A stretch of 64,000 nt of DNA from Falsiruegeria mediterranea M17. GTDB lineage: Bacteria; Pseudomonadota; Alphaproteobacteria; Rhodobacterales; Rhodobacteraceae. The DNA is taken from NCBI RefSeq assembly GCF_900302455.1, contig NZ_ONZG01000005.1, forward strand, positions 248,001-312,000, given 5' to 3'. Below are positions 1 through 64,000 of the stretch, in pieces. The position numbers were made by a program, and so were the translations under genes. How positions within the stretch are numbered: the first letter of the stretch is position 1; every line of letters begins with the position of its first letter. The notes under the pieces are model-generated. The model had not been told where the DNA came from. It saw nothing but the letters and a program-made list of their open reading frames with translations, and did not search any database.

Positions 1-1
1 T

Positions 2-199
2 GCGATTATTACCGAGACCGTGTTCCAGTGGCCGGGTGTTGGCCTTCTGTTCATCAACGCGATCCAGTTTGTCGACATCCCCGTGATGGCCGCCTACCTG
101 ATGCTGATTTCCGTGATGTTCGTGGGCATCAACCTGATCGTTGACCTTCTTTACTTTGCCATCGACCCGCGCCTGCGCGTGGATGGGAGGACCGCATGA
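2..199 (+). CDS. ABC transporter permease, DppB type (3' fragment)
   Basis: Only the last 65 codons are in the window. They read as the C-terminal end of a dipeptide/oligopeptide (DppB/OppB) inner-membrane permease: a conserved stretch containing FQWPGVGLL, two hydrophobic segments, then the typical ending around YFAIDPRLR. The TGA stop at 197-199 overlaps the ATG of the next gene (ATGA), so the two permeases are translationally coupled. The substrate cannot be told from this fragment. Confidence 0.9.
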   Translation, partial: AIITETVFQWPGVGLLFINAIQFVDIPVMAAYLMLISVMFVGINLIVDLLYFAIDPRLRVDGRTA

Positions 200-1146
200 G
201 CGATATGACCAAAGACCCCGCAACTGCGCGCCCTTCCCGGCTCGCCACCTTCTGGGACAGCGATTTTGTCTGGTCCTTCCGCCATTCACCGGTGGCGATC
301 ATCGCCCTATTGGTTGTGGCCGTCCTGCTGCTGGCCGCGCTCTTCGCGCCGCTGATCGCGCCGCATGATCCATTCAATCCGGCGACACTGAACCTGATGA
401 ACGGATTTACCGCTCCGGGCGTGCCTAATGCCTTCACGCAGGAGACATTTCTGCTGGGGACAGATGACCAGGGTCGCGATGTGTTTTCGACCATCCTTTA
501 CGGTCTGCGCATCTCCCTCTTCGTGGGTATCTCGGCCGTCATGCTGGCGATGATCATCGGCGTGGTTCTGGGTCTTGTCGCCGCATACGTCGGCGGCTGG
601 ACCGAGACCATCATCATGCGCGTCGCTGACGTACAGCTGACCTTCCCTGCCATCCTGGTTGCGATGCTGATCTTTGGCATCGCCAAGGGGATAACCCCGC
701 CCGAATATCGCAATGAAATGGCGATTTGGGTGTTGATCGTCGCAATCGCGCTGTCGGATTGGGTGCAGTTCGCCCGCGTTGTGCGTGGTGCCGCATTGGT
801 GGAGAAGAACAAGGAATACGTTCAGGCCGCCCGCCTGATTGGCCGTGGCCCCATTCCGATCATGTTCCGCCACATGCTGCCCAACGTTCTGTCGCCGGTT
901 CTGGTCATCTCGACCATCTCGCTGGCGCTTGCGATCATCGCCGAGGCAACACTCAGTTTCTTGGGTGTGGGCGCACCGCCGACGCAGCCGTCGCTGGGGA
1001 CGCTGATCCGCATCGGTCAGGGGTATCTCTTCTCGGGTGAATGGTGGATCCTGCTGTTCCCGTCGATCACCCTGCTGGCCCTCGCCTTGTCCATCAACCT
1101 GCTCGGAGACTGGCTCCGGGACGCATTGAATCCGAAGCTACGATGA
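196..1146 (+). CDS. ABC transporter permease, DppC type
   Basis: Inner-membrane subunit of a dipeptide/oligopeptide-type importer, 316 residues. The N-terminal cytoplasmic tail is followed by a first membrane segment (about 33-55), the family motif LGTDDQGRDVFS (88-99), several more membrane segments, and the EAA loop (about 207-230) that contacts the ATPase. Starts inside the stop of the preceding permease and ends in an ATGA overlap with the ATPase gene, so the three genes form one operon. The family also covers nickel and opine-like substrates; nothing here fixes the cargo. Confidence 0.95.
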   Translation: MSDMTKDPATARPSRLATFWDSDFVWSFRHSPVAIIALLVVAVLLLAALFAPLIAPHDPFNPATLNLMNGFTAPGVPNAFTQETFLLGTDDQGRDVFSTILYGLRISLFVGISAVMLAMIIGVVLGLVAAYVGGWTETIIMRVADVQLTFPAILVAMLIFGIAKGITPPEYRNEMAIWVLIVAIALSDWVQFARVVRGAALVEKNKEYVQAARLIGRGPIPIMFRHMLPNVLSPVLVISTISLALAIIAEATLSFLGVGAPPTQPSLGTLIRIGQGYLFSGEWWILLFPSITLLALALSINLLGDWLRDALNPKLR

Positions 1147-2843
1147 CCCTGCTAGACATAAACAAACTGACGGTCGAGTTTCCGACCCGTCGCAAGGTGT
1201 TCCGCGCTGTCGATGCAGCGTCGCTCACCGTCGAACCCGGTCAGATCCATGGTCTGGTCGGGGAATCCGGGGCTGGCAAGTCCACCATCGGCGCTGCCGT
1301 TCTGGGCCTTCTGGAACGTCCTGGTCACATCACCGGGGGTGATATCGTCTTCAAGGGCGATACCATCAGCGGCCTAAATGCGGACGCCATGCGCAAGCTG
1401 CGCGGCAAGAAGATCTCGATGATCTTTCAGGATCCGCTGACCTCTCTCAACCCGCTGTTCACGGTCAAGGAGCAGTTGGTCGAAACCATCCAGGCACATC
1501 ACGACGTGTCGGATGCCGAGGCCGTTCAGCGCGCGCGCGACCTGATCGACCGTGTCGGCATCCCCGACCCGGACACACGGTTGGATCAGTACCCGCACCA
1601 GTTCTCGGGCGGTATGCGTCAGCGCGTGGTGATCGCTCTGGCGCTGTGTTCCGAGCCGGATGTGATCATCGCGGATGAGCCGACAACTGCCTTGGACGTC
1701 TCGGTTCAGGCGCAGATCCTTGAGCTGATCAAGGAGTTGGCGCGCGAGCGTCAGGTGGGTGTCATCCTGGTGACCCATGACATGGGCGTGATTGCCGAAA
1801 CCACGGACGTTGTGACGGTGATGTACGCCGGCGAGGTGGTCGAGAGTGGCCCCACCGAGCAGGTCATGGGCCGACCTGAGCATCCCTATACCCAATCGCT
1901 CATCGCTGCTGTTCCGCGTCCGACGCTCAAGCTGCACCGTTTCCCGCAGATCAGCTATGGCGGGCGTGAAACCCGCTTTGCGATCGAGGATCTGGCGCGC
2001 AACTGGCCCAAGGTGGAAAACGATCCGTCAAAGCCACTCTATGAGATCAAGGGCATCACCAAGCGGTTCCTGCAAAAACGCGGCCTACTGCCGTGGAGCC
2101 GCGAGTATTTCACAGCAGTGGATCAGGTCAGCTTTGACATCAAACCCGGTGAGGTCTTTGGCGTCGTGGGTGAGTCTGGTTCAGGAAAATCCACCGTCGC
2201 GCGGATGATCGCGGGGCTTTATCAGGTGGATGAGGGTGAGGTCATCTTTGATGGCAAGACCGTCAGCAACCTGGGTGACAAGGCCGTACAAGAGGCCTAT
2301 CGCCAAGACATCCAGATGATCTTTCAGGACCCGTTTTCCTCGCTCAATCCGCGCATGCGGGTGGACGAGATCGTGGCCGAACCGATCCGGCATCACAAGC
2401 TGATGGAAGGCAATGCCATCCAGAAACGCGTGGAGGATCTACTTGATCAGGTGGGTCTGGGCGCATCGGCGGCGCTGAAATACCCGCATGAGTTCTCGGG
2501 CGGGCAGCGTCAGCGCATCTCGATCGCGCGCGCCTTGGCAACGCAGCCACGGTTCCTTATCTGTGACGAGCCGACGAGTGCGCTTGACGTCTCGATCCAG
2601 GCGCAGATCCTGAACATCCTCAAGGACCTGCAGGAACATCTGGGACTGACCATGCTGTTCATCAGCCACGACCTGCCGGTGGTACGTCAGATGTGCGACC
2701 GGGTGGCGGTGATGAAGGCAGGCAAGATCGTCGAAATTCAGGACACCGAAAGCCTCTTTGCCAATCCGCAGACCGAGTACACGCGCGAGCTGCTGGACCT
2801 TATGCCCAAGCTGGACGATCTGTCGACCGAAAACCTCGAATAA
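1143..2843 (+). CDS. ABC transporter ATP-binding protein, fused DppD-DppF type
   Basis: Energy-coupling subunit of the importer, 566 residues, with two complete ATPase domains in one chain. The first has Walker A GESGAGKST (about 40-48), the ABC signature FSGGMRQR (about 154-161) and Walker B ending IADEP (about 176-180). The second has Walker A near 341-352 and signature FSGGQRQR near 450. Each is followed by an oligopeptide-type C-terminal extension. The start is the ATG at 1143, which overlaps the DppC stop as ATGA; a longer upstream frame would run back into dppC and is not credible. Fused D/F subunits are common in Rhodobacterales. Substrate unknown. Confidence 0.95.
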   Translation: MTLLDINKLTVEFPTRRKVFRAVDAASLTVEPGQIHGLVGESGAGKSTIGAAVLGLLERPGHITGGDIVFKGDTISGLNADAMRKLRGKKISMIFQDPLTSLNPLFTVKEQLVETIQAHHDVSDAEAVQRARDLIDRVGIPDPDTRLDQYPHQFSGGMRQRVVIALALCSEPDVIIADEPTTALDVSVQAQILELIKELARERQVGVILVTHDMGVIAETTDVVTVMYAGEVVESGPTEQVMGRPEHPYTQSLIAAVPRPTLKLHRFPQISYGGRETRFAIEDLARNWPKVENDPSKPLYEIKGITKRFLQKRGLLPWSREYFTAVDQVSFDIKPGEVFGVVGESGSGKSTVARMIAGLYQVDEGEVIFDGKTVSNLGDKAVQEAYRQDIQMIFQDPFSSLNPRMRVDEIVAEPIRHHKLMEGNAIQKRVEDLLDQVGLGASAALKYPHEFSGGQRQRISIARALATQPRFLICDEPTSALDVSIQAQILNILKDLQEHLGLTMLFISHDLPVVRQMCDRVAVMKAGKIVEIQDTESLFANPQTEYTRELLDLMPKLDDLSTENLE

Positions 2844-2863
2844 CTCCGGTCACAAGACAAAAC

Positions 2864-2898
2864 AAAGCCCCGCCCGACATGACATCGGGCGGGGCTTT
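2864..2898. terminator. Strong bidirectional intrinsic terminator
   Basis: A perfect 14-bp stem (2864-2877 with 2885-2898) around a 7-base loop. It is GC-rich inside, with AAA on the left and a run of five T on the right, so it reads as a rho-independent terminator on both strands. It lies between the ends of the convergent ABC transporter operon (+) and the uspA/TRAP operon (-). Confidence 0.92.
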
Positions 2899-2912
2899 TT
2901 CATTTGAACGGC

Positions 2913-3344
2913 TTAGCGAACCACGTAGACTGACACCTGTGAATGGCGCACAACTCGTGCCGCGTTCGGACCCAGCAAATAGTCTTTGAAGTCCGGCTTG
3001 TGGGCCCCGATCACGATCAGATCGGCGCCTGCGCCTTCGGCCGTTTTCAGGATCTCTTGATAAGCGGTTCCGGTCGCGACCACATGACGGATCTCGGCAT
3101 TGCGATCTTCACCCAGGGTTGCGATACAAAGTCTCTGCATCTGTTCCCCGGCCTCATGCACGGCTTTCTCATGGTGATCAGCCTCAAAGAACCCCGATAC
3201 CCAGCTTTCGCCAAAATCGGGCAACACCGTCACGACATCCAGCCGCGCCCCGTCCATGTCCGCCAGTTTGGCGGCACGGGCCAGGACAGGCCCGTCATGT
3301 TCACCGTTGCTGATGTCGATTGCACAAAGAATGGACTTGCTCAT
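2913..3344 (-). CDS. Universal stress protein, UspA family
   Basis: Cytoplasmic single-domain Usp protein of 143 residues, the usual length. The N-terminus has the family's beta strand and Asp (ILCAIDIS). The C-terminal half has the nucleotide-binding type sequence VIGAHKP followed by the GPNAARVVRHSQ stretch that forms the phosphate loop. Its ATG overlaps the stop of the TRAP permease gene (ATGA), so it is the last gene of the TRAP operon. Small Usp proteins are often cotranscribed with TRAP transporters; TeaD, which regulates the TeaABC ectoine transporter, is the known precedent. A regulatory role here is inferred. Confidence 0.93.
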   Translation of the reverse strand: MSKSILCAIDISNGEHDGPVLARAAKLADMDGARLDVVTVLPDFGESWVSGFFEADHHEKAVHEAGEQMQRLCIATLGEDRNAEIRHVVATGTAYQEILKTAEGAGADLIVIGAHKPDFKDYLLGPNAARVVRHSQVSVYVVR

Positions 3345-5950
3345 GCGGGTTCTCCCTCTTTGGCGGCACGGCCGCGTTGCAGCATCGCGATCAGACCCAA
3401 CAGGATCAGCGCCGGGATGTAGATCAGCTCCTTGAGCGGCTGTTCCGCTGGTGCCTGAATCGAGGCAATCTGGACCGGGTCATCGGCGTAGAAGTCAAAG
3501 GACTCCAGGTTCGACGCCACGGGCGAGCCAAACATCGGCTCATCCAGTTTCACCACGCCGTCCTCTTCCAGCAGCATCAGACCGAACGCATCGACACGAG
3601 CCGCGCCATCCGCTTCGGGGCCTACCTTCAGAACCAATGTGGTCTCTTTGGTGTTGCCGGTGTCAAAATCCGGGCCACTGACAACCATGCGGATTTCTTT
3701 GCCCTCTTCGGCCTCTCCCACCGCTTGCACAAACGCAGCCGGCTCGATGGCCTCATACGCGGGCGAGATACGGTTCATAAAGAAGTCGGGCCGGAACAGT
3801 GCAAAGGCGACCAGGATCAAGGCGATGCTTTCATAGATGCGGCTCTTGGTCAGGAAGTAACCCATCGTACCGGCCGTAAAGACCAGGATGGCGATGGTTG
3901 CGGCTATGGCCACGATGATCCCTTGTGTCCACGTCACATCAATCAACAACAGGTCGGTGTTGAAGATGAAGACAAACGGCAGGGCCACAGTACGAAGCGA
4001 GTAGAAGAAGGCGATGAAACCGGTCTTGATCGCGTCGCCACCGGAAACAGCCGCAGCCGCGAAACTTGCAAGCCCCACAGGGGGCGTCACATCCGCCATG
4101 ATCCCAAAGTAGAACACAAACAGGTGCACCGCGATCAGCGGCACGATCAGCCCCGATTGCGCGCCCAGTTCCACAACCACACCCGCCATCAGCGAGCTGA
4201 CAACGATGTAGTTCGCCGTGGTCGGCAGGCCCATGCCCAGCACAAGGCTGAGCAAACCCACCATCACCAGCATCAGGATCAGGTTGCCGCCGGACAGGAA
4301 CTCGACCAGATCGGCCATCACCTGCCCCACGCCTGTCAGGGTCACGGTGCCCACGATCACGCCCGCCGTGGCCGTGGCCAAGGCGATACCGATCATGTTG
4401 CGTGCGCCGTCAATCAGGCCTTGCCACAGGTCGCCAACTCCGTCCATAAATGTCGCGCCCATGTTGGTCTGACCCCGGAACATCGCCTTGAGCGGTTTCT
4501 GTGTCAGCAGGATCACGAACAGCAGTGCCGTCGCCCAGAAGGCTGAGAGCCCCGGAGATTTCTGCTCGATCATCAGGAAGTAGACCAGAACGATGATCGG
4601 CAGCAGATAGTGCAAACCGGCCTTGTAGATTTCGGACACCACAGGCAGTTCGACCTCTTTGGCGTTCGGATCATCCGGTACCAGATCATCAACGCCCGAG
4701 GCGAGCCACAGAAGCGCCATATAGGCCAGAACGATCAGTGCAGACAGAACCAGCCCCGAGGCACCCGGCATCATCGATATGACAAACTGCACAGGGTACT
4801 GAACGCCGTAACAAAGACCCGCAAAACCCGCGAAGAACAACGCCATTCCGCCGATTGTACGACCCATCGACACGACCCGGTTGCCCAGAGTCGGCATATT
4901 CCGCTTCACCGCTTCCAGATGCACGATGTAGACAAGCGCGATGTAAGAAATCGCAGCAGGCAGGAAGGCGTGGGTGATCACCTCGACATACGAGATGCCG
5001 ACATATTCCACCATCAGGAAGGCCGCGGCCCCCATGACGGGTGGCATGATCTGACCGTTGACCGAGGACGCAACCTCGACCGAGCCGGCCTGTTCACTGC
5101 TAAAGCCCACCCGCTTCATCAGCGGAATGGTGAAGGTGCCGGTGGTCACGACGTTGGCAATCGACGAGCCGGAAATAAGCCCGGTTGCAGCAGACCCTAC
5201 AACGGCCGCTTTGGCTGGGCCACCGCGCAGGTGACCAAGCGCGCCGAACGCCATCTTGATGAAGTAGTTCCCTGCCCCGGCCTTATCCAGCAGCGCGCCG
5301 AACAGAACGAAGAGGAAGACGAATTTTGTTGAAACACCCAAGGCGATGCCAAAGACACCTTCGGAGGTGATCCACATATGGCTCATCGCCTTTTTCAGGC
5401 TGGCGCCCTTCCACTGGATGACTTCAGGTACCCAGCTGGACGAACCGAAGAAGACATAGGCCAGAAAAATTGTCGCGATGATTGCCATTGCCGGGCCAAG
5501 CGCTCGGCGCGCTGCCTCGAACAGTAGGATCAAACCTAGAAGCGCAAACCATTTGTCCACGTCATCGGCCAATCCGCCCGAATCCACGATTTTCTGATAG
5601 AAGATATAGCCATAGAGAGCGATACCCGCGCCCACGATGCCCATGATCCAATCCTGGATTGGGATATAGTTTCGTGGGCTGGACTTGAGCGCCGGATAGG
5701 CCGCAAACGCCAGGAACATGGCAAATGCCAGATGGATCTGGCGTGAATTGTTAACAACGCTACCGGGCAGAAGAAGGTTCGACACAGGCGAGGCCAGAAC
5801 GACCTGGAACACGGACCAGATCACGGCCACGATGGCCAGGAACAGCCCCACACTGCCAGCCGGATCACGGGCGCCCGCATCAGACGATGCGACCAGATCC
5901 TGCAGTTCTTCTTCGGTAAGCGGACGATTGCCCTGAGTGTCAGAGGCCAT
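3341..5950 (-). CDS. TRAP transporter fused permease (4TM/12TM, DUF3394 C-terminus)
   Basis: Large inner-membrane protein of 869 residues that joins the small (DctQ-like) and large (DctM-like) TRAP subunits in one chain, as is standard for systems that use TAXI-type binding proteins. Many hydrophobic segments are visible. TRAP large-subunit signatures include GSAATGLISGSSIANVVTTG and the region MGLPTTANYIV. The last ~200 residues form a mainly soluble extension with two hydrophobic stretches, matching DUF3394. It lies downstream of the TAXI binding protein gene and upstream of a Usp gene. Sodium-driven uptake of an organic acid is likely; the substrate is unknown. Confidence 0.95.
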   Translation of the reverse strand: MASDTQGNRPLTEEELQDLVASSDAGARDPAGSVGLFLAIVAVIWSVFQVVLASPVSNLLLPGSVVNNSRQIHLAFAMFLAFAAYPALKSSPRNYIPIQDWIMGIVGAGIALYGYIFYQKIVDSGGLADDVDKWFALLGLILLFEAARRALGPAMAIIATIFLAYVFFGSSSWVPEVIQWKGASLKKAMSHMWITSEGVFGIALGVSTKFVFLFVLFGALLDKAGAGNYFIKMAFGALGHLRGGPAKAAVVGSAATGLISGSSIANVVTTGTFTIPLMKRVGFSSEQAGSVEVASSVNGQIMPPVMGAAAFLMVEYVGISYVEVITHAFLPAAISYIALVYIVHLEAVKRNMPTLGNRVVSMGRTIGGMALFFAGFAGLCYGVQYPVQFVISMMPGASGLVLSALIVLAYMALLWLASGVDDLVPDDPNAKEVELPVVSEIYKAGLHYLLPIIVLVYFLMIEQKSPGLSAFWATALLFVILLTQKPLKAMFRGQTNMGATFMDGVGDLWQGLIDGARNMIGIALATATAGVIVGTVTLTGVGQVMADLVEFLSGGNLILMLVMVGLLSLVLGMGLPTTANYIVVSSLMAGVVVELGAQSGLIVPLIAVHLFVFYFGIMADVTPPVGLASFAAAAVSGGDAIKTGFIAFFYSLRTVALPFVFIFNTDLLLIDVTWTQGIIVAIAATIAILVFTAGTMGYFLTKSRIYESIALILVAFALFRPDFFMNRISPAYEAIEPAAFVQAVGEAEEGKEIRMVVSGPDFDTGNTKETTLVLKVGPEADGAARVDAFGLMLLEEDGVVKLDEPMFGSPVASNLESFDFYADDPVQIASIQAPAEQPLKELIYIPALILLGLIAMLQRGRAAKEGEPA

Positions 5951-6034
5951 AGATCATCTCCCTGTCCAACTGCCTCGTGTCACATCAACCTGACCGGGCA
6001 GTTTCTTTTTTTGACCCGTTGTACGGGTGTGAAA

Positions 6035-6056
6035 CGAGGCGCCAGTTGGCGCCTCG
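6035..6056. promoter_or_regulatory. Intergenic stem-loop between TAXI gene and permease gene
   Basis: Perfect 9-bp inverted repeat (6035-6043 with 6048-6056) around the loop AGTT, 20 bases past the TAXI gene stop on the minus strand. Only TTT follows on that strand, so it is a weak terminator. It more likely protects the upstream mRNA or attenuates transcription so that the binding protein is made in excess over the permease. This function is inferred. Confidence 0.6.
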
Positions 6057-6076
6057 ATCCCTTTGGCTTTGGTGGA

Positions 6077-7045
6077 TTATTCCATCCAGCCTTTTTCTTT
6101 GTAGTACTTCGCAGCACCGGGGTGCAAAGGCGCCGAGAGACCATCTTTGATCATCTCTTCAGGTGTCAGGTTGCCGAACGCGGGGTGCAACTTTTTGAAG
6201 GCGTCGAAGTTTTCGAAGACACCGGACACCAGCGCATAAACCGCGTCATCCGACACATTGGCCGAGGTCACCAGGGTCGCGCCCACACCAAACGTATGGG
6301 TGTCATCTGGGTTGCCGCGATAGGTGCCACCAACGATTCTGGCCTTACGGTAGAACGAGTTTTCGTCAACCAAGCGGTCAACACCCGCACCATCGACGTT
6401 TACCAGAACCGAGTCACAGGCGGTGGTTGCTTCCTGGATCGAACCCGACGGGTGACCAACGGTGTAAACCATAGCGTCGATCTGGTTGTCACACAGAGCA
6501 GCCGACTGTTCCGCTGCCTTCAGCTCGGTCGCCAGAGCAAAATCGCTCATGCCCCAGCCTTTGGCGTTCATCACCACTTCCATGGTGCCGCGCTGACCGG
6601 AACCGGGGTTGCCGATGTTCACGCGCTTGCCTTTGAGGTCGTCAAAGTTTTCGATACCAGCATCGGCACGGGCAACAACTGTGAAGGGCTCGGGGTGAAC
6701 CGAGAAGACGGCGCGCAGGTCTTCGAACTTGCCAGCGTCCTGGAACTTCGAGCTGCCGTTGTAGGCGTGGAACTGCCAGTCGGATTGCGCCACACCAAAT
6801 TCCAGCTCACCTTCGCGGATGGTGTTGATGTTGTAGACCGAACCACCGGTGGATTCGACCGAGCAACGCACGCCGTGCTCTTTGCGGCCCTTGTTCACCA
6901 GACGGCAGATCGCGCCGCCGGTCGGGTAGTACACGCCGGTCACGCCGCCGGTGCCGATGGTGATGAACTCTTCGGCGAAGGCTGCCGGAGCCATCATTGC
7001 GGTCGCCGCCAGAGCAGTCAGGCTCAGCTTGCTGTAACGTTTCAT
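6077..7045 (-). CDS. TAXI family TRAP transporter solute-binding protein
   Basis: Periplasmic binding protein of 322 residues. A clear Sec signal peptide (two Lys/Arg, a hydrophobic core, then cleavage after AAFA at about residue 24) is followed by the TAXI-family start, a strand with the glycine-rich ITIGTGGVTGVYYPTGGA. Length fits the family (about 320). It is the first gene of the operon with the fused permease downstream, separated by a stem-loop. TAXI systems often take up C4/C5 dicarboxylates or glutamate; nothing here identifies the ligand. A good ribosome site (CTGGGAG) lies just before the ATG. Confidence 0.95.
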   Translation of the reverse strand: MKRYSKLSLTALAATAMMAPAAFAEEFITIGTGGVTGVYYPTGGAICRLVNKGRKEHGVRCSVESTGGSVYNINTIREGELEFGVAQSDWQFHAYNGSSKFQDAGKFEDLRAVFSVHPEPFTVVARADAGIENFDDLKGKRVNIGNPGSGQRGTMEVVMNAKGWGMSDFALATELKAAEQSAALCDNQIDAMVYTVGHPSGSIQEATTACDSVLVNVDGAGVDRLVDENSFYRKARIVGGTYRGNPDDTHTFGVGATLVTSANVSDDAVYALVSGVFENFDAFKKLHPAFGNLTPEEMIKDGLSAPLHPGAAKYYKEKGWME

Positions 7046-7251
7046 TTAAGAACTCCCAGTTTCTTTTTCGCTCTCGGGAGGTCCTCGTAATGACTTTCGA
7101 TCCATAAGCACAAGCCCACACTTTCGTGTGAGGCACCTGCAACAGGTCAAAATATAAGAACTTTTTTCTCTCCCGATACAAACAGGGTTTCACCCGTGCC
7201 CGCGACTTGTCAAGGCTCATTGGGAGACTGCGGGGATCGTCGACCTTGGAA

Positions 7252-7267
7252 TCTTCAAAACTGAAGA
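7252..7267. promoter_or_regulatory. Short inverted repeat upstream of TAXI operon
   Basis: TCTTCA-AAAC-TGAAGA is a perfect 6-bp inverted repeat about 210 bases upstream of the TAXI start, in the 268-base gap that must hold the operon promoter. It could be an operator or just the tail hairpin of the upstream crotonase gene. No other element in this gap is convincing. Confidence 0.25.
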
Positions 7268-7313
7268 CAATTTCCGAATTTTCCCCGCAGCAGAGGTTCA
7301 GCTGCTGAACGTG

Positions 7314-8222
7314 TTAATCAGACGTCCTTGCCCGGGCTTCCATTTCTCGGATTAACGCGCGTGCTTCGTCACCTTCGGGAATCGGTCTGCCGCTGTCGCG
7401 CCATTCCACGGCGGCCTTGAACCCCTCGGCCTGAGCATAGCGACGGAACCAGAGCCCTTCGGGATTGTGCCTAGTGATGCCATCAAAGACGGTCGCCATC
7501 ATCTGCGTTTGCTCCAGCCCCATGGTCAGCATCACCTGATTGACCACCATCTTGTGCATCGCCAGATGGCCCGAGGGGACGCCAGCGATCCGACGGGCCA
7601 TTTTCATAGTCTCGGCCTCCAGCTGATCAACGGGTACGGAGTAATTTGCCAGCCCCCATTCGGCGGCCTGTTTGCCGCTGATCAAGTTGCCGGTGAACAT
7701 CATCTCTTTCGCCCGTGTCGGACCCAAGCGATAGGTCCACATCGCCGTCGTGGGACAGCCCCAGACCCGCGTGGGCATGTATCCGATGCGGGCATCATCC
7801 GCCATCACCAGCATATCGCAGCACAAGGCGATGTCGCTGCCACCAGCCGCTGCGGCGCCATGCACTTTTGCAATGGTGGGTTTGCGGCATTTCCAGAGTG
7901 TCATGAAATCTTCGGTGTTCTTCTTCATCACCGCGTAATCCGCGATCGGGTCCCAGGGATAGCTTTCCTGCTGACACGGGTGGTCGATGTCCTGCTCGGC
8001 ATAGGCCGACAGATCATAGCCACCGCAGAACCCCTTGCCCGCACCTTCGACAATAATGACATGCACCTGCTCGTTGTTTTCTGCCCATTCCACGGCCGCG
8101 CGAATGTCGCCCGGTGTTTCATCACAGATCGCATTCAACCGTTCGGGTCGGTTCAACAACAGGCGCGCAATGCGAGGTTCATCCGGATCATGGTCAATTC
8201 TCAGGGTGGTAAACTCGGGCAT
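7314..8222 (-). CDS. Enoyl-CoA hydratase/isomerase family protein
   Basis: Crotonase-fold enzyme of 302 residues, slightly longer than usual (about 260). It has the first oxyanion-loop motif [10 protein letters not shown] and the second ([14 protein letters not shown]), where the backbone amides stabilise the CoA-thioester enolate. It acts on a cytoplasmic acyl-CoA; the exact reaction (hydratase, isomerase or lyase) cannot be told. A purine-rich ribosome site (GGAGGAGAG) precedes the ATG. It is not obviously in an operon with its neighbours: the TAXI operon follows after 268 bases and the upstream gene is divergent. Confidence 0.9.
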
Positions 8223-8392
8223 CTCGTCTCTCTCCTCCGGATGAATACGCGACCATGATTTTGCGGGCCTGACGGTGCGTCAATGGGAACATGGCGAAAC
8301 GCACCCCACGACCCGACGTCACAAAGCACGGCGGCTTTGCCGCAGATGGGCGGCTTGACCCGGCTCAGATCCGCGCAGATGGTGCGAACAAG

Positions 8393-8743
8393 ATGAGACC
8401 CAACCCACAGAAAAAGCGCACTTTGGCTTTGAACGCACGGCTTCCCGATTTGTTGGGATTGGTTGGCGTGCTCATGATTGCGCTTTTGGTCTGGGCCTCG
8501 CCCGCACCTTCCATGGGCATGACGCTAGAGGCCGAAACACATTGCCCGGCAGGGATGATCTGCCAAGGGTCGGACAATGACACAGGCTGTCAGGGCAATC
8601 TGTGCGGGGCTGAGCTTTCTACTCCGCTCGTCCCTGCATCCGCTCTTGAACGGCCTGGTCCTGTTGCCGAGGTGGCTTACCTCACCTTGGCTGCTGGCGT
8701 TCGACCAGAGTTCGATCCGCCACCTCCTCGTCTTTGCTCGTGA
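8393..8743 (+). CDS. Small exported/membrane-anchored protein of unknown function
   Basis: A 116-residue protein counted from the ATG at 8393; an in-frame upstream ATG at 8291 would give 150 residues. A basic N-terminus (RPNPQKKR) precedes one hydrophobic segment (about residues 18-38), suggesting export. The mature part has a cysteine-bearing stretch with four Cys within about 20 residues (CPAGMIC...CQGNLC), then a Pro-rich tail ending PPPPRLCS. I recognise no family. It precedes a multicopper oxidase on the same strand, so the Cys cluster may bind metal; this is inference. Confidence 0.6.
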   Translation: MRPNPQKKRTLALNARLPDLLGLVGVLMIALLVWASPAPSMGMTLEAETHCPAGMICQGSDNDTGCQGNLCGAELSTPLVPASALERPGPVAEVAYLTLAAGVRPEFDPPPPRLCS

Positions 8744-8883
8744 CCGATCCCTCCACGCCTCCCGGCGTGAAATTTCGAACGAATTCGAGAAAACTCGATG
8801 CAAACTGCTAGATTGAACAAAAGTGCGCCTGACGCGCCCCCAAATGCCATGCCTATTGTCACCACTTGTCAGAGGGCGAGACC

Positions 8884-10263
8884 ATGACGGACCACATGAA
8901 CACCCGCCTCACGCGTCGCAGCTTTGTGGCCTCGGCTGCGGCGGCGACGCTGCTGCCTGTAACCGCGCGAGCCTCTGTCCCAACATTGACCGCACGGCCC
9001 GGACAGATCCGCCTGCTGCCCGATGAATACCCCGAAACAGAGGTCTGGGGCTTTGACGGACAGGTGCCCGGCCCGCTGATCCGACTGCGTCAGGGGCAGG
9101 CCTTGACCCGCAAGTTGGTCAACCAACTGCCCACGCCCACATCCATTCACTGGCACGGGTTGCGCCTTCCAAATGCGATGGATGGCGTGCCCGGTATGAC
9201 CCAGGACGCCGTCCAGACCGGCGGGGATTTCACCTATAGTTTCACGCCACCCGATGCGGGCACCTATTGGTATCACTCGCACCATCAATCGACCGAACAA
9301 GTGGCGCGTGGCCTCTATGGTGTGTTGATCGTGGACGAAACCGAACCGCCAGATGTGGATCACGACCTGACGATGGTGCTGGATGACTGGCGGCTGACCC
9401 AGGATGGCAAGACTTCCGAGGACTTCGATCGTCCGCATGACTGGACACACGCCGGGCGGTTGGGGAACTTCATTCATGCCGTGAGCGTGCCTCAAGTGAC
9501 CACTGTCCGCAAAAACGCCCGCCTGCGGCTGCGCCTGATCAATGTGGCCACCGACCGGATCATGGAGATCAGCCTGATCGGGTTAGAGGGCAAGATCGTC
9601 GCCTTCGACGGCATGCCATTGCTGCAACCACAAACGCCCGAGCGGCTGTTCATGGGGCCGGCACAACGGGTCGATCTGGTTGTCGACGTCACAGCTGATG
9701 AGGGCGAAGACGCGCTGATCGCCAGCCATGAACGCGACGGTGTCTTTGCGATTGTCGAGATGCCCGTTTCCGGCTCAAGCACCCGGCGGGGAAACATCCC
9801 CGCCCTGCCCGATAACCCACATCACCGACTGACGACGGTCAAAGATGCGCGCAAGGTCCCGCTCAAGATGGAGGGTGGCGCCATGGGCGGCCTGCGCGAG
9901 GCGACCTTCAAAGGACAACGTCTGAGCATTCAAGAGATGGTGCAACTGGGTCAGGCCTGGGCCTTCAACGGTGTGATTGGTATGCCGGACGAACCGCTGC
10001 TCCGCGCAAGCACAGGTGAAACAGTGATGATCGAGATGGTCAACGACACCGCCTTTGCCCACGCTATGCACCTGCACGGCCAGCACTTCCAAGAGGTCTT
10101 GGAAGATGGCAGCTTTGGCCCCCTGCGCGACACGCTGTTGATGGCGCGGGCTGAGACGCGCACAATCGCGTTCCGCGCCGACGCGCCGGGCAAGTGGTTG
10201 CTACACTGCCATATGCTGTCACATGCTGCCGCAGGCATGCGAACCTGGTTGCATGTGACCTGA
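8884..10263 (+). CDS. Tat-exported multicopper oxidase
   Basis: Periplasmic three-cupredoxin-domain oxidase of 459 residues, related to CueO/SufI/laccase-like enzymes. A twin-arginine signal (LTRRSFVAS) opens the protein. The copper-binding motifs are all present: HWHG at 89-92, HSH at 131-133, HAMHLHGQHF from about 393, and HCHMLSH from about 441 with the axial Met about ten residues on. It should therefore bind a type 1 Cu and a trinuclear centre and be catalytically active, unlike SufI. The ATG at 8884 follows AGAGGG; a TTG at 8866 is possible but less likely. Copper tolerance or metal oxidation is the family's usual role. Confidence 0.93.
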   Translation: MTDHMNTRLTRRSFVASAAAATLLPVTARASVPTLTARPGQIRLLPDEYPETEVWGFDGQVPGPLIRLRQGQALTRKLVNQLPTPTSIHWHGLRLPNAMDGVPGMTQDAVQTGGDFTYSFTPPDAGTYWYHSHHQSTEQVARGLYGVLIVDETEPPDVDHDLTMVLDDWRLTQDGKTSEDFDRPHDWTHAGRLGNFIHAVSVPQVTTVRKNARLRLRLINVATDRIMEISLIGLEGKIVAFDGMPLLQPQTPERLFMGPAQRVDLVVDVTADEGEDALIASHERDGVFAIVEMPVSGSSTRRGNIPALPDNPHHRLTTVKDARKVPLKMEGGAMGGLREATFKGQRLSIQEMVQLGQAWAFNGVIGMPDEPLLRASTGETVMIEMVNDTAFAHAMHLHGQHFQEVLEDGSFGPLRDTLLMARAETRTIAFRADAPGKWLLHCHMLSHAAAGMRTWLHVT

Positions 10264-10266
10264 ATT

Positions 10267-10295
10267 GGGCGCGCAGGGCGATCTGCCTTGCGCCC
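10267..10295. terminator. Imperfect hairpin between convergent genes
   Basis: GGGCGC...AGG pairs with CCTTGCGCCC across a short loop, directly after the oxidase stop and touching the end of the convergent sulfotransferase-like gene. There is no T-run, so this is a weak or rho-assisted terminator at best. Confidence 0.35.
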
Positions 10296-11035
10296 TAATC
10301 CCCCAAACGTTTCGAATAGAGGTGATCGTAGTGCGGCTTCATCCGCCGATGCACCCGCTGTACCCGCTCGGGCGTGTTCTCAAGATTCACGTATTTGCGC
10401 TTTTGTGGCGTCAGCCCTGTCGATTTGGCCAGGTTTGCATGGAATGACCCGCCGTCCCACCAACTGTGCGCCGACGGATCACCACCCGGCTCCCAACTCA
10501 GCGCATCAGGCAGAAACGGAATATCGACCGCCTCGCAGAACGTCCGGGTCATGCGGTGCGGGTCTTCAAGCAGATCGTCGCTGTCGATCACTGGGGGCGC
10601 GATTCCGTTGAGCGCCGTCAGCAGATCAAAGAGCGCCCGCTGTTCCGGGAAACCCACCTCCAGCTCATCGAAATCGGGCCATTTGTTGTACATCGATGTG
10701 ATGGTCTTGGCCGGGTCGCGGATCAGAAAGGCATGGGTGAAATGCGACAGGAACTCGGCATCCCACATATGGTTGATGTAATGCGGAAAGTCCTTGATGA
10801 ATACCGGGCCTTGTTCCGCCCGCGCCCGGATGTCGTTCCAGACGCTTTCCAAGGTCAGACCGGGTGTGGTCTTTTCCCCTGCGGTAAAGCGTGGCCAAAG
10901 CGGGTCTTCGCCCTGATACCATGCCTCGCCAAAGGGTTCGTGCAGGCAATCAAGATCCCCGCGCTGCCGCATCATCCATTCAAACGCGGTCGAGGTCGAC
11001 CGGGGCACCGCCCAAAGGGCAACGATCTTGTGCAT
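10295..11035 (-). CDS. Sulfotransferase-like family protein
   Basis: A 246-residue cytoplasmic protein. The N-terminus, ALWAVPRSTSTAFEWMM (about 6-22), matches the PAPS/5'-phosphosulfate P-loop of sulfotransferases (PRSGTT-like), and HEPF follows at about 32. Later LIRDPAKTI (about 104-112) matches the 3'-phosphate-binding Arg region. Members of this family are often unassigned and some have been misannotated as aminotransferase-like. It starts two bases after the stop of the Asp/Glu-racemase-fold gene, so the two are cotranscribed. The acceptor is unknown. Confidence 0.7.
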   Translation of the reverse strand: MHKIVALWAVPRSTSTAFEWMMRQRGDLDCLHEPFGEAWYQGEDPLWPRFTAGEKTTPGLTLESVWNDIRARAEQGPVFIKDFPHYINHMWDAEFLSHFTHAFLIRDPAKTITSMYNKWPDFDELEVGFPEQRALFDLLTALNGIAPPVIDSDDLLEDPHRMTRTFCEAVDIPFLPDALSWEPGGDPSAHSWWDGGSFHANLAKSTGLTPQKRKYVNLENTPERVQRVHRRMKPHYDHLYSKRLGD

Positions 11036-11037
11036 GA

Positions 11038-11874
11038 TTATCCTTTCAACGACGACAACAGGCGGCCCTGCCGTGTTTCAGGTGCCAGACCCAGTGTTTT
11101 GAACACTCGCCAGTAAAGCGCGATGTCGTGTCCAACGACTGGCTTGCCCAACCGCTCCTCAAGTGCGGCGTCATAATGGACCGGGCGCTGCGCGATCCCG
11201 TCTTCGGCGCGGCGATAGTTGCTCATGCCGTTGATCAGGTAGGCATCAACGTTAGGGGCTTGTTCAGCGGTGTAGTCAAAGGATTTCCAGATCAGATCCT
11301 CATCAAAGCACCAGATACAATCATCAACGTCTTGCTGAGAGGCGAACCACCCCTGATCAAAGAAATTCCCGGCCCAGACAACATCAAACCCCGCCTCACG
11401 CAGGAACCCCACGGTGCCTTGGTACCAGCTGGACGGGTGATAGCAGGCGTTCAGCGCAACCTTTTCCACGTTCAGTTCGCGCAGTGCCTCGACCATGGCG
11501 TAGCCAGCCATGTGAAACGGCGTCTCGTATTTATCCGACAGCATCTCGCAGTGCTGGCGGATGCCTTCCACCCCCAGCCCGCTGGCATGGACCCAGTTCG
11601 ACCCCACCTGCCCGCAAGCGTCCGCGCCATTGTTGGCCATACACTCCATGAACTCTTCGAGCAGGCCAAAGTTCTTTTTTCGCTGATCCAGCCGGTGTTC
11701 ATAATCCGGCACATGCAGCATCCGGCCATGCACGCCGACGCTGCGCGGGGCCATGCGCAAAAAATCTGACGGGGCCGCATCAAAATCATGCGGTGGACAC
11801 GTGAAGCCGACCTGATAAGGAAAGAGTTTCACCTTTGGGTCGCGCCACTTCGGCGGCTTTTGATATTGGCTCAT
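11038..11874 (-). CDS. Asp/Glu racemase-superfamily protein (maleate isomerase / arylmalonate decarboxylase-like)
   Basis: A 278-residue protein with the layout of the maleate isomerase/arylmalonate decarboxylase branch: N-terminal GFTCPPHDFD region, a glycine-rich segment (GQVGSNWVHASG) where the first half-site Cys normally lies, and LINGMSNYR where the second Cys normally lies. Neither position has Cys here. The fold assignment is from overall pattern; the chemistry cannot be the usual two-cysteine racemisation. It is cotranscribed with a sulfotransferase-like gene, and a LysR gene starts divergently 100 bases away. Confidence 0.6.
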   Translation of the reverse strand: MSQYQKPPKWRDPKVKLFPYQVGFTCPPHDFDAAPSDFLRMAPRSVGVHGRMLHVPDYEHRLDQRKKNFGLLEEFMECMANNGADACGQVGSNWVHASGLGVEGIRQHCEMLSDKYETPFHMAGYAMVEALRELNVEKVALNACYHPSSWYQGTVGFLREAGFDVVWAGNFFDQGWFASQQDVDDCIWCFDEDLIWKSFDYTAEQAPNVDAYLINGMSNYRRAEDGIAQRPVHYDAALEERLGKPVVGHDIALYWRVFKTLGLAPETRQGRLLSSLKG

Positions 11875-11975
11875 GGTGTGGACACCGAATTGTTTACGTC
11901 AGATGACCTGATGCTGTCGCAACCTCAGTGGCAAATCCATTGCTTTCGCAGGTCAGGAACCATATCAATTTTGAT

Positions 11976-12875
11976 ATGACTAACCGACGATATGCCCTCC
12001 CCTCGATCTCGGCCCTGATCGCGTTCGAGGCCGTGGCCCGACGCAAGGGTTTTGCGCGCGCGGCAGAAGAGCTCAACACCTCGCAGCCTGCCATAAGCCG
12101 CCACATCCGCAATCTTGAGATCCGCTTTGGCACGCGGTTGTTTCACCGCGACGGCCATGATGTGCGCCTGACCCCTGCAGGTGAAGGGTTCTACGCCTCG
12201 GCCTTGCAGGCGTTGGATGGGTTACAACAGGCGGTGGATACGGTGGCCGAGACCGCGCCCGAGGTCACGCTGGCCAGTTCGCACGCGGTGTCGCACCTGC
12301 TGTTGATGCCCCGCTACCGCGATCTGAGGCGCGCCTTGGGTAAAGGGGTCGAGCTGCGGTTTCTGACCGCGGAATACCATCTGATCGGAGCCGCCATCGA
12401 AACCGGCGCCGATATCGTCTTTGAATACGCCCGCACCGCGCCCAACCGGGACCATGTGCTGATTTGCCGGGAAGAAGTCAAGCCCGTGGGCACGCCCGAG
12501 GTGATCGCGCAGGCGATGGCGGCTTTGAAGAACGAGGCCGCCCCTCCGGGCCTGTTGGAACTGCAGCAAAAGAACCTGGGCTGGACCACCTGGGCCAGAT
12601 GGCAGGCAGCGCATCCAGAAACTGCGGGTTGGACGGAATGCGACGCGCACGACAACTATGTCTATCTGCTGGAAATGGCGGCATCGGGCGCAGGGCTGGC
12701 CCTGGGGTGGCGCGGATTTGTCGGCGGGTACCTGGATCGGGGGGCTCTGGTTGGGTTGCCGGGTGACTGGTTCGCGACAGATGTCGGGATCTATGCCCGG
12801 TTGACCCGAAATGGCGAACGCAACGACAAGGCGCAGGCCTGCCTGGCGGCGCTGAAAACCCTGTCCGACATATGA
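11976..12875 (+). CDS. LysR family transcriptional regulator (GcvA-like)
   Basis: A 299-residue DNA-binding regulator. The winged helix-turn-helix is at about 10-70 (ALIAFEAVARRKGFARAAEE then QPAISRHIRNLE), followed by a periplasmic-binding-type effector domain. I start it at the ATG at 11976 (MTNRRYALPS), typical of this GcvA-like subgroup; a GTG at 11928 would add 16 residues. It is divergent from the racemase-fold/sulfotransferase pair, which it probably controls. It ends convergently with the BCCT operon. Confidence 0.9.
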   Translation: MTNRRYALPSISALIAFEAVARRKGFARAAEELNTSQPAISRHIRNLEIRFGTRLFHRDGHDVRLTPAGEGFYASALQALDGLQQAVDTVAETAPEVTLASSHAVSHLLLMPRYRDLRRALGKGVELRFLTAEYHLIGAAIETGADIVFEYARTAPNRDHVLICREEVKPVGTPEVIAQAMAALKNEAAPPGLLELQQKNLGWTTWARWQAAHPETAGWTECDAHDNYVYLLEMAASGAGLALGWRGFVGGYLDRGALVGLPGDWFATDVGIYARLTRNGERNDKAQACLAALKTLSDI

Positions 12876-12878
12876 AAA

Positions 12879-12904
12879 GCCGCAAGGGTGCTCACCCCTG
12901 CGGC
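12879..12904 (-). terminator. Terminator of BCCT operon
   Basis: A 26-base hairpin (GCCGCA outer stem, one internal mismatch) which on the minus strand is followed by TTTT. A second, perfect 8-bp hairpin lies just before it (see next entry). It serves the BCCT operon and possibly the convergent LysR gene. Confidence 0.6.
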
Positions 12905-12917
12905 CTTGATTTGGTTC

Positions 12918-12939
12918 GGGCCGCCAAGTTCGGCGGCCC
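12918..12939. terminator. Perfect 8-bp hairpin in convergent gap
   Basis: GGGCCGCC and GGCGGCCC around the loop AAGTTC, between the LysR and BCCT stops. No T-run on either side; it acts in tandem with the neighbouring hairpin. Confidence 0.5.
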
Positions 12940-12947
12940 TGCTCACA

Positions 12948-14768
12948 TTACTCGGCGGGTTCTGCCACGCCTGCTTTATCGCGGTGACTGTCGCGATAGA
13001 GCGCCTTGGCCAAGGCCACACACATCAGACCCATGACCATGGTGAATGGCAACGCGCCGATGATCATCGCATTGCGCAAGGCGTCCATCGGATTGTTCTC
13101 ACCCGCAGCCAGGATCAGCGCACCGATCACGGCGGTCAGGATCAGACCCCAGACGATCTTGTGCTTGTTGCCGACCTCTTGGTCGCCACCCGACATGATG
13201 GTGTTCATCACCAGGATGCCCGAGTCTGCCGAAGTTACCAGGAAGGTCATGATCAGAACCACACACATGATGGTCAGACCGGACAGCAGGCCACCTTCGA
13301 TCATCTGCCCCAGAGTGACGAACAGCTTGGCGGTGTTTGATGCGCCAATGATTGCGCCCTCTGCGCCGCCTGTCAGTTCCAGGTCGATCGCGGTGCCGCC
13401 CAGGATTGTCATCCAGGCAAAGCAGACAAGCGCCGGGGCAAAGACACAGCCCACGATGAACTCGCGCACAGTGCGACCCTTCGAGATACGCGCCAGGAAC
13501 AGACCCACGAAGGGCGAGAAGGCAATCCACCAGGCCCAGTAGAAAGTGGTCCAACCGGCTTGCCAGCCGAACTGACGCGCAGGTTCACCAGCGGCATAAG
13601 CCGCCATCAGGACATCATCCGACAGCGCTGCCGCGTCACCTTCCAGACCCGATTTGAAGCCTGCAAAGGATCCCCAAGCGTTGGTTGCTCCACCGCGCAG
13701 AGTATCGGCAAAGGGTGCTGCTTCGCTCGGCAGACCAGCAGCAAATTCAGCCGCGGATTGCGGTCCAAATGCGCCGAAGCTAAGCGAGATGAAGTGCATC
13801 ATATAATCGACGAATGCCGACGCATATGTCGTCATCGCAAACAGGAACGAACCAAACGCCACGAAGGTAAACAGCAAGATCAACGACAGAACCAGGTTCA
13901 GGTTCGACAGGTATTTCACCCCGCGTCCAACCCCCGACACCGCCGAGATGATCGACAGGCCCATGATTACGATCAGACCAGCAAGCAGACCAACCGTACC
14001 CGGAGCAGGTGCTTCACCCGTCATGTCCATCATCCATTCCATTCCGGTGATCGCATAAACACCGTCGATGAACTGCGACACACCGAAACCGATGGTCACG
14101 GACACACCAAGGATCGTTGCAACAACGCCCAGGACGTCAACGACGTGGCCCAGGAAACCGTTCATCAACTTGCCGAACAAAGGCGTCAGCGCGGTGCGAA
14201 TGGTCAGCGGCATGTTGCGCGTGTAGGCATAGTAAGCCAGCGACAGCCCGGTCACCACGTAGATAGCCCACGCATGGAATCCATAGTGCAGGAACGTGTA
14301 ACGATAGCCGGACTGCAGCGCCGCTTCGGTGTTTGGAGCAACCTCTTGCGAGATCACGACGGGGTTGGAGCCCCACAGACCCAGAGGTTCGGCCGTGGCA
14401 AAGACCATCAGACCAACACCCAGACCGGCGCCAAACATCATCGAAAACCACGAGAAGTTCGAGAATTCGGGCGCTTCGCCCGGTGTTCCCATGATTTTCT
14501 TACCTGTCCCCGGCAGCAACGCCACCACGAACAAGAAGAAGGCAAAAAGACCCACGATCACGATGTAGAAGCCGTTAAAGGTTTCCAACAAACGGCCGTT
14601 CAGGCTGCCAAGAACGCCGTTGGCGTTGGCAGGCCAGACGAGCGCCCAGATCACAAGTGCGACCATGATGGATTTGCTGAGCAAAGCGATTTCAACGCTG
14701 TGCCCCTCATAGAACCCACCCGAAGATCGCTTGATCTCCAGATCGGTGAAGGGTTGCTTGATTGACAT
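12948..14768 (-). CDS. BCCT family transporter (betaine/carnitine/choline type)
   Basis: Inner-membrane secondary carrier, 606 residues, about 12 hydrophobic segments. The BCCT signature is present (WWIAFSPFVGLFLARISKGRT, shown in pieces: WWIAFSPFVG and LARISKGRT), as is the substrate-site region with aromatic residues. The start at 14768 (MSIKQPF) is preceded by GGGAGGAAACAC. It is the last gene of a six-gene catabolic operon and is probably the importer for its substrate, which by family precedent would be a quaternary amine, sulfonium compound, ectoine or similar zwitterion. Confidence 0.95.
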   Translation of the reverse strand: MSIKQPFTDLEIKRSSGGFYEGHSVEIALLSKSIMVALVIWALVWPANANGVLGSLNGRLLETFNGFYIVIVGLFAFFLFVVALLPGTGKKIMGTPGEAPEFSNFSWFSMMFGAGLGVGLMVFATAEPLGLWGSNPVVISQEVAPNTEAALQSGYRYTFLHYGFHAWAIYVVTGLSLAYYAYTRNMPLTIRTALTPLFGKLMNGFLGHVVDVLGVVATILGVSVTIGFGVSQFIDGVYAITGMEWMMDMTGEAPAPGTVGLLAGLIVIMGLSIISAVSGVGRGVKYLSNLNLVLSLILLFTFVAFGSFLFAMTTYASAFVDYMMHFISLSFGAFGPQSAAEFAAGLPSEAAPFADTLRGGATNAWGSFAGFKSGLEGDAAALSDDVLMAAYAAGEPARQFGWQAGWTTFYWAWWIAFSPFVGLFLARISKGRTVREFIVGCVFAPALVCFAWMTILGGTAIDLELTGGAEGAIIGASNTAKLFVTLGQMIEGGLLSGLTIMCVVLIMTFLVTSADSGILVMNTIMSGGDQEVGNKHKIVWGLILTAVIGALILAAGENNPMDALRNAMIIGALPFTMVMGLMCVALAKALYRDSHRDKAGVAEPAE

Positions 14769-14860
14769 GTGTTTCCTCCCTGTTCGCACGTGTCCCTTGG
14801 TTCGGATGGAGAGAGTTATTCTGGCCGCCACGCTCCGAACCGGACGTCGCGACCTTGGGT

Positions 14861-15871
14861 TTAGGTCAGGATGGCTTCGATTTTCTCCAAGGTTGCCACA
14901 TTCACCGCTACACCGTTTGACTGTGCGGCCAGCCGCTTGGACCGGCGGCCATCACCGGGCAAATGTGCGCCGGATTGGTCACGGATCACTTGAACGAGAC
15001 CGGCAATACCGGTGGCAAAAGCGTCACCTGCAGTGGCCTTTGGGTCGATTGCAATGAACATTTGGCCGGTTTTTGGTGGTCCGCCCGCAGTTCCCGAGAA
15101 GGGCGAAGCATGCACGCCAAGTGTTGCGCCGGTCAGTGCCGCGGCCATAACTTCGGTAAGAATCGCCACACCGACGCCCTTGTATCCACCCGACGGCGCC
15201 ATCGACCCCTTGAGGCCCACGTTCGGGTCTGTTGTGGGATTGCCATCGGCATCAAGCGCCCAGCCAACCGGGATCGCCTTGCCTTCGCGGGCGTGTTTCA
15301 TGACCTCGCTTTTGGCGATGGTGCTGGCGCTTTGGTCGATGAGCAGCGCGGGCTGACCGTCGGTGCCCGGCACCGCGATGGAAAACGGGTTGGTGCCCAC
15401 GACCGGCTTGGCCCCGCCAGACGGCGCGATAGATGCCGGCGCATTGGTGAACCCAAGCCCGACCAGCCCCTCCTGCGCCAGACGCCAGGTGTGATAGCCC
15501 AGAACCCCGCAGTTATAGCTGTTGCGAATTGCCAGCACAGCGATACCCTGCGCACGCGCGGCTGGGATCAAGGCGTCGAAACCGGCGTCAATCGCGGCAT
15601 GGGCAAACCCCGTGGCCGCATCCACGTTTACCACACCCGGCGTCGGCTTTTCGACAGTCGGGATCGCAGCACCATCCACCTTGCCGCATTGCACATGCTC
15701 GCAATAGATCGGGATATAGGCCAAGCCATGGCTGGCGACGCCGTCGGCCTCGGTCGCGGCCGTAGCGACCGCGAGCGGTCTTGCGTTGGCCTCGGACGTG
15801 CCCGCAGCCACTAGGGCGCGGAACGACAGATCTTCGATTTCTGCGAGTGTGAGCGTGCGGGTCTCGATCAT
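14861..15871 (-). CDS. Ldh family NAD(P)-dependent oxidoreductase
   Basis: A 336-residue member of the malate/L-lactate/sulfolactate/ureidoglycolate dehydrogenase superfamily, which also contains Pyr2C/Pip2C imine reductases. Family marks include the N-terminal helix and SHGLAYIPIY (catalytic His region), IRNSYNCGVLGYH, GTNPFSIAVP and GGYKGVGVAIL. It starts at the ATG at 15871. The frame is open further upstream, but that stretch lies within the DUF3726 gene. It is gene 5 of the operon. The substrate could be a 2-hydroxyacid or a cyclic imine. Confidence 0.92.
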   Translation of the reverse strand: MIETRTLTLAEIEDLSFRALVAAGTSEANARPLAVATAATEADGVASHGLAYIPIYCEHVQCGKVDGAAIPTVEKPTPGVVNVDAATGFAHAAIDAGFDALIPAARAQGIAVLAIRNSYNCGVLGYHTWRLAQEGLVGLGFTNAPASIAPSGGAKPVVGTNPFSIAVPGTDGQPALLIDQSASTIAKSEVMKHAREGKAIPVGWALDADGNPTTDPNVGLKGSMAPSGGYKGVGVAILTEVMAAALTGATLGVHASPFSGTAGGPPKTGQMFIAIDPKATAGDAFATGIAGLVQVIRDQSGAHLPGDGRRSKRLAAQSNGVAVNVATLEKIEAILT

Positions 15872-15885
15872 GGTGTGGCCTTTTA

Positions 15886-16506
15886 TCAGTCGTTGTCGGA
15901 AAGCCCGGCACCGGCACCCAACAGACGGGATTCCTCGGTGGCGGGGGCATAGGTCTTGTGCGCCAAACGGTTCAGGGCGTTCCAATCCGCAGGGCGTGGT
16001 GTTGCGCGGGTTTTGCGCACAGAAGACACGGGCAGGTCGCCCCCAAGCGTGACGGTCACTGTCTGGGCCATTGCAGGCCAATCCGCCGTCGCCGACACGA
16101 TGTGGCCATCCGTGCAGACGGTCATGCCATCACAGTCCAGCGTCACCGGTGTCTTCAACTGTCGCGCTGCCAGAGCAGCAAAGGGCAACAGAAGCACAGG
16201 AGAAGCGACACGCTCTATGACCATTGGATGCGAGGTCAGCAAATGCGCGCTGTCCGAGAGCAGGCACCCGGTGCGCAGCGGGCACAAGTCCCCCTCGCCC
16301 GCCAACACCCCGTCAAGGGATTTTGGTGCGTGCAAACTGCAATCAGACTGTTCCAGCAAGTCAGCCAGATGCCCGACCCCGTCCACATCATGGGCGCACA
16401 GCCAGCGGGTTGCCTTGGCCGCGTCTTCGGCCAACCCCCAGGAAAAACCCGCGCCGCGTGTGGCGCGTTTGGCGGTCGCTTCGACCTCGTTCAAGGAATA
16501 GCTCAC
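15886..16506 (-). CDS. DUF3726 family protein, function unknown
   Basis: A 206-residue, probably cytoplasmic protein beginning VSYSLNEVEATAKRATRGAG and ending just before the Ldh gene. I recognise it as the DUF3726 type found in alphaproteobacteria; no catalytic motif is evident. The start is the GTG at 16504-16506, which overlaps the TGA of the preceding gene (GTGA), strongly suggesting translational coupling and a functional link. A regulatory or accessory subunit of the 561-residue neighbour is possible. Confidence 0.75.
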   Translation of the reverse strand: MSYSLNEVEATAKRATRGAGFSWGLAEDAAKATRWLCAHDVDGVGHLADLLEQSDCSLHAPKSLDGVLAGEGDLCPLRTGCLLSDSAHLLTSHPMVIERVASPVLLLPFAALAARQLKTPVTLDCDGMTVCTDGHIVSATADWPAMAQTVTVTLGGDLPVSSVRKTRATPRPADWNALNRLAHKTYAPATEESRLLGAGAGLSDND

Positions 16507-18188
16507 ACCGCGCCCTCCTGCGGATAGACCCAATGGTCCGCCGTTTCGGTCGTCAGGTCCTCGGGGTATGGCGCGCCCGCGTACATGCAGATCCGCACCC
16601 AGCGGTCGGAACGCGGATCGAAATGCGTGGCCCCAAAGAACGAAAGCTTTGCCCGCAGCATGTCGATGGGCAGCACCTGTGCGCTGATCGTGTTGTCGCG
16701 GATCTCGCCATAGGGCGCCACCCGGCTCATTTGGGCGCGTCGGACGGTGTGGCGGTGTTCGGGATGCTCCAGCAGAAAGGCCGCGACAGTTCCCTGACGA
16801 CCGTTCAGTGCCCGATGGGCCAAAACCGCATCCCGTGCCGGTGCAAGGGGCTGTTCATAGTCGGCAATGGGTTCGTCAAATCGCTCTCCCATGCGCGGCT
16901 CCAGCTTCTCTTCGGACACGTACCAGGCCCGCGCGCAGTTCTCGGGCGCGTCCCAGTCCAGATCCAATGCCCAGCCAAAGCTCTCTTGGATCAGGTCACG
17001 CACCTCGGTCACGTCCATCGACCCTTCGATGGAAAAAGCCGCACCGTTGCTGTCGGCCATGCACGATGTCAAACCGTCCACAAGGTCGGGGTAAGGTTCC
17101 AGGATCAGCGAAGCGACGAGTTCTTGCCCCTCTTCACTCAGGGCCCCCTCAGCCCAAGTCATCAAACGGTCCCAAGGATAATCAGTGATCAAATCGTCTG
17201 CGCCGACAAGAGAGGTGAGCGCCAACAAATCGGTTTTCAGCGCTGCCAGTTTCTCGATCTGGATTGGATGCTCTGAGCGCCAGCGGTCGACCGAAACTTC
17301 GCTCCGACGCAGCATTCTGCGAAACACCTGCGCCTCGCTTTCGGTCGCCTCGCTCACCGACCGCACACGTGCAATGGCCTCTTCGCGCACCATGATCCAG
17401 TTGTTGAACAGGATGGGATGGTTGACGATGAAGGGCGCCATGCCCAATCCCGTCGAATTGCCGATCCCCAATCGCCGTGCGATGGCCAAATCCAGAGGAA
17501 CCGCCGCATCGCCCCCCTTGGCACGGGCCATATGCTGCACCAGATCCCGCACAAACGTGCGTGTCAGAAACACGGATAGCATCTCGGCCTGAAAAGGGGC
17601 CTGAACTTCGGCACGACCCGCGATCTTTTCCCGGTCCGCAGCGCCAAATTTGCCCGAGCCGTAAACGGCCGTGGTGCGCATCAGATAGCCCACCTTGTCG
17701 ATCTGGTCAAAATCCGGTTGCTGCCCTGCCGCCAGACGATCCACCACATGCGCCCACAGGCGCACCGAGCGATTGGCGCGTGACAACGACAGCTCGCTCT
17801 CGCTGACCCGTCCTGCCTCTTGCAGCGGCACGTTTTGTGACAGCCGTTCAATATCCGCCTCAGTCGGAACCCCGTCAAACAGTGCAAATGTGGCATCCCA
17901 GGCCTCGGCAATCACCCGGTCCGAGCGCATCTCGGGCGGCAGGTCATGGGCAAAAGCCACCAGCGAATAGGTCCGCTCTGGCCCCTTGGCCGAATAGACC
18001 GCGCAGCCCACCCCGTTTTCATCAATCCGAAACACCGGACGCGAAAAGCTCCAGTTTTCCTGCGCCATGCGGCGGGTCAGCTGCCGCATGAAGCTCAGGC
18101 GGCATTGATGCAGCGACCCCAACCGCGACAGGCGCATCACTGTCGCTGGGTCTCGCCGGGGGATGGTGGTCTGCGCAGGTGCTTCCAT
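16503..18188 (-). CDS. Conserved uncharacterised protein, 561 residues
   Basis: A large soluble protein with no signal peptide and no motif I can assign. It begins with a basic stretch rich in Arg (RLSRLGSLHQCRLSFMRQL) and contains YGSGKFGAADREKI near the middle and STGLGMAPFIVNHP about 70 residues on. An AAGGA ribosome site lies at the end of the upstream dipeptidase gene, and the 3' end overlaps the DUF3726 gene by four bases. The conserved pairing with DUF3726, a dipeptidase-like gene and a dehydrogenase suggests an enzyme of the same pathway, unidentified. Confidence 0.7.
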   Translation of the reverse strand: MEAPAQTTIPRRDPATVMRLSRLGSLHQCRLSFMRQLTRRMAQENWSFSRPVFRIDENGVGCAVYSAKGPERTYSLVAFAHDLPPEMRSDRVIAEAWDATFALFDGVPTEADIERLSQNVPLQEAGRVSESELSLSRANRSVRLWAHVVDRLAAGQQPDFDQIDKVGYLMRTTAVYGSGKFGAADREKIAGRAEVQAPFQAEMLSVFLTRTFVRDLVQHMARAKGGDAAVPLDLAIARRLGIGNSTGLGMAPFIVNHPILFNNWIMVREEAIARVRSVSEATESEAQVFRRMLRRSEVSVDRWRSEHPIQIEKLAALKTDLLALTSLVGADDLITDYPWDRLMTWAEGALSEEGQELVASLILEPYPDLVDGLTSCMADSNGAAFSIEGSMDVTEVRDLIQESFGWALDLDWDAPENCARAWYVSEEKLEPRMGERFDEPIADYEQPLAPARDAVLAHRALNGRQGTVAAFLLEHPEHRHTVRRAQMSRVAPYGEIRDNTISAQVLPIDMLRAKLSFFGATHFDPRSDRWVRICMYAGAPYPEDLTTETADHWVYPQEGAV

Positions 18189-18193
18189 GACCG

Positions 18194-19177
18194 TTATCCT
18201 TTTGGGGTGAAGTTTTCAGCGAAGAACCGATACCAGTTCCCGCCCATGATCCCGTCAATTTCGTCCGCGCTCAGACCGGTCGCACTCAGCCCCTGACGGA
18301 TGTTGCCAAAGTGGCGGTTGTCTTCAAACCAGCTGGGCATCGGAGGGAAGCCAGGATTGCTGGCAGATCCCTCGCCATAGTCTATTTCCTTGGTCCACCG
18401 CCCCACGCGCATCCATTCGACGATGCTGTCGGGCTGATCCTGACACAGGTCAGTGCCGATGCCCAAATGTTCTGCCCCATACTTTTCAGCCGTTCGCGCG
18501 ATCATTTCGCAAAAGCTGTCCAGCGTGCAGTCGGATTTGTCTTTCAGGTGATGAGGGTAGACCGAAAACCCAAGCATCCCACCATTTTCCGTCACCGCGC
18601 GAATAACGCTCTCGCGCTTGTTGCGCAGCGCGGGCTGCCATTCATGAGGGTTGGCGTGGGTGATGGCGATGGGACGTTCCGAGATTTCGGCCGCCTCAAT
18701 GGTCGAACGATCCGCCGAGTGGCTCATGTCCACCACCAGGCCCACGCGGTTCATTTCCTTGATAACCTGCTTGCCCATGCGGGTGATGCCCGCGTCCTCA
18801 TCCTCGTAACATCCCGTCGCGAGCAATGACTGGTTGTTATAAGTGAGCTGCATGAACCGCGCACCAAGGGTGTGCAGGATTTCAACAAGGCCGATGTCAT
18901 CTTCGATTGGGCTGGGGTTCTGAAAGCCAAAGAACACTGCCGTACGCCCGGTTTCCCGCGCGACGTCGATATCGCTGGCCCATTGACCCTTCATGATCAG
19001 ATCGGGGTACTGCTCGAACCAGCGGTTCCACTTTTCAAAATTCAGAACCGTTTCGCGAAAGTTCTCATGGTACGAAATGGTGACGTGGATTGCGTCAACG
19101 CCACCCTCACGCAGTTGGCGAAAGACCTTTTCCGACCAGTTCACATATTGCAGCCCGTCGATCAGGTACCCGGACAT
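18194..19177 (-). CDS. Membrane dipeptidase-family (peptidase M19-like) protein, metal site incomplete
   Basis: A 327-residue TIM-barrel metallohydrolase-like protein. It has the two barrel His motifs of renal dipeptidase (VDMSHSA with His153 and ITHANP with His174). The N-terminal His-x-Asp pair is replaced (IDGLQY), and the glutamate motif reads FGFQNPSPIED rather than EGG. It lacks a signal peptide. The start at 19177 (MSGYLID) follows AAGGGAGAACGAC. It lies between the aldehyde dehydrogenase and the 561-residue gene. It is unlikely to be a standard dipeptidase; a related hydrolase with a one-metal or altered site is more plausible. Confidence 0.85.
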   Translation of the reverse strand: MSGYLIDGLQYVNWSEKVFRQLREGGVDAIHVTISYHENFRETVLNFEKWNRWFEQYPDLIMKGQWASDIDVARETGRTAVFFGFQNPSPIEDDIGLVEILHTLGARFMQLTYNNQSLLATGCYEDEDAGITRMGKQVIKEMNRVGLVVDMSHSADRSTIEAAEISERPIAITHANPHEWQPALRNKRESVIRAVTENGGMLGFSVYPHHLKDKSDCTLDSFCEMIARTAEKYGAEHLGIGTDLCQDQPDSIVEWMRVGRWTKEIDYGEGSASNPGFPPMPSWFEDNRHFGNIRQGLSATGLSADEIDGIMGGNWYRFFAENFTPKG

Positions 19178-19252
19178 GTCGTTCTCCCTTGGATCACTCA
19201 CGATCTGAGCTGCGCCCAACGTCTTAAGCCGGGCGCATGCCTTGCAATTTGC

Positions 19253-20695
19253 TTACACCGGGCCTGCGCTGATGTAGGCGGTTTTGACAGTGGTATAGAA
19301 CTCGGCCGCCGCCTTGCCCTGCTCGCGCGGGCCATAGGAGCTGTCACCGCGCCCACCGAAAGGCACGTGATAGTCGGTCCCTGCGGTTGGCAGGTTCACG
19401 GTCACGACGCCCGTGCGCGCATTGCGTCGGAAATGGGTAGCGCGGGCCAGTGACTTGGTCACGATCCCCGAGGTCAGGCCAAAGTTGGTGTCGTTCACGA
19501 CACTCAGCGCCTCGTCATAGCTGCCCACCTTGATCACGGACGTCAGAGGGGCAAACATCTCTTCGCGGTTGATGCGCATGTCGTTGGTGGTGTTCAGAAA
19601 CACGCCGGGCGACATGTAGAACCCCTGATGCGGCATGTCCAAACGCGCGCCACCGCAGGCCAGCTCGGCCCCTTCGGTTTTGCCCAGATCAACGTAAGCC
19701 AGGTTCTCCTGCAGCTGCTGTTCACTGACCACAGGCCCCATCTGAACGCCATCTTCCAGGGCATGGCCAACTTTCATCGCCTGTGCACCAGCCACCAGCT
19801 TTTCCACGAAAGCGTCGTGGATGCCGGCATGAACCACCAGACGCGACGAGGCCGTGCATTTCTGACCAGTGCCGCCGAACGCGCCACCCAGGGCAAGCGA
19901 TACAGCTAGATCCAAATCGGCGTCGTCCATCACTGCCAGCGCGTTCTTTGAGCCCATCTCCATCTGTACCTTGGTCAGGTTCTGGATCGCGGCGGCGGCA
20001 ATGCCCTTGCCGACAGGGACCGACCCCGTGAAGGAGATCGCGTTGACCTTGGGGCTTTCGACCAGACGCTGACCGATAGAGCGACCCGATCCCATGACCA
20101 GCGAGAACAGACCCTTGGGAATGTCCTGACGTTCAATGATCTCGGTCAGGGCAACAGCCGAGGCTGGTGTGATGTTGGCCGGCTTCCAGACAACCGCGTT
20201 GCCATAGCAGAGCGCCGGCGCGATTTTCCATGAGGCGGTCGCCGTGGGGAAGTTCCACGGGCTGATGATCGCGACAACGCCAACGGCTTCGCGGCGCACG
20301 TCTACTTCGATGTCGGGGCGCACTGAATCCGCGTTTTCGCCGATCTGACGCAGGCATTCGGCCGCGTAGTAGGTAAAGAACTGACCAGCGCGATAAACCT
20401 CGCCCTTGCCTTCGGCCAGCGGTTTGCCCTCTTCCCGGCTGAGCAGCGTGCCAAGTTCTTCGGCCCGCGCCATCATTTCGTTGCCGATGGCGTTCAATAC
20501 AGCCTGCTTGCGCTCCAACCCGTATGCGGCCCATTCGGCCTGGGCGATGCGTGCCTGATCGAGCGTCGCATCGAGCTGATCGGCACTGGCTTGAGTGAAC
20601 ATGCCAACCAGATCGCTCAGATCCGAAGGGTTGCGGTTTTCGATTTCGCTTTCGCCCGCCAGCCATTCGCCAGCGATCAGGTTCAGTTTGGTCAC
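19253..20695 (-). CDS. Aldehyde dehydrogenase family protein (semialdehyde-type)
   Basis: NAD(P)-dependent dehydrogenase of 480 residues. Catalytic Cys280 lies in GGTGQKCTASSR and general base Glu246 in VQMEMGSKN; the cofactor-binding FTGSVPVGKG (222-231) is also present. The pattern resembles alpha-ketoglutarate semialdehyde dehydrogenases more than betaine aldehyde dehydrogenases, by eye only. I use the GTG at 20695, which gives the usual N-terminus; no ATG fits. It is the first gene of the operon and is divergent from a LysR gene, 103 bases apart. Confidence 0.93.
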   Translation of the reverse strand: MTKLNLIAGEWLAGESEIENRNPSDLSDLVGMFTQASADQLDATLDQARIAQAEWAAYGLERKQAVLNAIGNEMMARAEELGTLLSREEGKPLAEGKGEVYRAGQFFTYYAAECLRQIGENADSVRPDIEVDVRREAVGVVAIISPWNFPTATASWKIAPALCYGNAVVWKPANITPASAVALTEIIERQDIPKGLFSLVMGSGRSIGQRLVESPKVNAISFTGSVPVGKGIAAAAIQNLTKVQMEMGSKNALAVMDDADLDLAVSLALGGAFGGTGQKCTASSRLVVHAGIHDAFVEKLVAGAQAMKVGHALEDGVQMGPVVSEQQLQENLAYVDLGKTEGAELACGGARLDMPHQGFYMSPGVFLNTTNDMRINREEMFAPLTSVIKVGSYDEALSVVNDTNFGLTSGIVTKSLARATHFRRNARTGVVTVNLPTAGTDYHVPFGGRGDSSYGPREQGKAAAEFYTTVKTAYISAGPV

Positions 20696-20780
20696 GGTAC
20701 GCCCCAGACAACAGATTTCAGTTTGGAACAGGATGGACTTTGACGACCACATCAGTCAAATTCAATTAACTCAAACTTAT

Positions 20781-20795
20781 TTCAGAAACACTGAA
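20781..20795. promoter_or_regulatory. Candidate LysR box in divergent promoter
   Basis: TTCAG-AAACA-CTGAA, a perfect 5-bp inverted repeat that fits the LysR T-N11-A rule, lies three bases before the LysR start codon in the gap shared with the aldehyde dehydrogenase operon. A site so close to its own start fits autorepression by the LysR protein. AT-rich sequence just upstream (20758-20780) may hold the promoter elements. Confidence 0.45.
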
Positions 20796-20798
20796 GTC

Positions 20799-21707
20799 AT
20801 GTCGATCAAACTGGAAACTCTACGCACCTTTTGCACCGTGGCCCAAACCGGCAACCTGGCCGAGGCTGCCGACCGCCTTGGCCGCACGCAATCGGCAGTT
20901 TCAATGACCCTCAAGCAGTTCGAAGAGCATCTGGGGCGCAAACTGTTTCAGGGCGAGCGCAAGGCACAGTTGTCAGCCCTTGGGGAAGAGGTCTTTGAAC
21001 AAGCCCTGAAACAGGTGCGCGCCTACGACGAAACCATCCAAGGTATCGAAGGCGCGGCACAGTCGCGCCACGGGCAGATCCGCATCGCTTCGGTCCCCTC
21101 GGTGGCGGCGGTGGTGTTTCCGGCCGTAACAGATCATATGACGAAACGCTTCCCCGGCGTGAAGATCGAGCTGCGCGATACCCATACGTCACAGGTGTTG
21201 GACGCCCTTCTGAGCGGGCGCGCAGACATTGGCATTGCCTCTGGTCACCATCCGTTGAACGGGATCGAAGCCGTTCCGCTTTTTCGTGACCCCTTTGGGT
21301 TGATCGCCTCCGCAGATCATCCACTGGCGCGGGCCCCGCAGCATCCAACATTGGCCGAAGTGGTCACCCGAAAGTTCGTCAAGAACGCACTGTGTGATCT
21401 GATCCAAACGCCCGATTTTCTGAGTGCGGTTGGCATATCCGATGTGACGATCCAGAACACCCTGTCGTTGGTCGCAATGGTACAGACCAAAGACTGGGTG
21501 ACGATCCTGCCGCAAACCGTGACCCGTTTTCTGCCCCAATCCGTCATTTTTCGCCCCATTAGGGACCTGCCGGATCAGCGTGAAGTATTTTTGTATGTCC
21601 GAACCCGCTCACCTTACGCGTCCATCACGCGGGACTGCGCCGAGTTTATCCAGTCGCGGGATTGGAGTTGTACACTCCCGCAGTCAGGTCCTGATGCGGT
21701 TTCATGA
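20799..21707 (+). CDS. LysR family transcriptional regulator
   Basis: A 302-residue regulator with the N-terminal winged helix (LETLRTFCTVAQTGNLAEAA, then TQSAVSMTLKQFEEHLGRKL) and a C-terminal effector-binding domain. The start is the ATG at 20799 (MSIKLE); longer frames run into the dehydrogenase gene on the other strand. It is divergent from the six-gene operon at 12.9-20.7 kb and very likely its regulator. Whether it activates or represses cannot be read from the sequence. Confidence 0.93.
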   Translation: MSIKLETLRTFCTVAQTGNLAEAADRLGRTQSAVSMTLKQFEEHLGRKLFQGERKAQLSALGEEVFEQALKQVRAYDETIQGIEGAAQSRHGQIRIASVPSVAAVVFPAVTDHMTKRFPGVKIELRDTHTSQVLDALLSGRADIGIASGHHPLNGIEAVPLFRDPFGLIASADHPLARAPQHPTLAEVVTRKFVKNALCDLIQTPDFLSAVGISDVTIQNTLSLVAMVQTKDWVTILPQTVTRFLPQSVIFRPIRDLPDQREVFLYVRTRSPYASITRDCAEFIQSRDWSCTLPQSGPDAVS

Positions 21708-21993
21708 ACGCCAAGATTGCTTTCGCATGTCGTTGGCCTGCCGTGCTGCACCCCCCATAAGGCAGTTACTGGAACCCTTGATCAATTGTGTGATTTACCC
21801 TCAGGGGGACTTTGCAAAGTTCATCAAACGGCCCATCGGAGACCTTCATATTGGTCCTGTGATGCTGCGCTTGCAGCCCGCATAGCTGTCTTCGCTGTGC
21901 CTGCTCGATATCGATAGAGACCAAGGTCTAAAGAGCGGAGTTTATGGACGTTTTGCTAACCCACTCGCGCAGCCGATAATTTGACGCGGTCAC

Positions 21994-23280
21994 TCATCCG
22001 CCGAACCCAGCGACTTTGGGAAGCCACGTGGACAAGGCTGGGAAGGCAAAGACGATTATCAGTCCCAGAAACATCAGCGCCGCATAGGGCAATGAGCCGC
22101 GAATGACGTCCCACAACGGAGCCTTGGCAATGCCTTTGATGACGAAGAGGTTCATTCCCACAGGGGGTGTGATCAGTGCCAACTCGAGGTTGATCATCAA
22201 CAGTATACCATACCAGATCGGATCGATGCCAAGCGCCACCATGACCGGAAAGACAATTGGTGTCGTGATCAGAATGATCGAAATTGTCTCGAGAAACATG
22301 CCCAACACCAGGATCAAACACATCACCGCGACAACAAACATTGCCGGGTTCAGACCGATGGCCGTGACCTGTTCCATAATTTCAATGGGAAGACGGATGA
22401 TCGTCACGGCGTGGCCAAATAGCGCCGCTGCTGCCAGTATCATGAACAGCATGGCCGTTGTACGCACCGTCTCGAACGCAGTGAGCCAAAGGTCATGCAG
22501 ACCGAAGTTACGGTAAATCACGACGCTGATGATCAGCGCATAAAGGCACCCGATGGCTGCGGCTTCGGTCGCGGTAAAAATACCCAAATAAATGCCGCCC
22601 AAAACAACCGGTGGCATCAACAGGGCCCAGATCGATTGCTTCATACGTGCCCAGATAAGACCCATGCCCGCAAAGGGCTGAGCGACGACCGCACCACCGA
22701 ACCCGGCGCTGATCATTGCCCAGGCAGCAAAGATCGCAGCCATCATGATACCTGGGATCAGCCCGGCCAGAAACAGCGCCCCGATCGAAGCCTCGGTCAC
22801 GATCGCGTAGAGGATCAGCGGCCCCGATGGCGGGATCAAAATGCCCAGTGTGCCGCCCGCAGCGATCACGCCGTAGGAATAGCTAGGTCGGTAATTAAAG
22901 CGCTTCATCTGCGGGATGGCCGTCGAACCGATGGTCAGCGCGGTGGCAACAGAAGAGCCAGAGATGGCCGCAAAGATGGTACAGGAAAGGATCGTGGCGA
23001 CCCCGAGCCCCCCGCGCAAATGGCCGACCAACGCGTTGGCCGCATCATAAAGGTCTTTTACAACACCCGCGCGGATCATCACATGAGCCATGAAGGCAAA
23101 CATCGGGATGGCCGTCAGAAGGCCATTGTTGAGCTTGGCAAAGACTGTGTCGGCGGCGCTGTTCACATTGCCTTCGGTCAGCAGCATGATGATCAGCGAA
23201 GTCAGACCGAGACCGGCAAAAATGGGCATGCCCGTCAAAAGAAGAACAATCAAACCGGACAAAATCAAAAAAGTCGTCAT
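21994..23280 (-). CDS. TRAP transporter large permease (DctM)
   Basis: A 428-residue integral membrane protein with about 12 hydrophobic segments; signatures include AAISGSSVATALTIGSTAIPQM and ILIPPSGPLILYAI. The start ATG at 23280 overlaps the DctQ stop (ATGA). It is the last gene of the CoA-transferase/lyase/TRAP operon. The 286 bases that follow, up to the convergent LysR gene, show no convincing terminator or gene. Confidence 0.95.
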   Translation of the reverse strand: MTTFLILSGLIVLLLTGMPIFAGLGLTSLIIMLLTEGNVNSAADTVFAKLNNGLLTAIPMFAFMAHVMIRAGVVKDLYDAANALVGHLRGGLGVATILSCTIFAAISGSSVATALTIGSTAIPQMKRFNYRPSYSYGVIAAGGTLGILIPPSGPLILYAIVTEASIGALFLAGLIPGIMMAAIFAAWAMISAGFGGAVVAQPFAGMGLIWARMKQSIWALLMPPVVLGGIYLGIFTATEAAAIGCLYALIISVVIYRNFGLHDLWLTAFETVRTTAMLFMILAAAALFGHAVTIIRLPIEIMEQVTAIGLNPAMFVVAVMCLILVLGMFLETISIILITTPIVFPVMVALGIDPIWYGILLMINLELALITPPVGMNLFVIKGIAKAPLWDVIRGSLPYAALMFLGLIIVFAFPALSTWLPKVAGFGG

Positions 23281-23807
23281 GGGCGGCGTACCGTCAAAAG
23301 AGTGAAGATGCGGGCCATTGCCGCCAAAATAAGGATACCCATGCCAATCAACAGGAACCCTTGCGGGATCCACATTTGAACACCCAGATATCCGTCCGAA
23401 TAGACACCAAAATCGTAGGAAAATTGAACCATGAGAACGGCGCTGTAGAGGATGGCGGACGCCACAAGGATCACTCCGATCATCCCCCATAGTTCAACCA
23501 ACCACTGCATGCGCGGTCCCGCGCGTTCGGTAAGCAAATCAACGCCAAAGTGCTCGCCACGTAAAAGCACTTCGCCAGCGCCCAGAGCAACCATCGCCAC
23601 AACGATGAAGCCATTGAGCTCGTCCGAGAATGTGACCGGAGTTCCGAGCACATACCGCATGAATACACTGTAACTGACCACCCCGAAGACGATGAGCACC
23701 AACAGTGCGGCTACGCCCGCGCCGGACAGCGTGACAAGGCGTATTGCCCGTTCTACCCCTGAGACCGCAAGGGTCCCAGAAGCAGTGGTTTCAGGATCGA
23801 GCTTCAC
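23277..23807 (-). CDS. TRAP transporter small permease (DctQ)
   Basis: A 176-residue four-helix membrane protein. Family features include the FMRYVLGTPVTFSDELNGF region after helix 1/2 and the paired C-terminal helices. I use a GTG start two bases past the stop of the binding-protein gene (coupled translation); an ATG at 23885 would overlap that gene by 77 bases and add a non-hydrophobic tail, so it is less likely. It forms the inner-membrane complex with DctM. Confidence 0.88.
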   Translation of the reverse strand: MKLDPETTASGTLAVSGVERAIRLVTLSGAGVAALLVLIVFGVVSYSVFMRYVLGTPVTFSDELNGFIVVAMVALGAGEVLLRGEHFGVDLLTERAGPRMQWLVELWGMIGVILVASAILYSAVLMVQFSYDFGVYSDGYLGVQMWIPQGFLLIGMGILILAAMARIFTLLTVRRP

Positions 23808-23808
23808 G

Positions 23809-24807
23809 TCAGTTTGAGATCTGGTTGACCAGCTCGAGCAGTTTAACGCCGTCCTCGCCAGTCGCGCTGCCAAAGGATGCGTCAAACGCAGGTGCCATCA
23901 ACTCTTTCCAGGCAGCTTCTTCTTCAGGCGTTTGGAAATGGACTTTCATACCCATCTCCTCAAGTTGCGAAGGCGCGGCGGATGAGGCCTCTTCCGATGC
24001 GTCTACAGCCCAAACCGCTGCTTTTGCACCCGCGTCCGCAATGACGGCTTTTTGGGCGTCAGTAAGCCCGTTGTACCAGGCTGGGTTCAAGTAGCCATGA
24101 AAGAACACGCTAAAGAGCGGCACAACGGTAACATGGTCCTGAACTTCAAAGTATTTCCGCGAATACGCGGCGGCGATGTCGGTCATTCCGGCATCGATCA
24201 CACCAGTTGATAGCGCTTCATATACCTTAGAGCCTGACATCGCCGAGGGCGCTGCCCCCATCGCAACCAGCCCGGCGTCAGCGACCGGGTTCAGCCCCCT
24301 GATCTTCACGCCTTCAAAGTCGGCAGGGTTGATCAACGGTGCCCCTTTTGACGTCATTGCGGTCATCCGAGTGGTGAAGAGCCACACAGCGTTTTGCACG
24401 CCTTTTTCAAGCAGCTTCTCTTCCAAGAATGAGGCCGCTTCGCTACCTGGCCAGGCGGCAAGCGTTTCCAGATCGGTGACCGCATAAGGTTTCAGCGTCA
24501 CGTTCATGACTGGCAGAGTTTTACCCCACTGCGGATTGATCGAAAACGCACATTCGATATTGCCTTTTGCCACCGACACGATGTTCTCACGCGCACCGAC
24601 AAGACTGTTGGCACCAAAGACCTGAACATCGATCTCGCCATTCGACTGGGTTTCGATTTCGGCGGCCCACTGGTCAATCACTTTCGCAATATGGTGCGAT
24701 GGCGGCAGCTGGTGGCTGCAGCGCATTTCGGTTGCTTCGGCGAACACTGCGGTGCCCAAGCTTGATGCAGCCAATAGCGAGGCCGCCACTGTTTTCTGGA
24801 TGTTCAT
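23809..24807 (-). CDS. TRAP transporter solute-binding protein (DctP)
   Basis: Periplasmic binding protein, 332 residues, with a Sec signal (MNIQKTVAASLLAASS, cleavage after VFA). The DctP fold is indicated by the conserved GVKIRGLNPVADAG strand, where the carboxylate-clamping Arg sits, and the EALSTGVIDAG motif. The ATG at 24807 is preceded by GTGGAGGAAAAC. It lies directly after the lyase gene, so it probably binds the acid that the upstream CoA-transferase activates. Confidence 0.94.
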   Translation of the reverse strand: MNIQKTVAASLLAASSLGTAVFAEATEMRCSHQLPPSHHIAKVIDQWAAEIETQSNGEIDVQVFGANSLVGARENIVSVAKGNIECAFSINPQWGKTLPVMNVTLKPYAVTDLETLAAWPGSEAASFLEEKLLEKGVQNAVWLFTTRMTAMTSKGAPLINPADFEGVKIRGLNPVADAGLVAMGAAPSAMSGSKVYEALSTGVIDAGMTDIAAAYSRKYFEVQDHVTVVPLFSVFFHGYLNPAWYNGLTDAQKAVIADAGAKAAVWAVDASEEASSAAPSQLEEMGMKVHFQTPEEEAAWKELMAPAFDASFGSATGEDGVKLLELVNQISN

Positions 24808-24839
24808 GTTTTCCTCCACTTTGTCATTTTAGTTTAGTG

Positions 24840-25781
24840 TCAGGCGCGCCAGTTAATCTGGCGCGGTGTTCCGGCACGTGGCAACCCACCGAAAAATTGT
24901 TCATTTGGCATCTCAGTTGCTACGATCTCGCGAACAGAGAATAACTTTTCCAGATCAATGCCGGTCGCAAATCCCTTTCGCTCGCAAAGATATACAAGGT
25001 CTTCAAAGACCACGTTTCCTGTTGCGCCGGGTGCAAATGGACATCCCCCGAGACCCGCCAACGAGCCGTCAATCACCCGGACGCCAGCGTCCAATGCAGC
25101 ACAGGCATTGGCGATCCCCATCCCCCTAGTGTCGTGCAGGTGAATGCTCAGTGTGACATTGCCCAGTTCATTTTTCACCCGCCGCACGACGTCACCCACC
25201 TGATCGGGTCCGGCAACTCCAACGGTATCTGCTAGGCCTATGACGTTTGCACCGGCTTCGGCACATGCGACTGCGATCCGCACCACATCGTCTGGATCGA
25301 CCTCGCCAGCAATCGAGCAGCCAAACGCCATCGAAATGCCGACGTGAACTACCGGCTGGGTTTCAGCATTGCGTGCCAAGTCTACGGTTCTGCCAACAAG
25401 TGCAATCGCCTCCTTTTGAGAACGGCGCGCATTTGCCTGGCTGTGTTCTTCGGTTGCGGAAACAACCGTCACAATTTCACCGACCAAAGTTTGAACTGCA
25501 TCCACTGCCCCACGATCGTTCAAAACAAGCGCTGCAGAATGTACATTGAGATCGTCGCAAACGTCGATCAGCTGCCGAACATCTGCAAATTGCGGCATAG
25601 AGCTGGCTGGAAGGAATGAACCGATTTCAAAGTGCCCAACACCCGCGGCACTTTCCTGGTGCAGCCATTCGGTCTTGGCCGTTGTGGATGGGTAGCGATC
25701 GACCATCTGAAGCCCGTCGCGCAAACCGACCTCACGCAACACGACCCTGTCGGGGGGGTATGTTTCGGACAGGCGGCTCAC
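24840..25781 (-). CDS. Hydroxymethylglutaryl-CoA lyase family protein
   Basis: A 313-residue TIM-barrel lyase of the DRE-TIM family. Residues 15-25 (LREVGLRDGLQ) carry the catalytic Arg and metal-binding Asp, HLHDTRGMG (about 215) gives the two metal-binding His, and GGCPFAPGATGN (about 243) holds the mobile catalytic Cys. It should cleave a 3-hydroxy-3-methylacyl-CoA-type substrate such as HMG-CoA or citramalyl-CoA. Its ATG overlaps the CoA-transferase stop. The linked CoA-transferase suggests that it cleaves a CoA ester made from an imported acid. Confidence 0.9.
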   Translation of the reverse strand: MSRLSETYPPDRVVLREVGLRDGLQMVDRYPSTTAKTEWLHQESAAGVGHFEIGSFLPASSMPQFADVRQLIDVCDDLNVHSAALVLNDRGAVDAVQTLVGEIVTVVSATEEHSQANARRSQKEAIALVGRTVDLARNAETQPVVHVGISMAFGCSIAGEVDPDDVVRIAVACAEAGANVIGLADTVGVAGPDQVGDVVRRVKNELGNVTLSIHLHDTRGMGIANACAALDAGVRVIDGSLAGLGGCPFAPGATGNVVFEDLVYLCERKGFATGIDLEKLFSVREIVATEMPNEQFFGGLPRAGTPRQINWRA

Positions 25782-26968
25782 ACAGATTTCTCCTGCGGCT
25801 TGCCGCTTGCGGCATGTATCTCGGAAACTGACAGTCCAATCTCGGTCAGAATGGCGTCCGTGTCATCGCCTACGTCCGCAACATCAAGTGAAGTCGGGCT
25901 TGGCATGTTGCCGTCCACTTCGATTGGCAGGCCCGGTGCTCGAAACGTGTGGCCGTCGGGCAAATGTGAAAGATGCAAGCCACCCGGCCGCATAACATGG
26001 GGATCCCGGTACATGTCGGCCGGACGATTGATTGGCGAAAATGGAATCCCAGAGGCCTCGAAAATCTCAACCAACATATCAAAGTCGTGTTTCCTGATCG
26101 CTTCGGCGAAAATCGGAAGCGTCCAAACCCGGGCTTCAATCTGGTCCATTTTGGCCTGTAGACGAGCATCTTCCAGCAAGTGCTCCAACCCCAATGATTT
26201 GCACAGAATAATCCAATGCCCTTCGGTCACAGCGCCGACAAATATCTGCCTTTGATCGCGCGTGTCGAAGATGTCATAGACTGGCCAGGAAAACTCCCGC
26301 TCAGGCATTGGAGACGGTTCGTGCCCATCCAGATCGAACTGCACCATATGTTGCATGACCAGCATCAGGCAGTTCTCAAAAAGGCCGATCCTTAAAGCCC
26401 GCCCAGTACCGGTTTCGCGACGCTCCATCAGCGCACCAAGCACCGCTAGCGCCCCAAAGAGCCCCCCCATAATGTCGTTTGCCGAGGACCCGATACGCAG
26501 CGGTCGACCTTTCGGACCGGTCATATAAGCGATGCCGGTCATCATCTGCACCACCTCATCCATCGCGGTGCGATCTTGATAAGGCCCATGCAAGAACCCC
26601 TTGCAAGAGGCGACAATCAGCTTCGGGTGTTTCTGACGCAAGGCCTCGGGCGCAAAACCCATCTTGGCGAGCGATTGGTCGCGAAAATTTTCAATGAAAA
26701 CATCTGCGGTCTGCAACAGCTTATCCAGTGTCGAAGTCCCCGCAGGGGATTTCAGATCCAGTGTGATAGAGCGTTTTCCGCGATTGAAGCTGGGGAAAAA
26801 ACCGCGCCCCATGCCGGTCAGGTGGCGGGTCTTGTCGCCGGCTGGGGGTTCGACCTTGATGACCTCTGCCCCCAAGTAGGCAAGAACCTGACCGCAGCTT
26901 GGCCCCATGATCATATGGGTCATTTCAACGACCCGAATGCCCTGCAATGGTTTGAACTCATCTGGCAC
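25778..26968 (-). CDS. Family III CoA-transferase (CaiB/BaiF)
   Basis: A 396-residue enzyme that moves CoA between carboxylic acids through an acyl-enzyme anhydride. The nucleophilic Asp is Asp137 (RTAMDEVVQMMTG). The N-terminal GIRVVEMTHMIMGPSCGQ and ITLDLKSPAG segments are typical. It is the first gene of the operon, with the lyase gene starting inside its stop codon. It probably activates the acid imported by the linked TRAP system; citramalate, itaconate or 3-hydroxy-3-methylglutarate are candidates by analogy. Confidence 0.9.
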   Translation of the reverse strand: MPDEFKPLQGIRVVEMTHMIMGPSCGQVLAYLGAEVIKVEPPAGDKTRHLTGMGRGFFPSFNRGKRSITLDLKSPAGTSTLDKLLQTADVFIENFRDQSLAKMGFAPEALRQKHPKLIVASCKGFLHGPYQDRTAMDEVVQMMTGIAYMTGPKGRPLRIGSSANDIMGGLFGALAVLGALMERRETGTGRALRIGLFENCLMLVMQHMVQFDLDGHEPSPMPEREFSWPVYDIFDTRDQRQIFVGAVTEGHWIILCKSLGLEHLLEDARLQAKMDQIEARVWTLPIFAEAIRKHDFDMLVEIFEASGIPFSPINRPADMYRDPHVMRPGGLHLSHLPDGHTFRAPGLPIEVDGNMPSPTSLDVADVGDDTDAILTEIGLSVSEIHAASGKPQEKSV

Positions 26969-27068
26969 CTGGCGTCCCCCTGCACACAGTCTCGATATCT
27001 CTGTAATCCAAAGACAGCAGTCCTAAAATTATAATGTTAATACACTACCGTTCTGATATTGAGAAAGC

Positions 27069-27992
27069 ATGGACAGCAGACAACTTCGCTACTTCGCCGC
27101 AATCTTTGAAGAGGGTGCCCTTGCGCGCGCCGCAGTTCGCGAAAGGGTCGCAGTTTCTGCGTTAAGCAGGCATCTCGCCAATCTCGAAGCCGAGCTTGGC
27201 ACACCCTTGTTCGAACGTCTGCTAAGGGGGGTCCGCCCGACCGCATCCGGCGCGCGTTTATACGAGCATGCGCGGATGATCTTAAGGTCCATGCAGGCCG
27301 CCAGCGCTGATATCAGGGATGCCGAAAACGAAGTCGCAGGTGAGATTTCGGTCGGATTTGCCCATTCGGCTGTCAAGGCGATCGGCGTGCCCCTGATGCA
27401 GCGTGTCTCACAAACCTATCCGAAACTCCGCTTGCATCTCTCCGAGATCTTTTCGGGTTCGACCACCGTTCAGCTTGCATCGTCCGAAGTGGATCTGACG
27501 CTGACCTACAACCAACTTCCGGATCCGCGTTTCAGATTCCAGCCGATTTTGGACGAGGAATTGGTATTGGTGGGGCGGCCGGATGTTGTAGGCGGGCGTG
27601 GCCCAATCAGTTTTGACGCCTTGCTCGACCTGCCGCTCATCATCCTGCGACAAGGGTTGAACACGCGCGCCGTGATGGACGACCCCTCCTTGCTCAAACG
27701 ACTGGAGGAACGCGCGCAATTCCAGATAAACTCAATCGTCGCAATTGGTGACTCTCTCCTGTCGGGCATCGGCTGTCTTGTCGGGACCGAGTTCATCCTG
27801 AAAGACCACATTGATACGGGCAAATTGGTGACCCGCCCTATTGTGAAGCCCAAACTCAACCGGACACTCTACATCGGTGAGTTGAGCGATCGCCCTGCGA
27901 CCTTTGCCTTTGAAGCCGTGCGCCAGTTGTGTGTTGAACTGACAGTCGAAGCAATAGAGACGAAACGTTGGAGTGCAACTCTGGCACACTAG
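27069..27992 (+). CDS. LysR family transcriptional regulator
   Basis: A 307-residue regulator beginning MDSRQLRYFAAIFEEGALARAA, with the recognition helix at VSALSRHLANLE and a full effector domain. It is divergent from the CoA-transferase gene with 100 AT-rich bases between (including TAAAATTATAATG at about 27022-27034), so it is probably the operon's regulator. It belongs to the NAC/CbbR-like subgroup by length and start sequence; no ligand can be inferred. Confidence 0.92.
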   Translation: MDSRQLRYFAAIFEEGALARAAVRERVAVSALSRHLANLEAELGTPLFERLLRGVRPTASGARLYEHARMILRSMQAASADIRDAENEVAGEISVGFAHSAVKAIGVPLMQRVSQTYPKLRLHLSEIFSGSTTVQLASSEVDLTLTYNQLPDPRFRFQPILDEELVLVGRPDVVGGRGPISFDALLDLPLIILRQGLNTRAVMDDPSLLKRLEERAQFQINSIVAIGDSLLSGIGCLVGTEFILKDHIDTGKLVTRPIVKPKLNRTLYIGELSDRPATFAFEAVRQLCVELTVEAIETKRWSATLAH

Positions 27993-28050
27993 CCGGGTTG
28001 ATCCTGAATAGGCCAAATTTGACCTCTTCTCCCATGAACCCAGTATGGCG

Positions 28051-28095
28051 AAGCCGCGACCAATGCCCCCTTCCCCGCCTTGGTGGCGCGGCTTT
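28051..28095 (+). terminator. Probable terminator of LysR gene
   Basis: AAGCCGCGACCA (28051-28062) pairs with TGGTGGCGCGGCTT (28081-28094), allowing a two-base bulge, over an 18-base loop and followed by T. It lies 59 bases past the LysR stop. The rest of the gap up to the convergent GntR gene holds nothing else I can identify. Confidence 0.45.
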
Positions 28096-28242
28096 GTTCA
28101 GGGGCCAACCTTGAGCGACCTAGAGTGAATTGGGATTGGCAAAAGCTGTCTGCGCCCTTCTAAGTGACATAAACCACGTGGACGCTGTTATGTGTGTGTC
28201 ACACATTCGTTGGTGGGCAATATGCCAGGATCAATCCGTATT

Positions 28243-28896
28243 CTACATTGCTTCGAGCGTGTGGACCAAGCCGTTGTCGATATGCTCTTCGAGAAATCTG
28301 ATTGCAGTGTCAGGATCGCGCGACAGAGCTGCATCAAGCATACCTTGATGCTCAGCGGCTGCAGCCTCGCCCCGGAAGGTGAAGACCAGCATCTGATACC
28401 GCAGGTATTTGTCGTAGATCTTCGAATGCAGAGACAGCAGGTTTTGTGAGTTGCATGCTCGAATGAGTGACAGGTGGAACTCCCAATCATACCGCTTCCA
28501 AGTTTCTTTTTCGGTTTCGTCGCCTGACTGCATCTGGAGTTCCATGCGCTGCAACTTGTGATGGGCAGCGACAACATCCCCTTCCCAGTCCGTATCGCCA
28601 TTTGCAATCGACAGCCGTATAGCGTGCCGTTCCAATAGAATACGAAGACTGGCAATTTCGCGTAAATCTTCCTTGGAAACCGGCGTCACGAAAAATCCGC
28701 GCTGCTCTTCTGCGGTGACAAAACCATCGCTGGCCAACCGGTTGAGCGTCTCCCGCAAGGTCGAGACGCTGGCGGAATAACGCGTCTTCAGATCATCAAG
28801 CTTCAATTTCGAGCCGGGCGCAAGTGTGCCGAAAATGATGTCACGTTTGATGCGTTCGAACGTAGAAGAGCCAACGGTGGGCGGCGGTTTGGCCAT
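28243..28896 (-). CDS. GntR family transcriptional regulator (FadR subfamily, FCD domain)
   Basis: A 217-residue repressor-type protein. The winged helix at about 10-75 includes TLAPGSKLKLDDLKTRYSAS, and the C-terminal all-helical FCD ligand-binding domain (about 85-210) has the conserved ERHAIRLSI and FHLSLIRAC stretches that carry the metal-binding acid and His residues. It is divergent from the dehydrogenase/TRAP/dehydratase operon and probably represses it in the absence of the substrate. Confidence 0.92.
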   Translation of the reverse strand: MAKPPPTVGSSTFERIKRDIIFGTLAPGSKLKLDDLKTRYSASVSTLRETLNRLASDGFVTAEEQRGFFVTPVSKEDLREIASLRILLERHAIRLSIANGDTDWEGDVVAAHHKLQRMELQMQSGDETEKETWKRYDWEFHLSLIRACNSQNLLSLHSKIYDKYLRYQMLVFTFRGEAAAAEHQGMLDAALSRDPDTAIRFLEEHIDNGLVHTLEAM

Positions 28897-29004
28897 GGAG
28901 CAACCCGATCAGACAAGGAATTTCCTTTCAAATAACATCTCTTCAATGACCATACAATTCCGTATTATTTATGGCGAAGTATAAAATATATGATATTATT
29001 GATT

Positions 29005-29014
29005 TGATCGATCA
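29005..29014. promoter_or_regulatory. Candidate GntR operator palindrome
   Basis: TGATCGATCA is a perfect 10-bp palindrome in the 197-base divergent gap between gntR and the dehydrogenase gene, next to an AT-rich stretch (28970-29004) that could hold promoter elements. Assignment to the adjacent GntR protein is inferred from position only. Confidence 0.35.
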
Positions 29015-29093
29015 TGACGATTAGGCTCTCTGAAACGCGCGATTGATTCCCTGTTTAACGGGGAAATCAGTCCAACTTGGGGAGGTGACCTTT

Positions 29094-30239
29094 TTGGCGT
29101 CATCCAAACACAACAACGCGGCAATCCGAACGCGCCTGGCCATTGCGGGCATCGGCCTTGTCGGGCAACGTCATGCGGATGCCATTGCGCAAGTGTCCGA
29201 CACGACCCTGTGCGCCGTCGTTGATCCAAGTGATGCGGGAAAGGTGGCGGCGGAACGGCTGGGCGTTCCCTGGTTTGACGACCTGAATACTATGATCCTA
29301 GCACAGGCCCCTGACGGGATCATCCTGTCGACACCAACCAAACTGCATGTTGACCAAGGGGCCGCGTGCCTGGACGCAGGAATCCCGGTGCTGATCGAAA
29401 AGCCGCTGGCGGATGATCTGCGTGCGGCTAAGATATTGGTCGAAAGCGCCGAACAGGCAAATGTCGCGCTTTTGGTTGGGCATCACCGGCGTCACAATCC
29501 GCTTATTCGCAAGGCCCATGAACACATCAAACGCGGCACGATCGGGGCTGTGCGCGCGGTTCAGGCGACCTGTTGGTTTTACAAGCCCGACACCTACTTT
29601 GACGTGGCACCCTGGCGAAAGCAGGTTGGGGCCGGACCGATTTCCGTAAACCTGGTGCATGACATCGACTTGCTGCGGCATCTGTGCGGGGAAATCGTGA
29701 GCGTCCAGGCTCAGGCCGCGCCCTCTGACCGTGGATATGAAAACGAAGACGTAGCCGCCGCCTTGCTGAGGTTCGCAAACGGGGCCATTGGCACGATCAC
29801 GGTTTCGGACAGTATCGTTGCCCCTTGGAGCTGGGAGATGACGGCGCATGAGTACCCCATCTACCCGACAACCTCGCAAAGTGCCTATCAGATCGGCGGC
29901 AGCCATGGGTCATTGTCGGTTCCCGACCTGACCCTATGGACCCACAACGAGCGTCGCGATTGGTGGACGCCCATCTCCGCCACTTCGGTCACGCGGGATA
30001 CGTCTGATCCGTTGATCAACCAAATGGCCCATTTCGCCGCTGTCATCCGCGGCGAAGAGGTACCTTTGGTCTCCGGGCGCGAGGGGCTGCGCAGCCTGGC
30101 CGTTGTTGATGCGATTCAGAAATCCGCGAAAACCAACACCCTCATCCACCTTGATGAGGCCGACGGCGACGACAGGTTGGGCAAAGTCATGAGCCAAACG
30201 ACAAAAACAAACGAAACGAAAGCGAAAATCGCAAATTAG
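29094..30239 (+). CDS. Gfo/Idh/MocA family dehydrogenase
   Basis: NAD(P)-dependent oxidoreductase, 381 residues. The N-terminal Rossmann motif is RLAIAGIGLVGQRHADAI, followed by the EKPLADDL motif with the catalytic-site Lys, and later the HDIDLLRHL region carrying the second active-site residues. I place the start at the TTG at 29094, nine bases after GGAGG; a GTG at 29085 sits too close to that ribosome site. It is the first gene of the operon with TRAP genes and a dehydroshikimate-dehydratase-type enzyme, so a quinate/shikimate dehydrogenase-like role is a fair guess. Confidence 0.88.
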   Translation: MASSKHNNAAIRTRLAIAGIGLVGQRHADAIAQVSDTTLCAVVDPSDAGKVAAERLGVPWFDDLNTMILAQAPDGIILSTPTKLHVDQGAACLDAGIPVLIEKPLADDLRAAKILVESAEQANVALLVGHHRRHNPLIRKAHEHIKRGTIGAVRAVQATCWFYKPDTYFDVAPWRKQVGAGPISVNLVHDIDLLRHLCGEIVSVQAQAAPSDRGYENEDVAAALLRFANGAIGTITVSDSIVAPWSWEMTAHEYPIYPTTSQSAYQIGGSHGSLSVPDLTLWTHNERRDWWTPISATSVTRDTSDPLINQMAHFAAVIRGEEVPLVSGREGLRSLAVVDAIQKSAKTNTLIHLDEADGDDRLGKVMSQTTKTNETKAKIAN

Positions 30240-30281
30240 GCACACAATACGTGCCAAACTATTGTCTTGGGAGGACACGAC

Positions 30282-31289
30282 ATGATCACTAAACTTACAC
30301 GACGCGCAGCGCTTGCGTCCGTTGCAGCCTTTGGTCTTGCTACCAGTATTGCAACCACGGCAAGCGCAGATGGCATGACCTTCACAATGGCCACATCCGG
30401 GTCGGAAACCGATCAACGCTCTGTTGCGCTCGCCGATGTGTTTGCCCCGATGGTCGCGGGTTTTGCGGATTACAAACCAGGTTACAACGGCACGATGTTC
30501 GCCCAAGGTGCCGAACTGGAAGCCATCGCTCGGGGCAACCTGACGATGTCGATCACGTCTGCTCAGGAACTGGCGCAGTTCTTCCCCGAGTTTTCGATTT
30601 TTGCCACCGGATACGTCCATCAAGACGCAGCCCATCAGGTGCGCGTTTTTAACGATCCGCTGATGGACCCGTTCAAGGCCAAAGTCGAGGACGAACTGGG
30701 TGTCAAATTGCTGTCAGTGATGTACTTGGGCAAACGCCACGTGAACCTGCGCTTTACGCGTGAGGAAAAAGACATCCAAACACCCGCGGACCTCGCTGGT
30801 GTGAACCTGCGCATGCCCGGCACCGATGCATGGCAGTTCCTAGGCAAAGCCCTTGGGGCGTCACCGACACCGCTGGCCTTCACCGAAGTTTACACCGCCC
30901 TCTCGACCGGTGCAGTGGATGGTCAGGACAACCCGCTTCCCACCGTGGTCGACAAGAAGTTCTATGAGGTGACAAAGCAGATCGCATTGACCTCTCACCT
31001 GGTTGACCTGAACTACATCGCCTTTTCGAAAGAGACCTGGGATGCAATGTCGCCCGATCAACAGCTGATTGTTCAACGTGCTGCAGATGCAGCTGCCGCG
31101 TATGGCCGACTGAAACAACTGGATCAGGAAAATAACCTGGCCGAGTTCATCCGCAGCCAGGGCGTTGAAATCTACACCCCTGACCTGGCAGCGTTCCGCG
31201 ACCATGTTCAGTCGCAATATGTAGGGTCCGAAGCCGCAGCAAGCTGGCCCGAGGGCCTTCTTGAGCGCATCAATGAGCTTGGCAACTAA
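30282..31289 (+). CDS. TRAP transporter solute-binding protein (DctP)
   Basis: Periplasmic binding protein of 335 residues. The N-terminus ITKLTRRAALASVAAFGL resembles a Tat/Sec hybrid signal, with cleavage after ASA at about 30. The carboxylate-binding Arg motif is GVNLRMPGTDAW, followed by EVYTALSTGAVDGQDNP. The ATG at 30282 follows GGGAGGACACGAC. It delivers its ligand to the DctQM pair encoded next. Confidence 0.94.
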   Translation: MITKLTRRAALASVAAFGLATSIATTASADGMTFTMATSGSETDQRSVALADVFAPMVAGFADYKPGYNGTMFAQGAELEAIARGNLTMSITSAQELAQFFPEFSIFATGYVHQDAAHQVRVFNDPLMDPFKAKVEDELGVKLLSVMYLGKRHVNLRFTREEKDIQTPADLAGVNLRMPGTDAWQFLGKALGASPTPLAFTEVYTALSTGAVDGQDNPLPTVVDKKFYEVTKQIALTSHLVDLNYIAFSKETWDAMSPDQQLIVQRAADAAAAYGRLKQLDQENNLAEFIRSQGVEIYTPDLAAFRDHVQSQYVGSEAAASWPEGLLERINELGN

Positions 31290-31315
31290 GCAAGATTTGC
31301 GAGAGGGTCGATGTG

Positions 31316-31921
31316 ATGAATACAATCCTTACTCGGCTCTCTCGCATTGCAGAATTCATCGCCGCCATGGCTTTGGCGGCGGTTTTTGTAACGTTTTTGA
31401 TCCAGATATTTACCCGGTATGCGGCCAAGATCGCCTGGCTCGTACCCATTCCGCCGATCTCGGACTGGATGGCATCGCTGGAGCCGATCGGCTGGACCGT
31501 GAACCTGATTTCCCTGCTGTGGGTCTGGACCGTCTTTTTTGGATGCGCCTTCATCGTCCGAGCGCGGGACCACGTCACGTTTGACGTGCTCTATTTGGCA
31601 ACACCGCGCAAAACCCAACGCATTCTCGCGCTTTTGTCCGCCTTGGGACTGATCGCCGCCATGCTCTATTCGTTTCCCGCAACATGGGATGCGATCTTTG
31701 GCAACCGGTTGATGGACCTAAAGAAGATCCAGACGCTCAGAATGCCGATCACGGGCGACAAGATCGCAATCAAGTGGCTGTTTGCGGCTTACATCCTTCT
31801 CATGATCGCAACCATCGTCCGTTACCTGTGGCGGCTGTATTCCGTTGTTCGACACGGACCTCCAGAAACCGAGATGGAAGAGATACTTTCTGACAAAACG
31901 GGCGAGGAGGATGCATCATGA
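31316..31921 (+). CDS. TRAP transporter small permease (DctQ)
   Basis: A 201-residue four-helix inner-membrane protein. The third hydrophobic region (LISLLWVWTVFFGCAFIVRARDHV) carries the Arg-rich loop seen in DctQ proteins, and a longer loop than usual precedes it. The ATG at 31316 is used; a GTG lies directly before it. The stop overlaps the dctM start (ATGA). Confidence 0.92.
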   Translation: MNTILTRLSRIAEFIAAMALAAVFVTFLIQIFTRYAAKIAWLVPIPPISDWMASLEPIGWTVNLISLLWVWTVFFGCAFIVRARDHVTFDVLYLATPRKTQRILALLSALGLIAAMLYSFPATWDAIFGNRLMDLKKIQTLRMPITGDKIAIKWLFAAYILLMIATIVRYLWRLYSVVRHGPPETEMEEILSDKTGEEDAS

Positions 31922-33213
31922 GCGTTGAACTCCTCTTGGGCCTGATCGCCCTGTTTGGCATGGCGGCAATCGGTACACCTGTCGCGTTCTCAATCCTGGT
32001 TGGGGTCATCGTCTATCTTGGTGTTGCCGGTCAGGATCTTGCCATTGCCGGGCAGACCATGGTGCAGCGTCTGTTTGATGGCTTTCTGCTGTTGGCGGTG
32101 CCGCTTTTCATCGTCTCGGCGAATATCATGAACGCCGGGTCCATTTCCGACCGGCTGCTGAACTTTTGCATCGCCGTGGTCGGCCGGTTCCGGGGCGGCA
32201 TGGGACATGTCAACGTGGTGGCGTCGCTAATCTTCTCGGGCATGTCGGGCTCTGCCGTCGCAGATGCAGCTGGCATCGGAAAGATCATCATCGAGATGAT
32301 GATCAAAAGCGGCAAATACACGCGAGGCTATGCGGCGGCCATAACTGCGGCAACGGCCACCATCGGCCCCATCATCCCACCCTCTATCCCGATGGTGATC
32401 TACGCGCTGGTCTCAGGCGCTTCTATCAAGGATCTGTTTTTGGGGGGGATCATTCCCGGCCTGTTCATGGGGTTCGTCCTGATGGCGTTGAACGTGTTCA
32501 TGTCACATCGCCGTGGATTTGGTCGGGAAGACCCGGTTCCATTGCGGGACCTGCCCAAACTGACCGTTCAGGCCACGCCTGCCTTGCTGATGCCGTTCAT
32601 CCTGCTCTTTTGCCTGTATAGCGGCATCACGACCCCGACCGAGGCTGCGGCCATCGCAGCACTCTACGCGCTGGTCATTGCTGCGGGGCTGTACCGCGCC
32701 ATTAAACTCAGGACGCTGTATCAGGTCTTTGTAGACAGTGCCCGCGCTGCCGCCTCGGTGGGGTTGGTCATCGGGGCCTCGATGATCCTGACCTACATCG
32801 TCGTGCAAGAGAACATTCCCCAGGCTCTTTCTACAACGCTTGATGGGGCCAACATTCACCCGCTTGTCTTCCTGCTTCTGATCAATGTGATGGTCCTGTT
32901 GTTGGGCTGCATCCTAGACGCCACAGTGATCATCCTGGTCATCGTTCCCCTGTTCATTCCGACCTGCGAGGCACTTGGGATTGATCTGGTGCACTTTGGC
33001 GTTCTGATCGTTGTCAATTCCATGATCGGATTGATCACGCCGCCCTATGGCATCTTGCTGTTTGTCATCAACGCGGTCACGGGTATTCCCCTAAGGGAGA
33101 TCATTGGAGAGATCTGGGCATTCCTCGGTGTGCTGCTTCTGGCCCTGCTTGTCATGATCCTGGTGCCGGACATCGTGCTTTGGCTGCCGCGTTTGCTTGG
33201 ATATCAGGGATGA
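31918..33213 (+). CDS. TRAP transporter large permease (DctM)
   Basis: A 431-residue membrane protein with about 12 hydrophobic segments and the DctM motifs FSGMSGSAVADAAGIG and IGPIIPPSIPMVIYAL. A strong ribosome site, GAGGAGG, lies within the end of dctQ. Its stop overlaps the start of the dehydratase gene, tying transport and catabolism in one operon. Confidence 0.95.
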   Translation: MSVELLLGLIALFGMAAIGTPVAFSILVGVIVYLGVAGQDLAIAGQTMVQRLFDGFLLLAVPLFIVSANIMNAGSISDRLLNFCIAVVGRFRGGMGHVNVVASLIFSGMSGSAVADAAGIGKIIIEMMIKSGKYTRGYAAAITAATATIGPIIPPSIPMVIYALVSGASIKDLFLGGIIPGLFMGFVLMALNVFMSHRRGFGREDPVPLRDLPKLTVQATPALLMPFILLFCLYSGITTPTEAAAIAALYALVIAAGLYRAIKLRTLYQVFVDSARAAASVGLVIGASMILTYIVVQENIPQALSTTLDGANIHPLVFLLLINVMVLLLGCILDATVIILVIVPLFIPTCEALGIDLVHFGVLIVVNSMIGLITPPYGILLFVINAVTGIPLREIIGEIWAFLGVLLLALLVMILVPDIVLWLPRLLGYQG

Positions 33214-35105
33214 GCGGGATGTTGAAAACCTCTATCGCGACGGTCTCGATCTCGGGCAATCTGCGCGAGAAACTCGATGCAATTGCAGCAGCCGGATTTG
33301 ACGGTATCGAAATCTTTGAGGCCGATTTTATCGCCGACTCTGGAAGCCCTCGGGATGTAGGGAACATGGTGCGCGATCACGGGTTAGAGATCACACTGTT
33401 CCAACCCTTTCGCGACTTTGAAACCTTGCCGGAACCCGCGCGATCCAAGGCGTTTGATCGGGCCGAACGCAAGTTTGACGTGATGCAAGAGCTGGGTACT
33501 GATCTGGTGCTTGTCTGCTCGTCAGTGCACCCCGCGTCACTGGGCGGCATCGAACGGGCAGCCCATGATTTCCACGAATTGGGCGAGCGCGCCACAAAAC
33601 GCGGGTTGCGCGTGGGGTATGAGGCCTTGGCATGGGGGCGACACGTCAATGATCACCGCGACGCATGGGAGGTCGTGCGCCGTGCGGATCATCCCAACAT
33701 CGGCTTGATCGTTGACAGCTTTCACACCCTTGGCCGCAAGCTCGACCCTGACAGCATCCGCTCTGTCCCCGGCGACAAGATTTTCTTTGTTCAGTTGGCC
33801 GATGCCCCCCTGATCGAAATGGATCTGCTGTATTGGTCGCGCCACTTCAGGAACATGCCCGGCGAAGGTGATCTGGACGTCACCCGGTTCATGCAGGCGG
33901 TCATGGCGACCGGCTATGACGGTCCAATCAGCCTTGAGATATTCAACGACCAGTTTCGCGGCGGCAACCCGCGCACCATAGCCAAAGATGGTCATCGTTC
34001 GCTTGTCGCCCTGATGGACGACGTAAAACGCACCGAACCCGGGCTGAACGTTCACATGCCCACAATACCGCCTCGTGTTGCGGCGCTAGGATTTTCCTAT
34101 GTCGAATTCGCAACGCGCGGCGCTGAAGCCGCGGAACTGACGGCCAATCTGTCCTCTTTGGGTTTCGAACACGTAGGGCAGCATCTCAGCAAGGCTGCAG
34201 GCCTTTGGCAGCAGGGCGATATCCGCATCGTTGTGAATGAAGAGACCTCGGGTCACGCCGCCAGCAGTTGGAATGCCCGCGGGACGTGTGTGTGTGATAT
34301 GGGCTTTCTGGTCTCCAACGCGAGATCGGCGGCAACGCGGGCGTCAGCCCTTGGGGCAGATGTGTTCACTCAACCCGTTGGCGCCGGAGAGCTTGCAATC
34401 CCAGCCGTGCGGGGGTTGTCCGGCTCTGCCCTGCACTTTCTGGACGACAGCTCGGATCTTTCGCAGGTTTGGCAGATGGAGTTCTCTGCCAAGCCCGCCC
34501 CAGAAGGCGTTGGTCTGACCCACATAGACCACGTCGCGCAAACGATGAGCTATGAAGACATGCTCAGCTGGTCGCTCTTCTACACCACGCTGTTCGACAT
34601 GACCAAAGCGCCGATGGTTGACGTGATCGACCCGGATGGGCTGGTCCGCAGTCAGGCCGTCGAAGCGGCAAACGGCTCGGTTCGGGTGACCCTGAATGGC
34701 GCGGACAGTCACAGGACCCTGGCCGGGACGTTTCTGTCAGACAGTTTCGGCGCCTCTGTCCAGCACATCGCCTTTGCAACGCAGGACATTTTCAAAACGC
34801 TCGAACAGTTGGCCAAACGGGGTTTTGAAACGCTGCCAATCTCTCCGAACTACTACGATGATCTCGCTGCACGCTTTGATCTGAGCGACGATCTTGTCCG
34901 TAGAATGCAGGCCCGTGGTGTCCTGTATGACCAGACGGGCGGCGCCGACTTTTTCCAGGCCTACGCTCAGTCTTTTAGCGGAGGTCTGTTCATTGAGATC
35001 GTTCAACGGAACCAAAGCTACACGGGTTACGGTGCCCCCAACGCGCCATTTCGCATCGCTGCTCAAAAACGACTATCTCGCGCAAAGGGCGTTCCCAAAA
35101 CGTAA
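33210..35105 (+). CDS. Fused dehydroshikimate dehydratase (xylose isomerase-like TIM barrel + HPPD-like domain)
   Basis: A 631-residue two-domain protein. Residues 1-275 form a sugar-phosphate isomerase/AsbF-type barrel with a full metal set: Glu138 (GYEAL), Asp169 (IVDSFH), Gln195 (FFVQLAD) and Glu243 (LEIFND). Residues about 290-620 form a vicinal-oxygen-chelate/4-hydroxyphenylpyruvate-dioxygenase-like domain retaining His (THIDHVA), His (VQHIAFAT) and Glu (LFIEIVQR). This architecture matches bacterial QuiC1-type 3-dehydroshikimate dehydratases, which make protocatechuate. I start at the ATG at 33210, overlapping the dctM stop; an ATG at 33219 is also possible. The linked dehydrogenase and TRAP transporter fit quinate/shikimate use. 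Confidence 0.88.
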   Translation: MSGMLKTSIATVSISGNLREKLDAIAAAGFDGIEIFEADFIADSGSPRDVGNMVRDHGLEITLFQPFRDFETLPEPARSKAFDRAERKFDVMQELGTDLVLVCSSVHPASLGGIERAAHDFHELGERATKRGLRVGYEALAWGRHVNDHRDAWEVVRRADHPNIGLIVDSFHTLGRKLDPDSIRSVPGDKIFFVQLADAPLIEMDLLYWSRHFRNMPGEGDLDVTRFMQAVMATGYDGPISLEIFNDQFRGGNPRTIAKDGHRSLVALMDDVKRTEPGLNVHMPTIPPRVAALGFSYVEFATRGAEAAELTANLSSLGFEHVGQHLSKAAGLWQQGDIRIVVNEETSGHAASSWNARGTCVCDMGFLVSNARSAATRASALGADVFTQPVGAGELAIPAVRGLSGSALHFLDDSSDLSQVWQMEFSAKPAPEGVGLTHIDHVAQTMSYEDMLSWSLFYTTLFDMTKAPMVDVIDPDGLVRSQAVEAANGSVRVTLNGADSHRTLAGTFLSDSFGASVQHIAFATQDIFKTLEQLAKRGFETLPISPNYYDDLAARFDLSDDLVRRMQARGVLYDQTGGADFFQAYAQSFSGGLFIEIVQRNQSYTGYGAPNAPFRIAAQKRLSRAKGVPKT

Positions 35106-35546
35106 CCTCCATCAGGTTGATCTCCGGTACTGACCTGCAAGGCCAGACCGAGGGTGAAGCTATATAGCCTGCCCAGACCAAGCGCTTGAGCCTGTATTGT
35201 CGGAAACCACAAGAGTTACGGGTGGGTTCATGAGTATTCGAGTGGAACAAATGCTCCTCTTTTTGGGGACGCTTCCGCTAGTGTTTTTTCGCACTGCTGC
35301 GCAAAGCGTGAAACAAACACATGTAATCGCTACCTCAGCGAATGACCGCGTCCCGCCCTTGGTGGTGGCAGGAAAGGGCCGCCTTGGGCTGACACCAGTC
35401 ACTGGCCACCTTGGTTCACACGTAATTTCGCTGCGGAAATGCTGCAGCAATGCCGAAAAGCAGCTTTGAGAAAAAAAACGGCGTCCGTGGTTTGCCCAAA
35501 AGGTTGTTGGACAGAGCTATGAAATAGCTCAAACTACATAACGAGT
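35106..35546. other. Gene-free gap of 441 bases
   Basis: The stretch between the dehydratase gene and the convergent DUF2306-like gene has only short overlapping frames with no family resemblance and no clear terminator. I see no RNA gene or repeat in it. Confidence 0.5.
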
Positions 35547-36407
35547 TTATTCGGCTGCATGCGGTATGCCTGCGTACTTTGCGTCCACTTTTCTGCGAAC
35601 TATTTCGGCAATCAGGATGCCTGCGGGTGCGGATCCCCAGATGCAAATCTGGATTGCGAGCGCCTCGATGTCTCGAAAGAGCGGGTCAATCACAAAGAGC
35701 ATGATCCGGAACAGCCAGAACGAGCCCCACATCGAGCCGACAAAACGCCACATCCAGATGCGATGTCCAGAGGTGTCCTTCCGACGGATCGCAAGCACCC
35801 CCATGACAGCCGTGGCATAGACGAACACCGACATGGAAAAGAAGCCCATAGACGACATCGTCCCGCCGTATTCACCGACCGAGCCGTGCTGGGCTGCAAG
35901 GATCACTGCGCAGCCGACGCCGAGGGTCAGTACGGCAAAGCTGATACGGCCAATGAGCGCATGATTGCGCCCGGTTCCGCCGGGAAAAAACATCTGCACA
36001 TGCATCAAGACGAACACGATGGAATTGCAGATGACATGACCCAATAGCAGCGCCGACCGCATCTCGGGGCCGTTCGCGAAACGGTCGTAAAATGCCACAC
36101 CCCACGCCGGATGGTTGGTATAGGTGTCGCCCCAGACCGAACAAGAGTTGTCAGGACAGGTCAAAACGGCATTGGCCGTGGCGGGATCGGTTAAGCCCAA
36201 ATTGATCAGGACGTCGTAGATGCCGACGAAATTGGCAATCGCAGCAGCAGGGCCGTAAATGACATAGCCAAGATTCAGATACAGCATCAGGACTGCGCCA
36301 AAGAGCAGTGCAGGCAGAAACTTCCCGCGCATGACCGCGTAAACCGCAAGACAGGCCCAGACCACCAAAGCGGCAAAGACCGACATCACTCCAATTGGCA
36401 AAGCCAT
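35547..36407 (-). CDS. Polytopic membrane protein, DUF2306-like
   Basis: A 286-residue inner-membrane protein with about seven or eight hydrophobic segments and little soluble sequence. A loop of about 60 residues after the second/third helix contains CPDNSCS, a possible disulfide pair facing the periplasm. Several helix-located His (GHVICNS, LMHVQMF, AAQHGS) resemble the conserved His of DUF2306 membrane proteins. The start at 36407 (MALPIGVM) follows GGGAGAACGAA. It lies downstream of an acyl-CoA synthetase with a 107-base gap. Function unknown. Confidence 0.65.
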   Translation of the reverse strand: MALPIGVMSVFAALVVWACLAVYAVMRGKFLPALLFGAVLMLYLNLGYVIYGPAAAIANFVGIYDVLINLGLTDPATANAVLTCPDNSCSVWGDTYTNHPAWGVAFYDRFANGPEMRSALLLGHVICNSIVFVLMHVQMFFPGGTGRNHALIGRISFAVLTLGVGCAVILAAQHGSVGEYGGTMSSMGFFSMSVFVYATAVMGVLAIRRKDTSGHRIWMWRFVGSMWGSFWLFRIMLFVIDPLFRDIEALAIQICIWGSAPAGILIAEIVRRKVDAKYAGIPHAAE

Positions 36408-36514
36408 TTCGTTCTCCCAATCCGAAACGAGCACGCCTCAGGCTCGCATAAGGGACGCGTGCAACGCAATGTTCTTGGTGATCTGCACCGCGCCTTGTTC
36501 AAAGGCAGCCCCGG

Positions 36515-38377
36515 CTACGCGACAGTGACACGTGTTTCGAACAGGAAATCCTGGAGTCTTTCTTCGACGCGAGATGCAGAAGGCCCGTCGCCCTCTGACA
36601 GCGACACCGTCACGCACAACCCGCGGAGCCCACCGGCATCGACTGTCACTTGGGCTTCGGGCAACTGCATCTCGTCATGAAGCAGGTTTGAGACGACCAT
36701 CCTGGCGGCATCGCACCGCAGGCTGGGTTTGTAGATCTTGCCCACAGAGGTCAGTGGAATCTCGTCAACAACCTGAATGATCTTTGGCCAAGCCGGTCTT
36801 TCATCAATCGTCTGCCGGGCATGCTCCATAAGGTCTGCAAGACTGACCTGCGCTGATGGGTGAAGCTGAACGAAACACATCGGCAGTTCTCCGGCATAGG
36901 GATCGGGCATTCCCACGGCTGCCGCCAAAGCCACACAGGGATTCGTGCTCATGGCATTTTCGATCATCACCGGATCAATGTTGTGACCGCTGCGAATGAT
37001 CAGGTCCTTTGAGCGGCCCGCAACGAAAAGACACCCCTGCGCGTCCTTGTATCCCAGATCACCCGAGTTCAGCACACCAGCTGCGAAAACCTCGTCATTG
37101 TGCTTGGGATCGCTATAGCCCGGAGACACATGAGGCCCCTGAATTGCGATGACACCGATCTCTCCGGTGTCGCAATGGTCGCCCAAACGTCCATCGCTTT
37201 CCAATTTCCGGACCTCAACGGTAGTGTATGGCAACGCCCAGCCCACGGAACCTGCGGTGCCGGACCCACAAAGGGGATCGATGCTGATGAGGCCGGAAGC
37301 TTCTGTCATGCCGAGGATTTCAAAGAGAGTGCAGCCAGTGACCTCGTTGAATTTCTGTGCCACGGCGGGCGGCAGCAAGGATGCACCGGTGGCCCCCGCG
37401 CGGACACGCGAAATATCGTGATCTTCGACCGGCGTTTGCAGGATTGCGCCAATCGCAGTCGGGACGCCACCAACGATTGTCACGTTGTACTCCGCGACAA
37501 GCCGCCAGAAACTTCCAACGACCGCCGGATTTCGCAGGCCCGCCGGTGTCATGACCAGCAGTTCGACACCGGCCATAAAGCAACTGAGCCCGCCCACAAT
37601 CGTGCCCGCGACGTGAAAGAGGGGAAAGGTCGCGGTAAACACATCATCCGGGCGAAAGCCGCACAAGACGGCCCCGCCGAACGCCGCGACCAACTGGCTG
37701 CGGTGTGTATGTGCGACAAGCTTGGGCACACCGGTTGTGCCTCCGGTGTGAAAATAGGCGGCCAGATCGGCACCGCTGCGCGCCTCTCCAAACGTCAGGT
37801 GATCGTCGGGCTGCGCCATCAAGGCTTCGCCAAAATCGAACACGCCGGGTTCGGTTGGCGTACCCGGAGGAGATACGCGCACAAGAACGAGGTCCGGGAT
37901 CTGGGCACGCAGCGCCAGGGCTTTTTCCCAGATGTCCAGTTGCGGATGAGGGCCGAGAGCGACCAAAATCCTGGCCTTGGAAGCTTTCAGAAGTTCAGCA
38001 ATGCTCTCGGGCTGCAGAAGGAAGTTGATTGGAACGGCATAACCTGCCGTTTCCGCGCCCCAGAGCGTGACATGCGTTTCAACCAGCGCAGGCAGCATGT
38101 ACGCAACGCCCGGCGCGTCACCTCCAATGTCCGTAAACAGATTTGCCGCGCGCCTGATTTGCCCCAGCAATTGTTGATAGGATACACGGCGCGGCTCTTC
38201 ATCCGCGGCCCCTGTCATCAGCATCGTGAGCGCGGTTGCCTCGGGGTCTCGCGCGGCGCTGCTTTCAAAGACCTCCAGAATGCTTTGCTCGGGCAGCCGC
38301 GCATCAAGCGTCATTTCCGCTTCAAACTCACGCAGGTCACGTTGCGATCTGATCGGCTGGCGTCCCAGAATGGCCAT
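36515..38377 (-). CDS. Acyl-CoA synthetase (AMP-binding, ANL superfamily)
   Basis: A 620-residue adenylate-forming ligase that would activate a carboxylic acid to its CoA thioester. Core motifs: P-loop FHTGGTTGVPKL, GMTEASG (A5), the YKDAQG/SGDLGY region with the ribose-binding Asp, RSKDLIIRSGHNIDP (hinge), and the C-terminal catalytic Lys in LTSVGKIYKP. The start at 38377 follows GCGAGGACACATC. It is longer than typical (540) because of an N-terminal extension. It has its own 328-base upstream gap, so is probably a separate transcript from the ligase/crotonase operon. The acid is unknown. Confidence 0.92.
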   Translation of the reverse strand: MAILGRQPIRSQRDLREFEAEMTLDARLPEQSILEVFESSAARDPEATALTMLMTGAADEEPRRVSYQQLLGQIRRAANLFTDIGGDAPGVAYMLPALVETHVTLWGAETAGYAVPINFLLQPESIAELLKASKARILVALGPHPQLDIWEKALALRAQIPDLVLVRVSPPGTPTEPGVFDFGEALMAQPDDHLTFGEARSGADLAAYFHTGGTTGVPKLVAHTHRSQLVAAFGGAVLCGFRPDDVFTATFPLFHVAGTIVGGLSCFMAGVELLVMTPAGLRNPAVVGSFWRLVAEYNVTIVGGVPTAIGAILQTPVEDHDISRVRAGATGASLLPPAVAQKFNEVTGCTLFEILGMTEASGLISIDPLCGSGTAGSVGWALPYTTVEVRKLESDGRLGDHCDTGEIGVIAIQGPHVSPGYSDPKHNDEVFAAGVLNSGDLGYKDAQGCLFVAGRSKDLIIRSGHNIDPVMIENAMSTNPCVALAAAVGMPDPYAGELPMCFVQLHPSAQVSLADLMEHARQTIDERPAWPKIIQVVDEIPLTSVGKIYKPSLRCDAARMVVSNLLHDEMQLPEAQVTVDAGGLRGLCVTVSLSEGDGPSASRVEERLQDFLFETRVTVA

Positions 38378-38705
38378 GATGTGTCCTCGCCTTCGATAAT
38401 GGATTGATTGAGCTTTTGTCGAAGTGGCAGGAAATGCAACCCTGATGCGCCCGTTCGGGCATGGAAGCAGATCGGCCTTACAGCAACTTAAAGCCAATCT
38501 CAGACGTTTCGAAGTGTCGAATTGACGAAGATCCATTCACACCACGGCGAAAGTCCGGTTCGAGCCTAGAGTCACCGATGCTGCAAGTTGCATGATTGAC
38601 TGCTATGTGACCCGACGGATCAAGAATTCAGCGATTGTATGGCTTTCGCCTGGAGTGCTGACACAGCAATCCATGAATATCTGGCGCAAACTCACGGGCG
38701 TTGGC
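38378..38705. other. Intergenic region between two acyl-CoA synthetase operons
   Basis: A 328-base non-coding gap on the minus-strand path. It must contain the promoter of the 620-residue ligase gene and the end of the upstream operon. I see no clear terminator, palindrome or small gene in it. Confidence 0.45.
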
Positions 38706-40346
38706 TCATGATTGTGCCGCAAGCTCCTTAGCGCGTTCACGCAGGGCAAATTTCTGAATCTTGCCCGTCGAGGTTCGGGGAATACTGGTCACGACAAACC
38801 GTCTAGGAACCTTATAGGCTGCCAGCCTATCGCGGCACCAAGTCCGTAGCGCTACGGTGTCGATCTCATGACCTTGGGAAGGTTCGATAAATGCACAAGG
38901 GGTTTCGCCCCATTTCTCATGCGGCATGGCGACAACGGCGGCGATCTCGATGGTGGGATAGCTATAAAGCACCTCTTCCACCTCGATCGAAGAAATGTTC
39001 TCGCCGCCCGAAATGATTATGTCCTTTGAGCGATCCTTGAGCTGGATATAACCATCGGGATGGATCACGCCCAGATCGCCGGAATGGAACCAGCCGCCCT
39101 CGAAAGCCTGTCGCGTGGCAGAGGGATTGCGGAAATAGCCCTTCATCACGACATTGCCGCGGAACATAACCTCGCCCATCGACTGGCCGTCGGGTGGGAC
39201 GGGCTCCATGGTTTCGGGATCAAGAACATCGAGCCCCTCAAGAGGCAGATAGCGCACGCCCTGGCGTGATTTGAGCCGCGCTTGTTCTTCGGCGGGTAGA
39301 GATGACCAGCTTTCATGCCAGTCGTTCACCACGGCAGGCCCGTAGGTTTCAGTGAGCCCGTACAGGTGGGTTACGTCAAAGCCTGCGGTTTTCATGTCCG
39401 CCAGCAGCTTTTCGGGGGGCGGTGCTGCGGCGGTGAAAAATTGCACAATGTGATCGAGCGCACGCTGGACGTCGGAAGGCGCCGAGATCAGCAGCGACAT
39501 GATGATCGGAGCGCCGCAGAGGTGGGTGACTTTTTCATCAGCGAGCGCGTTCCAGATCGGCTGGGCCCGGACTTGGCGCAGGCAGACATGTGTGCCGATG
39601 ATCGCCGAAAGCGTCCATGGAAAGCACCAGCCGTTGCAGTGGAACATTGGCAAGGTCCAGAGATAGACAGCATGTTTGGCCATAGAGGTAGTCAACGCAT
39701 TGCCTTGGGCCAGAAGATAGGCGCCCCGGTGGTGCGAGACGACACCCTTGGGATCGCCCGTGGTGCCGGAGGTATAGTTGATCGAGATCGCGTCCCATTC
39801 ATCCTCTGGCATAAGCCATTCGAACGCGGGATTGCCGCGCGCAAGGAAGGCTTCGTAATCCTCGCCATCAAATCCCGCGCGCGCGCCATCAAACTCGGGG
39901 TCGTCAACCTGGATCACCAGCGGACACGCTTGCGCCAGTTCAAGCGCCTGTTGCAGCAGAGGCATGAACTCGGAATCGACGATCACAATCTGCGACATCG
40001 CGTGATCCAGCTGAAAAGCGATGATCGCTGCATCGAGCCTTGTGTTGATCGAATGCAGAACCCCGCCGCACATTGGCACACCGTAGTGGCATTCCAGCAT
40101 TGCGGGCGTGTTGGGCAGAAGGGCCGAGACCGTATCGCCGGGCCCGATGCCGCGCTTTGTCAGCGCAGATGCCAATTGCCGCGCGCGGGTGTAGAACTGC
40201 GCGTAGCTGCGCCGCAAACCGCCATGGATGATCGCCGTATGTTCCGGGAAAACGGTCGCCGCACGCTCTAGAAAGGTCAGCGGCGTGAGCGGTTGGTGAT
40301 TTGCCGCAGTACGGTCAAGATCGGTGTTATAGGGGTTTGCGGCCAT
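38706..40346 (-). CDS. Acyl-CoA synthetase (plant AAE / medium-chain type)
   Basis: A 546-residue ANL-superfamily ligase. Motifs: NYTSGTTGDPKGVVSHH (P-loop), YGLTETYGP, GWFHSGDLGVIHPDGY, DRSKDIIISGGENISS and the C-terminal Lys in RTSTGKIQKF, so both half-reactions should be catalysed. It belongs to the same broad family as DmdB (methylmercaptopropionate-CoA ligase) but is not clearly that enzyme. It starts three bases after the crotonase stop with GGACG upstream, and is the last gene of an operon with a GcvT/DmdA-like protein, OsmC and a crotonase. Confidence 0.92.
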   Translation of the reverse strand: MAANPYNTDLDRTAANHQPLTPLTFLERAATVFPEHTAIIHGGLRRSYAQFYTRARQLASALTKRGIGPGDTVSALLPNTPAMLECHYGVPMCGGVLHSINTRLDAAIIAFQLDHAMSQIVIVDSEFMPLLQQALELAQACPLVIQVDDPEFDGARAGFDGEDYEAFLARGNPAFEWLMPEDEWDAISINYTSGTTGDPKGVVSHHRGAYLLAQGNALTTSMAKHAVYLWTLPMFHCNGWCFPWTLSAIIGTHVCLRQVRAQPIWNALADEKVTHLCGAPIIMSLLISAPSDVQRALDHIVQFFTAAAPPPEKLLADMKTAGFDVTHLYGLTETYGPAVVNDWHESWSSLPAEEQARLKSRQGVRYLPLEGLDVLDPETMEPVPPDGQSMGEVMFRGNVVMKGYFRNPSATRQAFEGGWFHSGDLGVIHPDGYIQLKDRSKDIIISGGENISSIEVEEVLYSYPTIEIAAVVAMPHEKWGETPCAFIEPSQGHEIDTVALRTWCRDRLAAYKVPRRFVVTSIPRTSTGKIQKFALRERAKELAAQS

Positions 40347-40349
40347 GGC

Positions 40350-41150
40350 TTAGGCGTCCTGCCATTGGGGCTGGCGCTTCTCGATGAAGGCACCGATTCC
40401 TTCTTCGGCATCGCGCGCCAGCATATTTTCGACCATTACTTGGCTGGCATAATCATAAGCCTCGGCCAAGGGCATCTCACGCTGCGCATAAAAGGCGCGT
40501 TTGCCAGTGGCCAAGGTCATGCTGGATTTAGAGGCGATTTTGCGTGCAACCTCACCTGTTGCCTCTTGCAGAGCATCCTTGGCCAGAGCGCGGTTGACCA
40601 GCCCGATCTCTGCAGCGCGCGCCGCTGAAATCATATCGCCGTTCAGCAGCATTTCCATCGCATGTTTGTTCACCACGTTGCGTGACAGCGCAACCATCGG
40701 GGTGGAGCAGAATAGCCCGATATGAACCCCGGGCGTGCTGAATTGCGCGCTCTCGGCGGCGATTGCGAGATCACAGCTTGCGATCAATTGGCAGCCCGCT
40801 GCCGTCGCAATCCCCGTCACTTCGGCAATCACCGGTTTGGGACAATTCACGATGCCTTGCATGACAACGGAACACATGGTCATAATCTTGGCGAAATAGG
40901 CTTCGCCGCCATCATCGCCTTCGCGTCCTGCGGTCATTTCTTTCAGATCATGACCTGCGCAAAAGGCTGGCCCGTTGGCCGCAAGAATGATCACCCTCAC
41001 TGCAGGATCTTTACCTGCCTCTTCAAAAGCGGTGCCAAGCGCGCCCAGCATTGCCTCAGACAGCGCATTGCGCCGTTTCACATCATTGAGCGTCAGACGT
41101 AGAACGCCCTCATCGCTCAGCTCGCGCAAAAGAAAATCACTCGATGTCAT
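40350..41150 (-). CDS. Enoyl-CoA hydratase family protein
   Basis: A 266-residue crotonase, the usual size. The oxyanion-hole loops are FCAGHDLKEM and ATAAGCQLIASCDLAIA; the H-D-L-K pattern is that of the ECHDC3-like subgroup. The usual catalytic Glu of bona fide hydratases at the second loop is not evident, so hydrolase or isomerase activity is possible. An AAGGGGGA ribosome site precedes the ATG. It lies between OsmC and the ligase, and presumably acts on the ligase's CoA product. Confidence 0.9.
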   Translation of the reverse strand: MTSSDFLLRELSDEGVLRLTLNDVKRRNALSEAMLGALGTAFEEAGKDPAVRVIILAANGPAFCAGHDLKEMTAGREGDDGGEAYFAKIMTMCSVVMQGIVNCPKPVIAEVTGIATAAGCQLIASCDLAIAAESAQFSTPGVHIGLFCSTPMVALSRNVVNKHAMEMLLNGDMISAARAAEIGLVNRALAKDALQEATGEVARKIASKSSMTLATGKRAFYAQREMPLAEAYDYASQVMVENMLARDAEEGIGAFIEKRQPQWQDA

Positions 41151-41171
41151 GGGCCAGTCCCCCTTATTGGG

Positions 41172-41621
41172 TTAGCGGATGTTGATCTCAACGCTGTCGG
41201 CCAGCGTGTTGGCAATAAAGCAATGGCGGTGCGCGCGGTCCTGCATCTGGGTCAGTTCCGCATCATCCACGGAAAACCCGGTATCAAAGCGCACTACGGG
41301 ATGAAGATCGATCCGCGTGACCGACATCTGGCCTTTGGGGTTCTTACCCAAATGCGCCACGGCAAAGTCATGATAGCTTGCCACGGGCCAGCCTGCTTTT
41401 GCGGCCAGAGCCAGAAAGGTCATCATGTGGCAGCTTGAAAGGGCCGAGGCCAATGCTTGCTCAGGATTTGTATTTGCGGGGTCGCCGCCCCAATCCGGCG
41501 CGGAATCTACCAGAACATCAAAGGCGTTGTTGAACTGAACGGTATGTTCGTTCGAATATTTGCCGGTTTGCAAAACAGGTTCGGCGCGCTGCCAGTGCAG
41601 CTCGATAGATAGATCAGACAT
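41172..41621 (-). CDS. OsmC/Ohr family protein
   Basis: A 149-residue protein of the OsmC fold. The two conserved redox cysteines are present: Cys64 in ASALSSCHMMTFLALA and Cys134 in HRHCFIANTL. Such proteins reduce organic or fatty-acid hydroperoxides through a Cys thiolate. It lies between the GcvT/DmdA-like gene (81 bases upstream) and the crotonase (21 bases downstream). A detoxifying role for a thiol or peroxide by-product of the pathway is inferred. Confidence 0.9.
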   Translation of the reverse strand: MSDLSIELHWQRAEPVLQTGKYSNEHTVQFNNAFDVLVDSAPDWGGDPANTNPEQALASALSSCHMMTFLALAAKAGWPVASYHDFAVAHLGKNPKGQMSVTRIDLHPVVRFDTGFSVDDAELTQMQDRAHRHCFIANTLADSVEINIR

Positions 41622-41701
41622 GAGGGAAGTCTCTTACATTCAATTCAGCAGGGGCGCAGTGCGCGCTCGTAAAAGAGTGCGCACTGCGTATGGAAACGGC
41701 T

Positions 41702-42844
41702 TTAGGCTGCTGCGATCTGCTTCTTGGGATCGTAGAAGGGGCGCTCAACCACGGTCGCTCTGGCCGGACCGGACAGTGTTACAACCGCAACCTCGGCACC
41801 AAGCACTGCGGCATCGGCATCAACCATCGCCAGCGCGATGTTCTTCTCCAGACGCGGCGAGTAGACCGCCGAGGTCACCTTGCCGATCTGAGTCTCGTTT
41901 TGGTTGACCGCCCAGAATGTCGTATTCGGGCCTGTGAGCGGCTCGCAATCGATCACAAGGCCAACTTGCTTGCGCTTGGGGCCTTCTTCTCTGATGCGGC
42001 GCAGGGCGGCCTTGCCGATGAAATCGGCTTCCATATCCAGATTGACCAGACGGTCAAAGCCCAGCTCAAACGGGTTGGTGCGAATATCCGCGTCGGCGTG
42101 ATAGGACAGCATGCCACCTTCGATACGGCGGATTGAGGAGGTGTGACCCGGCTTGAGACCGTGCGCAATGCCTGCTGCCATGATCCGCTCCCAGAGCTGA
42201 TCACCCATAGAGCCATCGCGTAGATAAAGCTCATAGCCCAGCTCGCTCGACCAACCGGTGCGCGACACGATAAGCGGAATGCCGTCCAGCTCGACCTCGC
42301 GTAGCCAGTAGTATTTCAGATCCATTATGTCTCTGCCGAAAAGCTCGACCATGATCTTACCGGAGTTCGGGCCCTGAAGCTGAAGCGGCGACACGTCCGG
42401 CTCGGTGATCTGAACGTCGAGACCGGAATTGATCGCAACGCCCTGCGCCCAGAGCAGGATGTCGCTGTCGGCCAGAGAGATCCAGAAATGGTTCTCGGCG
42501 AGGCGCAGCAGGATCGGATCGTTCAGGATGCCGCCGTCGGCATTGGTGATCAGGATGTATTTGCACTGCCCAACGGCCATCTTCGAAAGATCACGGCAGG
42601 TTAGCATCTGGGTGAATTTTGCGGCATCAGGTCCTGTGATCTCGACCTGACGCTCAACAGCCACATCGCAGAGTATCGCCTCATTCACGAGGTTCCAGAA
42701 GTTCTGCTCCGGATCGCCAAAATCACGGGGGATATACATATGGTTATAAACAGAGAACCCCTTTGCGCCCCAGCGAACAGTAGCGTCGAAATAAGGGGAT
42801 TTGCGGATCTGTGTGCCGAAGCCAAAATCATCTGTCAGCGTCAT
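41702..42844 (-). CDS. GcvT-family tetrahydrofolate-dependent demethylase, DmdA-like
   Basis: A 380-residue aminomethyltransferase-fold protein. The blocks YNHMYIPRDF, DVAVERQVEITGPDA, GGILNDPI (Asp109 at the position of the GcvT catalytic Asp), FWISLADSDILL, EPDVSPLQLQGPN and SRTGWSSELGYELYL line up with DMSP demethylase DmdA as I remember it, yet many residues differ and it is slightly longer. It is therefore best called a DmdA/GcvT relative that moves a methyl group to tetrahydrofolate; methyl donor unknown. The ATG at 42844 follows GAGGGCGAAAAT. It heads an operon with OsmC, a crotonase and an acyl-CoA ligase, next to an Lrp gene. Confidence 0.85.
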   Translation of the reverse strand: MTLTDDFGFGTQIRKSPYFDATVRWGAKGFSVYNHMYIPRDFGDPEQNFWNLVNEAILCDVAVERQVEITGPDAAKFTQMLTCRDLSKMAVGQCKYILITNADGGILNDPILLRLAENHFWISLADSDILLWAQGVAINSGLDVQITEPDVSPLQLQGPNSGKIMVELFGRDIMDLKYYWLREVELDGIPLIVSRTGWSSELGYELYLRDGSMGDQLWERIMAAGIAHGLKPGHTSSIRRIEGGMLSYHADADIRTNPFELGFDRLVNLDMEADFIGKAALRRIREEGPKRKQVGLVIDCEPLTGPNTTFWAVNQNETQIGKVTSAVYSPRLEKNIALAMVDADAAVLGAEVAVVTLSGPARATVVERPFYDPKKQIAAA

Positions 42845-42952
42845 ATTTTCGCCCTCATAGCAGGTGGCCTGATAGGCCATTGAAGTGGTAAAACCTGTGG
42901 ACGATCTAAATCAAATGGCCTGAGTGTATTGGTCTGAAAAGAGCACTTTCTC

Positions 42953-42998
42953 AGGCTGAACAGTCTATTTAACGCGCAGCTTTTAGACTGTTCAGCCT
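42953..42998. promoter_or_regulatory. Perfect 15-bp inverted repeat upstream of the DmdA-like gene
   Basis: AGGCTGAACAGTCTA (42953-42967) and its exact reverse complement (42984-42998) flank a 16-base AT-rich spacer, about 110 bases before the DmdA-like start and just past the lrp stop. There is no T-run on either strand, so it is unlikely to be an intrinsic terminator. Paired half-sites of this kind suit an operator for the adjacent Lrp-type protein or another dimeric regulator. Confidence 0.65.
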
Positions 42999-43008
42999 AC
43001 GCCTGTTT

Positions 43009-43497
43009 TCATGATCTGTTTGCGACAAGTTTTTCCAGATTTGGCCGACTCGTCTTGACCTGCCGCGTCACGATGTACGTCATGTAGCGGTCGATTTTCA
43101 GATCGGCTGACAGCATCTCTTCCATCATCGACTGAAACGCGGCCAGGCTGCGCGTTGCGATCTTCATCACATAATCCATCCCGCCACCTGTCGCGACGCA
43201 CTCAGTCACCTCATCCAAGCCCTGAATATGGGCCTCGAAGCGTTCGAAATCCGTTTTGCGATGATGGGTGAGCGAGACTGTTACGACGACTTCGGTGAAA
43301 TCGACAATGCGCTCTAAAGCGAGAGTTGCGTGATACCCGCGAATGTATCCTGAAGCCTTTAGACGATCGAGCCGCGCCCAGCAGGGCGTTGGCGATAAGT
43401 TCACCAACTCGGCCAATTTGGTTTTGCTTAATTGTCCGTACGTCTGAACAGCACTCAGTATGCGGATGTCTGTTGCATCAAGGCTGGGTTTTTTCAT
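43009..43497 (-). CDS. Lrp/AsnC family transcriptional regulator
   Basis: A 162-residue regulator. The helix-turn-helix is at about 5-60 (LDATDIRILSAVQTYGQLSK, then LSPTPCWARLDRLKASG), followed by the RAM ligand-binding domain with the V-A-T-GGGMDYVMKI stretch. The start at 43497 (MKKPSLDATD) gives the standard length; no strong ribosome site precedes it. It lies upstream of the DmdA-like operon, same direction, and probably controls it in response to an amino acid or related metabolite. Confidence 0.92.
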   Translation of the reverse strand: MKKPSLDATDIRILSAVQTYGQLSKTKLAELVNLSPTPCWARLDRLKASGYIRGYHATLALERIVDFTEVVVTVSLTHHRKTDFERFEAHIQGLDEVTECVATGGGMDYVMKIATRSLAAFQSMMEEMLSADLKIDRYMTYIVTRQVKTSRPNLEKLVANRS

Positions 43498-43948
43498 GAG
43501 ACCGCTATTTCGTTGGAGTGAGGGGCATAGTCTGACAATTGCCCCAGTTTTGGAAGATGAAGACATTTAGACGGTGAATACCAAAGAATGCATCTCGTTT
43601 TCTGCCCCTTTCGGTGCCAGGAACGCCAATATGGCCTTGCTACTTTGCGATATACACATTGCGCAGTTGTCGACCTTTGCAAAGTTTCGCGAGCAGCCCA
43701 AAGCCGACGTTCAATGAATGATTTTGTAATTTCCGATAACCGGGCTTTGCAGCCATTCTTATTAGTTTCACTACCGGATGCTTTCGCAACAATCACTTGT
43801 CTTCTGCTTCTTCGGGCTGACAGTGCTCGCGCAGACGATTGGGCTGCCTATAGACGCAAAATGGAGAGGCCCACTCACCCGCCACCTCAGCTGCTCAGTG
43901 CCCTACCGGACACCGAACGGAATGACGCAACAATGAGCAAATTACTTG
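43498..43948. other. Gene-free gap of 451 bases
   Basis: The space between the lrp start and the end of the porin gene has no frame with family resemblance on either strand. It should contain the lrp promoter (AT-rich around 43715-43775). I see no RNA gene, repeat or clear terminator. Confidence 0.45.
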
Positions 43949-45202
43949 TTAAAGATTTACCCTCAACCTCAACCCGAACACCAGCGGGTCGTTTGGGTTT
44001 GATCCAGGATTGTTGAGGTACTGAACATCTGCGGTCAGCGCCAGATTGTCTGCCAGATCCAACCGGTAAAATGCCTCAACAGTTGTTTGTTTTGGAAGTC
44101 CCGGTGTTGTCAAATCAGCTACCGTGACAGCCAAGCCAAACAGATCGTCATAGGCTCCGGGTCGCCACAACAAGCCTGCGTTTACAGCCTTTTCTGCCAG
44201 TGCCCCACCACCGTTGGACCAACCCAGTCGTCCAAAGACCATCAGATCATTTTCAAATGTGTGGTTGGCAGCCAAGGTCAGACCGTATGTTTCTGGCACG
44301 CCTGCATCCTGACGCGCGTCCGTGTGGAAAATTCCAAGATGAACGTTTGTCAGAAACCTTTTGGAACGCTCCGGTGTCCATCCGATTTCCGCATATTTGT
44401 AAAATTCGCTACCACCGGGAAACCATTCTATATCGGTCAAAGACCCATTTGCATCACTGACCACCCCCAAGGCGTAGATCTGGTCGGTCAGATATCCGCC
44501 CGCCACTAGACCGAACCCTGGATCGGGAATCGGTAAGACCGGGCTGAACATGATCGAAAAGTTCGAAAATGTTGTTCGTGGGTTCACGTATCCAAGAATG
44601 TCAGAGTAGTCGCCGGGATCGATGCGGCCGACGACATATCCCCCTCGCCCATTTCCAAATCCCTGCTGCCAGTATGCGACCGACAGAGTTGTATCCGTGT
44701 CCCCAAAAGTAACACCAGTGGCGCCTTGATAGCCGATCTGACCAGCTAATGCCGAAGGCGCAATGGGCTGGCCCAGCCGATGCCGGTTTTCCAGAATGAA
44801 GACAAAGCTACCGGGGTTTGCGCCGCCTCGGTTTGCCAATTCCCATGTGCCGATCATCCTGAGTTGCCCCGAGGTGGACTCGTCTTGGCCAGTCAGATCA
44901 TGCGAACTGCGCTAATACAGGGCCTGATAGTCAAAGCTGAGCGCCAAACCTGTGTTTTCCCGGAACCGACCCAAAGACTGTTCTATCGGATCAAGGGCAC
45001 GGTCCAGACCCGGCCAACGCGACTCTTCCAGCCGTCGCAGCCTATCCTGTTCCTGTTGCGCGCTGGCGGATCCCGGACCACCCAATGACGCTTGCGCTGC
45101 CGCTTCGAGCTTTTTGACGTCTTGCGCAGAGGCAGACATAGCGGAAACGAACAGACAGATTGCACCAAACAAGCGCGTGAGGTGAGATGACAGTGCATTC
45201 AT
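43949..45202 (-). pseudogene. OprB-like outer-membrane porin interrupted by an in-frame amber codon
   Basis: The start (45202) gives a signal peptide (cleavage after SASA) and a short coiled region, then FRENTGLALSFDYQALY. A TAG follows at 44912-44914. The same frame continues without any other stop for 320 codons to 43949, through 18 codons, ATG at 44857 and a beta-rich sequence typical of carbohydrate-selective porins (OprB), ending LRLRVNL. A CAG-to-TAG change would explain it, as Gln is common after ALY in such proteins. As read, only a 96-residue stub would be made. It is the last gene of the operon; its start overlaps the HlyD gene stop (ATGA). Confidence 0.8.
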
Positions 45203-46122
45203 AGAAAATTCATCCAGGTTGTCATGCGAAGGGTGATTTGCCGGATAACCCCAAGTGATCCGACCTTATCGGTCATGATAGCGGCTTGCCCGGATACTCC
45301 GGGTGTCAGGGCTTCACCCTGCAGATCGACACTCAGCTCGACAGCATAGGTAGTATCGCGGATCTCAGGGACATCCGGGGTCTTGCCGCTGGTGTTAAAT
45401 TCGGCATGCGGTGCGGATTGGTATAGCTTGCTGACTGACGCGGCAAAAGTTTGCCCGGGAAGGCTGCGGAACACGACTTCTGCAGGCTGACCAGGCCGAA
45501 CATGACGGATCGCGTTCTGTTTGACGATCATCGCGACAATGGGCCTATCGACATCCAGTACTGCCATCACGTCCTGACCCGCGGCCACCCGATTGCCGGG
45601 CAACAGCACGACAGATGGAACGATACCGTCCATTGGCGCTCGCACGGTGGTGTTTTCCAGGTCGATTTTGGCGAGGTTCATCTGTGCGCGGGCCATTTCG
45701 ACTTCGGCTTCGGCGGCTTCGGTTTCGGCCTCTGCAACGGCTTGACGTGCGAACAGTTGGCGTTTTCGCGTGAGTTGCTCCTCGGCTAGTTTCAGCCGCG
45801 CCTCGGCTTGTCGAACATTCGCAGCATAGGGCTCTGGATCGACCCGGAACAACACGTCACCGGTCTTAAGCGGCGTCCAAGAAGCCACCGGCACTTCAAT
45901 TACCGGGCCGGTAACAGACGGCCGCACCTGAACCGAAGAGACGACAACTGATACCGGCCCGACTGGAGCGATCCAGCTCAGTGGAAGAAAGATGATCGCC
46001 TGCGCGGCTGCCCAGACGACAACCGGGGAAATCTTCATCCAGAGGTGCCATTTCTTGAGGATACCAACCTTTACCAACAGCCAGAGAAACCCCATCCAGA
46101 TCGCAATGATAAGGGTGATCAT
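45199..46122 (-). CDS. HlyD-family membrane fusion protein (YiaV-like)
   Basis: A 307-residue periplasmic adaptor anchored by one N-terminal hydrophobic segment (ITLIIAIWMGFLWLLVKVG) plus a second (about 33-55). The biotinyl-lipoyl half-motifs flank an alpha-hairpin rich in Ala/Glu (AEAETEAAEAEVEMARAQ), followed by the beta-barrel part with GNRVAAGQDVMAV. It overlaps both neighbours by ATGA and is preceded by a DUF3302 protein, as for YiaW-YiaV in E. coli. No ATPase or RND pump is present nearby, so the partner may be the porin-like product downstream. Confidence 0.88.
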   Translation of the reverse strand: MITLIIAIWMGFLWLLVKVGILKKWHLWMKISPVVVWAAAQAIIFLPLSWIAPVGPVSVVVSSVQVRPSVTGPVIEVPVASWTPLKTGDVLFRVDPEPYAANVRQAEARLKLAEEQLTRKRQLFARQAVAEAETEAAEAEVEMARAQMNLAKIDLENTTVRAPMDGIVPSVVLLPGNRVAAGQDVMAVLDVDRPIVAMIVKQNAIRHVRPGQPAEVVFRSLPGQTFAASVSKLYQSAPHAEFNTSGKTPDVPEIRDTTYAVELSVDLQGEALTPGVSGQAAIMTDKVGSLGVIRQITLRMTTWMNFL

Positions 46123-46370
46123 GCTGAGCCCTCCGACGTATTGATTTCGGCGTCAGGGGTTCCCGCATAGGCCCAGATCAGCACCAGGGGGAAGAAAACT
46201 CCGCCGGCAATCAACGTAATCCAGCCGCCGACAGTTACCGCACTGCGGTAAGGATGATTGCGTTTTGCCGCGACCCGGCCGGGCCACCCGCCGATGAACA
46301 CAATCACTCCAATTGCCAGCGCGCCCATAAATGCCAGCATACCCAATGCGGCATAGTCCAATCCAGTCAC
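46119..46370 (-). CDS. Small membrane protein, DUF3302 family (YiaW-like)
   Basis: About 83 residues with two hydrophobic helices. The conserved core is LDYAALGMLAFM, then PGRVAAKRNHPYRSAVTVGGW and a second helix ending LIWAYAG, which matches DUF3302/YiaW. I use the GTG at 46370 (the family starts just before LDY); a GTG at 46388 would add six residues. Its 3' end overlaps the HlyD gene. YiaW has no established function; the constant pairing with a YiaV-like adaptor points to a shared envelope role. Confidence 0.82.
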   Translation of the reverse strand: MTGLDYAALGMLAFMGALAIGVIVFIGGWPGRVAAKRNHPYRSAVTVGGWITLIAGGVFFPLVLIWAYAGTPDAEINTSEGSA

Positions 46371-46395
46371 GACCAGAACCCTTCCCACTCGAACT

Positions 46396-46791
46396 TCATT
46401 TCATGTCATCCGCTGCTTTGACTTCGGAAACACGTTCCAGAGCCGTGCCCATGTCCGCGCTGCTCATCAATTCGATCATTTGGTAATCATCCAACACCCC
46501 GTCTCCCAGACGCGTGAGATAGAACGCTTGGATAAAGGTGGGGTCATCGGGAAGGGATACCGTGATATAGTTCTTACCGTTCCCAAATCCCCAATAGTAG
46601 CTGAGAAGCTCACCGCCAAGCGCCTCGATGCCGCCCTTGACCGCAGCGGCACGGTCGCCCGGGTTTGCAATCTGTATTTCCCACGCCGCACTGTTTGGCG
46701 TGCCTATAAACAGAAAGGTGCGCATGTCCGGGACATCTTCCGCAGCAGCCATGGAACCGCAAAGCAACATTGGGAACAGAAGTTTATTCAT
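46396..46791 (-). CDS. Exported GYD-domain-like protein
   Basis: A 131-residue protein with a short signal peptide (MNKLLFPMLLCGSMAAA). The mature part (about 25-115) resembles a GYD domain: a start strand, NPGDRAAAVKGGIEALGGELLSYYWGFG, then a strand of charge/hydrophobic alternation and a helix. GYD proteins are small ferredoxin-like-fold proteins of unknown role, usually cytoplasmic; export is unusual. It is the middle gene of the porin/HlyD/dipeptidase-like operon. Confidence 0.65.
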   Translation of the reverse strand: MNKLLFPMLLCGSMAAAEDVPDMRTFLFIGTPNSAAWEIQIANPGDRAAAVKGGIEALGGELLSYYWGFGNGKNYITVSLPDDPTFIQAFYLTRLGDGVLDDYQMIELMSSADMGTALERVSEVKAADDMK

Positions 46792-46817
46792 GTGGTCACC
46801 TCATTGATTATTTGGGT

Positions 46818-47990
46818 TCATTCACCCCAGTTCGCTTTGTAAAGCCGCATCAGATTTGCCCCCATCACGCCACGAATGTCGCCCTCGCTCCAGCCGTGCT
46901 CTTCTTCTAGAGTCCGGGCCACGGCCCAAACATCCGCCGGGGGTGCCATATGTGTCGGCAGACCATAACCTTGCGCTGGTGGGTATTTTTCCGGGTTCCT
47001 GATGATCGGATCGAGCGCCACACCATAGTTCTCGACGTAATCCACCCCGAAGCATGTCGCCTGTTTTCCAACCATCTGGCCGATGAAGTCGATGTGCTTG
47101 GCAATGGATTTGGGCGTTGCAGACCCTTGAGGGTTCAAGAAGCCACCAAGAAAGTTCACGCAAATGACACCGCCTGTGGCCGCGACTGCGCGAATGGCTT
47201 CACTGGATACGTTGCGGTAATTGTCATAAAGCTCAGCTGAATTGCTGTGCGAGATCATCATGGGTTTGGTGGTGATTTCGGCAGCATCAATGCAGGTCTG
47301 CCAGGAAGAGTGCGAGCAGTCGACAATCATACCCACACGGTTCATTTCGGCGACAACCTTGTAGCCCAGTTCCGTCATACCGGGGTCGATGATCAGAGGA
47401 TCATTGGCCACCATTCCAGCTGAATATGCTCCGGTTTGGTTGTAGCTGAAGTTCATCTGCCGGATGCCGAGGTCCCAGTACTTCTGAACATAGGCAAGAT
47501 TTTCATCCAGCATATCCATGCTCTGGGAATTCATCATGATGGCAACTTTGCCAGCGTCCTTTGCCTCGTGCAGATGCTGGACCGTTGTCGCAAGCGTGAA
47601 GCGATCAGCGTTATCCTCTATCCATTTCTGCATTACGTCGATGCGTTCAAGAACGGCAAGAGCGCCTTCGGACCCGTTTGAGATCGTCGTGCTGAATGCC
47701 GCAAACCCGTATTCTTCGTAGTGTCCCGCAAGATTTTCCCAGTCTTTCAACAGGAAATTGATGCTTTCAAATCCAGGCGACCCAACCGCAAGCGCGTCGA
47801 TCATGAACGCATCAGCATAACGTTCGCGATACGGCAGATCACCATCGCGCGCGTCGTCCCCGCGTGGGTCAGCCATTTCAACAAGTTTCTCGATACGGGC
47901 CGCAATTTCTTCATCGCTGGGGTTCTGAGCCAAGGCAGGGGTAGAGAATGCCGTCACTCCGGCCAGAAGGGCAATTAGGCGCGTTTTCAT
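46818..47990 (-). CDS. Exported membrane dipeptidase-family protein, metal site incomplete
   Basis: A 390-residue protein with a Sec signal (cleavage after ALAQ). The TIM barrel contains IVDCSHSS (His227) and ISHSNS (His248), the two His of M19 dipeptidases. As in the dipeptidase-like gene at 18.2 kb, the His-x-Asp motif is absent (FMIDALAVGSPG) and the bridging Glu motif is replaced (MMNSQSMDM). It is therefore a divergent family member whose substrate is not obviously a dipeptide. It is followed by the GYD-like gene after 26 bases and preceded by the decayed amidohydrolase. Confidence 0.85.
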   Translation of the reverse strand: MKTRLIALLAGVTAFSTPALAQNPSDEEIAARIEKLVEMADPRGDDARDGDLPYRERYADAFMIDALAVGSPGFESINFLLKDWENLAGHYEEYGFAAFSTTISNGSEGALAVLERIDVMQKWIEDNADRFTLATTVQHLHEAKDAGKVAIMMNSQSMDMLDENLAYVQKYWDLGIRQMNFSYNQTGAYSAGMVANDPLIIDPGMTELGYKVVAEMNRVGMIVDCSHSSWQTCIDAAEITTKPMMISHSNSAELYDNYRNVSSEAIRAVAATGGVICVNFLGGFLNPQGSATPKSIAKHIDFIGQMVGKQATCFGVDYVENYGVALDPIIRNPEKYPPAQGYGLPTHMAPPADVWAVARTLEEEHGWSEGDIRGVMGANLMRLYKANWGE

Positions 47991-48050
47991 TTTTCAATCT
48001 CCAAGAAATTGATGTTGGGCAGAGGCCTATGCCCCTGCCCAATAGCGGTT

Positions 48051-49253
48051 TCAATCCAGCGTGTTTTTGTAGAATGTACCGTCTTTCATAATCACACGGA
48101 TGGTGTCGAAACCTTCTTCTCGGGGTTCTGCGTCAAACCACTTTGACTGGGCGCCCAGGACAGATAGGTCTTCCAATGGGTTGCCGTCGACGATCAGGAT
48201 ATCGGCATAGGCTCCCGCTTTGATTACGCCCAGTTGTTCAGGATAAGGATTGCGCTGGCCGGTCAACTGGGCCAACTCGCCCGCCGTGGACGTGGCCGAG
48301 ACCAGCATGGCATGATTGCCGAACCAGTCGGCAAACTGATACTTTTCAAAATCACGATGGGCACGGCCCTGATCGAGCGTTGAGAGCACTGTATCAACGT
48401 TGTGGACGACCTTGGGCTTGTACTTTTTGACCAGTTCGATGAGATCTTTGCTCTGGTCCTGCGCAATTGTCAGTTTGTCTCCTGCAGGAGTGCCCTATGC
48501 AAAGTTAGGGTGCTCGAACAGAATTGGCGAGAACCCGGCGGTGTTCAGCGACCAGAAGACTCCTTCGTCGGCCATGCGCTTTACTGTTTCTTCAGTAACC
48601 ATCTGGCCGTGTTCGATGACCTTTACGCCTGCATCCAATGCCATTTGGACAGTCTCGTCCGTGTAGGCGTGTGTGAAGGCATAGGTATCTTAAAAGGCCG
48701 CGACCTCTACGGCCGCCCTAATTTCTTCCACGCCGTACCCTACAGACCAAAGCGGGTCCAATTCCGAAGAGACGCCACCGCCGACCGTGAGTTTGATCTG
48801 CGTCGCCCCATAGCTGAGGTTCCGGCGTGCGGCTGTCCTGATTTCGTCCACTCCATCTGCAACGACTGCAAGATTGAGTTGCTCCACCTGTGCGACCGGG
48901 CCGCCTTCAGCACGGGCACGGGGGCTGCGCCAGTCCGTGTGACCGGATTGTGGACCGATGCACGCACCACTCGGATAAATTCGCGGCCCGGCCAAGATTC
49001 CCTGATCGATAAGTTTCTTCATCTCGTCGCCTTGACCACAGGCATCCCGAACCGTCGTGTGCCAAGGTAGTGAGGCATCACCGTCTTGCGTTGTTTGCGA
49101 AAGCTGGTCTCGGGTTTTGGGCCAGCGTCGTCTCGGTTGCGCAGGGGCAAGACACACAAAACCGTGAAGACATGGATAGTATGGATCGTGACATCGCTGA
49201 AACGCTGGCGACGGCCGCGCTGATCTGGTGGTGGTCAGGTCCAGACCATCCAA
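48051..49253 (-). pseudogene. Decayed metal-dependent amidohydrolase
   Basis: A prolidase/imidazolonepropionase-like amidohydrolase broken in at least three places. A single frame carries TTVRDACG, GPRIYPSGACIG, ATQIKLTVGGG, then TAA at 48690-48692, FTHAYTDETVQMALDAGVKV and IEHGQMV, then TAG at 48495-48497, and the C-terminal QRNPYPEQLGVIKAGAYADI with the usual LIVDGNPLEDLS. The 5' part, upstream of about 49080, has no recognisable signal peptide or N-terminal metal motif and seems deleted or frameshifted. The conserved metal-site His pairs remain, so decay is fairly recent. It lies upstream of the dipeptidase-like gene in one direction. Confidence 0.8.
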
Positions 49254-49807
49254 GGATCAAACCAGATTGACGGCCATCTTGGCCGCTCATGGATGGCATG
49301 GTGCAGCGACGGGCTCGGGGCCTTGCAGCCCCTCGGGCTCAAAATACCAACGCATCAGTTCTATCATACTGGATTAAAGAGACTTTTCCCTCTCTGGATT
49401 TGTGAAGCAAGGCGACGACGAGCCAACCTGTTCTCTGCTCGGGTAGAGCAGAAAACCTTTCTGATCCCGCTCAGGTGAAGTCGATAGTGCGGATGCGTTT
49501 GTGCTTCTTCTGAAATGGTCGAAATTCCAAATCTCGGACAATCTACTTTTCAGAACCAAGAGTTTTTGGTGTGTTTCATTGGAGTTGAGCTCTGAAAATG
49601 CGCAAGTGTTTCAGTGATCTACTTTGTGACCGCCCCCGTAGTACTCCCATCGTTTGTCATGCCGACAGGCAAATCCAAGGGCCATGGCACCTAGGTTCCT
49701 GACGGCTGGGCTGAGCAAAACAGTACGGAGAGCACAAAGCTCGCGCACGGAAACCGGACGCTCTGGGACAGAGCATTTCTGCTGCGAGACAGCAAAGGGG
49801 AGAAAAC
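49254..49807. other. Gap of 554 bases upstream of the FAS1-RTX gene
   Basis: No frame here shows family resemblance. It begins where the amidohydrolase decay ends and may hold scrambled remnants of its 5' end; it must also carry the promoter of the FAS1-RTX gene. I could not identify a mobile element or terminator in it. Confidence 0.4.
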
Positions 49808-51703
49808 ATGGTTACCATCAAGGACGTCGCGATCGGAAGCGCCGATCTAAGTATCTTGGTAAACGTTCTGCAATTTCTGGACGACAACATAGAAAACTCG
49901 GCACTTGTCGACACAGTCGGCGATGCTGGCAACGATTTGACAGTTTTTGCGCCGACAAACGCTGCCTTTTCACAGTTGGCGACAGATCTTGGGTTTATGG
50001 GCGACCCGGATGACCAAGGGGCCGTCATTGGGTTTCTTGCGGGCAACGTGCCCGTCGAAACATTGAACGCAGTTGTTCTCTACCACGTCTCTGCTGGCGC
50101 CCAGTCGGCGATGGATATCGCCGCCAACGGGACAGTGACAACCCTTCAGGGAGGGACGATTTCCACCGGTTCCCTTCCGACATTGCAGGATGTGGAACCC
50201 GACCTTTTGGATCCAACTCTGATCAGCACGGACAACTTCGCAAGCAACGGCGTGGTGCACATCATTGATCGTGTTCTTTTGCCGGTCGATCTGCCTGGAA
50301 ACGATGTACCCAGCATCACGGGAACCGTCGTTGCAGCCAGTGGTGCTGCCGGGTTTGATGACAACGGCGGGGATTTTGACCTGCTGCGCGAAGCTGTTAC
50401 AGCAGCAAATCTTGCCGGAAGTCTTGATGCGCCCGGTGATTTCACCGTCTTTGCGCCGAATGATGCGGCCTTCGTTGGCCTGTCTCAGGCTCTGGGGTAC
50501 GGCGGCGGCGACGAAGCTGGCGCCTTGACATATATTCTGGATAGCTTGCGTTTGCTCAGTGCCGGGGAAGATCCGATTGACCTGCTCAGCACGGTTTTGA
50601 CGTACCACGTGGCCGGTGAAAGCCTGCAATCGAGTCAGGTGATCGCAGCCGGGCAAGTGACAACACTGCAAACCGGCACCCTGACAGTTGACGGAACCAG
50701 CCTGGTCGACGCAGATCCCGATATTCCCAACCCGAATTTAATTGCCTTGGATATTCAGGCGTCCAACGGAATCGTGCACGTGCTCGATGGCGTCCTGATC
50801 CCAGCGGATTTGTTGCAAAGCGACGGATCGAATGATGTCGATTTCATCATTGGCGATGACACGGATCAAGTCTTGGCAACTGGCGCCGACAACGACCTGA
50901 TAGATGGTCGCGGTGGCCGAGACGAAATAGACGCTGGCGCAGGCAATGACATTGTTCTGGGCGGCGATGGAAACGACATCATCCGCGGCGGGACCGGCGA
51001 CGACACGCTGAAAGGCGAAGGTGGCAACGATTGGTTCGTGTCGGTTGGCGGCAACAACATCATCGCTGGCGGAGACGGGTTCGACTTCATCACCTATGCA
51101 GATGTATCTGTCGGCGTTCAGGTGAATACAGCATCTGGGCAAGCCAACAATGGGAACGGTATTGACACGTTTAACGACGTGGAAGGCATCACAGGTTCAT
51201 CGCAAGGTGATACATTCACGACTGGAGACGGAGCCAACTACATTCGTGGCTTGGGCGGCCGCGATGTCTTTGACTTCTCCGAGGGCGGTTCGCACGTCGC
51301 AGTCGGCGGGGCCGGTGCGGACCTGGTGACATATCTGAACGCAGATGAAGGTGTTGAGGCTTCTCTTCTGCGCGGTCGAGGGTATGAGGGTGATCGATAT
51401 TCCAATGTCGAATACCTTCAGGGCTCGGATTTTGACGACCAACTTTCAGGTGACCGGCACAACAACTACCTTCTTGGCGAAAACGGCGATGATGTCTTGG
51501 TTGGCGCCGCAGGCAACGACCTGATCTCTGGCGGGCTTGGCACAGACACCGCGGTGTATTTCGGCAACCGAAGCGACTACAGCATAACCCTGACGGGCAA
51601 CCAGGCACGGGTTGAGTTCATTGGCGCGACAGGCGGTGATGGAACTGACCTGTTGGTGAACGTGGAAGTCCTGTCGTTTGCAGACGGCGATTTCATCCTA
51701 TAG
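49808..51703 (+). CDS. Secreted protein with two FAS1 domains and RTX calcium-binding repeats
   Basis: A 631-residue acidic protein. Two fasciclin (FAS1) domains occupy about 5-165 and 180-345; each has TVFAPT/PN-AAF and the H-box region ending SNGVVHIIDRVLLP or SNGIVHVLDGVLIP. From about 350 come glycine/aspartate nonapeptides of the RTX type (AGAGNDIVLGGDGNDIIRG, then a second block near 555-575), which bind calcium. There is no N-terminal signal, so secretion by a type I system through the C-terminus is expected. AAAGGGGAG precedes the ATG. FAS1 domains mediate adhesion, so a cell-surface or biofilm adhesin is likely. Confidence 0.9.
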   Translation: MVTIKDVAIGSADLSILVNVLQFLDDNIENSALVDTVGDAGNDLTVFAPTNAAFSQLATDLGFMGDPDDQGAVIGFLAGNVPVETLNAVVLYHVSAGAQSAMDIAANGTVTTLQGGTISTGSLPTLQDVEPDLLDPTLISTDNFASNGVVHIIDRVLLPVDLPGNDVPSITGTVVAASGAAGFDDNGGDFDLLREAVTAANLAGSLDAPGDFTVFAPNDAAFVGLSQALGYGGGDEAGALTYILDSLRLLSAGEDPIDLLSTVLTYHVAGESLQSSQVIAAGQVTTLQTGTLTVDGTSLVDADPDIPNPNLIALDIQASNGIVHVLDGVLIPADLLQSDGSNDVDFIIGDDTDQVLATGADNDLIDGRGGRDEIDAGAGNDIVLGGDGNDIIRGGTGDDTLKGEGGNDWFVSVGGNNIIAGGDGFDFITYADVSVGVQVNTASGQANNGNGIDTFNDVEGITGSSQGDTFTTGDGANYIRGLGGRDVFDFSEGGSHVAVGGAGADLVTYLNADEGVEASLLRGRGYEGDRYSNVEYLQGSDFDDQLSGDRHNNYLLGENGDDVLVGAAGNDLISGGLGTDTAVYFGNRSDYSITLTGNQARVEFIGATGGDGTDLLVNVEVLSFADGDFIL

Positions 51704-51712
51704 CGACAACAT

Positions 51713-51739
51713 CGGAGGGTGGTGCTTTGCTGCCCTCCG
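51713..51739 (+). terminator. Hairpin after the FAS1-RTX gene
   Basis: CGGAGGG (51713-51719) and CCCTCCG (51733-51739) form a perfect 7-bp stem over a 13-base loop, ten bases past the stop. No T-run follows, so termination efficiency is uncertain. Confidence 0.45.
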
Positions 51740-52191
51740 GCCTCTCTACACGCTGGCTAGTGGCATCAAATGCCAGAGCGGCAAGCAAAACCCGGCCGCA
51801 GAGAGGATCAGTTCGCTCGTCTCTGCACGCTAAAGGCGAATGGGAACGCTCGACCAACAAGCTGCGCAGACCCGCGAAGATCCCCCGCCCGTTGCTTGCC
51901 CACCTTCGACGCTGGAAGGCGCAGGGTTGCGTCTGGGCCGTCGAATATCAGGGCGCACGTGTTGGCGACATCAAGCGCGCCTTTGCCAAGGCAACAACAG
52001 ATGCCAAGGTGCAACCTTGCACACCTCACACCCTGAAACACACGGCAATCACATGGGCCTTGCAAAACGGCGCGACGATCTGGGACGCCGCTGGATACTT
52101 CTCCACCAGCCCAGAAACGATTGCGAAGGTCTACGGCCACCACTCGCCAGACTTCCAAGAATCGGCTCTGAAAGCCGTTGAGCGCCGGTAA
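51727..52191 (+). pseudogene. C-terminal fragment of a tyrosine recombinase (integrase)
   Basis: About 150 codons without a credible start. From about codon 28 (51808) it matches the catalytic half of phage-type integrases: KIPRPLLAHLRRW, then TPHTLKHTAITWALQNG (HxxR/K box with Lys in the second position) and VYGHHSPDF with the Tyr nucleophile. The N-terminal DNA-binding domain is missing, so it is a remnant of an integrated element. Its 3' end lies 45 bases from a tRNA-Arg gene, the classic position for an integrase at its attachment site. Confidence 0.82.
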
Positions 52192-52235
52192 CCCGCGCGC
52201 ACTTCCCGAAACACCTTCTAAGACGTTGAAATTAT

Positions 52236-52312
52236 TGGCGGTCCCAACAGGATTCGAACCTGTGACCTCTTGCTTCGGAGGCAAGCACTCTATCCAGCTG
52301 AGCTATGGGACC
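52236..52312 (-). tRNA. tRNA-Arg (anticodon CCG)
   Basis: The minus strand reads a complete cloverleaf of 77 bases including an encoded CCA. Acceptor GGTCCCA pairs with TGGGACC, discriminator G; D arm GCTCAGCTGGATAGAGT; anticodon stem CTTGC/GCAAG with loop CTCCGAA (anticodon CCG, Arg codon CGG); T arm with GGTTCGAATCC. It is intact and adjacent to an integrase remnant, so it is probably the attachment site of one or more past elements. Confidence 0.95.
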
Positions 52313-52400
52313 GCACCGTTTCTGTTACATGTAACAAAAACAACGTGGCATGGAAGCCAATTTTTTATTCAAGCACAGTAGCTTAGCATTTTAGATACGT

Positions 52401-52442
52401 GCCTTCGGAGGGCAACGCTCTATCCAGCTGAGCTACTGGACC
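52401..52442 (-). repeat. tRNA-Arg-like 5'-half fragment (copy 2)
   Basis: The minus strand begins GGTCCAGTAGCTCAGCTGGATAGAGCG and runs into CCCTCCGAAGG. It matches the tRNA-Arg gene over the acceptor 5' strand, D arm and anticodon loop, then diverges. No T arm or 3' acceptor follows, so it is not a working tRNA. It probably marks the end of a former integrated element. Confidence 0.75.
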
Positions 52443-52518
52443 GCATCTATTCTACACACTCAAGAGACACGCTTGCGTCTTTATCCTGTGCAATCAGCAC
52501 CTTAACCTCTGGTCGCTC

Positions 52519-52560
52519 CGCCTTCGGAGGGCAGCGCTCTACCAGCTAAGCTACAAGTGC
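52519..52560 (-). repeat. tRNA-like 5'-half fragment (copy 3)
   Basis: The minus strand reads GCACTTGTAGCTTAGCTGGTAGAGCGCTG then CCCTCCGAAGG. The D arm and anticodon loop again match tRNA-Arg(CCG) while the acceptor 5' strand differs; the 3' half is absent. The shared CTCCGAAG core ends all three copies at the same place, suggesting a crossover point in the anticodon loop. Confidence 0.65.
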
Positions 52561-52642
52561 CTATGGATGGGCTATAAAAGATCACTTGCCCCTCTGCAAT
52601 CGGAAAAGCCGAAATTTCTTCGGCTTCTCCAAGCACTCGCGG

Positions 52643-53863
52643 TTAGGCAAACAGCTCGTGTGCCAGTTCCAGCGCGTCGACCAGGGTGTCCACCTCGTCC
52701 GTCGTGTTGTAGAGGCCAAAGCTGGCGCGGCAGGTGGCTGTGACGCCCAAGTGGTCCATAAGTGGACCAGCACAATGGTGGCCTGCGCGCACGGCGACAC
52801 CCTTTTTGTCCAGGATGGTCGAGATGTCGTGCGGGTGCCCTGCCCCGTCCAGCGTGAAGCTGAAGATCGCGGCCTTGTCGGGCGTGGTGCCCTGCACCTG
52901 CAGCCAATTGAGCCCTTGCAGCTTGGACATGGCATAGTCCCGCAGACCCGCCTCGTGGGCTGCGATGTTATCCATCCCCAGCTCCATCATGTACTCCAGC
53001 GCCACGCCCAGACCGATGGTTTGCACGATGCCGGGGGTTCCGGCCTCGAACTTCATTGGGGGATCGTTGTAGGTGACGGCCTCTTTCGACACTTCGCGGA
53101 TCATGTCACCGCCGCCGATAAAGGGGCGCATTTCCGCCATGCGTTCGGCCTTGCAATAGATCGCGCCAGAGCCGGAGGGGCCATACAGCTTGTGGCCGGT
53201 GATGGCGTAGAAGTCACAGCCAAGGTCTTGCACGTCGACCGGCATGTGAACCGCGCCCTGGCTGCCGTCGACCAATACCGGAACACCCTTGGCATGTGCG
53301 CCTTGGGTAATTGCCTTGACGTCGACCATGGTGCCCAGAACGTTGGAACATTGAGTGACCGCAACCAGCTTGGTCTTGGGTCCGATGGCGTCGATCACCG
53401 CCTGCGGGTCAAGCGCACCAGTGCTGTCCACGTCGACCCATTTCAGCACCACCCCCTGGCGTTCGCGCAGGAAATGCCAAGGCACGATGTTGGCGTGGTG
53501 CTCCATCACGCTAAGAACGATCTCATCACCCGCCTTTAGACGCGGCATGGCCCAGCCATAGGCGACCATGTTGATGCCCTCGGTCGTGCCCGAATTCAGC
53601 ACGATCTCATCCTCGGAGCCTGCATTCAGGAACTTGGCAATGATCCCGCGCACCGCCTCATATTTGTCGGTGGCCAGATTGGACAGGAAGTGCAGCCCGC
53701 GGTGAACGTTGGCGTATTCCATCGAATAGGCCTGCGTGATCGCATCGATCACCACCTGCGGTTTCTGAGCTGAAGCGCCGTTATCAAGATAGGTCAGCGG
53801 CTTGCCGTTCACCTCGCGCGAGAGGATCGGGAAATCGGCCCGGATTTTGTTGACGTCATACAT
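52643..53863 (-). CDS. sufS: Cysteine desulfurase SufS
   Basis: A 406-residue PLP enzyme of the SufS (class II) type that takes sulfur from cysteine for Fe-S cluster assembly. The PLP Lys is Lys225 (ITGHKLYGPSG) and the persulfide-forming Cys is Cys364 in RAGHHCAGPLM, the same position as in E. coli SufS. Full length. It is the last gene of the suf operon here; 330 bases downstream lie the tRNA fragments. The sufT/sufA genes often found next are not present. Confidence 0.96.
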   Translation of the reverse strand: MYDVNKIRADFPILSREVNGKPLTYLDNGASAQKPQVVIDAITQAYSMEYANVHRGLHFLSNLATDKYEAVRGIIAKFLNAGSEDEIVLNSGTTEGINMVAYGWAMPRLKAGDEIVLSVMEHHANIVPWHFLRERQGVVLKWVDVDSTGALDPQAVIDAIGPKTKLVAVTQCSNVLGTMVDVKAITQGAHAKGVPVLVDGSQGAVHMPVDVQDLGCDFYAITGHKLYGPSGSGAIYCKAERMAEMRPFIGGGDMIREVSKEAVTYNDPPMKFEAGTPGIVQTIGLGVALEYMMELGMDNIAAHEAGLRDYAMSKLQGLNWLQVQGTTPDKAAIFSFTLDGAGHPHDISTILDKKGVAVRAGHHCAGPLMDHLGVTATCRASFGLYNTTDEVDTLVDALELAHELFA

Positions 53864-53878
53864 GAGAAACGATCCCAG

Positions 53879-54445
53879 TTAGCCAGCCCCAAGAAGGGAG
53901 AGAAGAATGAAAAGCACCACCGCAATGGCAAAGACGGACCCGACCAATACGCCTGCGGCCTTCATCAGCGATCCCAAACGATGTGCCTGGTCGATGAAGT
54001 GCAAAAAGATGAAAAGACCGATCAGCGATGCCCCAAGCACCAATAGAAAGGATAGGATCGGGATGGTCAGCATCAATACAAGTGCGACCACTTGTACCGC
54101 GACGCGCAGAAATTGCATCCAGACCATCAAGATCATGACGTCGTCGAACGACCCCTGCCCGCCCAGCATGGAGCCGACGCGGTGAATCGAGATGATGGTG
54201 GCCAGAATGCCGCCGCCGACAAAGCCTGCGTAAACCATGGGTGACCGGATCAGCACCGGCATGCCTTCGGGGCCCGGCAGCATCATGTTGGACAGCGAAA
54301 ACAGCAGCGTATTCAGAACGACGGCCAAGGCCAGTCCCAGCCACAGCACATCCCGCCGCAGGTTGTGCGCCAACAGGACCTGGGCCGCCTGAGCGGGATT
54401 GGTGACGGACATCACCGCCAGATCCTTGAGATTCAGAGCGTTCAT
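53879..54445 (-). CDS. YIP1-like membrane protein
   Basis: A 188-residue integral membrane protein with about five hydrophobic segments after a short N-terminus (MNALNLKDLAVMSVTNPAQA). The pattern, a start with NPAQAAQVLLAHN followed by WLGLALAVVLNTLLF, resembles the Yip1 family. Its ATG overlaps the stop of the next membrane gene (ATGA). A competing frame in the same region (53856-54686) lacks this profile. Such a pair of membrane genes inside Rhodobacterales suf operons has no known role. Confidence 0.8.
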   Translation of the reverse strand: MNALNLKDLAVMSVTNPAQAAQVLLAHNLRRDVLWLGLALAVVLNTLLFSLSNMMLPGPEGMPVLIRSPMVYAGFVGGGILATIISIHRVGSMLGGQGSFDDVMILMVWMQFLRVAVQVVALVLMLTIPILSFLLVLGASLIGLFIFLHFIDQAHRLGSLMKAAGVLVGSVFAIAVVLFILLSLLGAG

Positions 54446-54927
54446 TTGCCTGCCCTTTCCGCCTGAAACATCCCCGCGATCCAGAACCACGCAAAAACCG
54501 CAAACCACACAGCACCCACCAGTTGCAGCGATGGACCCGGACCAATGAACCCGGCCACCAGCCCATGCAACAGAACCAGCGGGCTGGACGCCAGCAGCGC
54601 CCAGAACAATGCCAGACGCGCTCCGTACCAATCACCCTTGCCGCCCACAACCTTGGCCACAACGTGCGACACCGCCGCGATGACATACATCAAAAGCGGC
54701 GCGATCAGGATCAGGGCCATCAGGCTGCCGGCCATCAGCTCGTTCAGATCGCGGCCCTCAAGGTGGGCCTCACGCGATAGGCGCGGCAGCTGCGCGATGA
54801 ACAGCACCACGCAACTGGCCATGAGAATGGCCAGCGCGCGGTCTTCGCGCTGTCCCATGTCCAGCAGGCGCCGCACAACGCGCCCGGGGCCACGATACGT
54901 GGCCACGATGTCCGTCGTTACCGACAT
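54442..54927 (-). CDS. YIP1-like membrane protein
   Basis: A 161-residue protein with about four hydrophobic segments (visible at 32-48, 67-90, 104-125 and 134-153) after a basic N-terminus. It is a probable paralogue or partner of the following 188-residue gene. Its start shares a base with the sufD stop (TGATG) and its stop overlaps the next start, so it is expressed with suf genes. Function unknown. Confidence 0.8.
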   Translation of the reverse strand: MSVTTDIVATYRGPGRVVRRLLDMGQREDRALAILMASCVVLFIAQLPRLSREAHLEGRDLNELMAGSLMALILIAPLLMYVIAAVSHVVAKVVGGKGDWYGARLALFWALLASSPLVLLHGLVAGFIGPGPSLQLVGAVWFAVFAWFWIAGMFQAERAGK

Positions 54928-56207
54928 CAGCGGCGGCGCGACAGCCAGGATTCCAGACGGTTGACGATGTCCGCCGCCAGATCCTCGTCCTCGATCTCCT
55001 CGACCGCTTCGGCCAGAAACGCCAAGGTCAGCAGGTCGGTCGCGTCCGCCACAGGCAACCCGCGCGAGCGCAGATAGAACAGTGCAGTCTCGTCGATCGC
55101 GCCCGACGTCGAGCCGTGTGAACAGGCCACATCGTCGGCATAGATCTCAAGCTCAGGCTTGGCGAGGAACTGGCTGTCATCGTCCAGAAGCAGCGATTGG
55201 CTGATCTGGTAACCATCGGTCTTTTGCGCGCCTGCCTTGACCAGAATCTTACCCTGGAACACGCCGGTCGCACCGTTGCGCAGCACCTTTTTGAACACCT
55301 GACGGCTTTCACAGTTCACCGCGTCATGGGTGATGAACACTGTGTCGTCGTGATGGAAATCTCCATCACCCACACAGGCACCCGCCACATGCGCAACCGC
55401 ATCATCGCCCAGGATCTCGATCACCTGTTCGTTCCGCGTAAGCACACCGTTTACTGTCAAGGTGAAGGACTTGTAGACCGATTCCTCGCCCAAACGGGTG
55501 AACATGTGGGTCACAGCACGACGCTCGTGATCGCGCCCTTGCGAGCGCACGTGATGCAGGATGCCGCCATCCGCTATGTCGATCTCCATGCATTTGTTGA
55601 AACGCGCAGCCGCCGGACCGTTTTCCAGAATCGTCGCCTCGGCCCCGCTTTCGACCCGCACGATGTGATGCAGGAACGCGTCCGACGCCTCATCCTTGTG
55701 TACGTAGATCAGGCTGATCGGTTTCGAGGGTTTGCCCGTCACGTGAATCGCGACGCCATCTGCGGCAAAGGCCGTGTTCAGAGCCGCCAGCGGCCGCGGC
55801 ACAGGATTGTGGCCCCGTGTTTCCAGCACACCATACAGATCTTTGGCCCAGTGGATGTCCGTGCAACAGATGTCCTCGAGCCGTTCAATTTGCACCCCTT
55901 CGAGGGACAGATCGTCCGACGCGTCGGCGTCAAAGATACCGTCGACAAACACGATCTTGAGGCGATCGATCTGATCGAACATCAGTGGTTCGTCATTGTC
56001 GAACAGTGCCGCCTTTGGGGCGTCGGCCTGAACCAGCGTGTCGGGACGGGTGTATTTCCAATATTCGTCGCGGCGATCCGGCAGACCCATCTCGCGCACG
56101 CGGGCAACTGCCGCTTCGCGCGCGGGCTTGGTGCAGCCCGCCGTCGGCAGCTCCAGCGCGGCCAGGCGCGCCTCGGTTGCGGTTTGTTTAATCTCGGGCA
56201 AAGCCAT
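54927..56207 (-). CDS. sufD: Fe-S cluster assembly scaffold protein SufD
   Basis: A 426-residue SufB/SufD-family beta-helix protein. The C-terminal core ACSHGSTSGAIDETALFYLRSRG (shown in parts: CSHGSTSGAID and LFYLRSRG) is highly conserved and carries the His that binds cluster iron in the SufBCD complex. The start follows the sufC stop as TAATG. It acts with SufB and SufC in cytoplasmic cluster assembly. Confidence 0.96.
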   Translation of the reverse strand: MALPEIKQTATEARLAALELPTAGCTKPAREAAVARVREMGLPDRRDEYWKYTRPDTLVQADAPKAALFDNDEPLMFDQIDRLKIVFVDGIFDADASDDLSLEGVQIERLEDICCTDIHWAKDLYGVLETRGHNPVPRPLAALNTAFAADGVAIHVTGKPSKPISLIYVHKDEASDAFLHHIVRVESGAEATILENGPAAARFNKCMEIDIADGGILHHVRSQGRDHERRAVTHMFTRLGEESVYKSFTLTVNGVLTRNEQVIEILGDDAVAHVAGACVGDGDFHHDDTVFITHDAVNCESRQVFKKVLRNGATGVFQGKILVKAGAQKTDGYQISQSLLLDDDSQFLAKPELEIYADDVACSHGSTSGAIDETALFYLRSRGLPVADATDLLTLAFLAEAVEEIEDEDLAADIVNRLESWLSRRR

Positions 56208-56959
56208 TACTGCACCTCGGCCAGAATGTCGGCGTAACCGTTGTTTTCCACCTCGAGCGCCAGCTCGGGCCCACCGGTTTTCACGATGCGGCCGTCCGCC
56301 ATGATGTGAACGACGTCGGGTTTGATGTGATCCAGCAGGCGCTGATAGTGGGTGATCACCAGGAACCCGCGACCCTCGTCACGCAGGGCGTTCACGCCTT
56401 CGGCGACCAGTTTCATCGCATCGACGTCCAGACCCGAGTCGGTCTCATCCAGGATGCACATCTTGGGCTCCAGCATCGCCATCTGCAGGATCTCGTTGCG
56501 CTTTTTCTCACCACCCGAGAAGCCCACGTTCACCGGACGCTTGAGCATGTCAGCGTTGATTTTCAGCGACTTGGCGCGCTCGCGTACAATTTTCAGGAAG
56601 TCGGCGGCGCTCAGCTCTTCTTCGCCGCGCGCCTTGCGCTGTGCGTTCACAGCCGTCCGCAGGAAGGTCATGTTGCCGACACCGGGGATTTCGACCGGGT
56701 ATTGGAACGCCAGGAACAGGCCAGCTGCGGCGCGTTCTTCCGGCTCCAACTCCAGCAGGTCTTCGCCGTCGAGCGAGGCGGCGCCTTCGGTCACTTCGTA
56801 GCCGTCGCGGCCCGACAGAACATAGGACAACGTCGATTTGCCTGAGCCGTTGGGGCCCATGATCGCATGCACCTTGCCAGAGTCGACCTTCAGGTCGACG
56901 CCTTTCAAGATCTGCTTCTCTTCTTCTTCAAGTTTGACGTGCAGGTTTTTGATTTCGAG
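56207..56959 (-). CDS. sufC: Fe-S cluster assembly ATPase SufC
   Basis: A 250-residue ABC-type ATPase without membrane parts. Walker A is GPNGSGKST (36-44), the signature is GFSGGEKKRNEI, and Walker B ends CILDETDSGLD with the SufC-specific residues. The ATG at 56959 follows GCGAGGCAAAA; the ATG at 56980, which overlaps the upstream stop, is a less likely start. It powers the SufBCD scaffold. Confidence 0.96.
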   Translation of the reverse strand, partial: LEIKNLHVKLEEEEKQILKGVDLKVDSGKVHAIMGPNGSGKSTLSYVLSGRDGYEVTEGAASLDGEDLLELEPEERAAAGLFLAFQYPVEIPGVGNMTFLRTAVNAQRKARGEEELSAADFLKIVRERAKSLKINADMLKRPVNVGFSGGEKKRNEILQMAMLEPKMCILDETDSGLDVDAMKLVAEGVNALRDEGRGFLVITHYQRLLDHIKPDVVHIMADGRIVKTGGPELALEVENNGYADILAEVQ

Positions 56960-56976
56960 CATTTTTGCCTCGCTTT

Positions 56977-57798
56977 TCATCTCTGGCCCGCAGCGGATGC
57001 GCGGGAACTGTCAGGGGCGGCACGCAGATGTGCCGGAAAGGTTTCAATCAGATCGGCCCGGGCACGTGCGATGCCGTCGCCATAGGTCAGTTCGGTTCCA
57101 TCTTTGAGTGTGGACAGAACGTCCAGGACCTCATGAGTTTCGATCGGTGAAATCAACGGGCGCCCAACGGACGCCGCGTAATCGTGGTACTTCAGATGTG
57201 ACTGCTCACCGGGGCTGAGCCAGGTGCTCGGCACGCCGAACGCGTCCGCCACTATCAGGCCATGCAGGCTGCTGGCGATCACGTGGCGACTGGACGCAAT
57301 CCGGCGGCACACGTCCAGCGCATCGCCGCGCGGATCCACCAGATCCAACACCGGTTCTCGCGCAGCAAGTGCGCGAAGCTCAGGATCATCCATGTGGCTA
57401 TGATGCGGCACCAGCGCCACGCGATCTTGCATGGACGGCGCATCGTCAATCAAACCCGGGACCAGCAGCCCTGCGTCACCAAAGCGACGGGTTTTCACGC
57501 CCAACAAAGCCGCAGTCAAAGGGCCGCGAACCAAGGTCATATCAACGTTCGGCAAGAAATCCTTGGGCACCGGATGCAAAAGGCCCGTGCCCCAGATCAC
57601 GGGTTTCTCGCGACCTGGTCTTGCCTCTGAAAAATTCCTGCGCACGACTTGCAACAAAGAGCCGATGGCGACCATTTCACAGTTTTTGGGTCCTGCATGG
57701 GCAACCGGACGGCCAGACACCAGCGCAACAATCAAGGCAGACAGAGCATCACCGAAATTTGGGACAGATTTCCACCAGTGTAGCTTGATTGGTTCCAT
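56977..57798 (-). CDS. Polysaccharide pyruvyl transferase-family protein
   Basis: A 273-residue cytoplasmic protein. The N-terminus LHWWKSVPNFGDALSALI matches the pyruvyl-transferase start (NWGD), followed by LVRGPLTAALL and FGDAGLLVP, and near the C-terminus ASSLHGLIVADAFGVP. These are the family's conserved strands. It would transfer a ketal-pyruvyl or related group to a sugar. I start at the ATG at 57798; a GTG at 57819 adds seven residues. It sits inside the suf operon: its 3' end meets sufC. Biologically unconnected to Fe-S assembly as far as is known. Confidence 0.85.
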   Translation of the reverse strand: MEPIKLHWWKSVPNFGDALSALIVALVSGRPVAHAGPKNCEMVAIGSLLQVVRRNFSEARPGREKPVIWGTGLLHPVPKDFLPNVDMTLVRGPLTAALLGVKTRRFGDAGLLVPGLIDDAPSMQDRVALVPHHSHMDDPELRALAAREPVLDLVDPRGDALDVCRRIASSRHVIASSLHGLIVADAFGVPSTWLSPGEQSHLKYHDYAASVGRPLISPIETHEVLDVLSTLKDGTELTYGDGIARARADLIETFPAHLRAAPDSSRASAAGQR

Positions 57799-57925
57799 AT
57801 GAAGCGCAGCGCTCGTCACAACAATGCCCTTTCAACCCACGCATTCGACCAGGACAACAGACACCTTGGGCACAGCAGGGCCAAAGTGTTCACCGTGTGT
57901 CATGAGGTTCAAGCGGCTCTTCATA

Positions 57926-58732
57926 TCAAGCTCCGGACTGGGTCTCGGCCGCGCCAACAAAATAATTCTTGTTCGAGCGATAGCGTTGCATCACGTCCAG
58001 CACCTGGTAGCCGACATCCTTGACCCAGGCAAAGAACGCGTCTTCGTTCTCATTGTCGACTTCGATCATCAATACCGGCTTGCTGCGCGCAACTGTCTTC
58101 TTCAAGCCATTGAGAACCTTGATCTCCATCCCTTCAACGTCGATCTTGATCAGGGCGGGGTCCACGTCGGCAAGAACATCGTCACCGACGATCACCTCAA
58201 TGTCGCCTTCCCCGGCGATCATCCGCGCAGCGCCCAGGTTCTTCTCTTGCTTGCGCATGGCATAACCGCCCTCGGACGTGTCGGACAGACCGTATCCGAT
58301 GTTGTCCAGATCAAAGAGCGGCCCCAGGCCGTTGAAGGCGACATTTGCCAGCAACAAGCGGTACGCCAACGGGTTTGGTTCGAACGGAATGACCTTGGCG
58401 GGCGACAGGAACAGCGACACGAACAGGCTGTGATTGCCGACATTCGCGCCAATATCCACAAAAATGCCGCCCTTGTTGGGAAAGATCGATCGGATCTTGT
58501 CCAGCTCTTCCTGTTCATAAAACGCACCAGTGCGGTGAGCACGCTGGATGGGATCACGCAACTTGTCAGTTGCGAACAGAACGTGTTTGCCTTCGATTTC
58601 GCACGGGATCGCGTCGGTGCTCCAATACACATACGGATCACCGTTCTTGATCGCCGCTTTGGCGGCCTCAAGTTCGAAATGGCGTTCACGTTTTTGGACC
58701 CGAACCGGCGGCTGTCCCGCGTCAGGTGTCAT
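57926..58732 (-). CDS. FkbM-family methyltransferase
   Basis: A 268-residue SAM-dependent enzyme. The SAM-binding motif [16 protein letters not shown] starts at residue 91, with the acid FEPNP at the end of strand 2 and [16 protein letters not shown] typical of FkbM proteins, which O-methylate sugars or polyketides. Its start overlaps the sufB stop (ATGA), so it is expressed from the suf promoter. It pairs with the pyruvyl transferase-like gene, separated by 127 bases, as a putative glycan-modifying couple. Confidence 0.9.
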
Positions 58733-60252
58733 CCAACGGACCCTTCAAGCGAGATCGCCACCAACTGCTGGGCTTCCATGGCAAACTCCATCGGCAGCGC
58801 CTGAAGCACGTCCTTGCAGAAACCGTTTACCACCAGGGCGACTGCCTCTTCCTCGTCCATTCCACGCGAGCGGCAGTAGAACAGCTGATCATCGTCCACC
58901 TTGGATGTGGTCGCCTCATGCTCGACGCGGGCCGAGTTGTTCTTGACCTCGATGTACGGAACCGTGTGCGCCCCGCATTTATCACCGATCAGCAGCGAGT
59001 CACATTGGGTGTAATTGCGCCCGTTCTTGGCCTTGGGGTGCATGCTGACCAGACCGCGATAGGTGTTCTGCGCCTTGCCCGCACTGATGCCCTTGGACAC
59101 GATGCGCGACTTGGTGTCTTTGCCCAGGTGGATCATCTTGGTGCCGGTATCGGCCTGTTGCATGTTGTTGGCGATGGCGATCGAATAGAACTCGCCCTGG
59201 CTTTCATTGCCACGCAGGATGCAGGACGGGTATTTCCAGGTCACGGCGGAACCAGTTTCCACCTGCGTCCACATCACCTTGGACCGGTCACCGCGGCAAT
59301 CGGCGCGTTTGGTCACGAAGTTGTAGATGCCACCTTTGCCGTTCTCATCCCCGGGATACCAGTTCTGAACGGTCGAGTATTTCACCTCGGCGTCTTCTTC
59401 TATGATGATCTCAACCACAGCTGCGTGCAGCTGAGCGATGTCACGTGCCGGAGCAGTACAGCCTTCCAAGTAGCTGACATAGCTGCCTTTATCGGCGATG
59501 ATCAAGGTACGCTCGAACTGACCGGTGTTTTCCGCATTGATACGGAAATAGGTGGACAGCTCCATCGGGCAACGCACACCCGGTGGAACGTAGACAAACG
59601 AACCGTCCGAGAAGACAGCCGAGTTCAGCGTGGCGTAAAAGTTGTCCGACACCGGAACAACCGAACCGAGGTATTTCTTCACAAGTTCGGGGTGTTCCTT
59701 GATCGCCTCAGAGATCGAGCAGAAGATGACACCTGCCTTTTTCAGCTCTTCCTGGAACGTTGTGCCGACCGAGACGGAGTCAAACACCGCATCAACTGCG
59801 ACCTTACGGCCCTCGGCAGGCATGTTTTCTGCACCTTCGACACCGGCCAGAATCATCTGTTCTTTCAGCGGGATACCCAGCTTTTCGTAAGTGGCCAGCA
59901 GCTTGGGGTCGACCTCGTCCAGCGACTTGGGTTTGACCTCCATCGACTTGGGACGGGCATAATAATACTGGTCCTGGAAATCGATTTCCGGATAGTCGAC
60001 CATGGCCCAGTCAGGCTCTTTCTTGGTCAGCCAGCGGTCATACGCCTCAAGCCGCCAATTGAGCATCCACTCGGGCTCTTCGTTTTTCTCCGAGATCAGA
60101 CGGACGATGTCGGTGGTCAGCCCTTTGGGGGCATATTCCATCTCGATATCGGTTTCCCAACCGTATTTGTAAGCGCCGCCGACCTCGCGAACCGCATCCA
60201 CGGTTTCCTGATCAACGCCTTCTTTAACCTGTGTCTGGTCCAATGCGGCCAT
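58729..60252 (-). CDS. sufB: Fe-S cluster assembly protein SufB
   Basis: A 507-residue SufB, the expected length. Conserved stretches include [20 protein letters not shown] near the N-terminus, [25 protein letters not shown] in the core (shown in part), and the C-terminal [19 protein letters not shown] (its first residues) with the essential Glu and Cys. It forms the scaffold with SufC and SufD. Its start is 18 bases after the cysteine desulfurase gene. Confidence 0.97.
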
Positions 60253-60270
60253 GACAAACCCTCCGTCAGA

Positions 60271-61314
60271 TCACGCAGCACGCGCGTGATGCTTTTTTTC
60301 CTTTTGCAGCCACGCATCCGCAAAGCGCAGCACATCTTCTTCACTCGTCTCGGGCCCCAGCGACACGCGGATCGCGCTGCTTGCCGTGGCCTCGTCATAT
60401 CCCATCGCGGTCAGCACTGAGCTGGCCTTGACCTTGCCGCTTGAGCAGGCAGAGCCCGCGCTGATGGCAAATCCGGCCAGGTCCATCTGCATCACCTGGG
60501 TTTCGCCCTTCCAGCCGGGTGTGGCGAAACAAAGCGTATTAGGCAGACGTTTCTGTCCATACCCGACAAAAATAGTCTTGCTTGCACCAGCCTCAAGAGC
60601 CTTTTCTAGAATATTTCTAAGTTCCGCAACCCGTTCCCATACGCCATCCGCCAATTCCCGAGCAGCGGCTTGTGCCGCGGCGCCAAAACCGACCATTCCC
60701 AGCACATTCTCGGTGCCGGACCGGCGCCCCATCTCTTGGCCCCCGCCCTTGATCTGCGCCTGCAGGTCTGTGCCGCGCGGCATGACAACAGCACCGATTC
60801 CCTTAGGCCCACCCAGCTTGTGGGCCGAGATCATTGCCATCTGCACGCCCATCCAGTTGAAGGCGATCGGCAGCTTGCCAAAGGCCTGAGTCGCGTCCGT
60901 GACCGCAAGGCCCCGCGGCAACTCCTGCACAATGCCGGTTTCCGAATTGGCAAGTTGAAGGGTGGAAGATGCCGGATCTGCCACCGTTACCTGCCCTGCA
61001 CTCGAAACAGGTAAATCCTCATAAATCCAAGCCCTTACCGCGTCATGTTCAAGTGATGAACCGTGCAATCCGCGTCCCGACAGTGTCAGCGCCGCGCCTT
61101 CGGTCGACCCAGAGGTGAACACGACGTCCGCCCCGTCCGCGCCAAAAGCCGTGGCCACTTGCGCCCGCGCCTTTTCCACCAACGCCTTGGCCGCGCGCCC
61201 CTCGGCATGGACAGACGACGGGTTCCCGCACACATCCATAGCAGCGATCATCGCCTCGCGCGCCTCAACCCGCAGCGGGGTTGTCGCGTTGTGATCCAGG
61301 TAAACACGCCTCAT
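60271..61314 (-). CDS. Cysteine desulfurase, NifS/IscS type
   Basis: A 347-residue class I PLP desulfurase, slightly short. The PLP Lys is Lys166 (ISAHKLGGPKG) and the catalytic Cys is Cys290 in SAGSACSSGKVK, the loop typical of NifS/IscS. It is the second gene of the operon, between iscR and sufB. Together with SufS at the other end, the operon encodes two desulfurases of different class, a pattern common in Rhodobacterales. Confidence 0.93.
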   Translation of the reverse strand: MRRVYLDHNATTPLRVEAREAMIAAMDVCGNPSSVHAEGRAAKALVEKARAQVATAFGADGADVVFTSGSTEGAALTLSGRGLHGSSLEHDAVRAWIYEDLPVSSAGQVTVADPASSTLQLANSETGIVQELPRGLAVTDATQAFGKLPIAFNWMGVQMAMISAHKLGGPKGIGAVVMPRGTDLQAQIKGGGQEMGRRSGTENVLGMVGFGAAAQAAARELADGVWERVAELRNILEKALEAGASKTIFVGYGQKRLPNTLCFATPGWKGETQVMQMDLAGFAISAGSACSSGKVKASSVLTAMGYDEATASSAIRVSLGPETSEEDVLRFADAWLQKEKKHHARAA

Positions 61315-61351
61315 GGATACATCTTTTCTGACATGGTTAAGCCGCTAACCC

Positions 61352-61813
61352 TCATTCCGCGTCCACAACGGCAAAGAGGTTCGGAACGGCCGGGCACGGC
61401 GCAAGGTCATTCTTGATCACGTCCGACAACCGGGTTTGGTGCAAGAACACGTAGACATGTGCGCTCAACCCCTCCCACAGACGGTTAGTCAGTGATTGCG
61501 CGCGGCTACCCGACGAGCCACCCGAGGCACCTGCCCCCTTGTGCATGGCATCGACGGTTTCATCCACAGCGGCCAGAACTTCGACCACGCGAATCTCGGA
61601 TGCAGCACGCGCAAGACGGTATCCACCACCCGGGCCACGCACCGATGTCACTAGCTCTGCCCGGCGCAGCTTGACGAACAACTGTTCAAGATAGGGCAAC
61701 GAGATATCCTGACGCTCCGAAATCTCGCTCAATGTCACAAGCGTATCAGCGGGTTGCAGCGCGATGTCGGCCAGCGCCACCATCGCATAACGTCCCTTTG
61801 TCGATAGTTTCAT
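61352..61813 (-). CDS. iscR: Rrf2-family Fe-S regulator IscR (single-Cys type)
   Basis: A 153-residue regulator. The winged helix-turn-helix (1-65) ends in the family's RGPGGGYRLAR. The region that holds the three cluster-binding Cys in E. coli IscR (about 90-106) has none here (KGAGASGGSSGSRAQ). The only Cys is Cys140 near the C-terminus. Known Rhodobacter IscR also lacks two or more of these Cys yet binds a cluster, so this looks like that alternative type. The start at 61813 (MKLSTKGRYA) gives the standard length. It heads the suf operon and probably represses it. Confidence 0.92.
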   Translation of the reverse strand: MKLSTKGRYAMVALADIALQPADTLVTLSEISERQDISLPYLEQLFVKLRRAELVTSVRGPGGGYRLARAASEIRVVEVLAAVDETVDAMHKGAGASGGSSGSRAQSLTNRLWEGLSAHVYVFLHQTRLSDVIKNDLAPCPAVPNLFAVVDAE

Positions 61814-61913
61814 CTCTTGCCTTCCAGCCCTGTGACATTTGAGCGCAATCATTGACCTTTTCACCATCAATGCGTATTCCGCAATGACGGTGTCACTTGA
61901 CGTCGCGCCGTAG

Positions 61914-61928
61914 TTAGAACCGTTCTAA
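61914..61928. promoter_or_regulatory. Iron-control-type palindrome upstream of iscR
   Basis: TTAGAAC-C-GTTCTAA is a perfect 7-bp inverted repeat around one base, between iscR and the divergent hydrolase gene, about 100 bases before iscR. It resembles the ICE/Irr box (TTAGAA-N3-TTCTAA type) of alphaproteobacteria as I recall it. An IscR site is an alternative. Either would tie the suf operon to iron supply. Confidence 0.6.
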
Positions 61929-61994
61929 AGTGCCTTAGGGAATTCGTCAACATTCCGAAGCACACGAATAATAACAGACAGGATGAACGCACAT

Positions 61995-62648
61995 ATGCCC
62001 GAGGTGATTTTTCCCGGACCCGAAGGCCGCCTGGAAGGCCGCTACCACCCGCAAAAGGAAAAAGACGCACCGATCGCCATCGTGCTGCATCCGCACCCCC
62101 AGTTCGGTGGGACCATGAACAACAAGGTGGTCTATAATCTCCACTATGCGTTCTACAACATGGGATTCACCGTGTTGCGCTTTAACTTTCGCGGCGTGGG
62201 CCGCAGCCAGGGCGAATACGACCAGGGCGTGGGTGAGTTGAGCGATGCAGCATCGGCGCTGGATTATCTGCAGTCGATGAACAACAACTCCAAGCATTGC
62301 TGGGTTGCGGGTTTCTCGTTTGGTGCCTGGATTGGCATGCAGCTGTTGATGCGCCGCCCGGAAATCACCGGCTTCATCAGCGTGTCCCCGCCCGCCAACA
62401 TGTACGACTTCTCGTTCCTGGCGCCTTGCCCCAGCTCGGGCCTGATCATCAACGGCTCAGCCGACCGAGTGGCCCCGCCCGCCGACACCGTGTCGCTGGT
62501 CAACAAGCTGCACGAGCAAAAGGGCATCACCATCACCCATGAAGAGGTCGAAGGCGCTGATCACTTCTTCCAGGATCCGCATATGGACACCTTGATGACG
62601 ACGACCACCGACTATGTGAAACGTCGCCTGACCGAGAACACCCGCTGA
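61995..62648 (+). CDS. Alpha/beta hydrolase family protein
   Basis: A 217-residue hydrolase. Characteristic parts are LHPHPQFGGTMNN (28-43, oxyanion region), FNFRGVGRSQGEYD, the nucleophile elbow GFSFG (106-110, Ser108), the Asp in NGSADRVAPP and the His in GADHFF near the end. These features are typical of the small YfhR/DUF3089-like hydrolases of Proteobacteria. It could start at 61983 (four extra residues); I prefer the ATG at 61995. It shares an operon with two downstream genes. Substrate unknown. Confidence 0.9.
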   Translation: MPEVIFPGPEGRLEGRYHPQKEKDAPIAIVLHPHPQFGGTMNNKVVYNLHYAFYNMGFTVLRFNFRGVGRSQGEYDQGVGELSDAASALDYLQSMNNNSKHCWVAGFSFGAWIGMQLLMRRPEITGFISVSPPANMYDFSFLAPCPSSGLIINGSADRVAPPADTVSLVNKLHEQKGITITHEEVEGADHFFQDPHMDTLMTTTTDYVKRRLTENTR

Positions 62649-62905
62649 TGTCGAACACCATCGAAGACCTGGCCGCCAAACTGGCCGAGGATACGATGAA
62701 GGTCATGGACCAAACCGGCGAAGACCGCCTGTATGTCGAGGTCGGCAATGTGCTGGCCGCGGCATCGCAGTCTTTGGAAGAGGCCTATTTGACCGAGGTC
62801 CGCGTGCGTCTGGCCGAACGCGTGGCGCGCAGGTTCCTGATCAAGAAGGCGACTGAATTCAAGGCCGCCGCACAAGCAAAAACCGAGGCACAGAAATCCC
62901 AATGA
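62648..62905 (+). CDS. Small helical protein of unknown function
   Basis: An 85-residue protein, mostly predicted helix, with alternating charged and hydrophobic residues (IEDLAAKLAEDTMKVMDQ; EAYLTEVRVRLAERVARRFL) and a Lys/Ala/Gln-rich tail. It has no signal or membrane segment. Its ATG shares a base with the hydrolase stop (TGATG), and its stop overlaps the next gene (ATGA). The coupling indicates a real gene; role unknown. Confidence 0.8.
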   Translation: MSNTIEDLAAKLAEDTMKVMDQTGEDRLYVEVGNVLAAASQSLEEAYLTEVRVRLAERVARRFLIKKATEFKAAAQAKTEAQKSQ

Positions 62906-64000
62906 CCAACGCCCGTATCTCAGCCCAGATCGCCTTTTTGAAAGAGGCCGATCGGCTGAAGCAGGTGGATCGGTCGAATGTGCTGCTGGATCTGTCACGC
63001 CCGGAAAACTCGGCCGAGCACAGCTGGCATCTGGCGCTTTACGCGCTGATCTTTGCCCCGATGGCTGGTCGTGATGTGTCACTGGATCGCGTGATCCGGA
63101 TGCTTCTGCTGCATGATCTGGTCGAAATTGATGTGGGCGATCACCCCATTCACGAAGCCGTTGATTGGGACGACGTGGCAAAACGTGAACAATTGGCCGC
63201 GCGCCGGATCTTTGGGCTGTTGCCGGATGATCAGGCCGCCGAGTACCTGGCACTCTGGACTGAGTTCGAGGCCGACGAGACACCGGACGCGCAATTCGCC
63301 AAGATGCTCGACCGGTCGCAGCCGTTGTTTCAGGTGCTTTATGCACCCGCACCTTTGCCGGACCACCTGCAAATTGTTCGCGACAACCTGGCCTCGGGTC
63401 GGGCCGCTTATCTGCAACAAGCCTGTCCTGAAATCTATTGGCATGCCAAGAACTTGCTGGGGAAAGCTGATGCCGCTGAAACAGGGCTTGTGCCGCAATG
63501 GCTGACCTTCCTGGCCGAAGCGGATCAACTCAAATCCATCTATCGGGCCTCGCGGTTGATCGATGATTCCCGCTTTGAAAACTCTGCTGAGCACTCGTGG
63601 CACATCATGCTCTATGCGATGGTGCTGGCGGATCAGGCCGGACAGGATGTGCAAATCGACCGCGTCCTGCGCATGCTGCTGATCCATGACATTGTCGAGA
63701 TCGACGCAGGCGACGCGCCTATCCATGGTCAGGTCGATCACGCCGCCATGGCCGCCAAGGAAGAGGCCGCGGCCGAGCGACTGTTTGGACTGTTGCCTCA
63801 GAACCAGTACCAAGACCTGCATAGGCTGTGGCACGAGTTCGAGGGTGCTGAAACACCGGACGCGCAATTCGCCAAATCGGTCGACCGGGTACAAACCCCG
63901 ATTGCCAATCTGGAAAACGGTGGTGGTAGCTGGGTGGAATACAATGTCACGTTGGAACAGATTGATCAGCGCGTGGGCGTGCCGGTCAAACGCGGTGCGC
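62902..64000 (+). CDS. Tandem HD-domain protein (YfbR-like x2), runs off window
   Basis: At least 366 codons, open to the window end. Residues about 1-185 and 190-345 are two copies of the same HD hydrolase domain; both show ENSAEHSWH, then LLLHDLVEID or LLIHDIVEID (the HD pair), GDHPIH/GDAPIH, FGLLP and DAQFAK..DR. All metal-binding residues are kept in both, so both could be active phosphohydrolases such as the nucleoside 5'-monophosphatase YfbR. The gene is missed by simple start-to-stop listing because it has no stop in the window. Start ATG at 62902 overlaps the preceding stop. Confidence 0.9.
   Translation, partial: MTNARISAQIAFLKEADRLKQVDRSNVLLDLSRPENSAEHSWHLALYALIFAPMAGRDVSLDRVIRMLLLHDLVEIDVGDHPIHEAVDWDDVAKREQLAARRIFGLLPDDQAAEYLALWTEFEADETPDAQFAKMLDRSQPLFQVLYAPAPLPDHLQIVRDNLASGRAAYLQQACPEIYWHAKNLLGKADAAETGLVPQWLTFLAEADQLKSIYRASRLIDDSRFENSAEHSWHIMLYAMVLADQAGQDVQIDRVLRMLLIHDIVEIDAGDAPIHGQVDHAAMAAKEEAAAERLFGLLPQNQYQDLHRLWHEFEGAETPDAQFAKSVDRVQTPIANLENGGGSWVEYNVTLEQIDQRVGVPVKRGA

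Follow-up and report, generated by a model that had tools for sequence, protein, structure and literature searches.

The window, a stretch of 64,000 nucleotides from Falsiruegeria mediterranea M17 (contig NZ_ONZG01000005.1, positions 248,001 to 312,000), carries on its minus strand six genes in the order aldehyde dehydrogenase, M19-like protein, P561, DUF3726 protein, Ldh_2 dehydrogenase and BCCT carrier, which constitute one minus-strand operon, with a LysR gene divergent to it on the plus strand (Table 1). The arrangement had been read in this way in the original prediction, and the open reading frames and Pfam matches bear it out, including the four-base overlap (GTGA) between the P561 stop and the GTG start of the DUF3726 gene. 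An in-frame ATG at 20752 lies upstream of the GTG start of the aldehyde dehydrogenase at 20695, and the starts of the M19-like and BCCT genes were set at the first likely Met. Promoter and terminator scans performed no better than shuffles (2 versus 2.4 and 7 versus 7.8, respectively). A LysR-like gene was found near the operon in at least 40 of 60 order-sample loci.

Table 1. Genes of the operon and its divergent regulator in the window.
Feature	Position	Strand	Basis and remarks
LysR regulator, divergent, candidate 'R' of hom	20799..21707	+	Pfam LysR
Aldehyde dehydrogenase	19253..20695	-	Pfam Aldedh; GTG start
M19-like amidohydrolase	18194..19177	-	Pfam Peptidase_M19
P561, 561 aa, no known family	16503..18188	-	ORF; AlphaFold2 model
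DUF3726 protein, 206 aa, GTG start	15886..16506	-	Pfam DUF3726
Ldh_2 dehydrogenase	14861..15871	-	Pfam Ldh_2; closest solved structure 1wtj
BCCT zwitterion carrier	about 12948..14768	-	Pfam BCCT; likely start Met of MSIKQPF

P561 had been described as a protein without known motif, and this description holds: sequence searches of Pfam, NCBIfam and the PDB returned nothing over the cut-off, and Foldseek with its AlphaFold2 model (pLDDT 88.1, pTM 0.91) found no PDB match at E ≤ 0.001. Across 79 aligned rows, 53 positions are at least 97% conserved, including one His (H257) and no Cys, the next-best conserved His being H219 (91%). P561 thus lacks the conserved Cys/His ligand set of a Rieske, Fe-S or two-His iron oxygenase, which argues against such chemistry. 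The protein is also better conserved than its DUF3726 neighbour (mean column identity 71% versus 43%).

The proposal that P561 and DUF3726 act as a pair was strongly supported by co-occurrence. Of 292 genomes sampled from Rhodobacterales, the order of the window, 164 carry P561, 141 carry DUF3726 and 140 carry both, far above chance (Fisher p about 2e-56, uncorrected for kinship), and a DUF3726 match directly follows P561 in 79 of 80 named-genome loci, making the two genes nearly inseparable. Chance clustering of the operon genes was rejected on the strength of this p value and adjacency. A four-base overlap of the two genes is possible in 75 of these 79 loci, as counted by a script that favoured an overlapping start codon wherever one existed, and DUF3726 is present in at least 57 of the 60 order-sample loci. 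The sole genome with DUF3726 alone (G272) yielded no P561 in a profile search. Outside the order, the pair also occurs in AT-rich genomes of 1.2-1.4 Mb (locus GC 0.28-0.36), SAR11-like by size and GC, and in a genome of 2,753,527 bp that we take to be a probable SAR116 member. At two of the SAR11-like loci, L216 and L217, neither an aldehyde dehydrogenase nor an Ldh_2 match accompanies the P561, DUF3726 and M19-like genes.

Comparison by hhalign showed no relation between P561 and DUF3726. Instead, the predicted model of DUF3726 resembles Ldh_2 enzymes, a likeness that is new here: the top 27 Foldseek matches are all Ldh_2 enzymes (probability 0.94-1.00 for ranks 1-22; best E 0.0015, none at or below 0.001; TM 0.37-0.51 of the query), and the hhalign match between DUF3726 and the Ldh_2 of the operon is confined to the first 47-48 residues (probability 71-85%). 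At 206 aa versus about 335 aa for full-length Ldh_2, the window's DUF3726 protein has no Pfam Ldh_2 match, and a PDB sequence search with it gave nothing credible. The corresponding partner gene of S. meliloti has a weak, below-cut-off Pfam Ldh_2 match (E 0.025), and that of Bosea has none. The term 'DUF3726' was not found in the open-licence literature.

The M19-like protein fits the overall Peptidase M19 profile (Pfam E 3e-70). In M19 enzymes, an H-x-D motif and a bridging Glu serve as metal ligands; here H-x-D is replaced by L-Q-Y in at least 90% of 32 rows, and an invariant Gln (Q86) aligns with a Glu of the dipeptidase GliJ, so that the two-metal site is lacking. H153, H174 and D243 are also invariant in the 32 rows, both later His thus being kept, and 29 of 31 orthologues share 58-88% identity with the protein of the window, the two rhizobial rows being at 34 and 40%. 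The protein had been called a degenerate dipeptidase. The absence of the N-terminal metal motif stands, but decay was rejected, since the orthologues share that absence while remaining conserved and retaining H153, H174 and D243; judged by its alignment, the M19-like protein is a conserved subfamily, a reading new here, rather than a decaying gene. A more radical version, in which both the M19-like and DUF3726 proteins are inactive relics beside a working P561, dehydrogenase and reductase, could draw on the lost metal motif and on a DUF3726 protein that falls short of Ldh_2 in length and varies more than P561 does, but the conserved M19 residues and the retention of DUF3726 at nearly all order-sample and named loci (57 of 60 and 79 of 80, respectively) make it extremely improbable.

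The Ldh_2 protein of the operon fits the Ldh_2 profile, and its closest solved structure is 1wtj (E 3e-58; next 2e-39). Of the two roles initially considered, imine reduction is favoured by 1wtj, by DpkA and by the linkage to Mgd (N-methylglutamate dehydrogenase), and ordinary hydroxyacid oxidation was set aside because the nearest enzyme is an imine reductase and Mgd-type genes are linked to the operon. Pseudomonas putida DpkA reduces α-imino acids and makes N-methyl-amino acids (PMC6110843). Ldh_2 and RidA were never found at the same locus: the 60 order-sample loci have Ldh_2 only in 29, RidA only in 11 and neither in 20 (p 0.0003), these gene counts being lower bounds because the ORF caller misses genes (e.g. 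the Ldh_2 of L050). A tblastn recount of 59 order-sample loci gave 29, 12 and 18, respectively (p 0.0001), and tblastn in the 80 named loci, a set partly overlapping the first in genomes, gave 44, 8 and 28 (p 0.001). The order-sample loci with neither gene include all of clade B, and a tree-based test of exclusivity gave a median p of 0.5 with too few independent pairs for power. Phaeobacter inhibens DSM 17395 is of the RidA type and Ruegeria sp. TM1040 of the Ldh_2 type. The pattern suggests, as a reading new here, that the operon can end in either Ldh_2 or RidA.

Mgd-type (sarcosine-oxidase-like) genes lie within 6 kb of P561 in 6 of 29 Ldh_2 loci versus 0 of 30 without Ldh_2 in the order sample, and in 6 of 44 versus 0 of 36 in the named genomes; pooled over these sets, which overlap in part, this makes 12 of 139 loci with adjoining Mgd-type genes, and every one of the 12 has Ldh_2. 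The class-wide set pointed in the opposite direction (2 of 14 loci without Ldh_2 versus 0 of 9 with it). In a tree covering the six operon-adjacent SoxA-like proteins of the order sample, all six fall into one clade (support 99/97), which also holds a copy found next to mgsABC-gmaS-like genes. SoxA-like proteins of the two Mgd-side clades (at least 50% identity) are present in 30 of 30 Ldh_2-type versus 7 of 11 RidA-type genomes (p 0.003, uncorrected and with an identity cut-off chosen afterwards). The narrow Mgd clade (at least 60% identity) did not differ between types (5 of 11 RidA-type versus 17 of 30 Ldh_2-type, p 0.73), and the prediction that gmaS is commoner in RidA-type genomes was not supported (5 of 11 versus 10 of 30, p 0.49). 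The narrow Mgd clade is absent from the genome that holds the window, where only a 54% relative occurs, near a glutamate-dehydrogenase-like gene. Mgd is reported to take part in homarine catabolism (PMC13390433).

The assignment of the operon to catabolism of a zwitterionic marine compound was supported, with BCCT or glycine-betaine/choline-type ABC genes (the latter scoring below NCBIfam cut-offs) accompanying many operon copies; the window's BCCT reaches 386 bits against the glycine betaine family NF047988 (curated cut-off 650). The Mgd linkage, the imine-reductase-like Ldh_2, the exclusion between Ldh_2 and RidA, the betaine-type transporters and the distribution together suggest that the compound is homarine (N-methylpicolinic acid) and that the operon is very probably the published hom operon. 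Counted against this reading were the null gmaS and narrow-Mgd comparisons, the low power of the tree-based exclusivity test, the lack of a narrow-clade Mgd in the window's genome, the class-wide Mgd loci, the 20 of 60 loci without Ldh_2 or RidA and the SAR11-like loci L216 and L217. The original view that no described pathway has this gene set is not supported, since homarine catabolism is the subject of a 2026 paper to which the genomic evidence points; no description of this gene set was found in the open-licence literature on homarine catabolism. Another N-methylated or quaternary zwitterion (of the N-methylproline/stachydrine type, trigonelline or another betaine) degraded via an N-methyl imine and N-methylglutamate would be served equally by the transporters and by the Mgd linkage, which suits any route to N-methylglutamate. 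The aldehyde dehydrogenase would suit it too: its best NCBIfam scores, below the cut-offs, are for α-ketoglutaric semialdehyde dehydrogenase and 2,5-dioxovalerate dehydrogenase, which act on semialdehydes in five-carbon pathways. Such a substrate is nevertheless unlikely: Pfam shows neither a Rieske-type demethylase nor a flavin monooxygenase among the operon genes of the window, the enzymes described for trigonelline and proline betaine belong to other families, and the distribution fits the range attributed to hom.

P561 falls into the clade of the window's operon, a Rhodobacterales clade at 48% and a rhizobial clade at 30%, and its relatives raise the possibility that P561, DUF3726 and the M19-like protein act as a general module that opens N-heterocycles or cleaves hindered amides, with substrates differing between clades, in which case naming the window's substrate from relatives would be unsafe. 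Clade B occurs in other gene contexts and one genome holds two copies (G002: L065, L092). Bosea has P561, its partner, the M19-like gene and an ABC transporter, whereas neither aldehyde dehydrogenase nor Ldh_2 was matched there. In S. meliloti, the same four occur together with an aminotransferase, RidA further downstream and a distant aldehyde-dehydrogenase-like stretch (29-32% identity). The window's copy, however, is a member of the large clade whose loci often carry Ldh_2 together with the aldehyde dehydrogenase, and this account of it appears very unlikely.

On the homarine reading, the BCCT carrier would import the zwitterion, and P561 with DUF3726 would open the pyridinium ring at its C5-C6 bond in a two-electron oxidation, giving an N-formyl-N-methyl amino-aldehyde. 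The C5 aldehyde would be oxidised by the aldehyde dehydrogenase, the N-formyl group released as formate by the M19-like amidohydrolase, and the resulting N-methyl imine/enamine reduced by Ldh_2 to N-methylglutamate, from which Mgd, encoded elsewhere, would form glutamate plus a one-carbon unit. Some relatives have RidA in place of Ldh_2, and there the imine may instead be hydrolysed, giving 2-oxoglutarate and methylamine. A hand atom count balances as homarine + 4 H2O → N-methylglutamate + formate + 2 H. The -2 e step of the aldehyde dehydrogenase being offset by the +2 e step of Ldh_2, one net two-electron oxidation would fall to P561/DUF3726. We tentatively combine these elements, as a possibility that we rate somewhat short of probable: P561 and DUF3726 may be a new two-component N-methylpyridinium-opening enzyme that lacks the motifs of flavin monooxygenases and of Rieske or two-His iron enzymes, with DUF3726 a shortened Ldh_2 recruited as partner; together with the metal-poor M19-like protein they may form a reusable module (at least three clades) that ends in Ldh_2 (N-methylglutamate) or RidA (2-oxoglutarate and methylamine).

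Homarine is an osmolyte present at high concentration in marine phytoplankton, taken up fast by a marine bacterium and drawn down by Ruegeria pomeroyi (PMC12817926). P561 is frequent in the sampled Rhodobacterales and present in streamlined marine genomes. If the reading is true, P561/DUF3726 would be a marker of homarine turnover and a pyridinium-opening enzyme without known fold, one DUF family and one hypothetical protein would gain an annotation, and the choice between Ldh_2 and RidA would decide whether methylamine nitrogen is kept on glutamate or set free.

Several known systems resemble parts of the operon. The closest solved relative of the M19-like protein, the PDB entry 2i5g ('amidohydrolase', E 4e-54), shares with it GFQ and an IDGL start replacing the H-x-D motif, whereas the partner genes differ. 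A predicted dipeptidase adjoins dgcAB in Pseudomonas aeruginosa and Vibrio (PMC12093977). The entry 2i5g comes from P. aeruginosa and may be the product of that gene. The closest solved type to Ldh_2 is the DpkA-type imine reductase Δ1-piperideine-2-carboxylate reductase (PDB 1wtj, 2cwf, 2cwh), which differs in gene context; the substrate of the operon's Ldh_2 is a proposed one. MgdABCD (R. pomeroyi SPO1585-1588) is the proposed next enzyme; an AraC-type gene lies near some operon-adjacent Mgd-type genes, as in R. pomeroyi, and, unlike these copies of some relatives, the Mgd genes are absent from the window. Trigonelline, an N-methylpyridinium carboxylate, is degraded by the tgn system, in which a two-component flavin monooxygenase opens the ring to an N-methylformamide and an aldehyde dehydrogenase follows. 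The proposed route is alike in substrate type, oxidative ring opening and subsequent aldehyde dehydrogenase, but the flavin monooxygenase pair has no counterpart by Pfam among the window's operon genes. The homarine operon of Ferrer-Gonzalez et al. (2026), homABCDER, reportedly comprises five enzymes and a regulator, proceeds through N-methylglutamate and is said to range over Rhodobacterales, SAR11 and SAR116; we take the window's operon to be probably homABCDER. The two would agree in having five enzymes and a regulator, they share the link to Mgd, and the range of the window's gene set, Rhodobacterales together with SAR11- and SAR116-like genomes, fits that given for hom.

All six genes of the original prediction were present in the window, by its sequence and by domain search, together with the divergently oriented LysR gene, as was the GTGA overlap of the gene for P561, a 561-residue protein of no known family, with that for its partner DUF3726. 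The gaps calculated from the coordinates, running from the aldehyde dehydrogenase gene to the BCCT gene, are 75, 5, -4, 14 and ~92 bases, so that the operon is likely to be read as a single transcript; a promoter and terminator scan of the operon was uninformative.

Genes flanking the operon in the window.
Feature	Position	Strand	Location
Complete TRAP transporter (DctM, DctQ, DctP)	21994-24819	minus	just past the LysR gene
Multicopper oxidase, sulfotransferase-like gene, second LysR gene	8866-12875		opposite side of the operon from the TRAP transporter
Gene slightly under the arylmalonate-decarboxylase cut-off	within 8866-12875		

The genome search proposed for co-occurrence of the two families found P561 in 164, DUF3726 in 141 and both in 140 of 292 genomes of the order. 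In the 24 genomes with P561 only, its E-values (~1e-132 to 1e-158) are in the range of a clade at 48% identity, clade B. A DUF3726-like ORF follows P561 in all eight clade B loci fetched (L092-L099), and the two such ORFs scanned scored 23 and 32 bits with Pfam DUF3726, as compared to 77 bits for that of the window. Clade B is a second P561 clade (~48% identity) from the same order with varying neighbours, and it sometimes shares a genome with a first-clade P561 (G002). ORF calling at 60 order-sample loci (57 from chosen genera, Ruegeria sp. TM1040, P. inhibens and the window) recovered the M19-like gene at at least 55, DUF3726 at at least 57, a close aldehyde dehydrogenase gene at at least 42 and BCCT at at least 21, and gene order is much alike across 80 named-genome loci. 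The nearest named P561, from Tropicibacter sp. Alg240-R139, is 90% identical, in a set from which records very close to the window may be absent. The genome search also returned in-frame stops in the P561 of locus L063 (genome G150), where the protein is split into two separate ORFs, and of genomes G029, G119 and G140.

In the class sample, P561 occurs in 53 of 385 genomes. Four whose loci were retrieved, of 1.2-1.4 Mb and read from size and GC as SAR11-like or HIMB59-like (loci L214-L217; locus GC 0.28-0.36), all have adjoining M19-like, P561 and DUF3726 genes, with aldehyde dehydrogenase and Ldh_2 close by in L214 and L215 and, between these two genes in L214, three ORFs with the appearance of ABC-transporter genes. 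Locus L218 belongs to a 2,753,527-bp genome that we take to be Puniceispirillum, and Pararhizobium has the complete set plus a glycine-betaine-type ABC transporter. The P561 proteins of S. meliloti (27% identity) and Bosea (32%) come with a partner gene, an ABC transporter and an M19-like gene. At these loci no Ldh_2 or close aldehyde dehydrogenase gene was found; the S. meliloti locus does contain a stretch distantly resembling aldehyde dehydrogenase, and RidA lies further downstream.

Ldh_2 and RidA were counted by ORF calling at the 60 order-sample loci (29 Ldh_2 only, 11 RidA only, none with both, 20 with neither), in a recount of 59 loci (29, 12, 0 and 18) and at the 80 named loci (44, 8, 0 and 28), the order-sample and named sets having some genomes in common. 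At some loci RidA takes the place of Ldh_2 directly after DUF3726; at others it lies upstream, next to the regulator. With rows having neither gene omitted, a quick P561 tree requires 7 changes between the two states, hence several swaps; a pair test had no power. Since Ldh_2 and RidA both act on imines or enamines, an imine is a likely pathway intermediate. The counts did not bear out the expectation that gmaS would be more frequent in genomes of the RidA type (5/11, versus 10/30 of the Ldh_2 type).

Among solved structures, the closest relative of the operon Ldh_2 is delta1-piperideine-2-carboxylate reductase, and a P. putida enzyme of this type is described as both an imine reductase and an N-methyl-amino-acid dehydrogenase (PMC6110843). 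The top models for the aldehyde dehydrogenase, alpha-ketoglutaric semialdehyde and 2,5-dioxovalerate dehydrogenase, were both under cut-off. The M19-like protein retains two late His and an Asp and is devoid of the N-terminal metal motif and the bridging Glu, residues which we take to be metal ligands; this holds across 32 aligned rows, and PDB 2i5g has the same pattern.

The AlphaFold2 model of DUF3726 (pLDDT 90.9) has Ldh_2 enzymes as its first 27 PDB matches, although the E-values are borderline and the overlap is partial. Residues 1-48 of DUF3726 align with the Ldh_2 of the same operon; the S. meliloti partner matches Ldh_2 weakly, and no such match was found for the Bosea partner. We conclude that DUF3726 probably represents a shortened relative of Ldh_2. 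The C-terminal tail of DUF3726 (SR..GAGAGLxDND; window ~15886-15970) is conserved and modelled with low confidence (pLDDT ~56-71), and could be an arm docking on P561. The P561 model (pLDDT 88.1, pTM 0.91) gave no PDB match at E<=0.001. Its 53 nearly invariant positions over 79 rows include 13 Arg, one His and no Cys; this residue pattern argues against a Rieske, Fe-S or two-His iron enzyme without naming the reaction.

The gene set appears to fit a scheme in which homarine would be converted to N-methylglutamate with loss of ring carbon 6, the ring being cleaved between C5 and C6 and the carbon released as formate. P561/DUF3726 would open the ring, the aldehyde dehydrogenase would oxidize C5, the M19-like enzyme would remove the formyl group, Ldh_2 would reduce the imine and N-methylglutamate dehydrogenase (Mgd) would perform the last step; the trigonelline route offers a chemical analogy for the scheme. 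Balanced by hand, this would leave exactly one two-electron oxidation for P561/DUF3726.

By a 6-kb rule, genes for sarcosine-oxidase-like (SoxA-like) subunits lie near the operon at 6/29 Ldh_2 loci versus 0/30 others in the order sample and 6/44 versus 0/36 in named genomes; the class sample showed the opposite trend (0/9 versus 2/14). When 18 SoxA-like proteins were placed on a tree, the six encoded next to order-sample operons grouped, without a clade of their own, with a copy whose adjoining genes resemble the mgsABC-gmaS of the window's genome, and this shared clade is supported (99/97); the mgs names are our own reading, and gmaS passes TIGR03105. On the window's contig, ~60 kb beyond the window end (L041), gmaS above cut-off is accompanied by genes resembling mgsABC and GcvT, so that the genome of the window itself apparently carries a methylamine cluster. 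MgdABCD is part of the R. pomeroyi methylamine pathway, with an adjoining AraC-type regulator gene, and is reported to participate in homarine catabolism (PMC13390433). A SoxA-like protein of two Mgd-side clades occurred in 30/30 Ldh_2-type versus 7/11 RidA-type genomes, at a cut-off set after the data were seen. We infer that the second of these clades (54%) is Mgd only because no better candidate was seen in genomes like that of the window, where gmaS is present without a narrow-clade copy. Members of this second clade are flanked by a glutamate-dehydrogenase-like gene on one side and dnaG/rpoD on the other in five genomes (L272, by scanning of its genes, and L277, L278, L271 and L275, by clustering), and are possibly a housekeeping Mgd.

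There is little novelty at the operon level, and the real question lies with P561/DUF3726. A 2026 homarine paper reportedly describes an operon, homABCDER, that occurs in Rhodobacterales, SAR11 and SAR116 and whose pathway passes through N-methylglutamate; the five enzymes and LysR of the window match the hom count, and the operon is therefore probably an already known one of the hom type.
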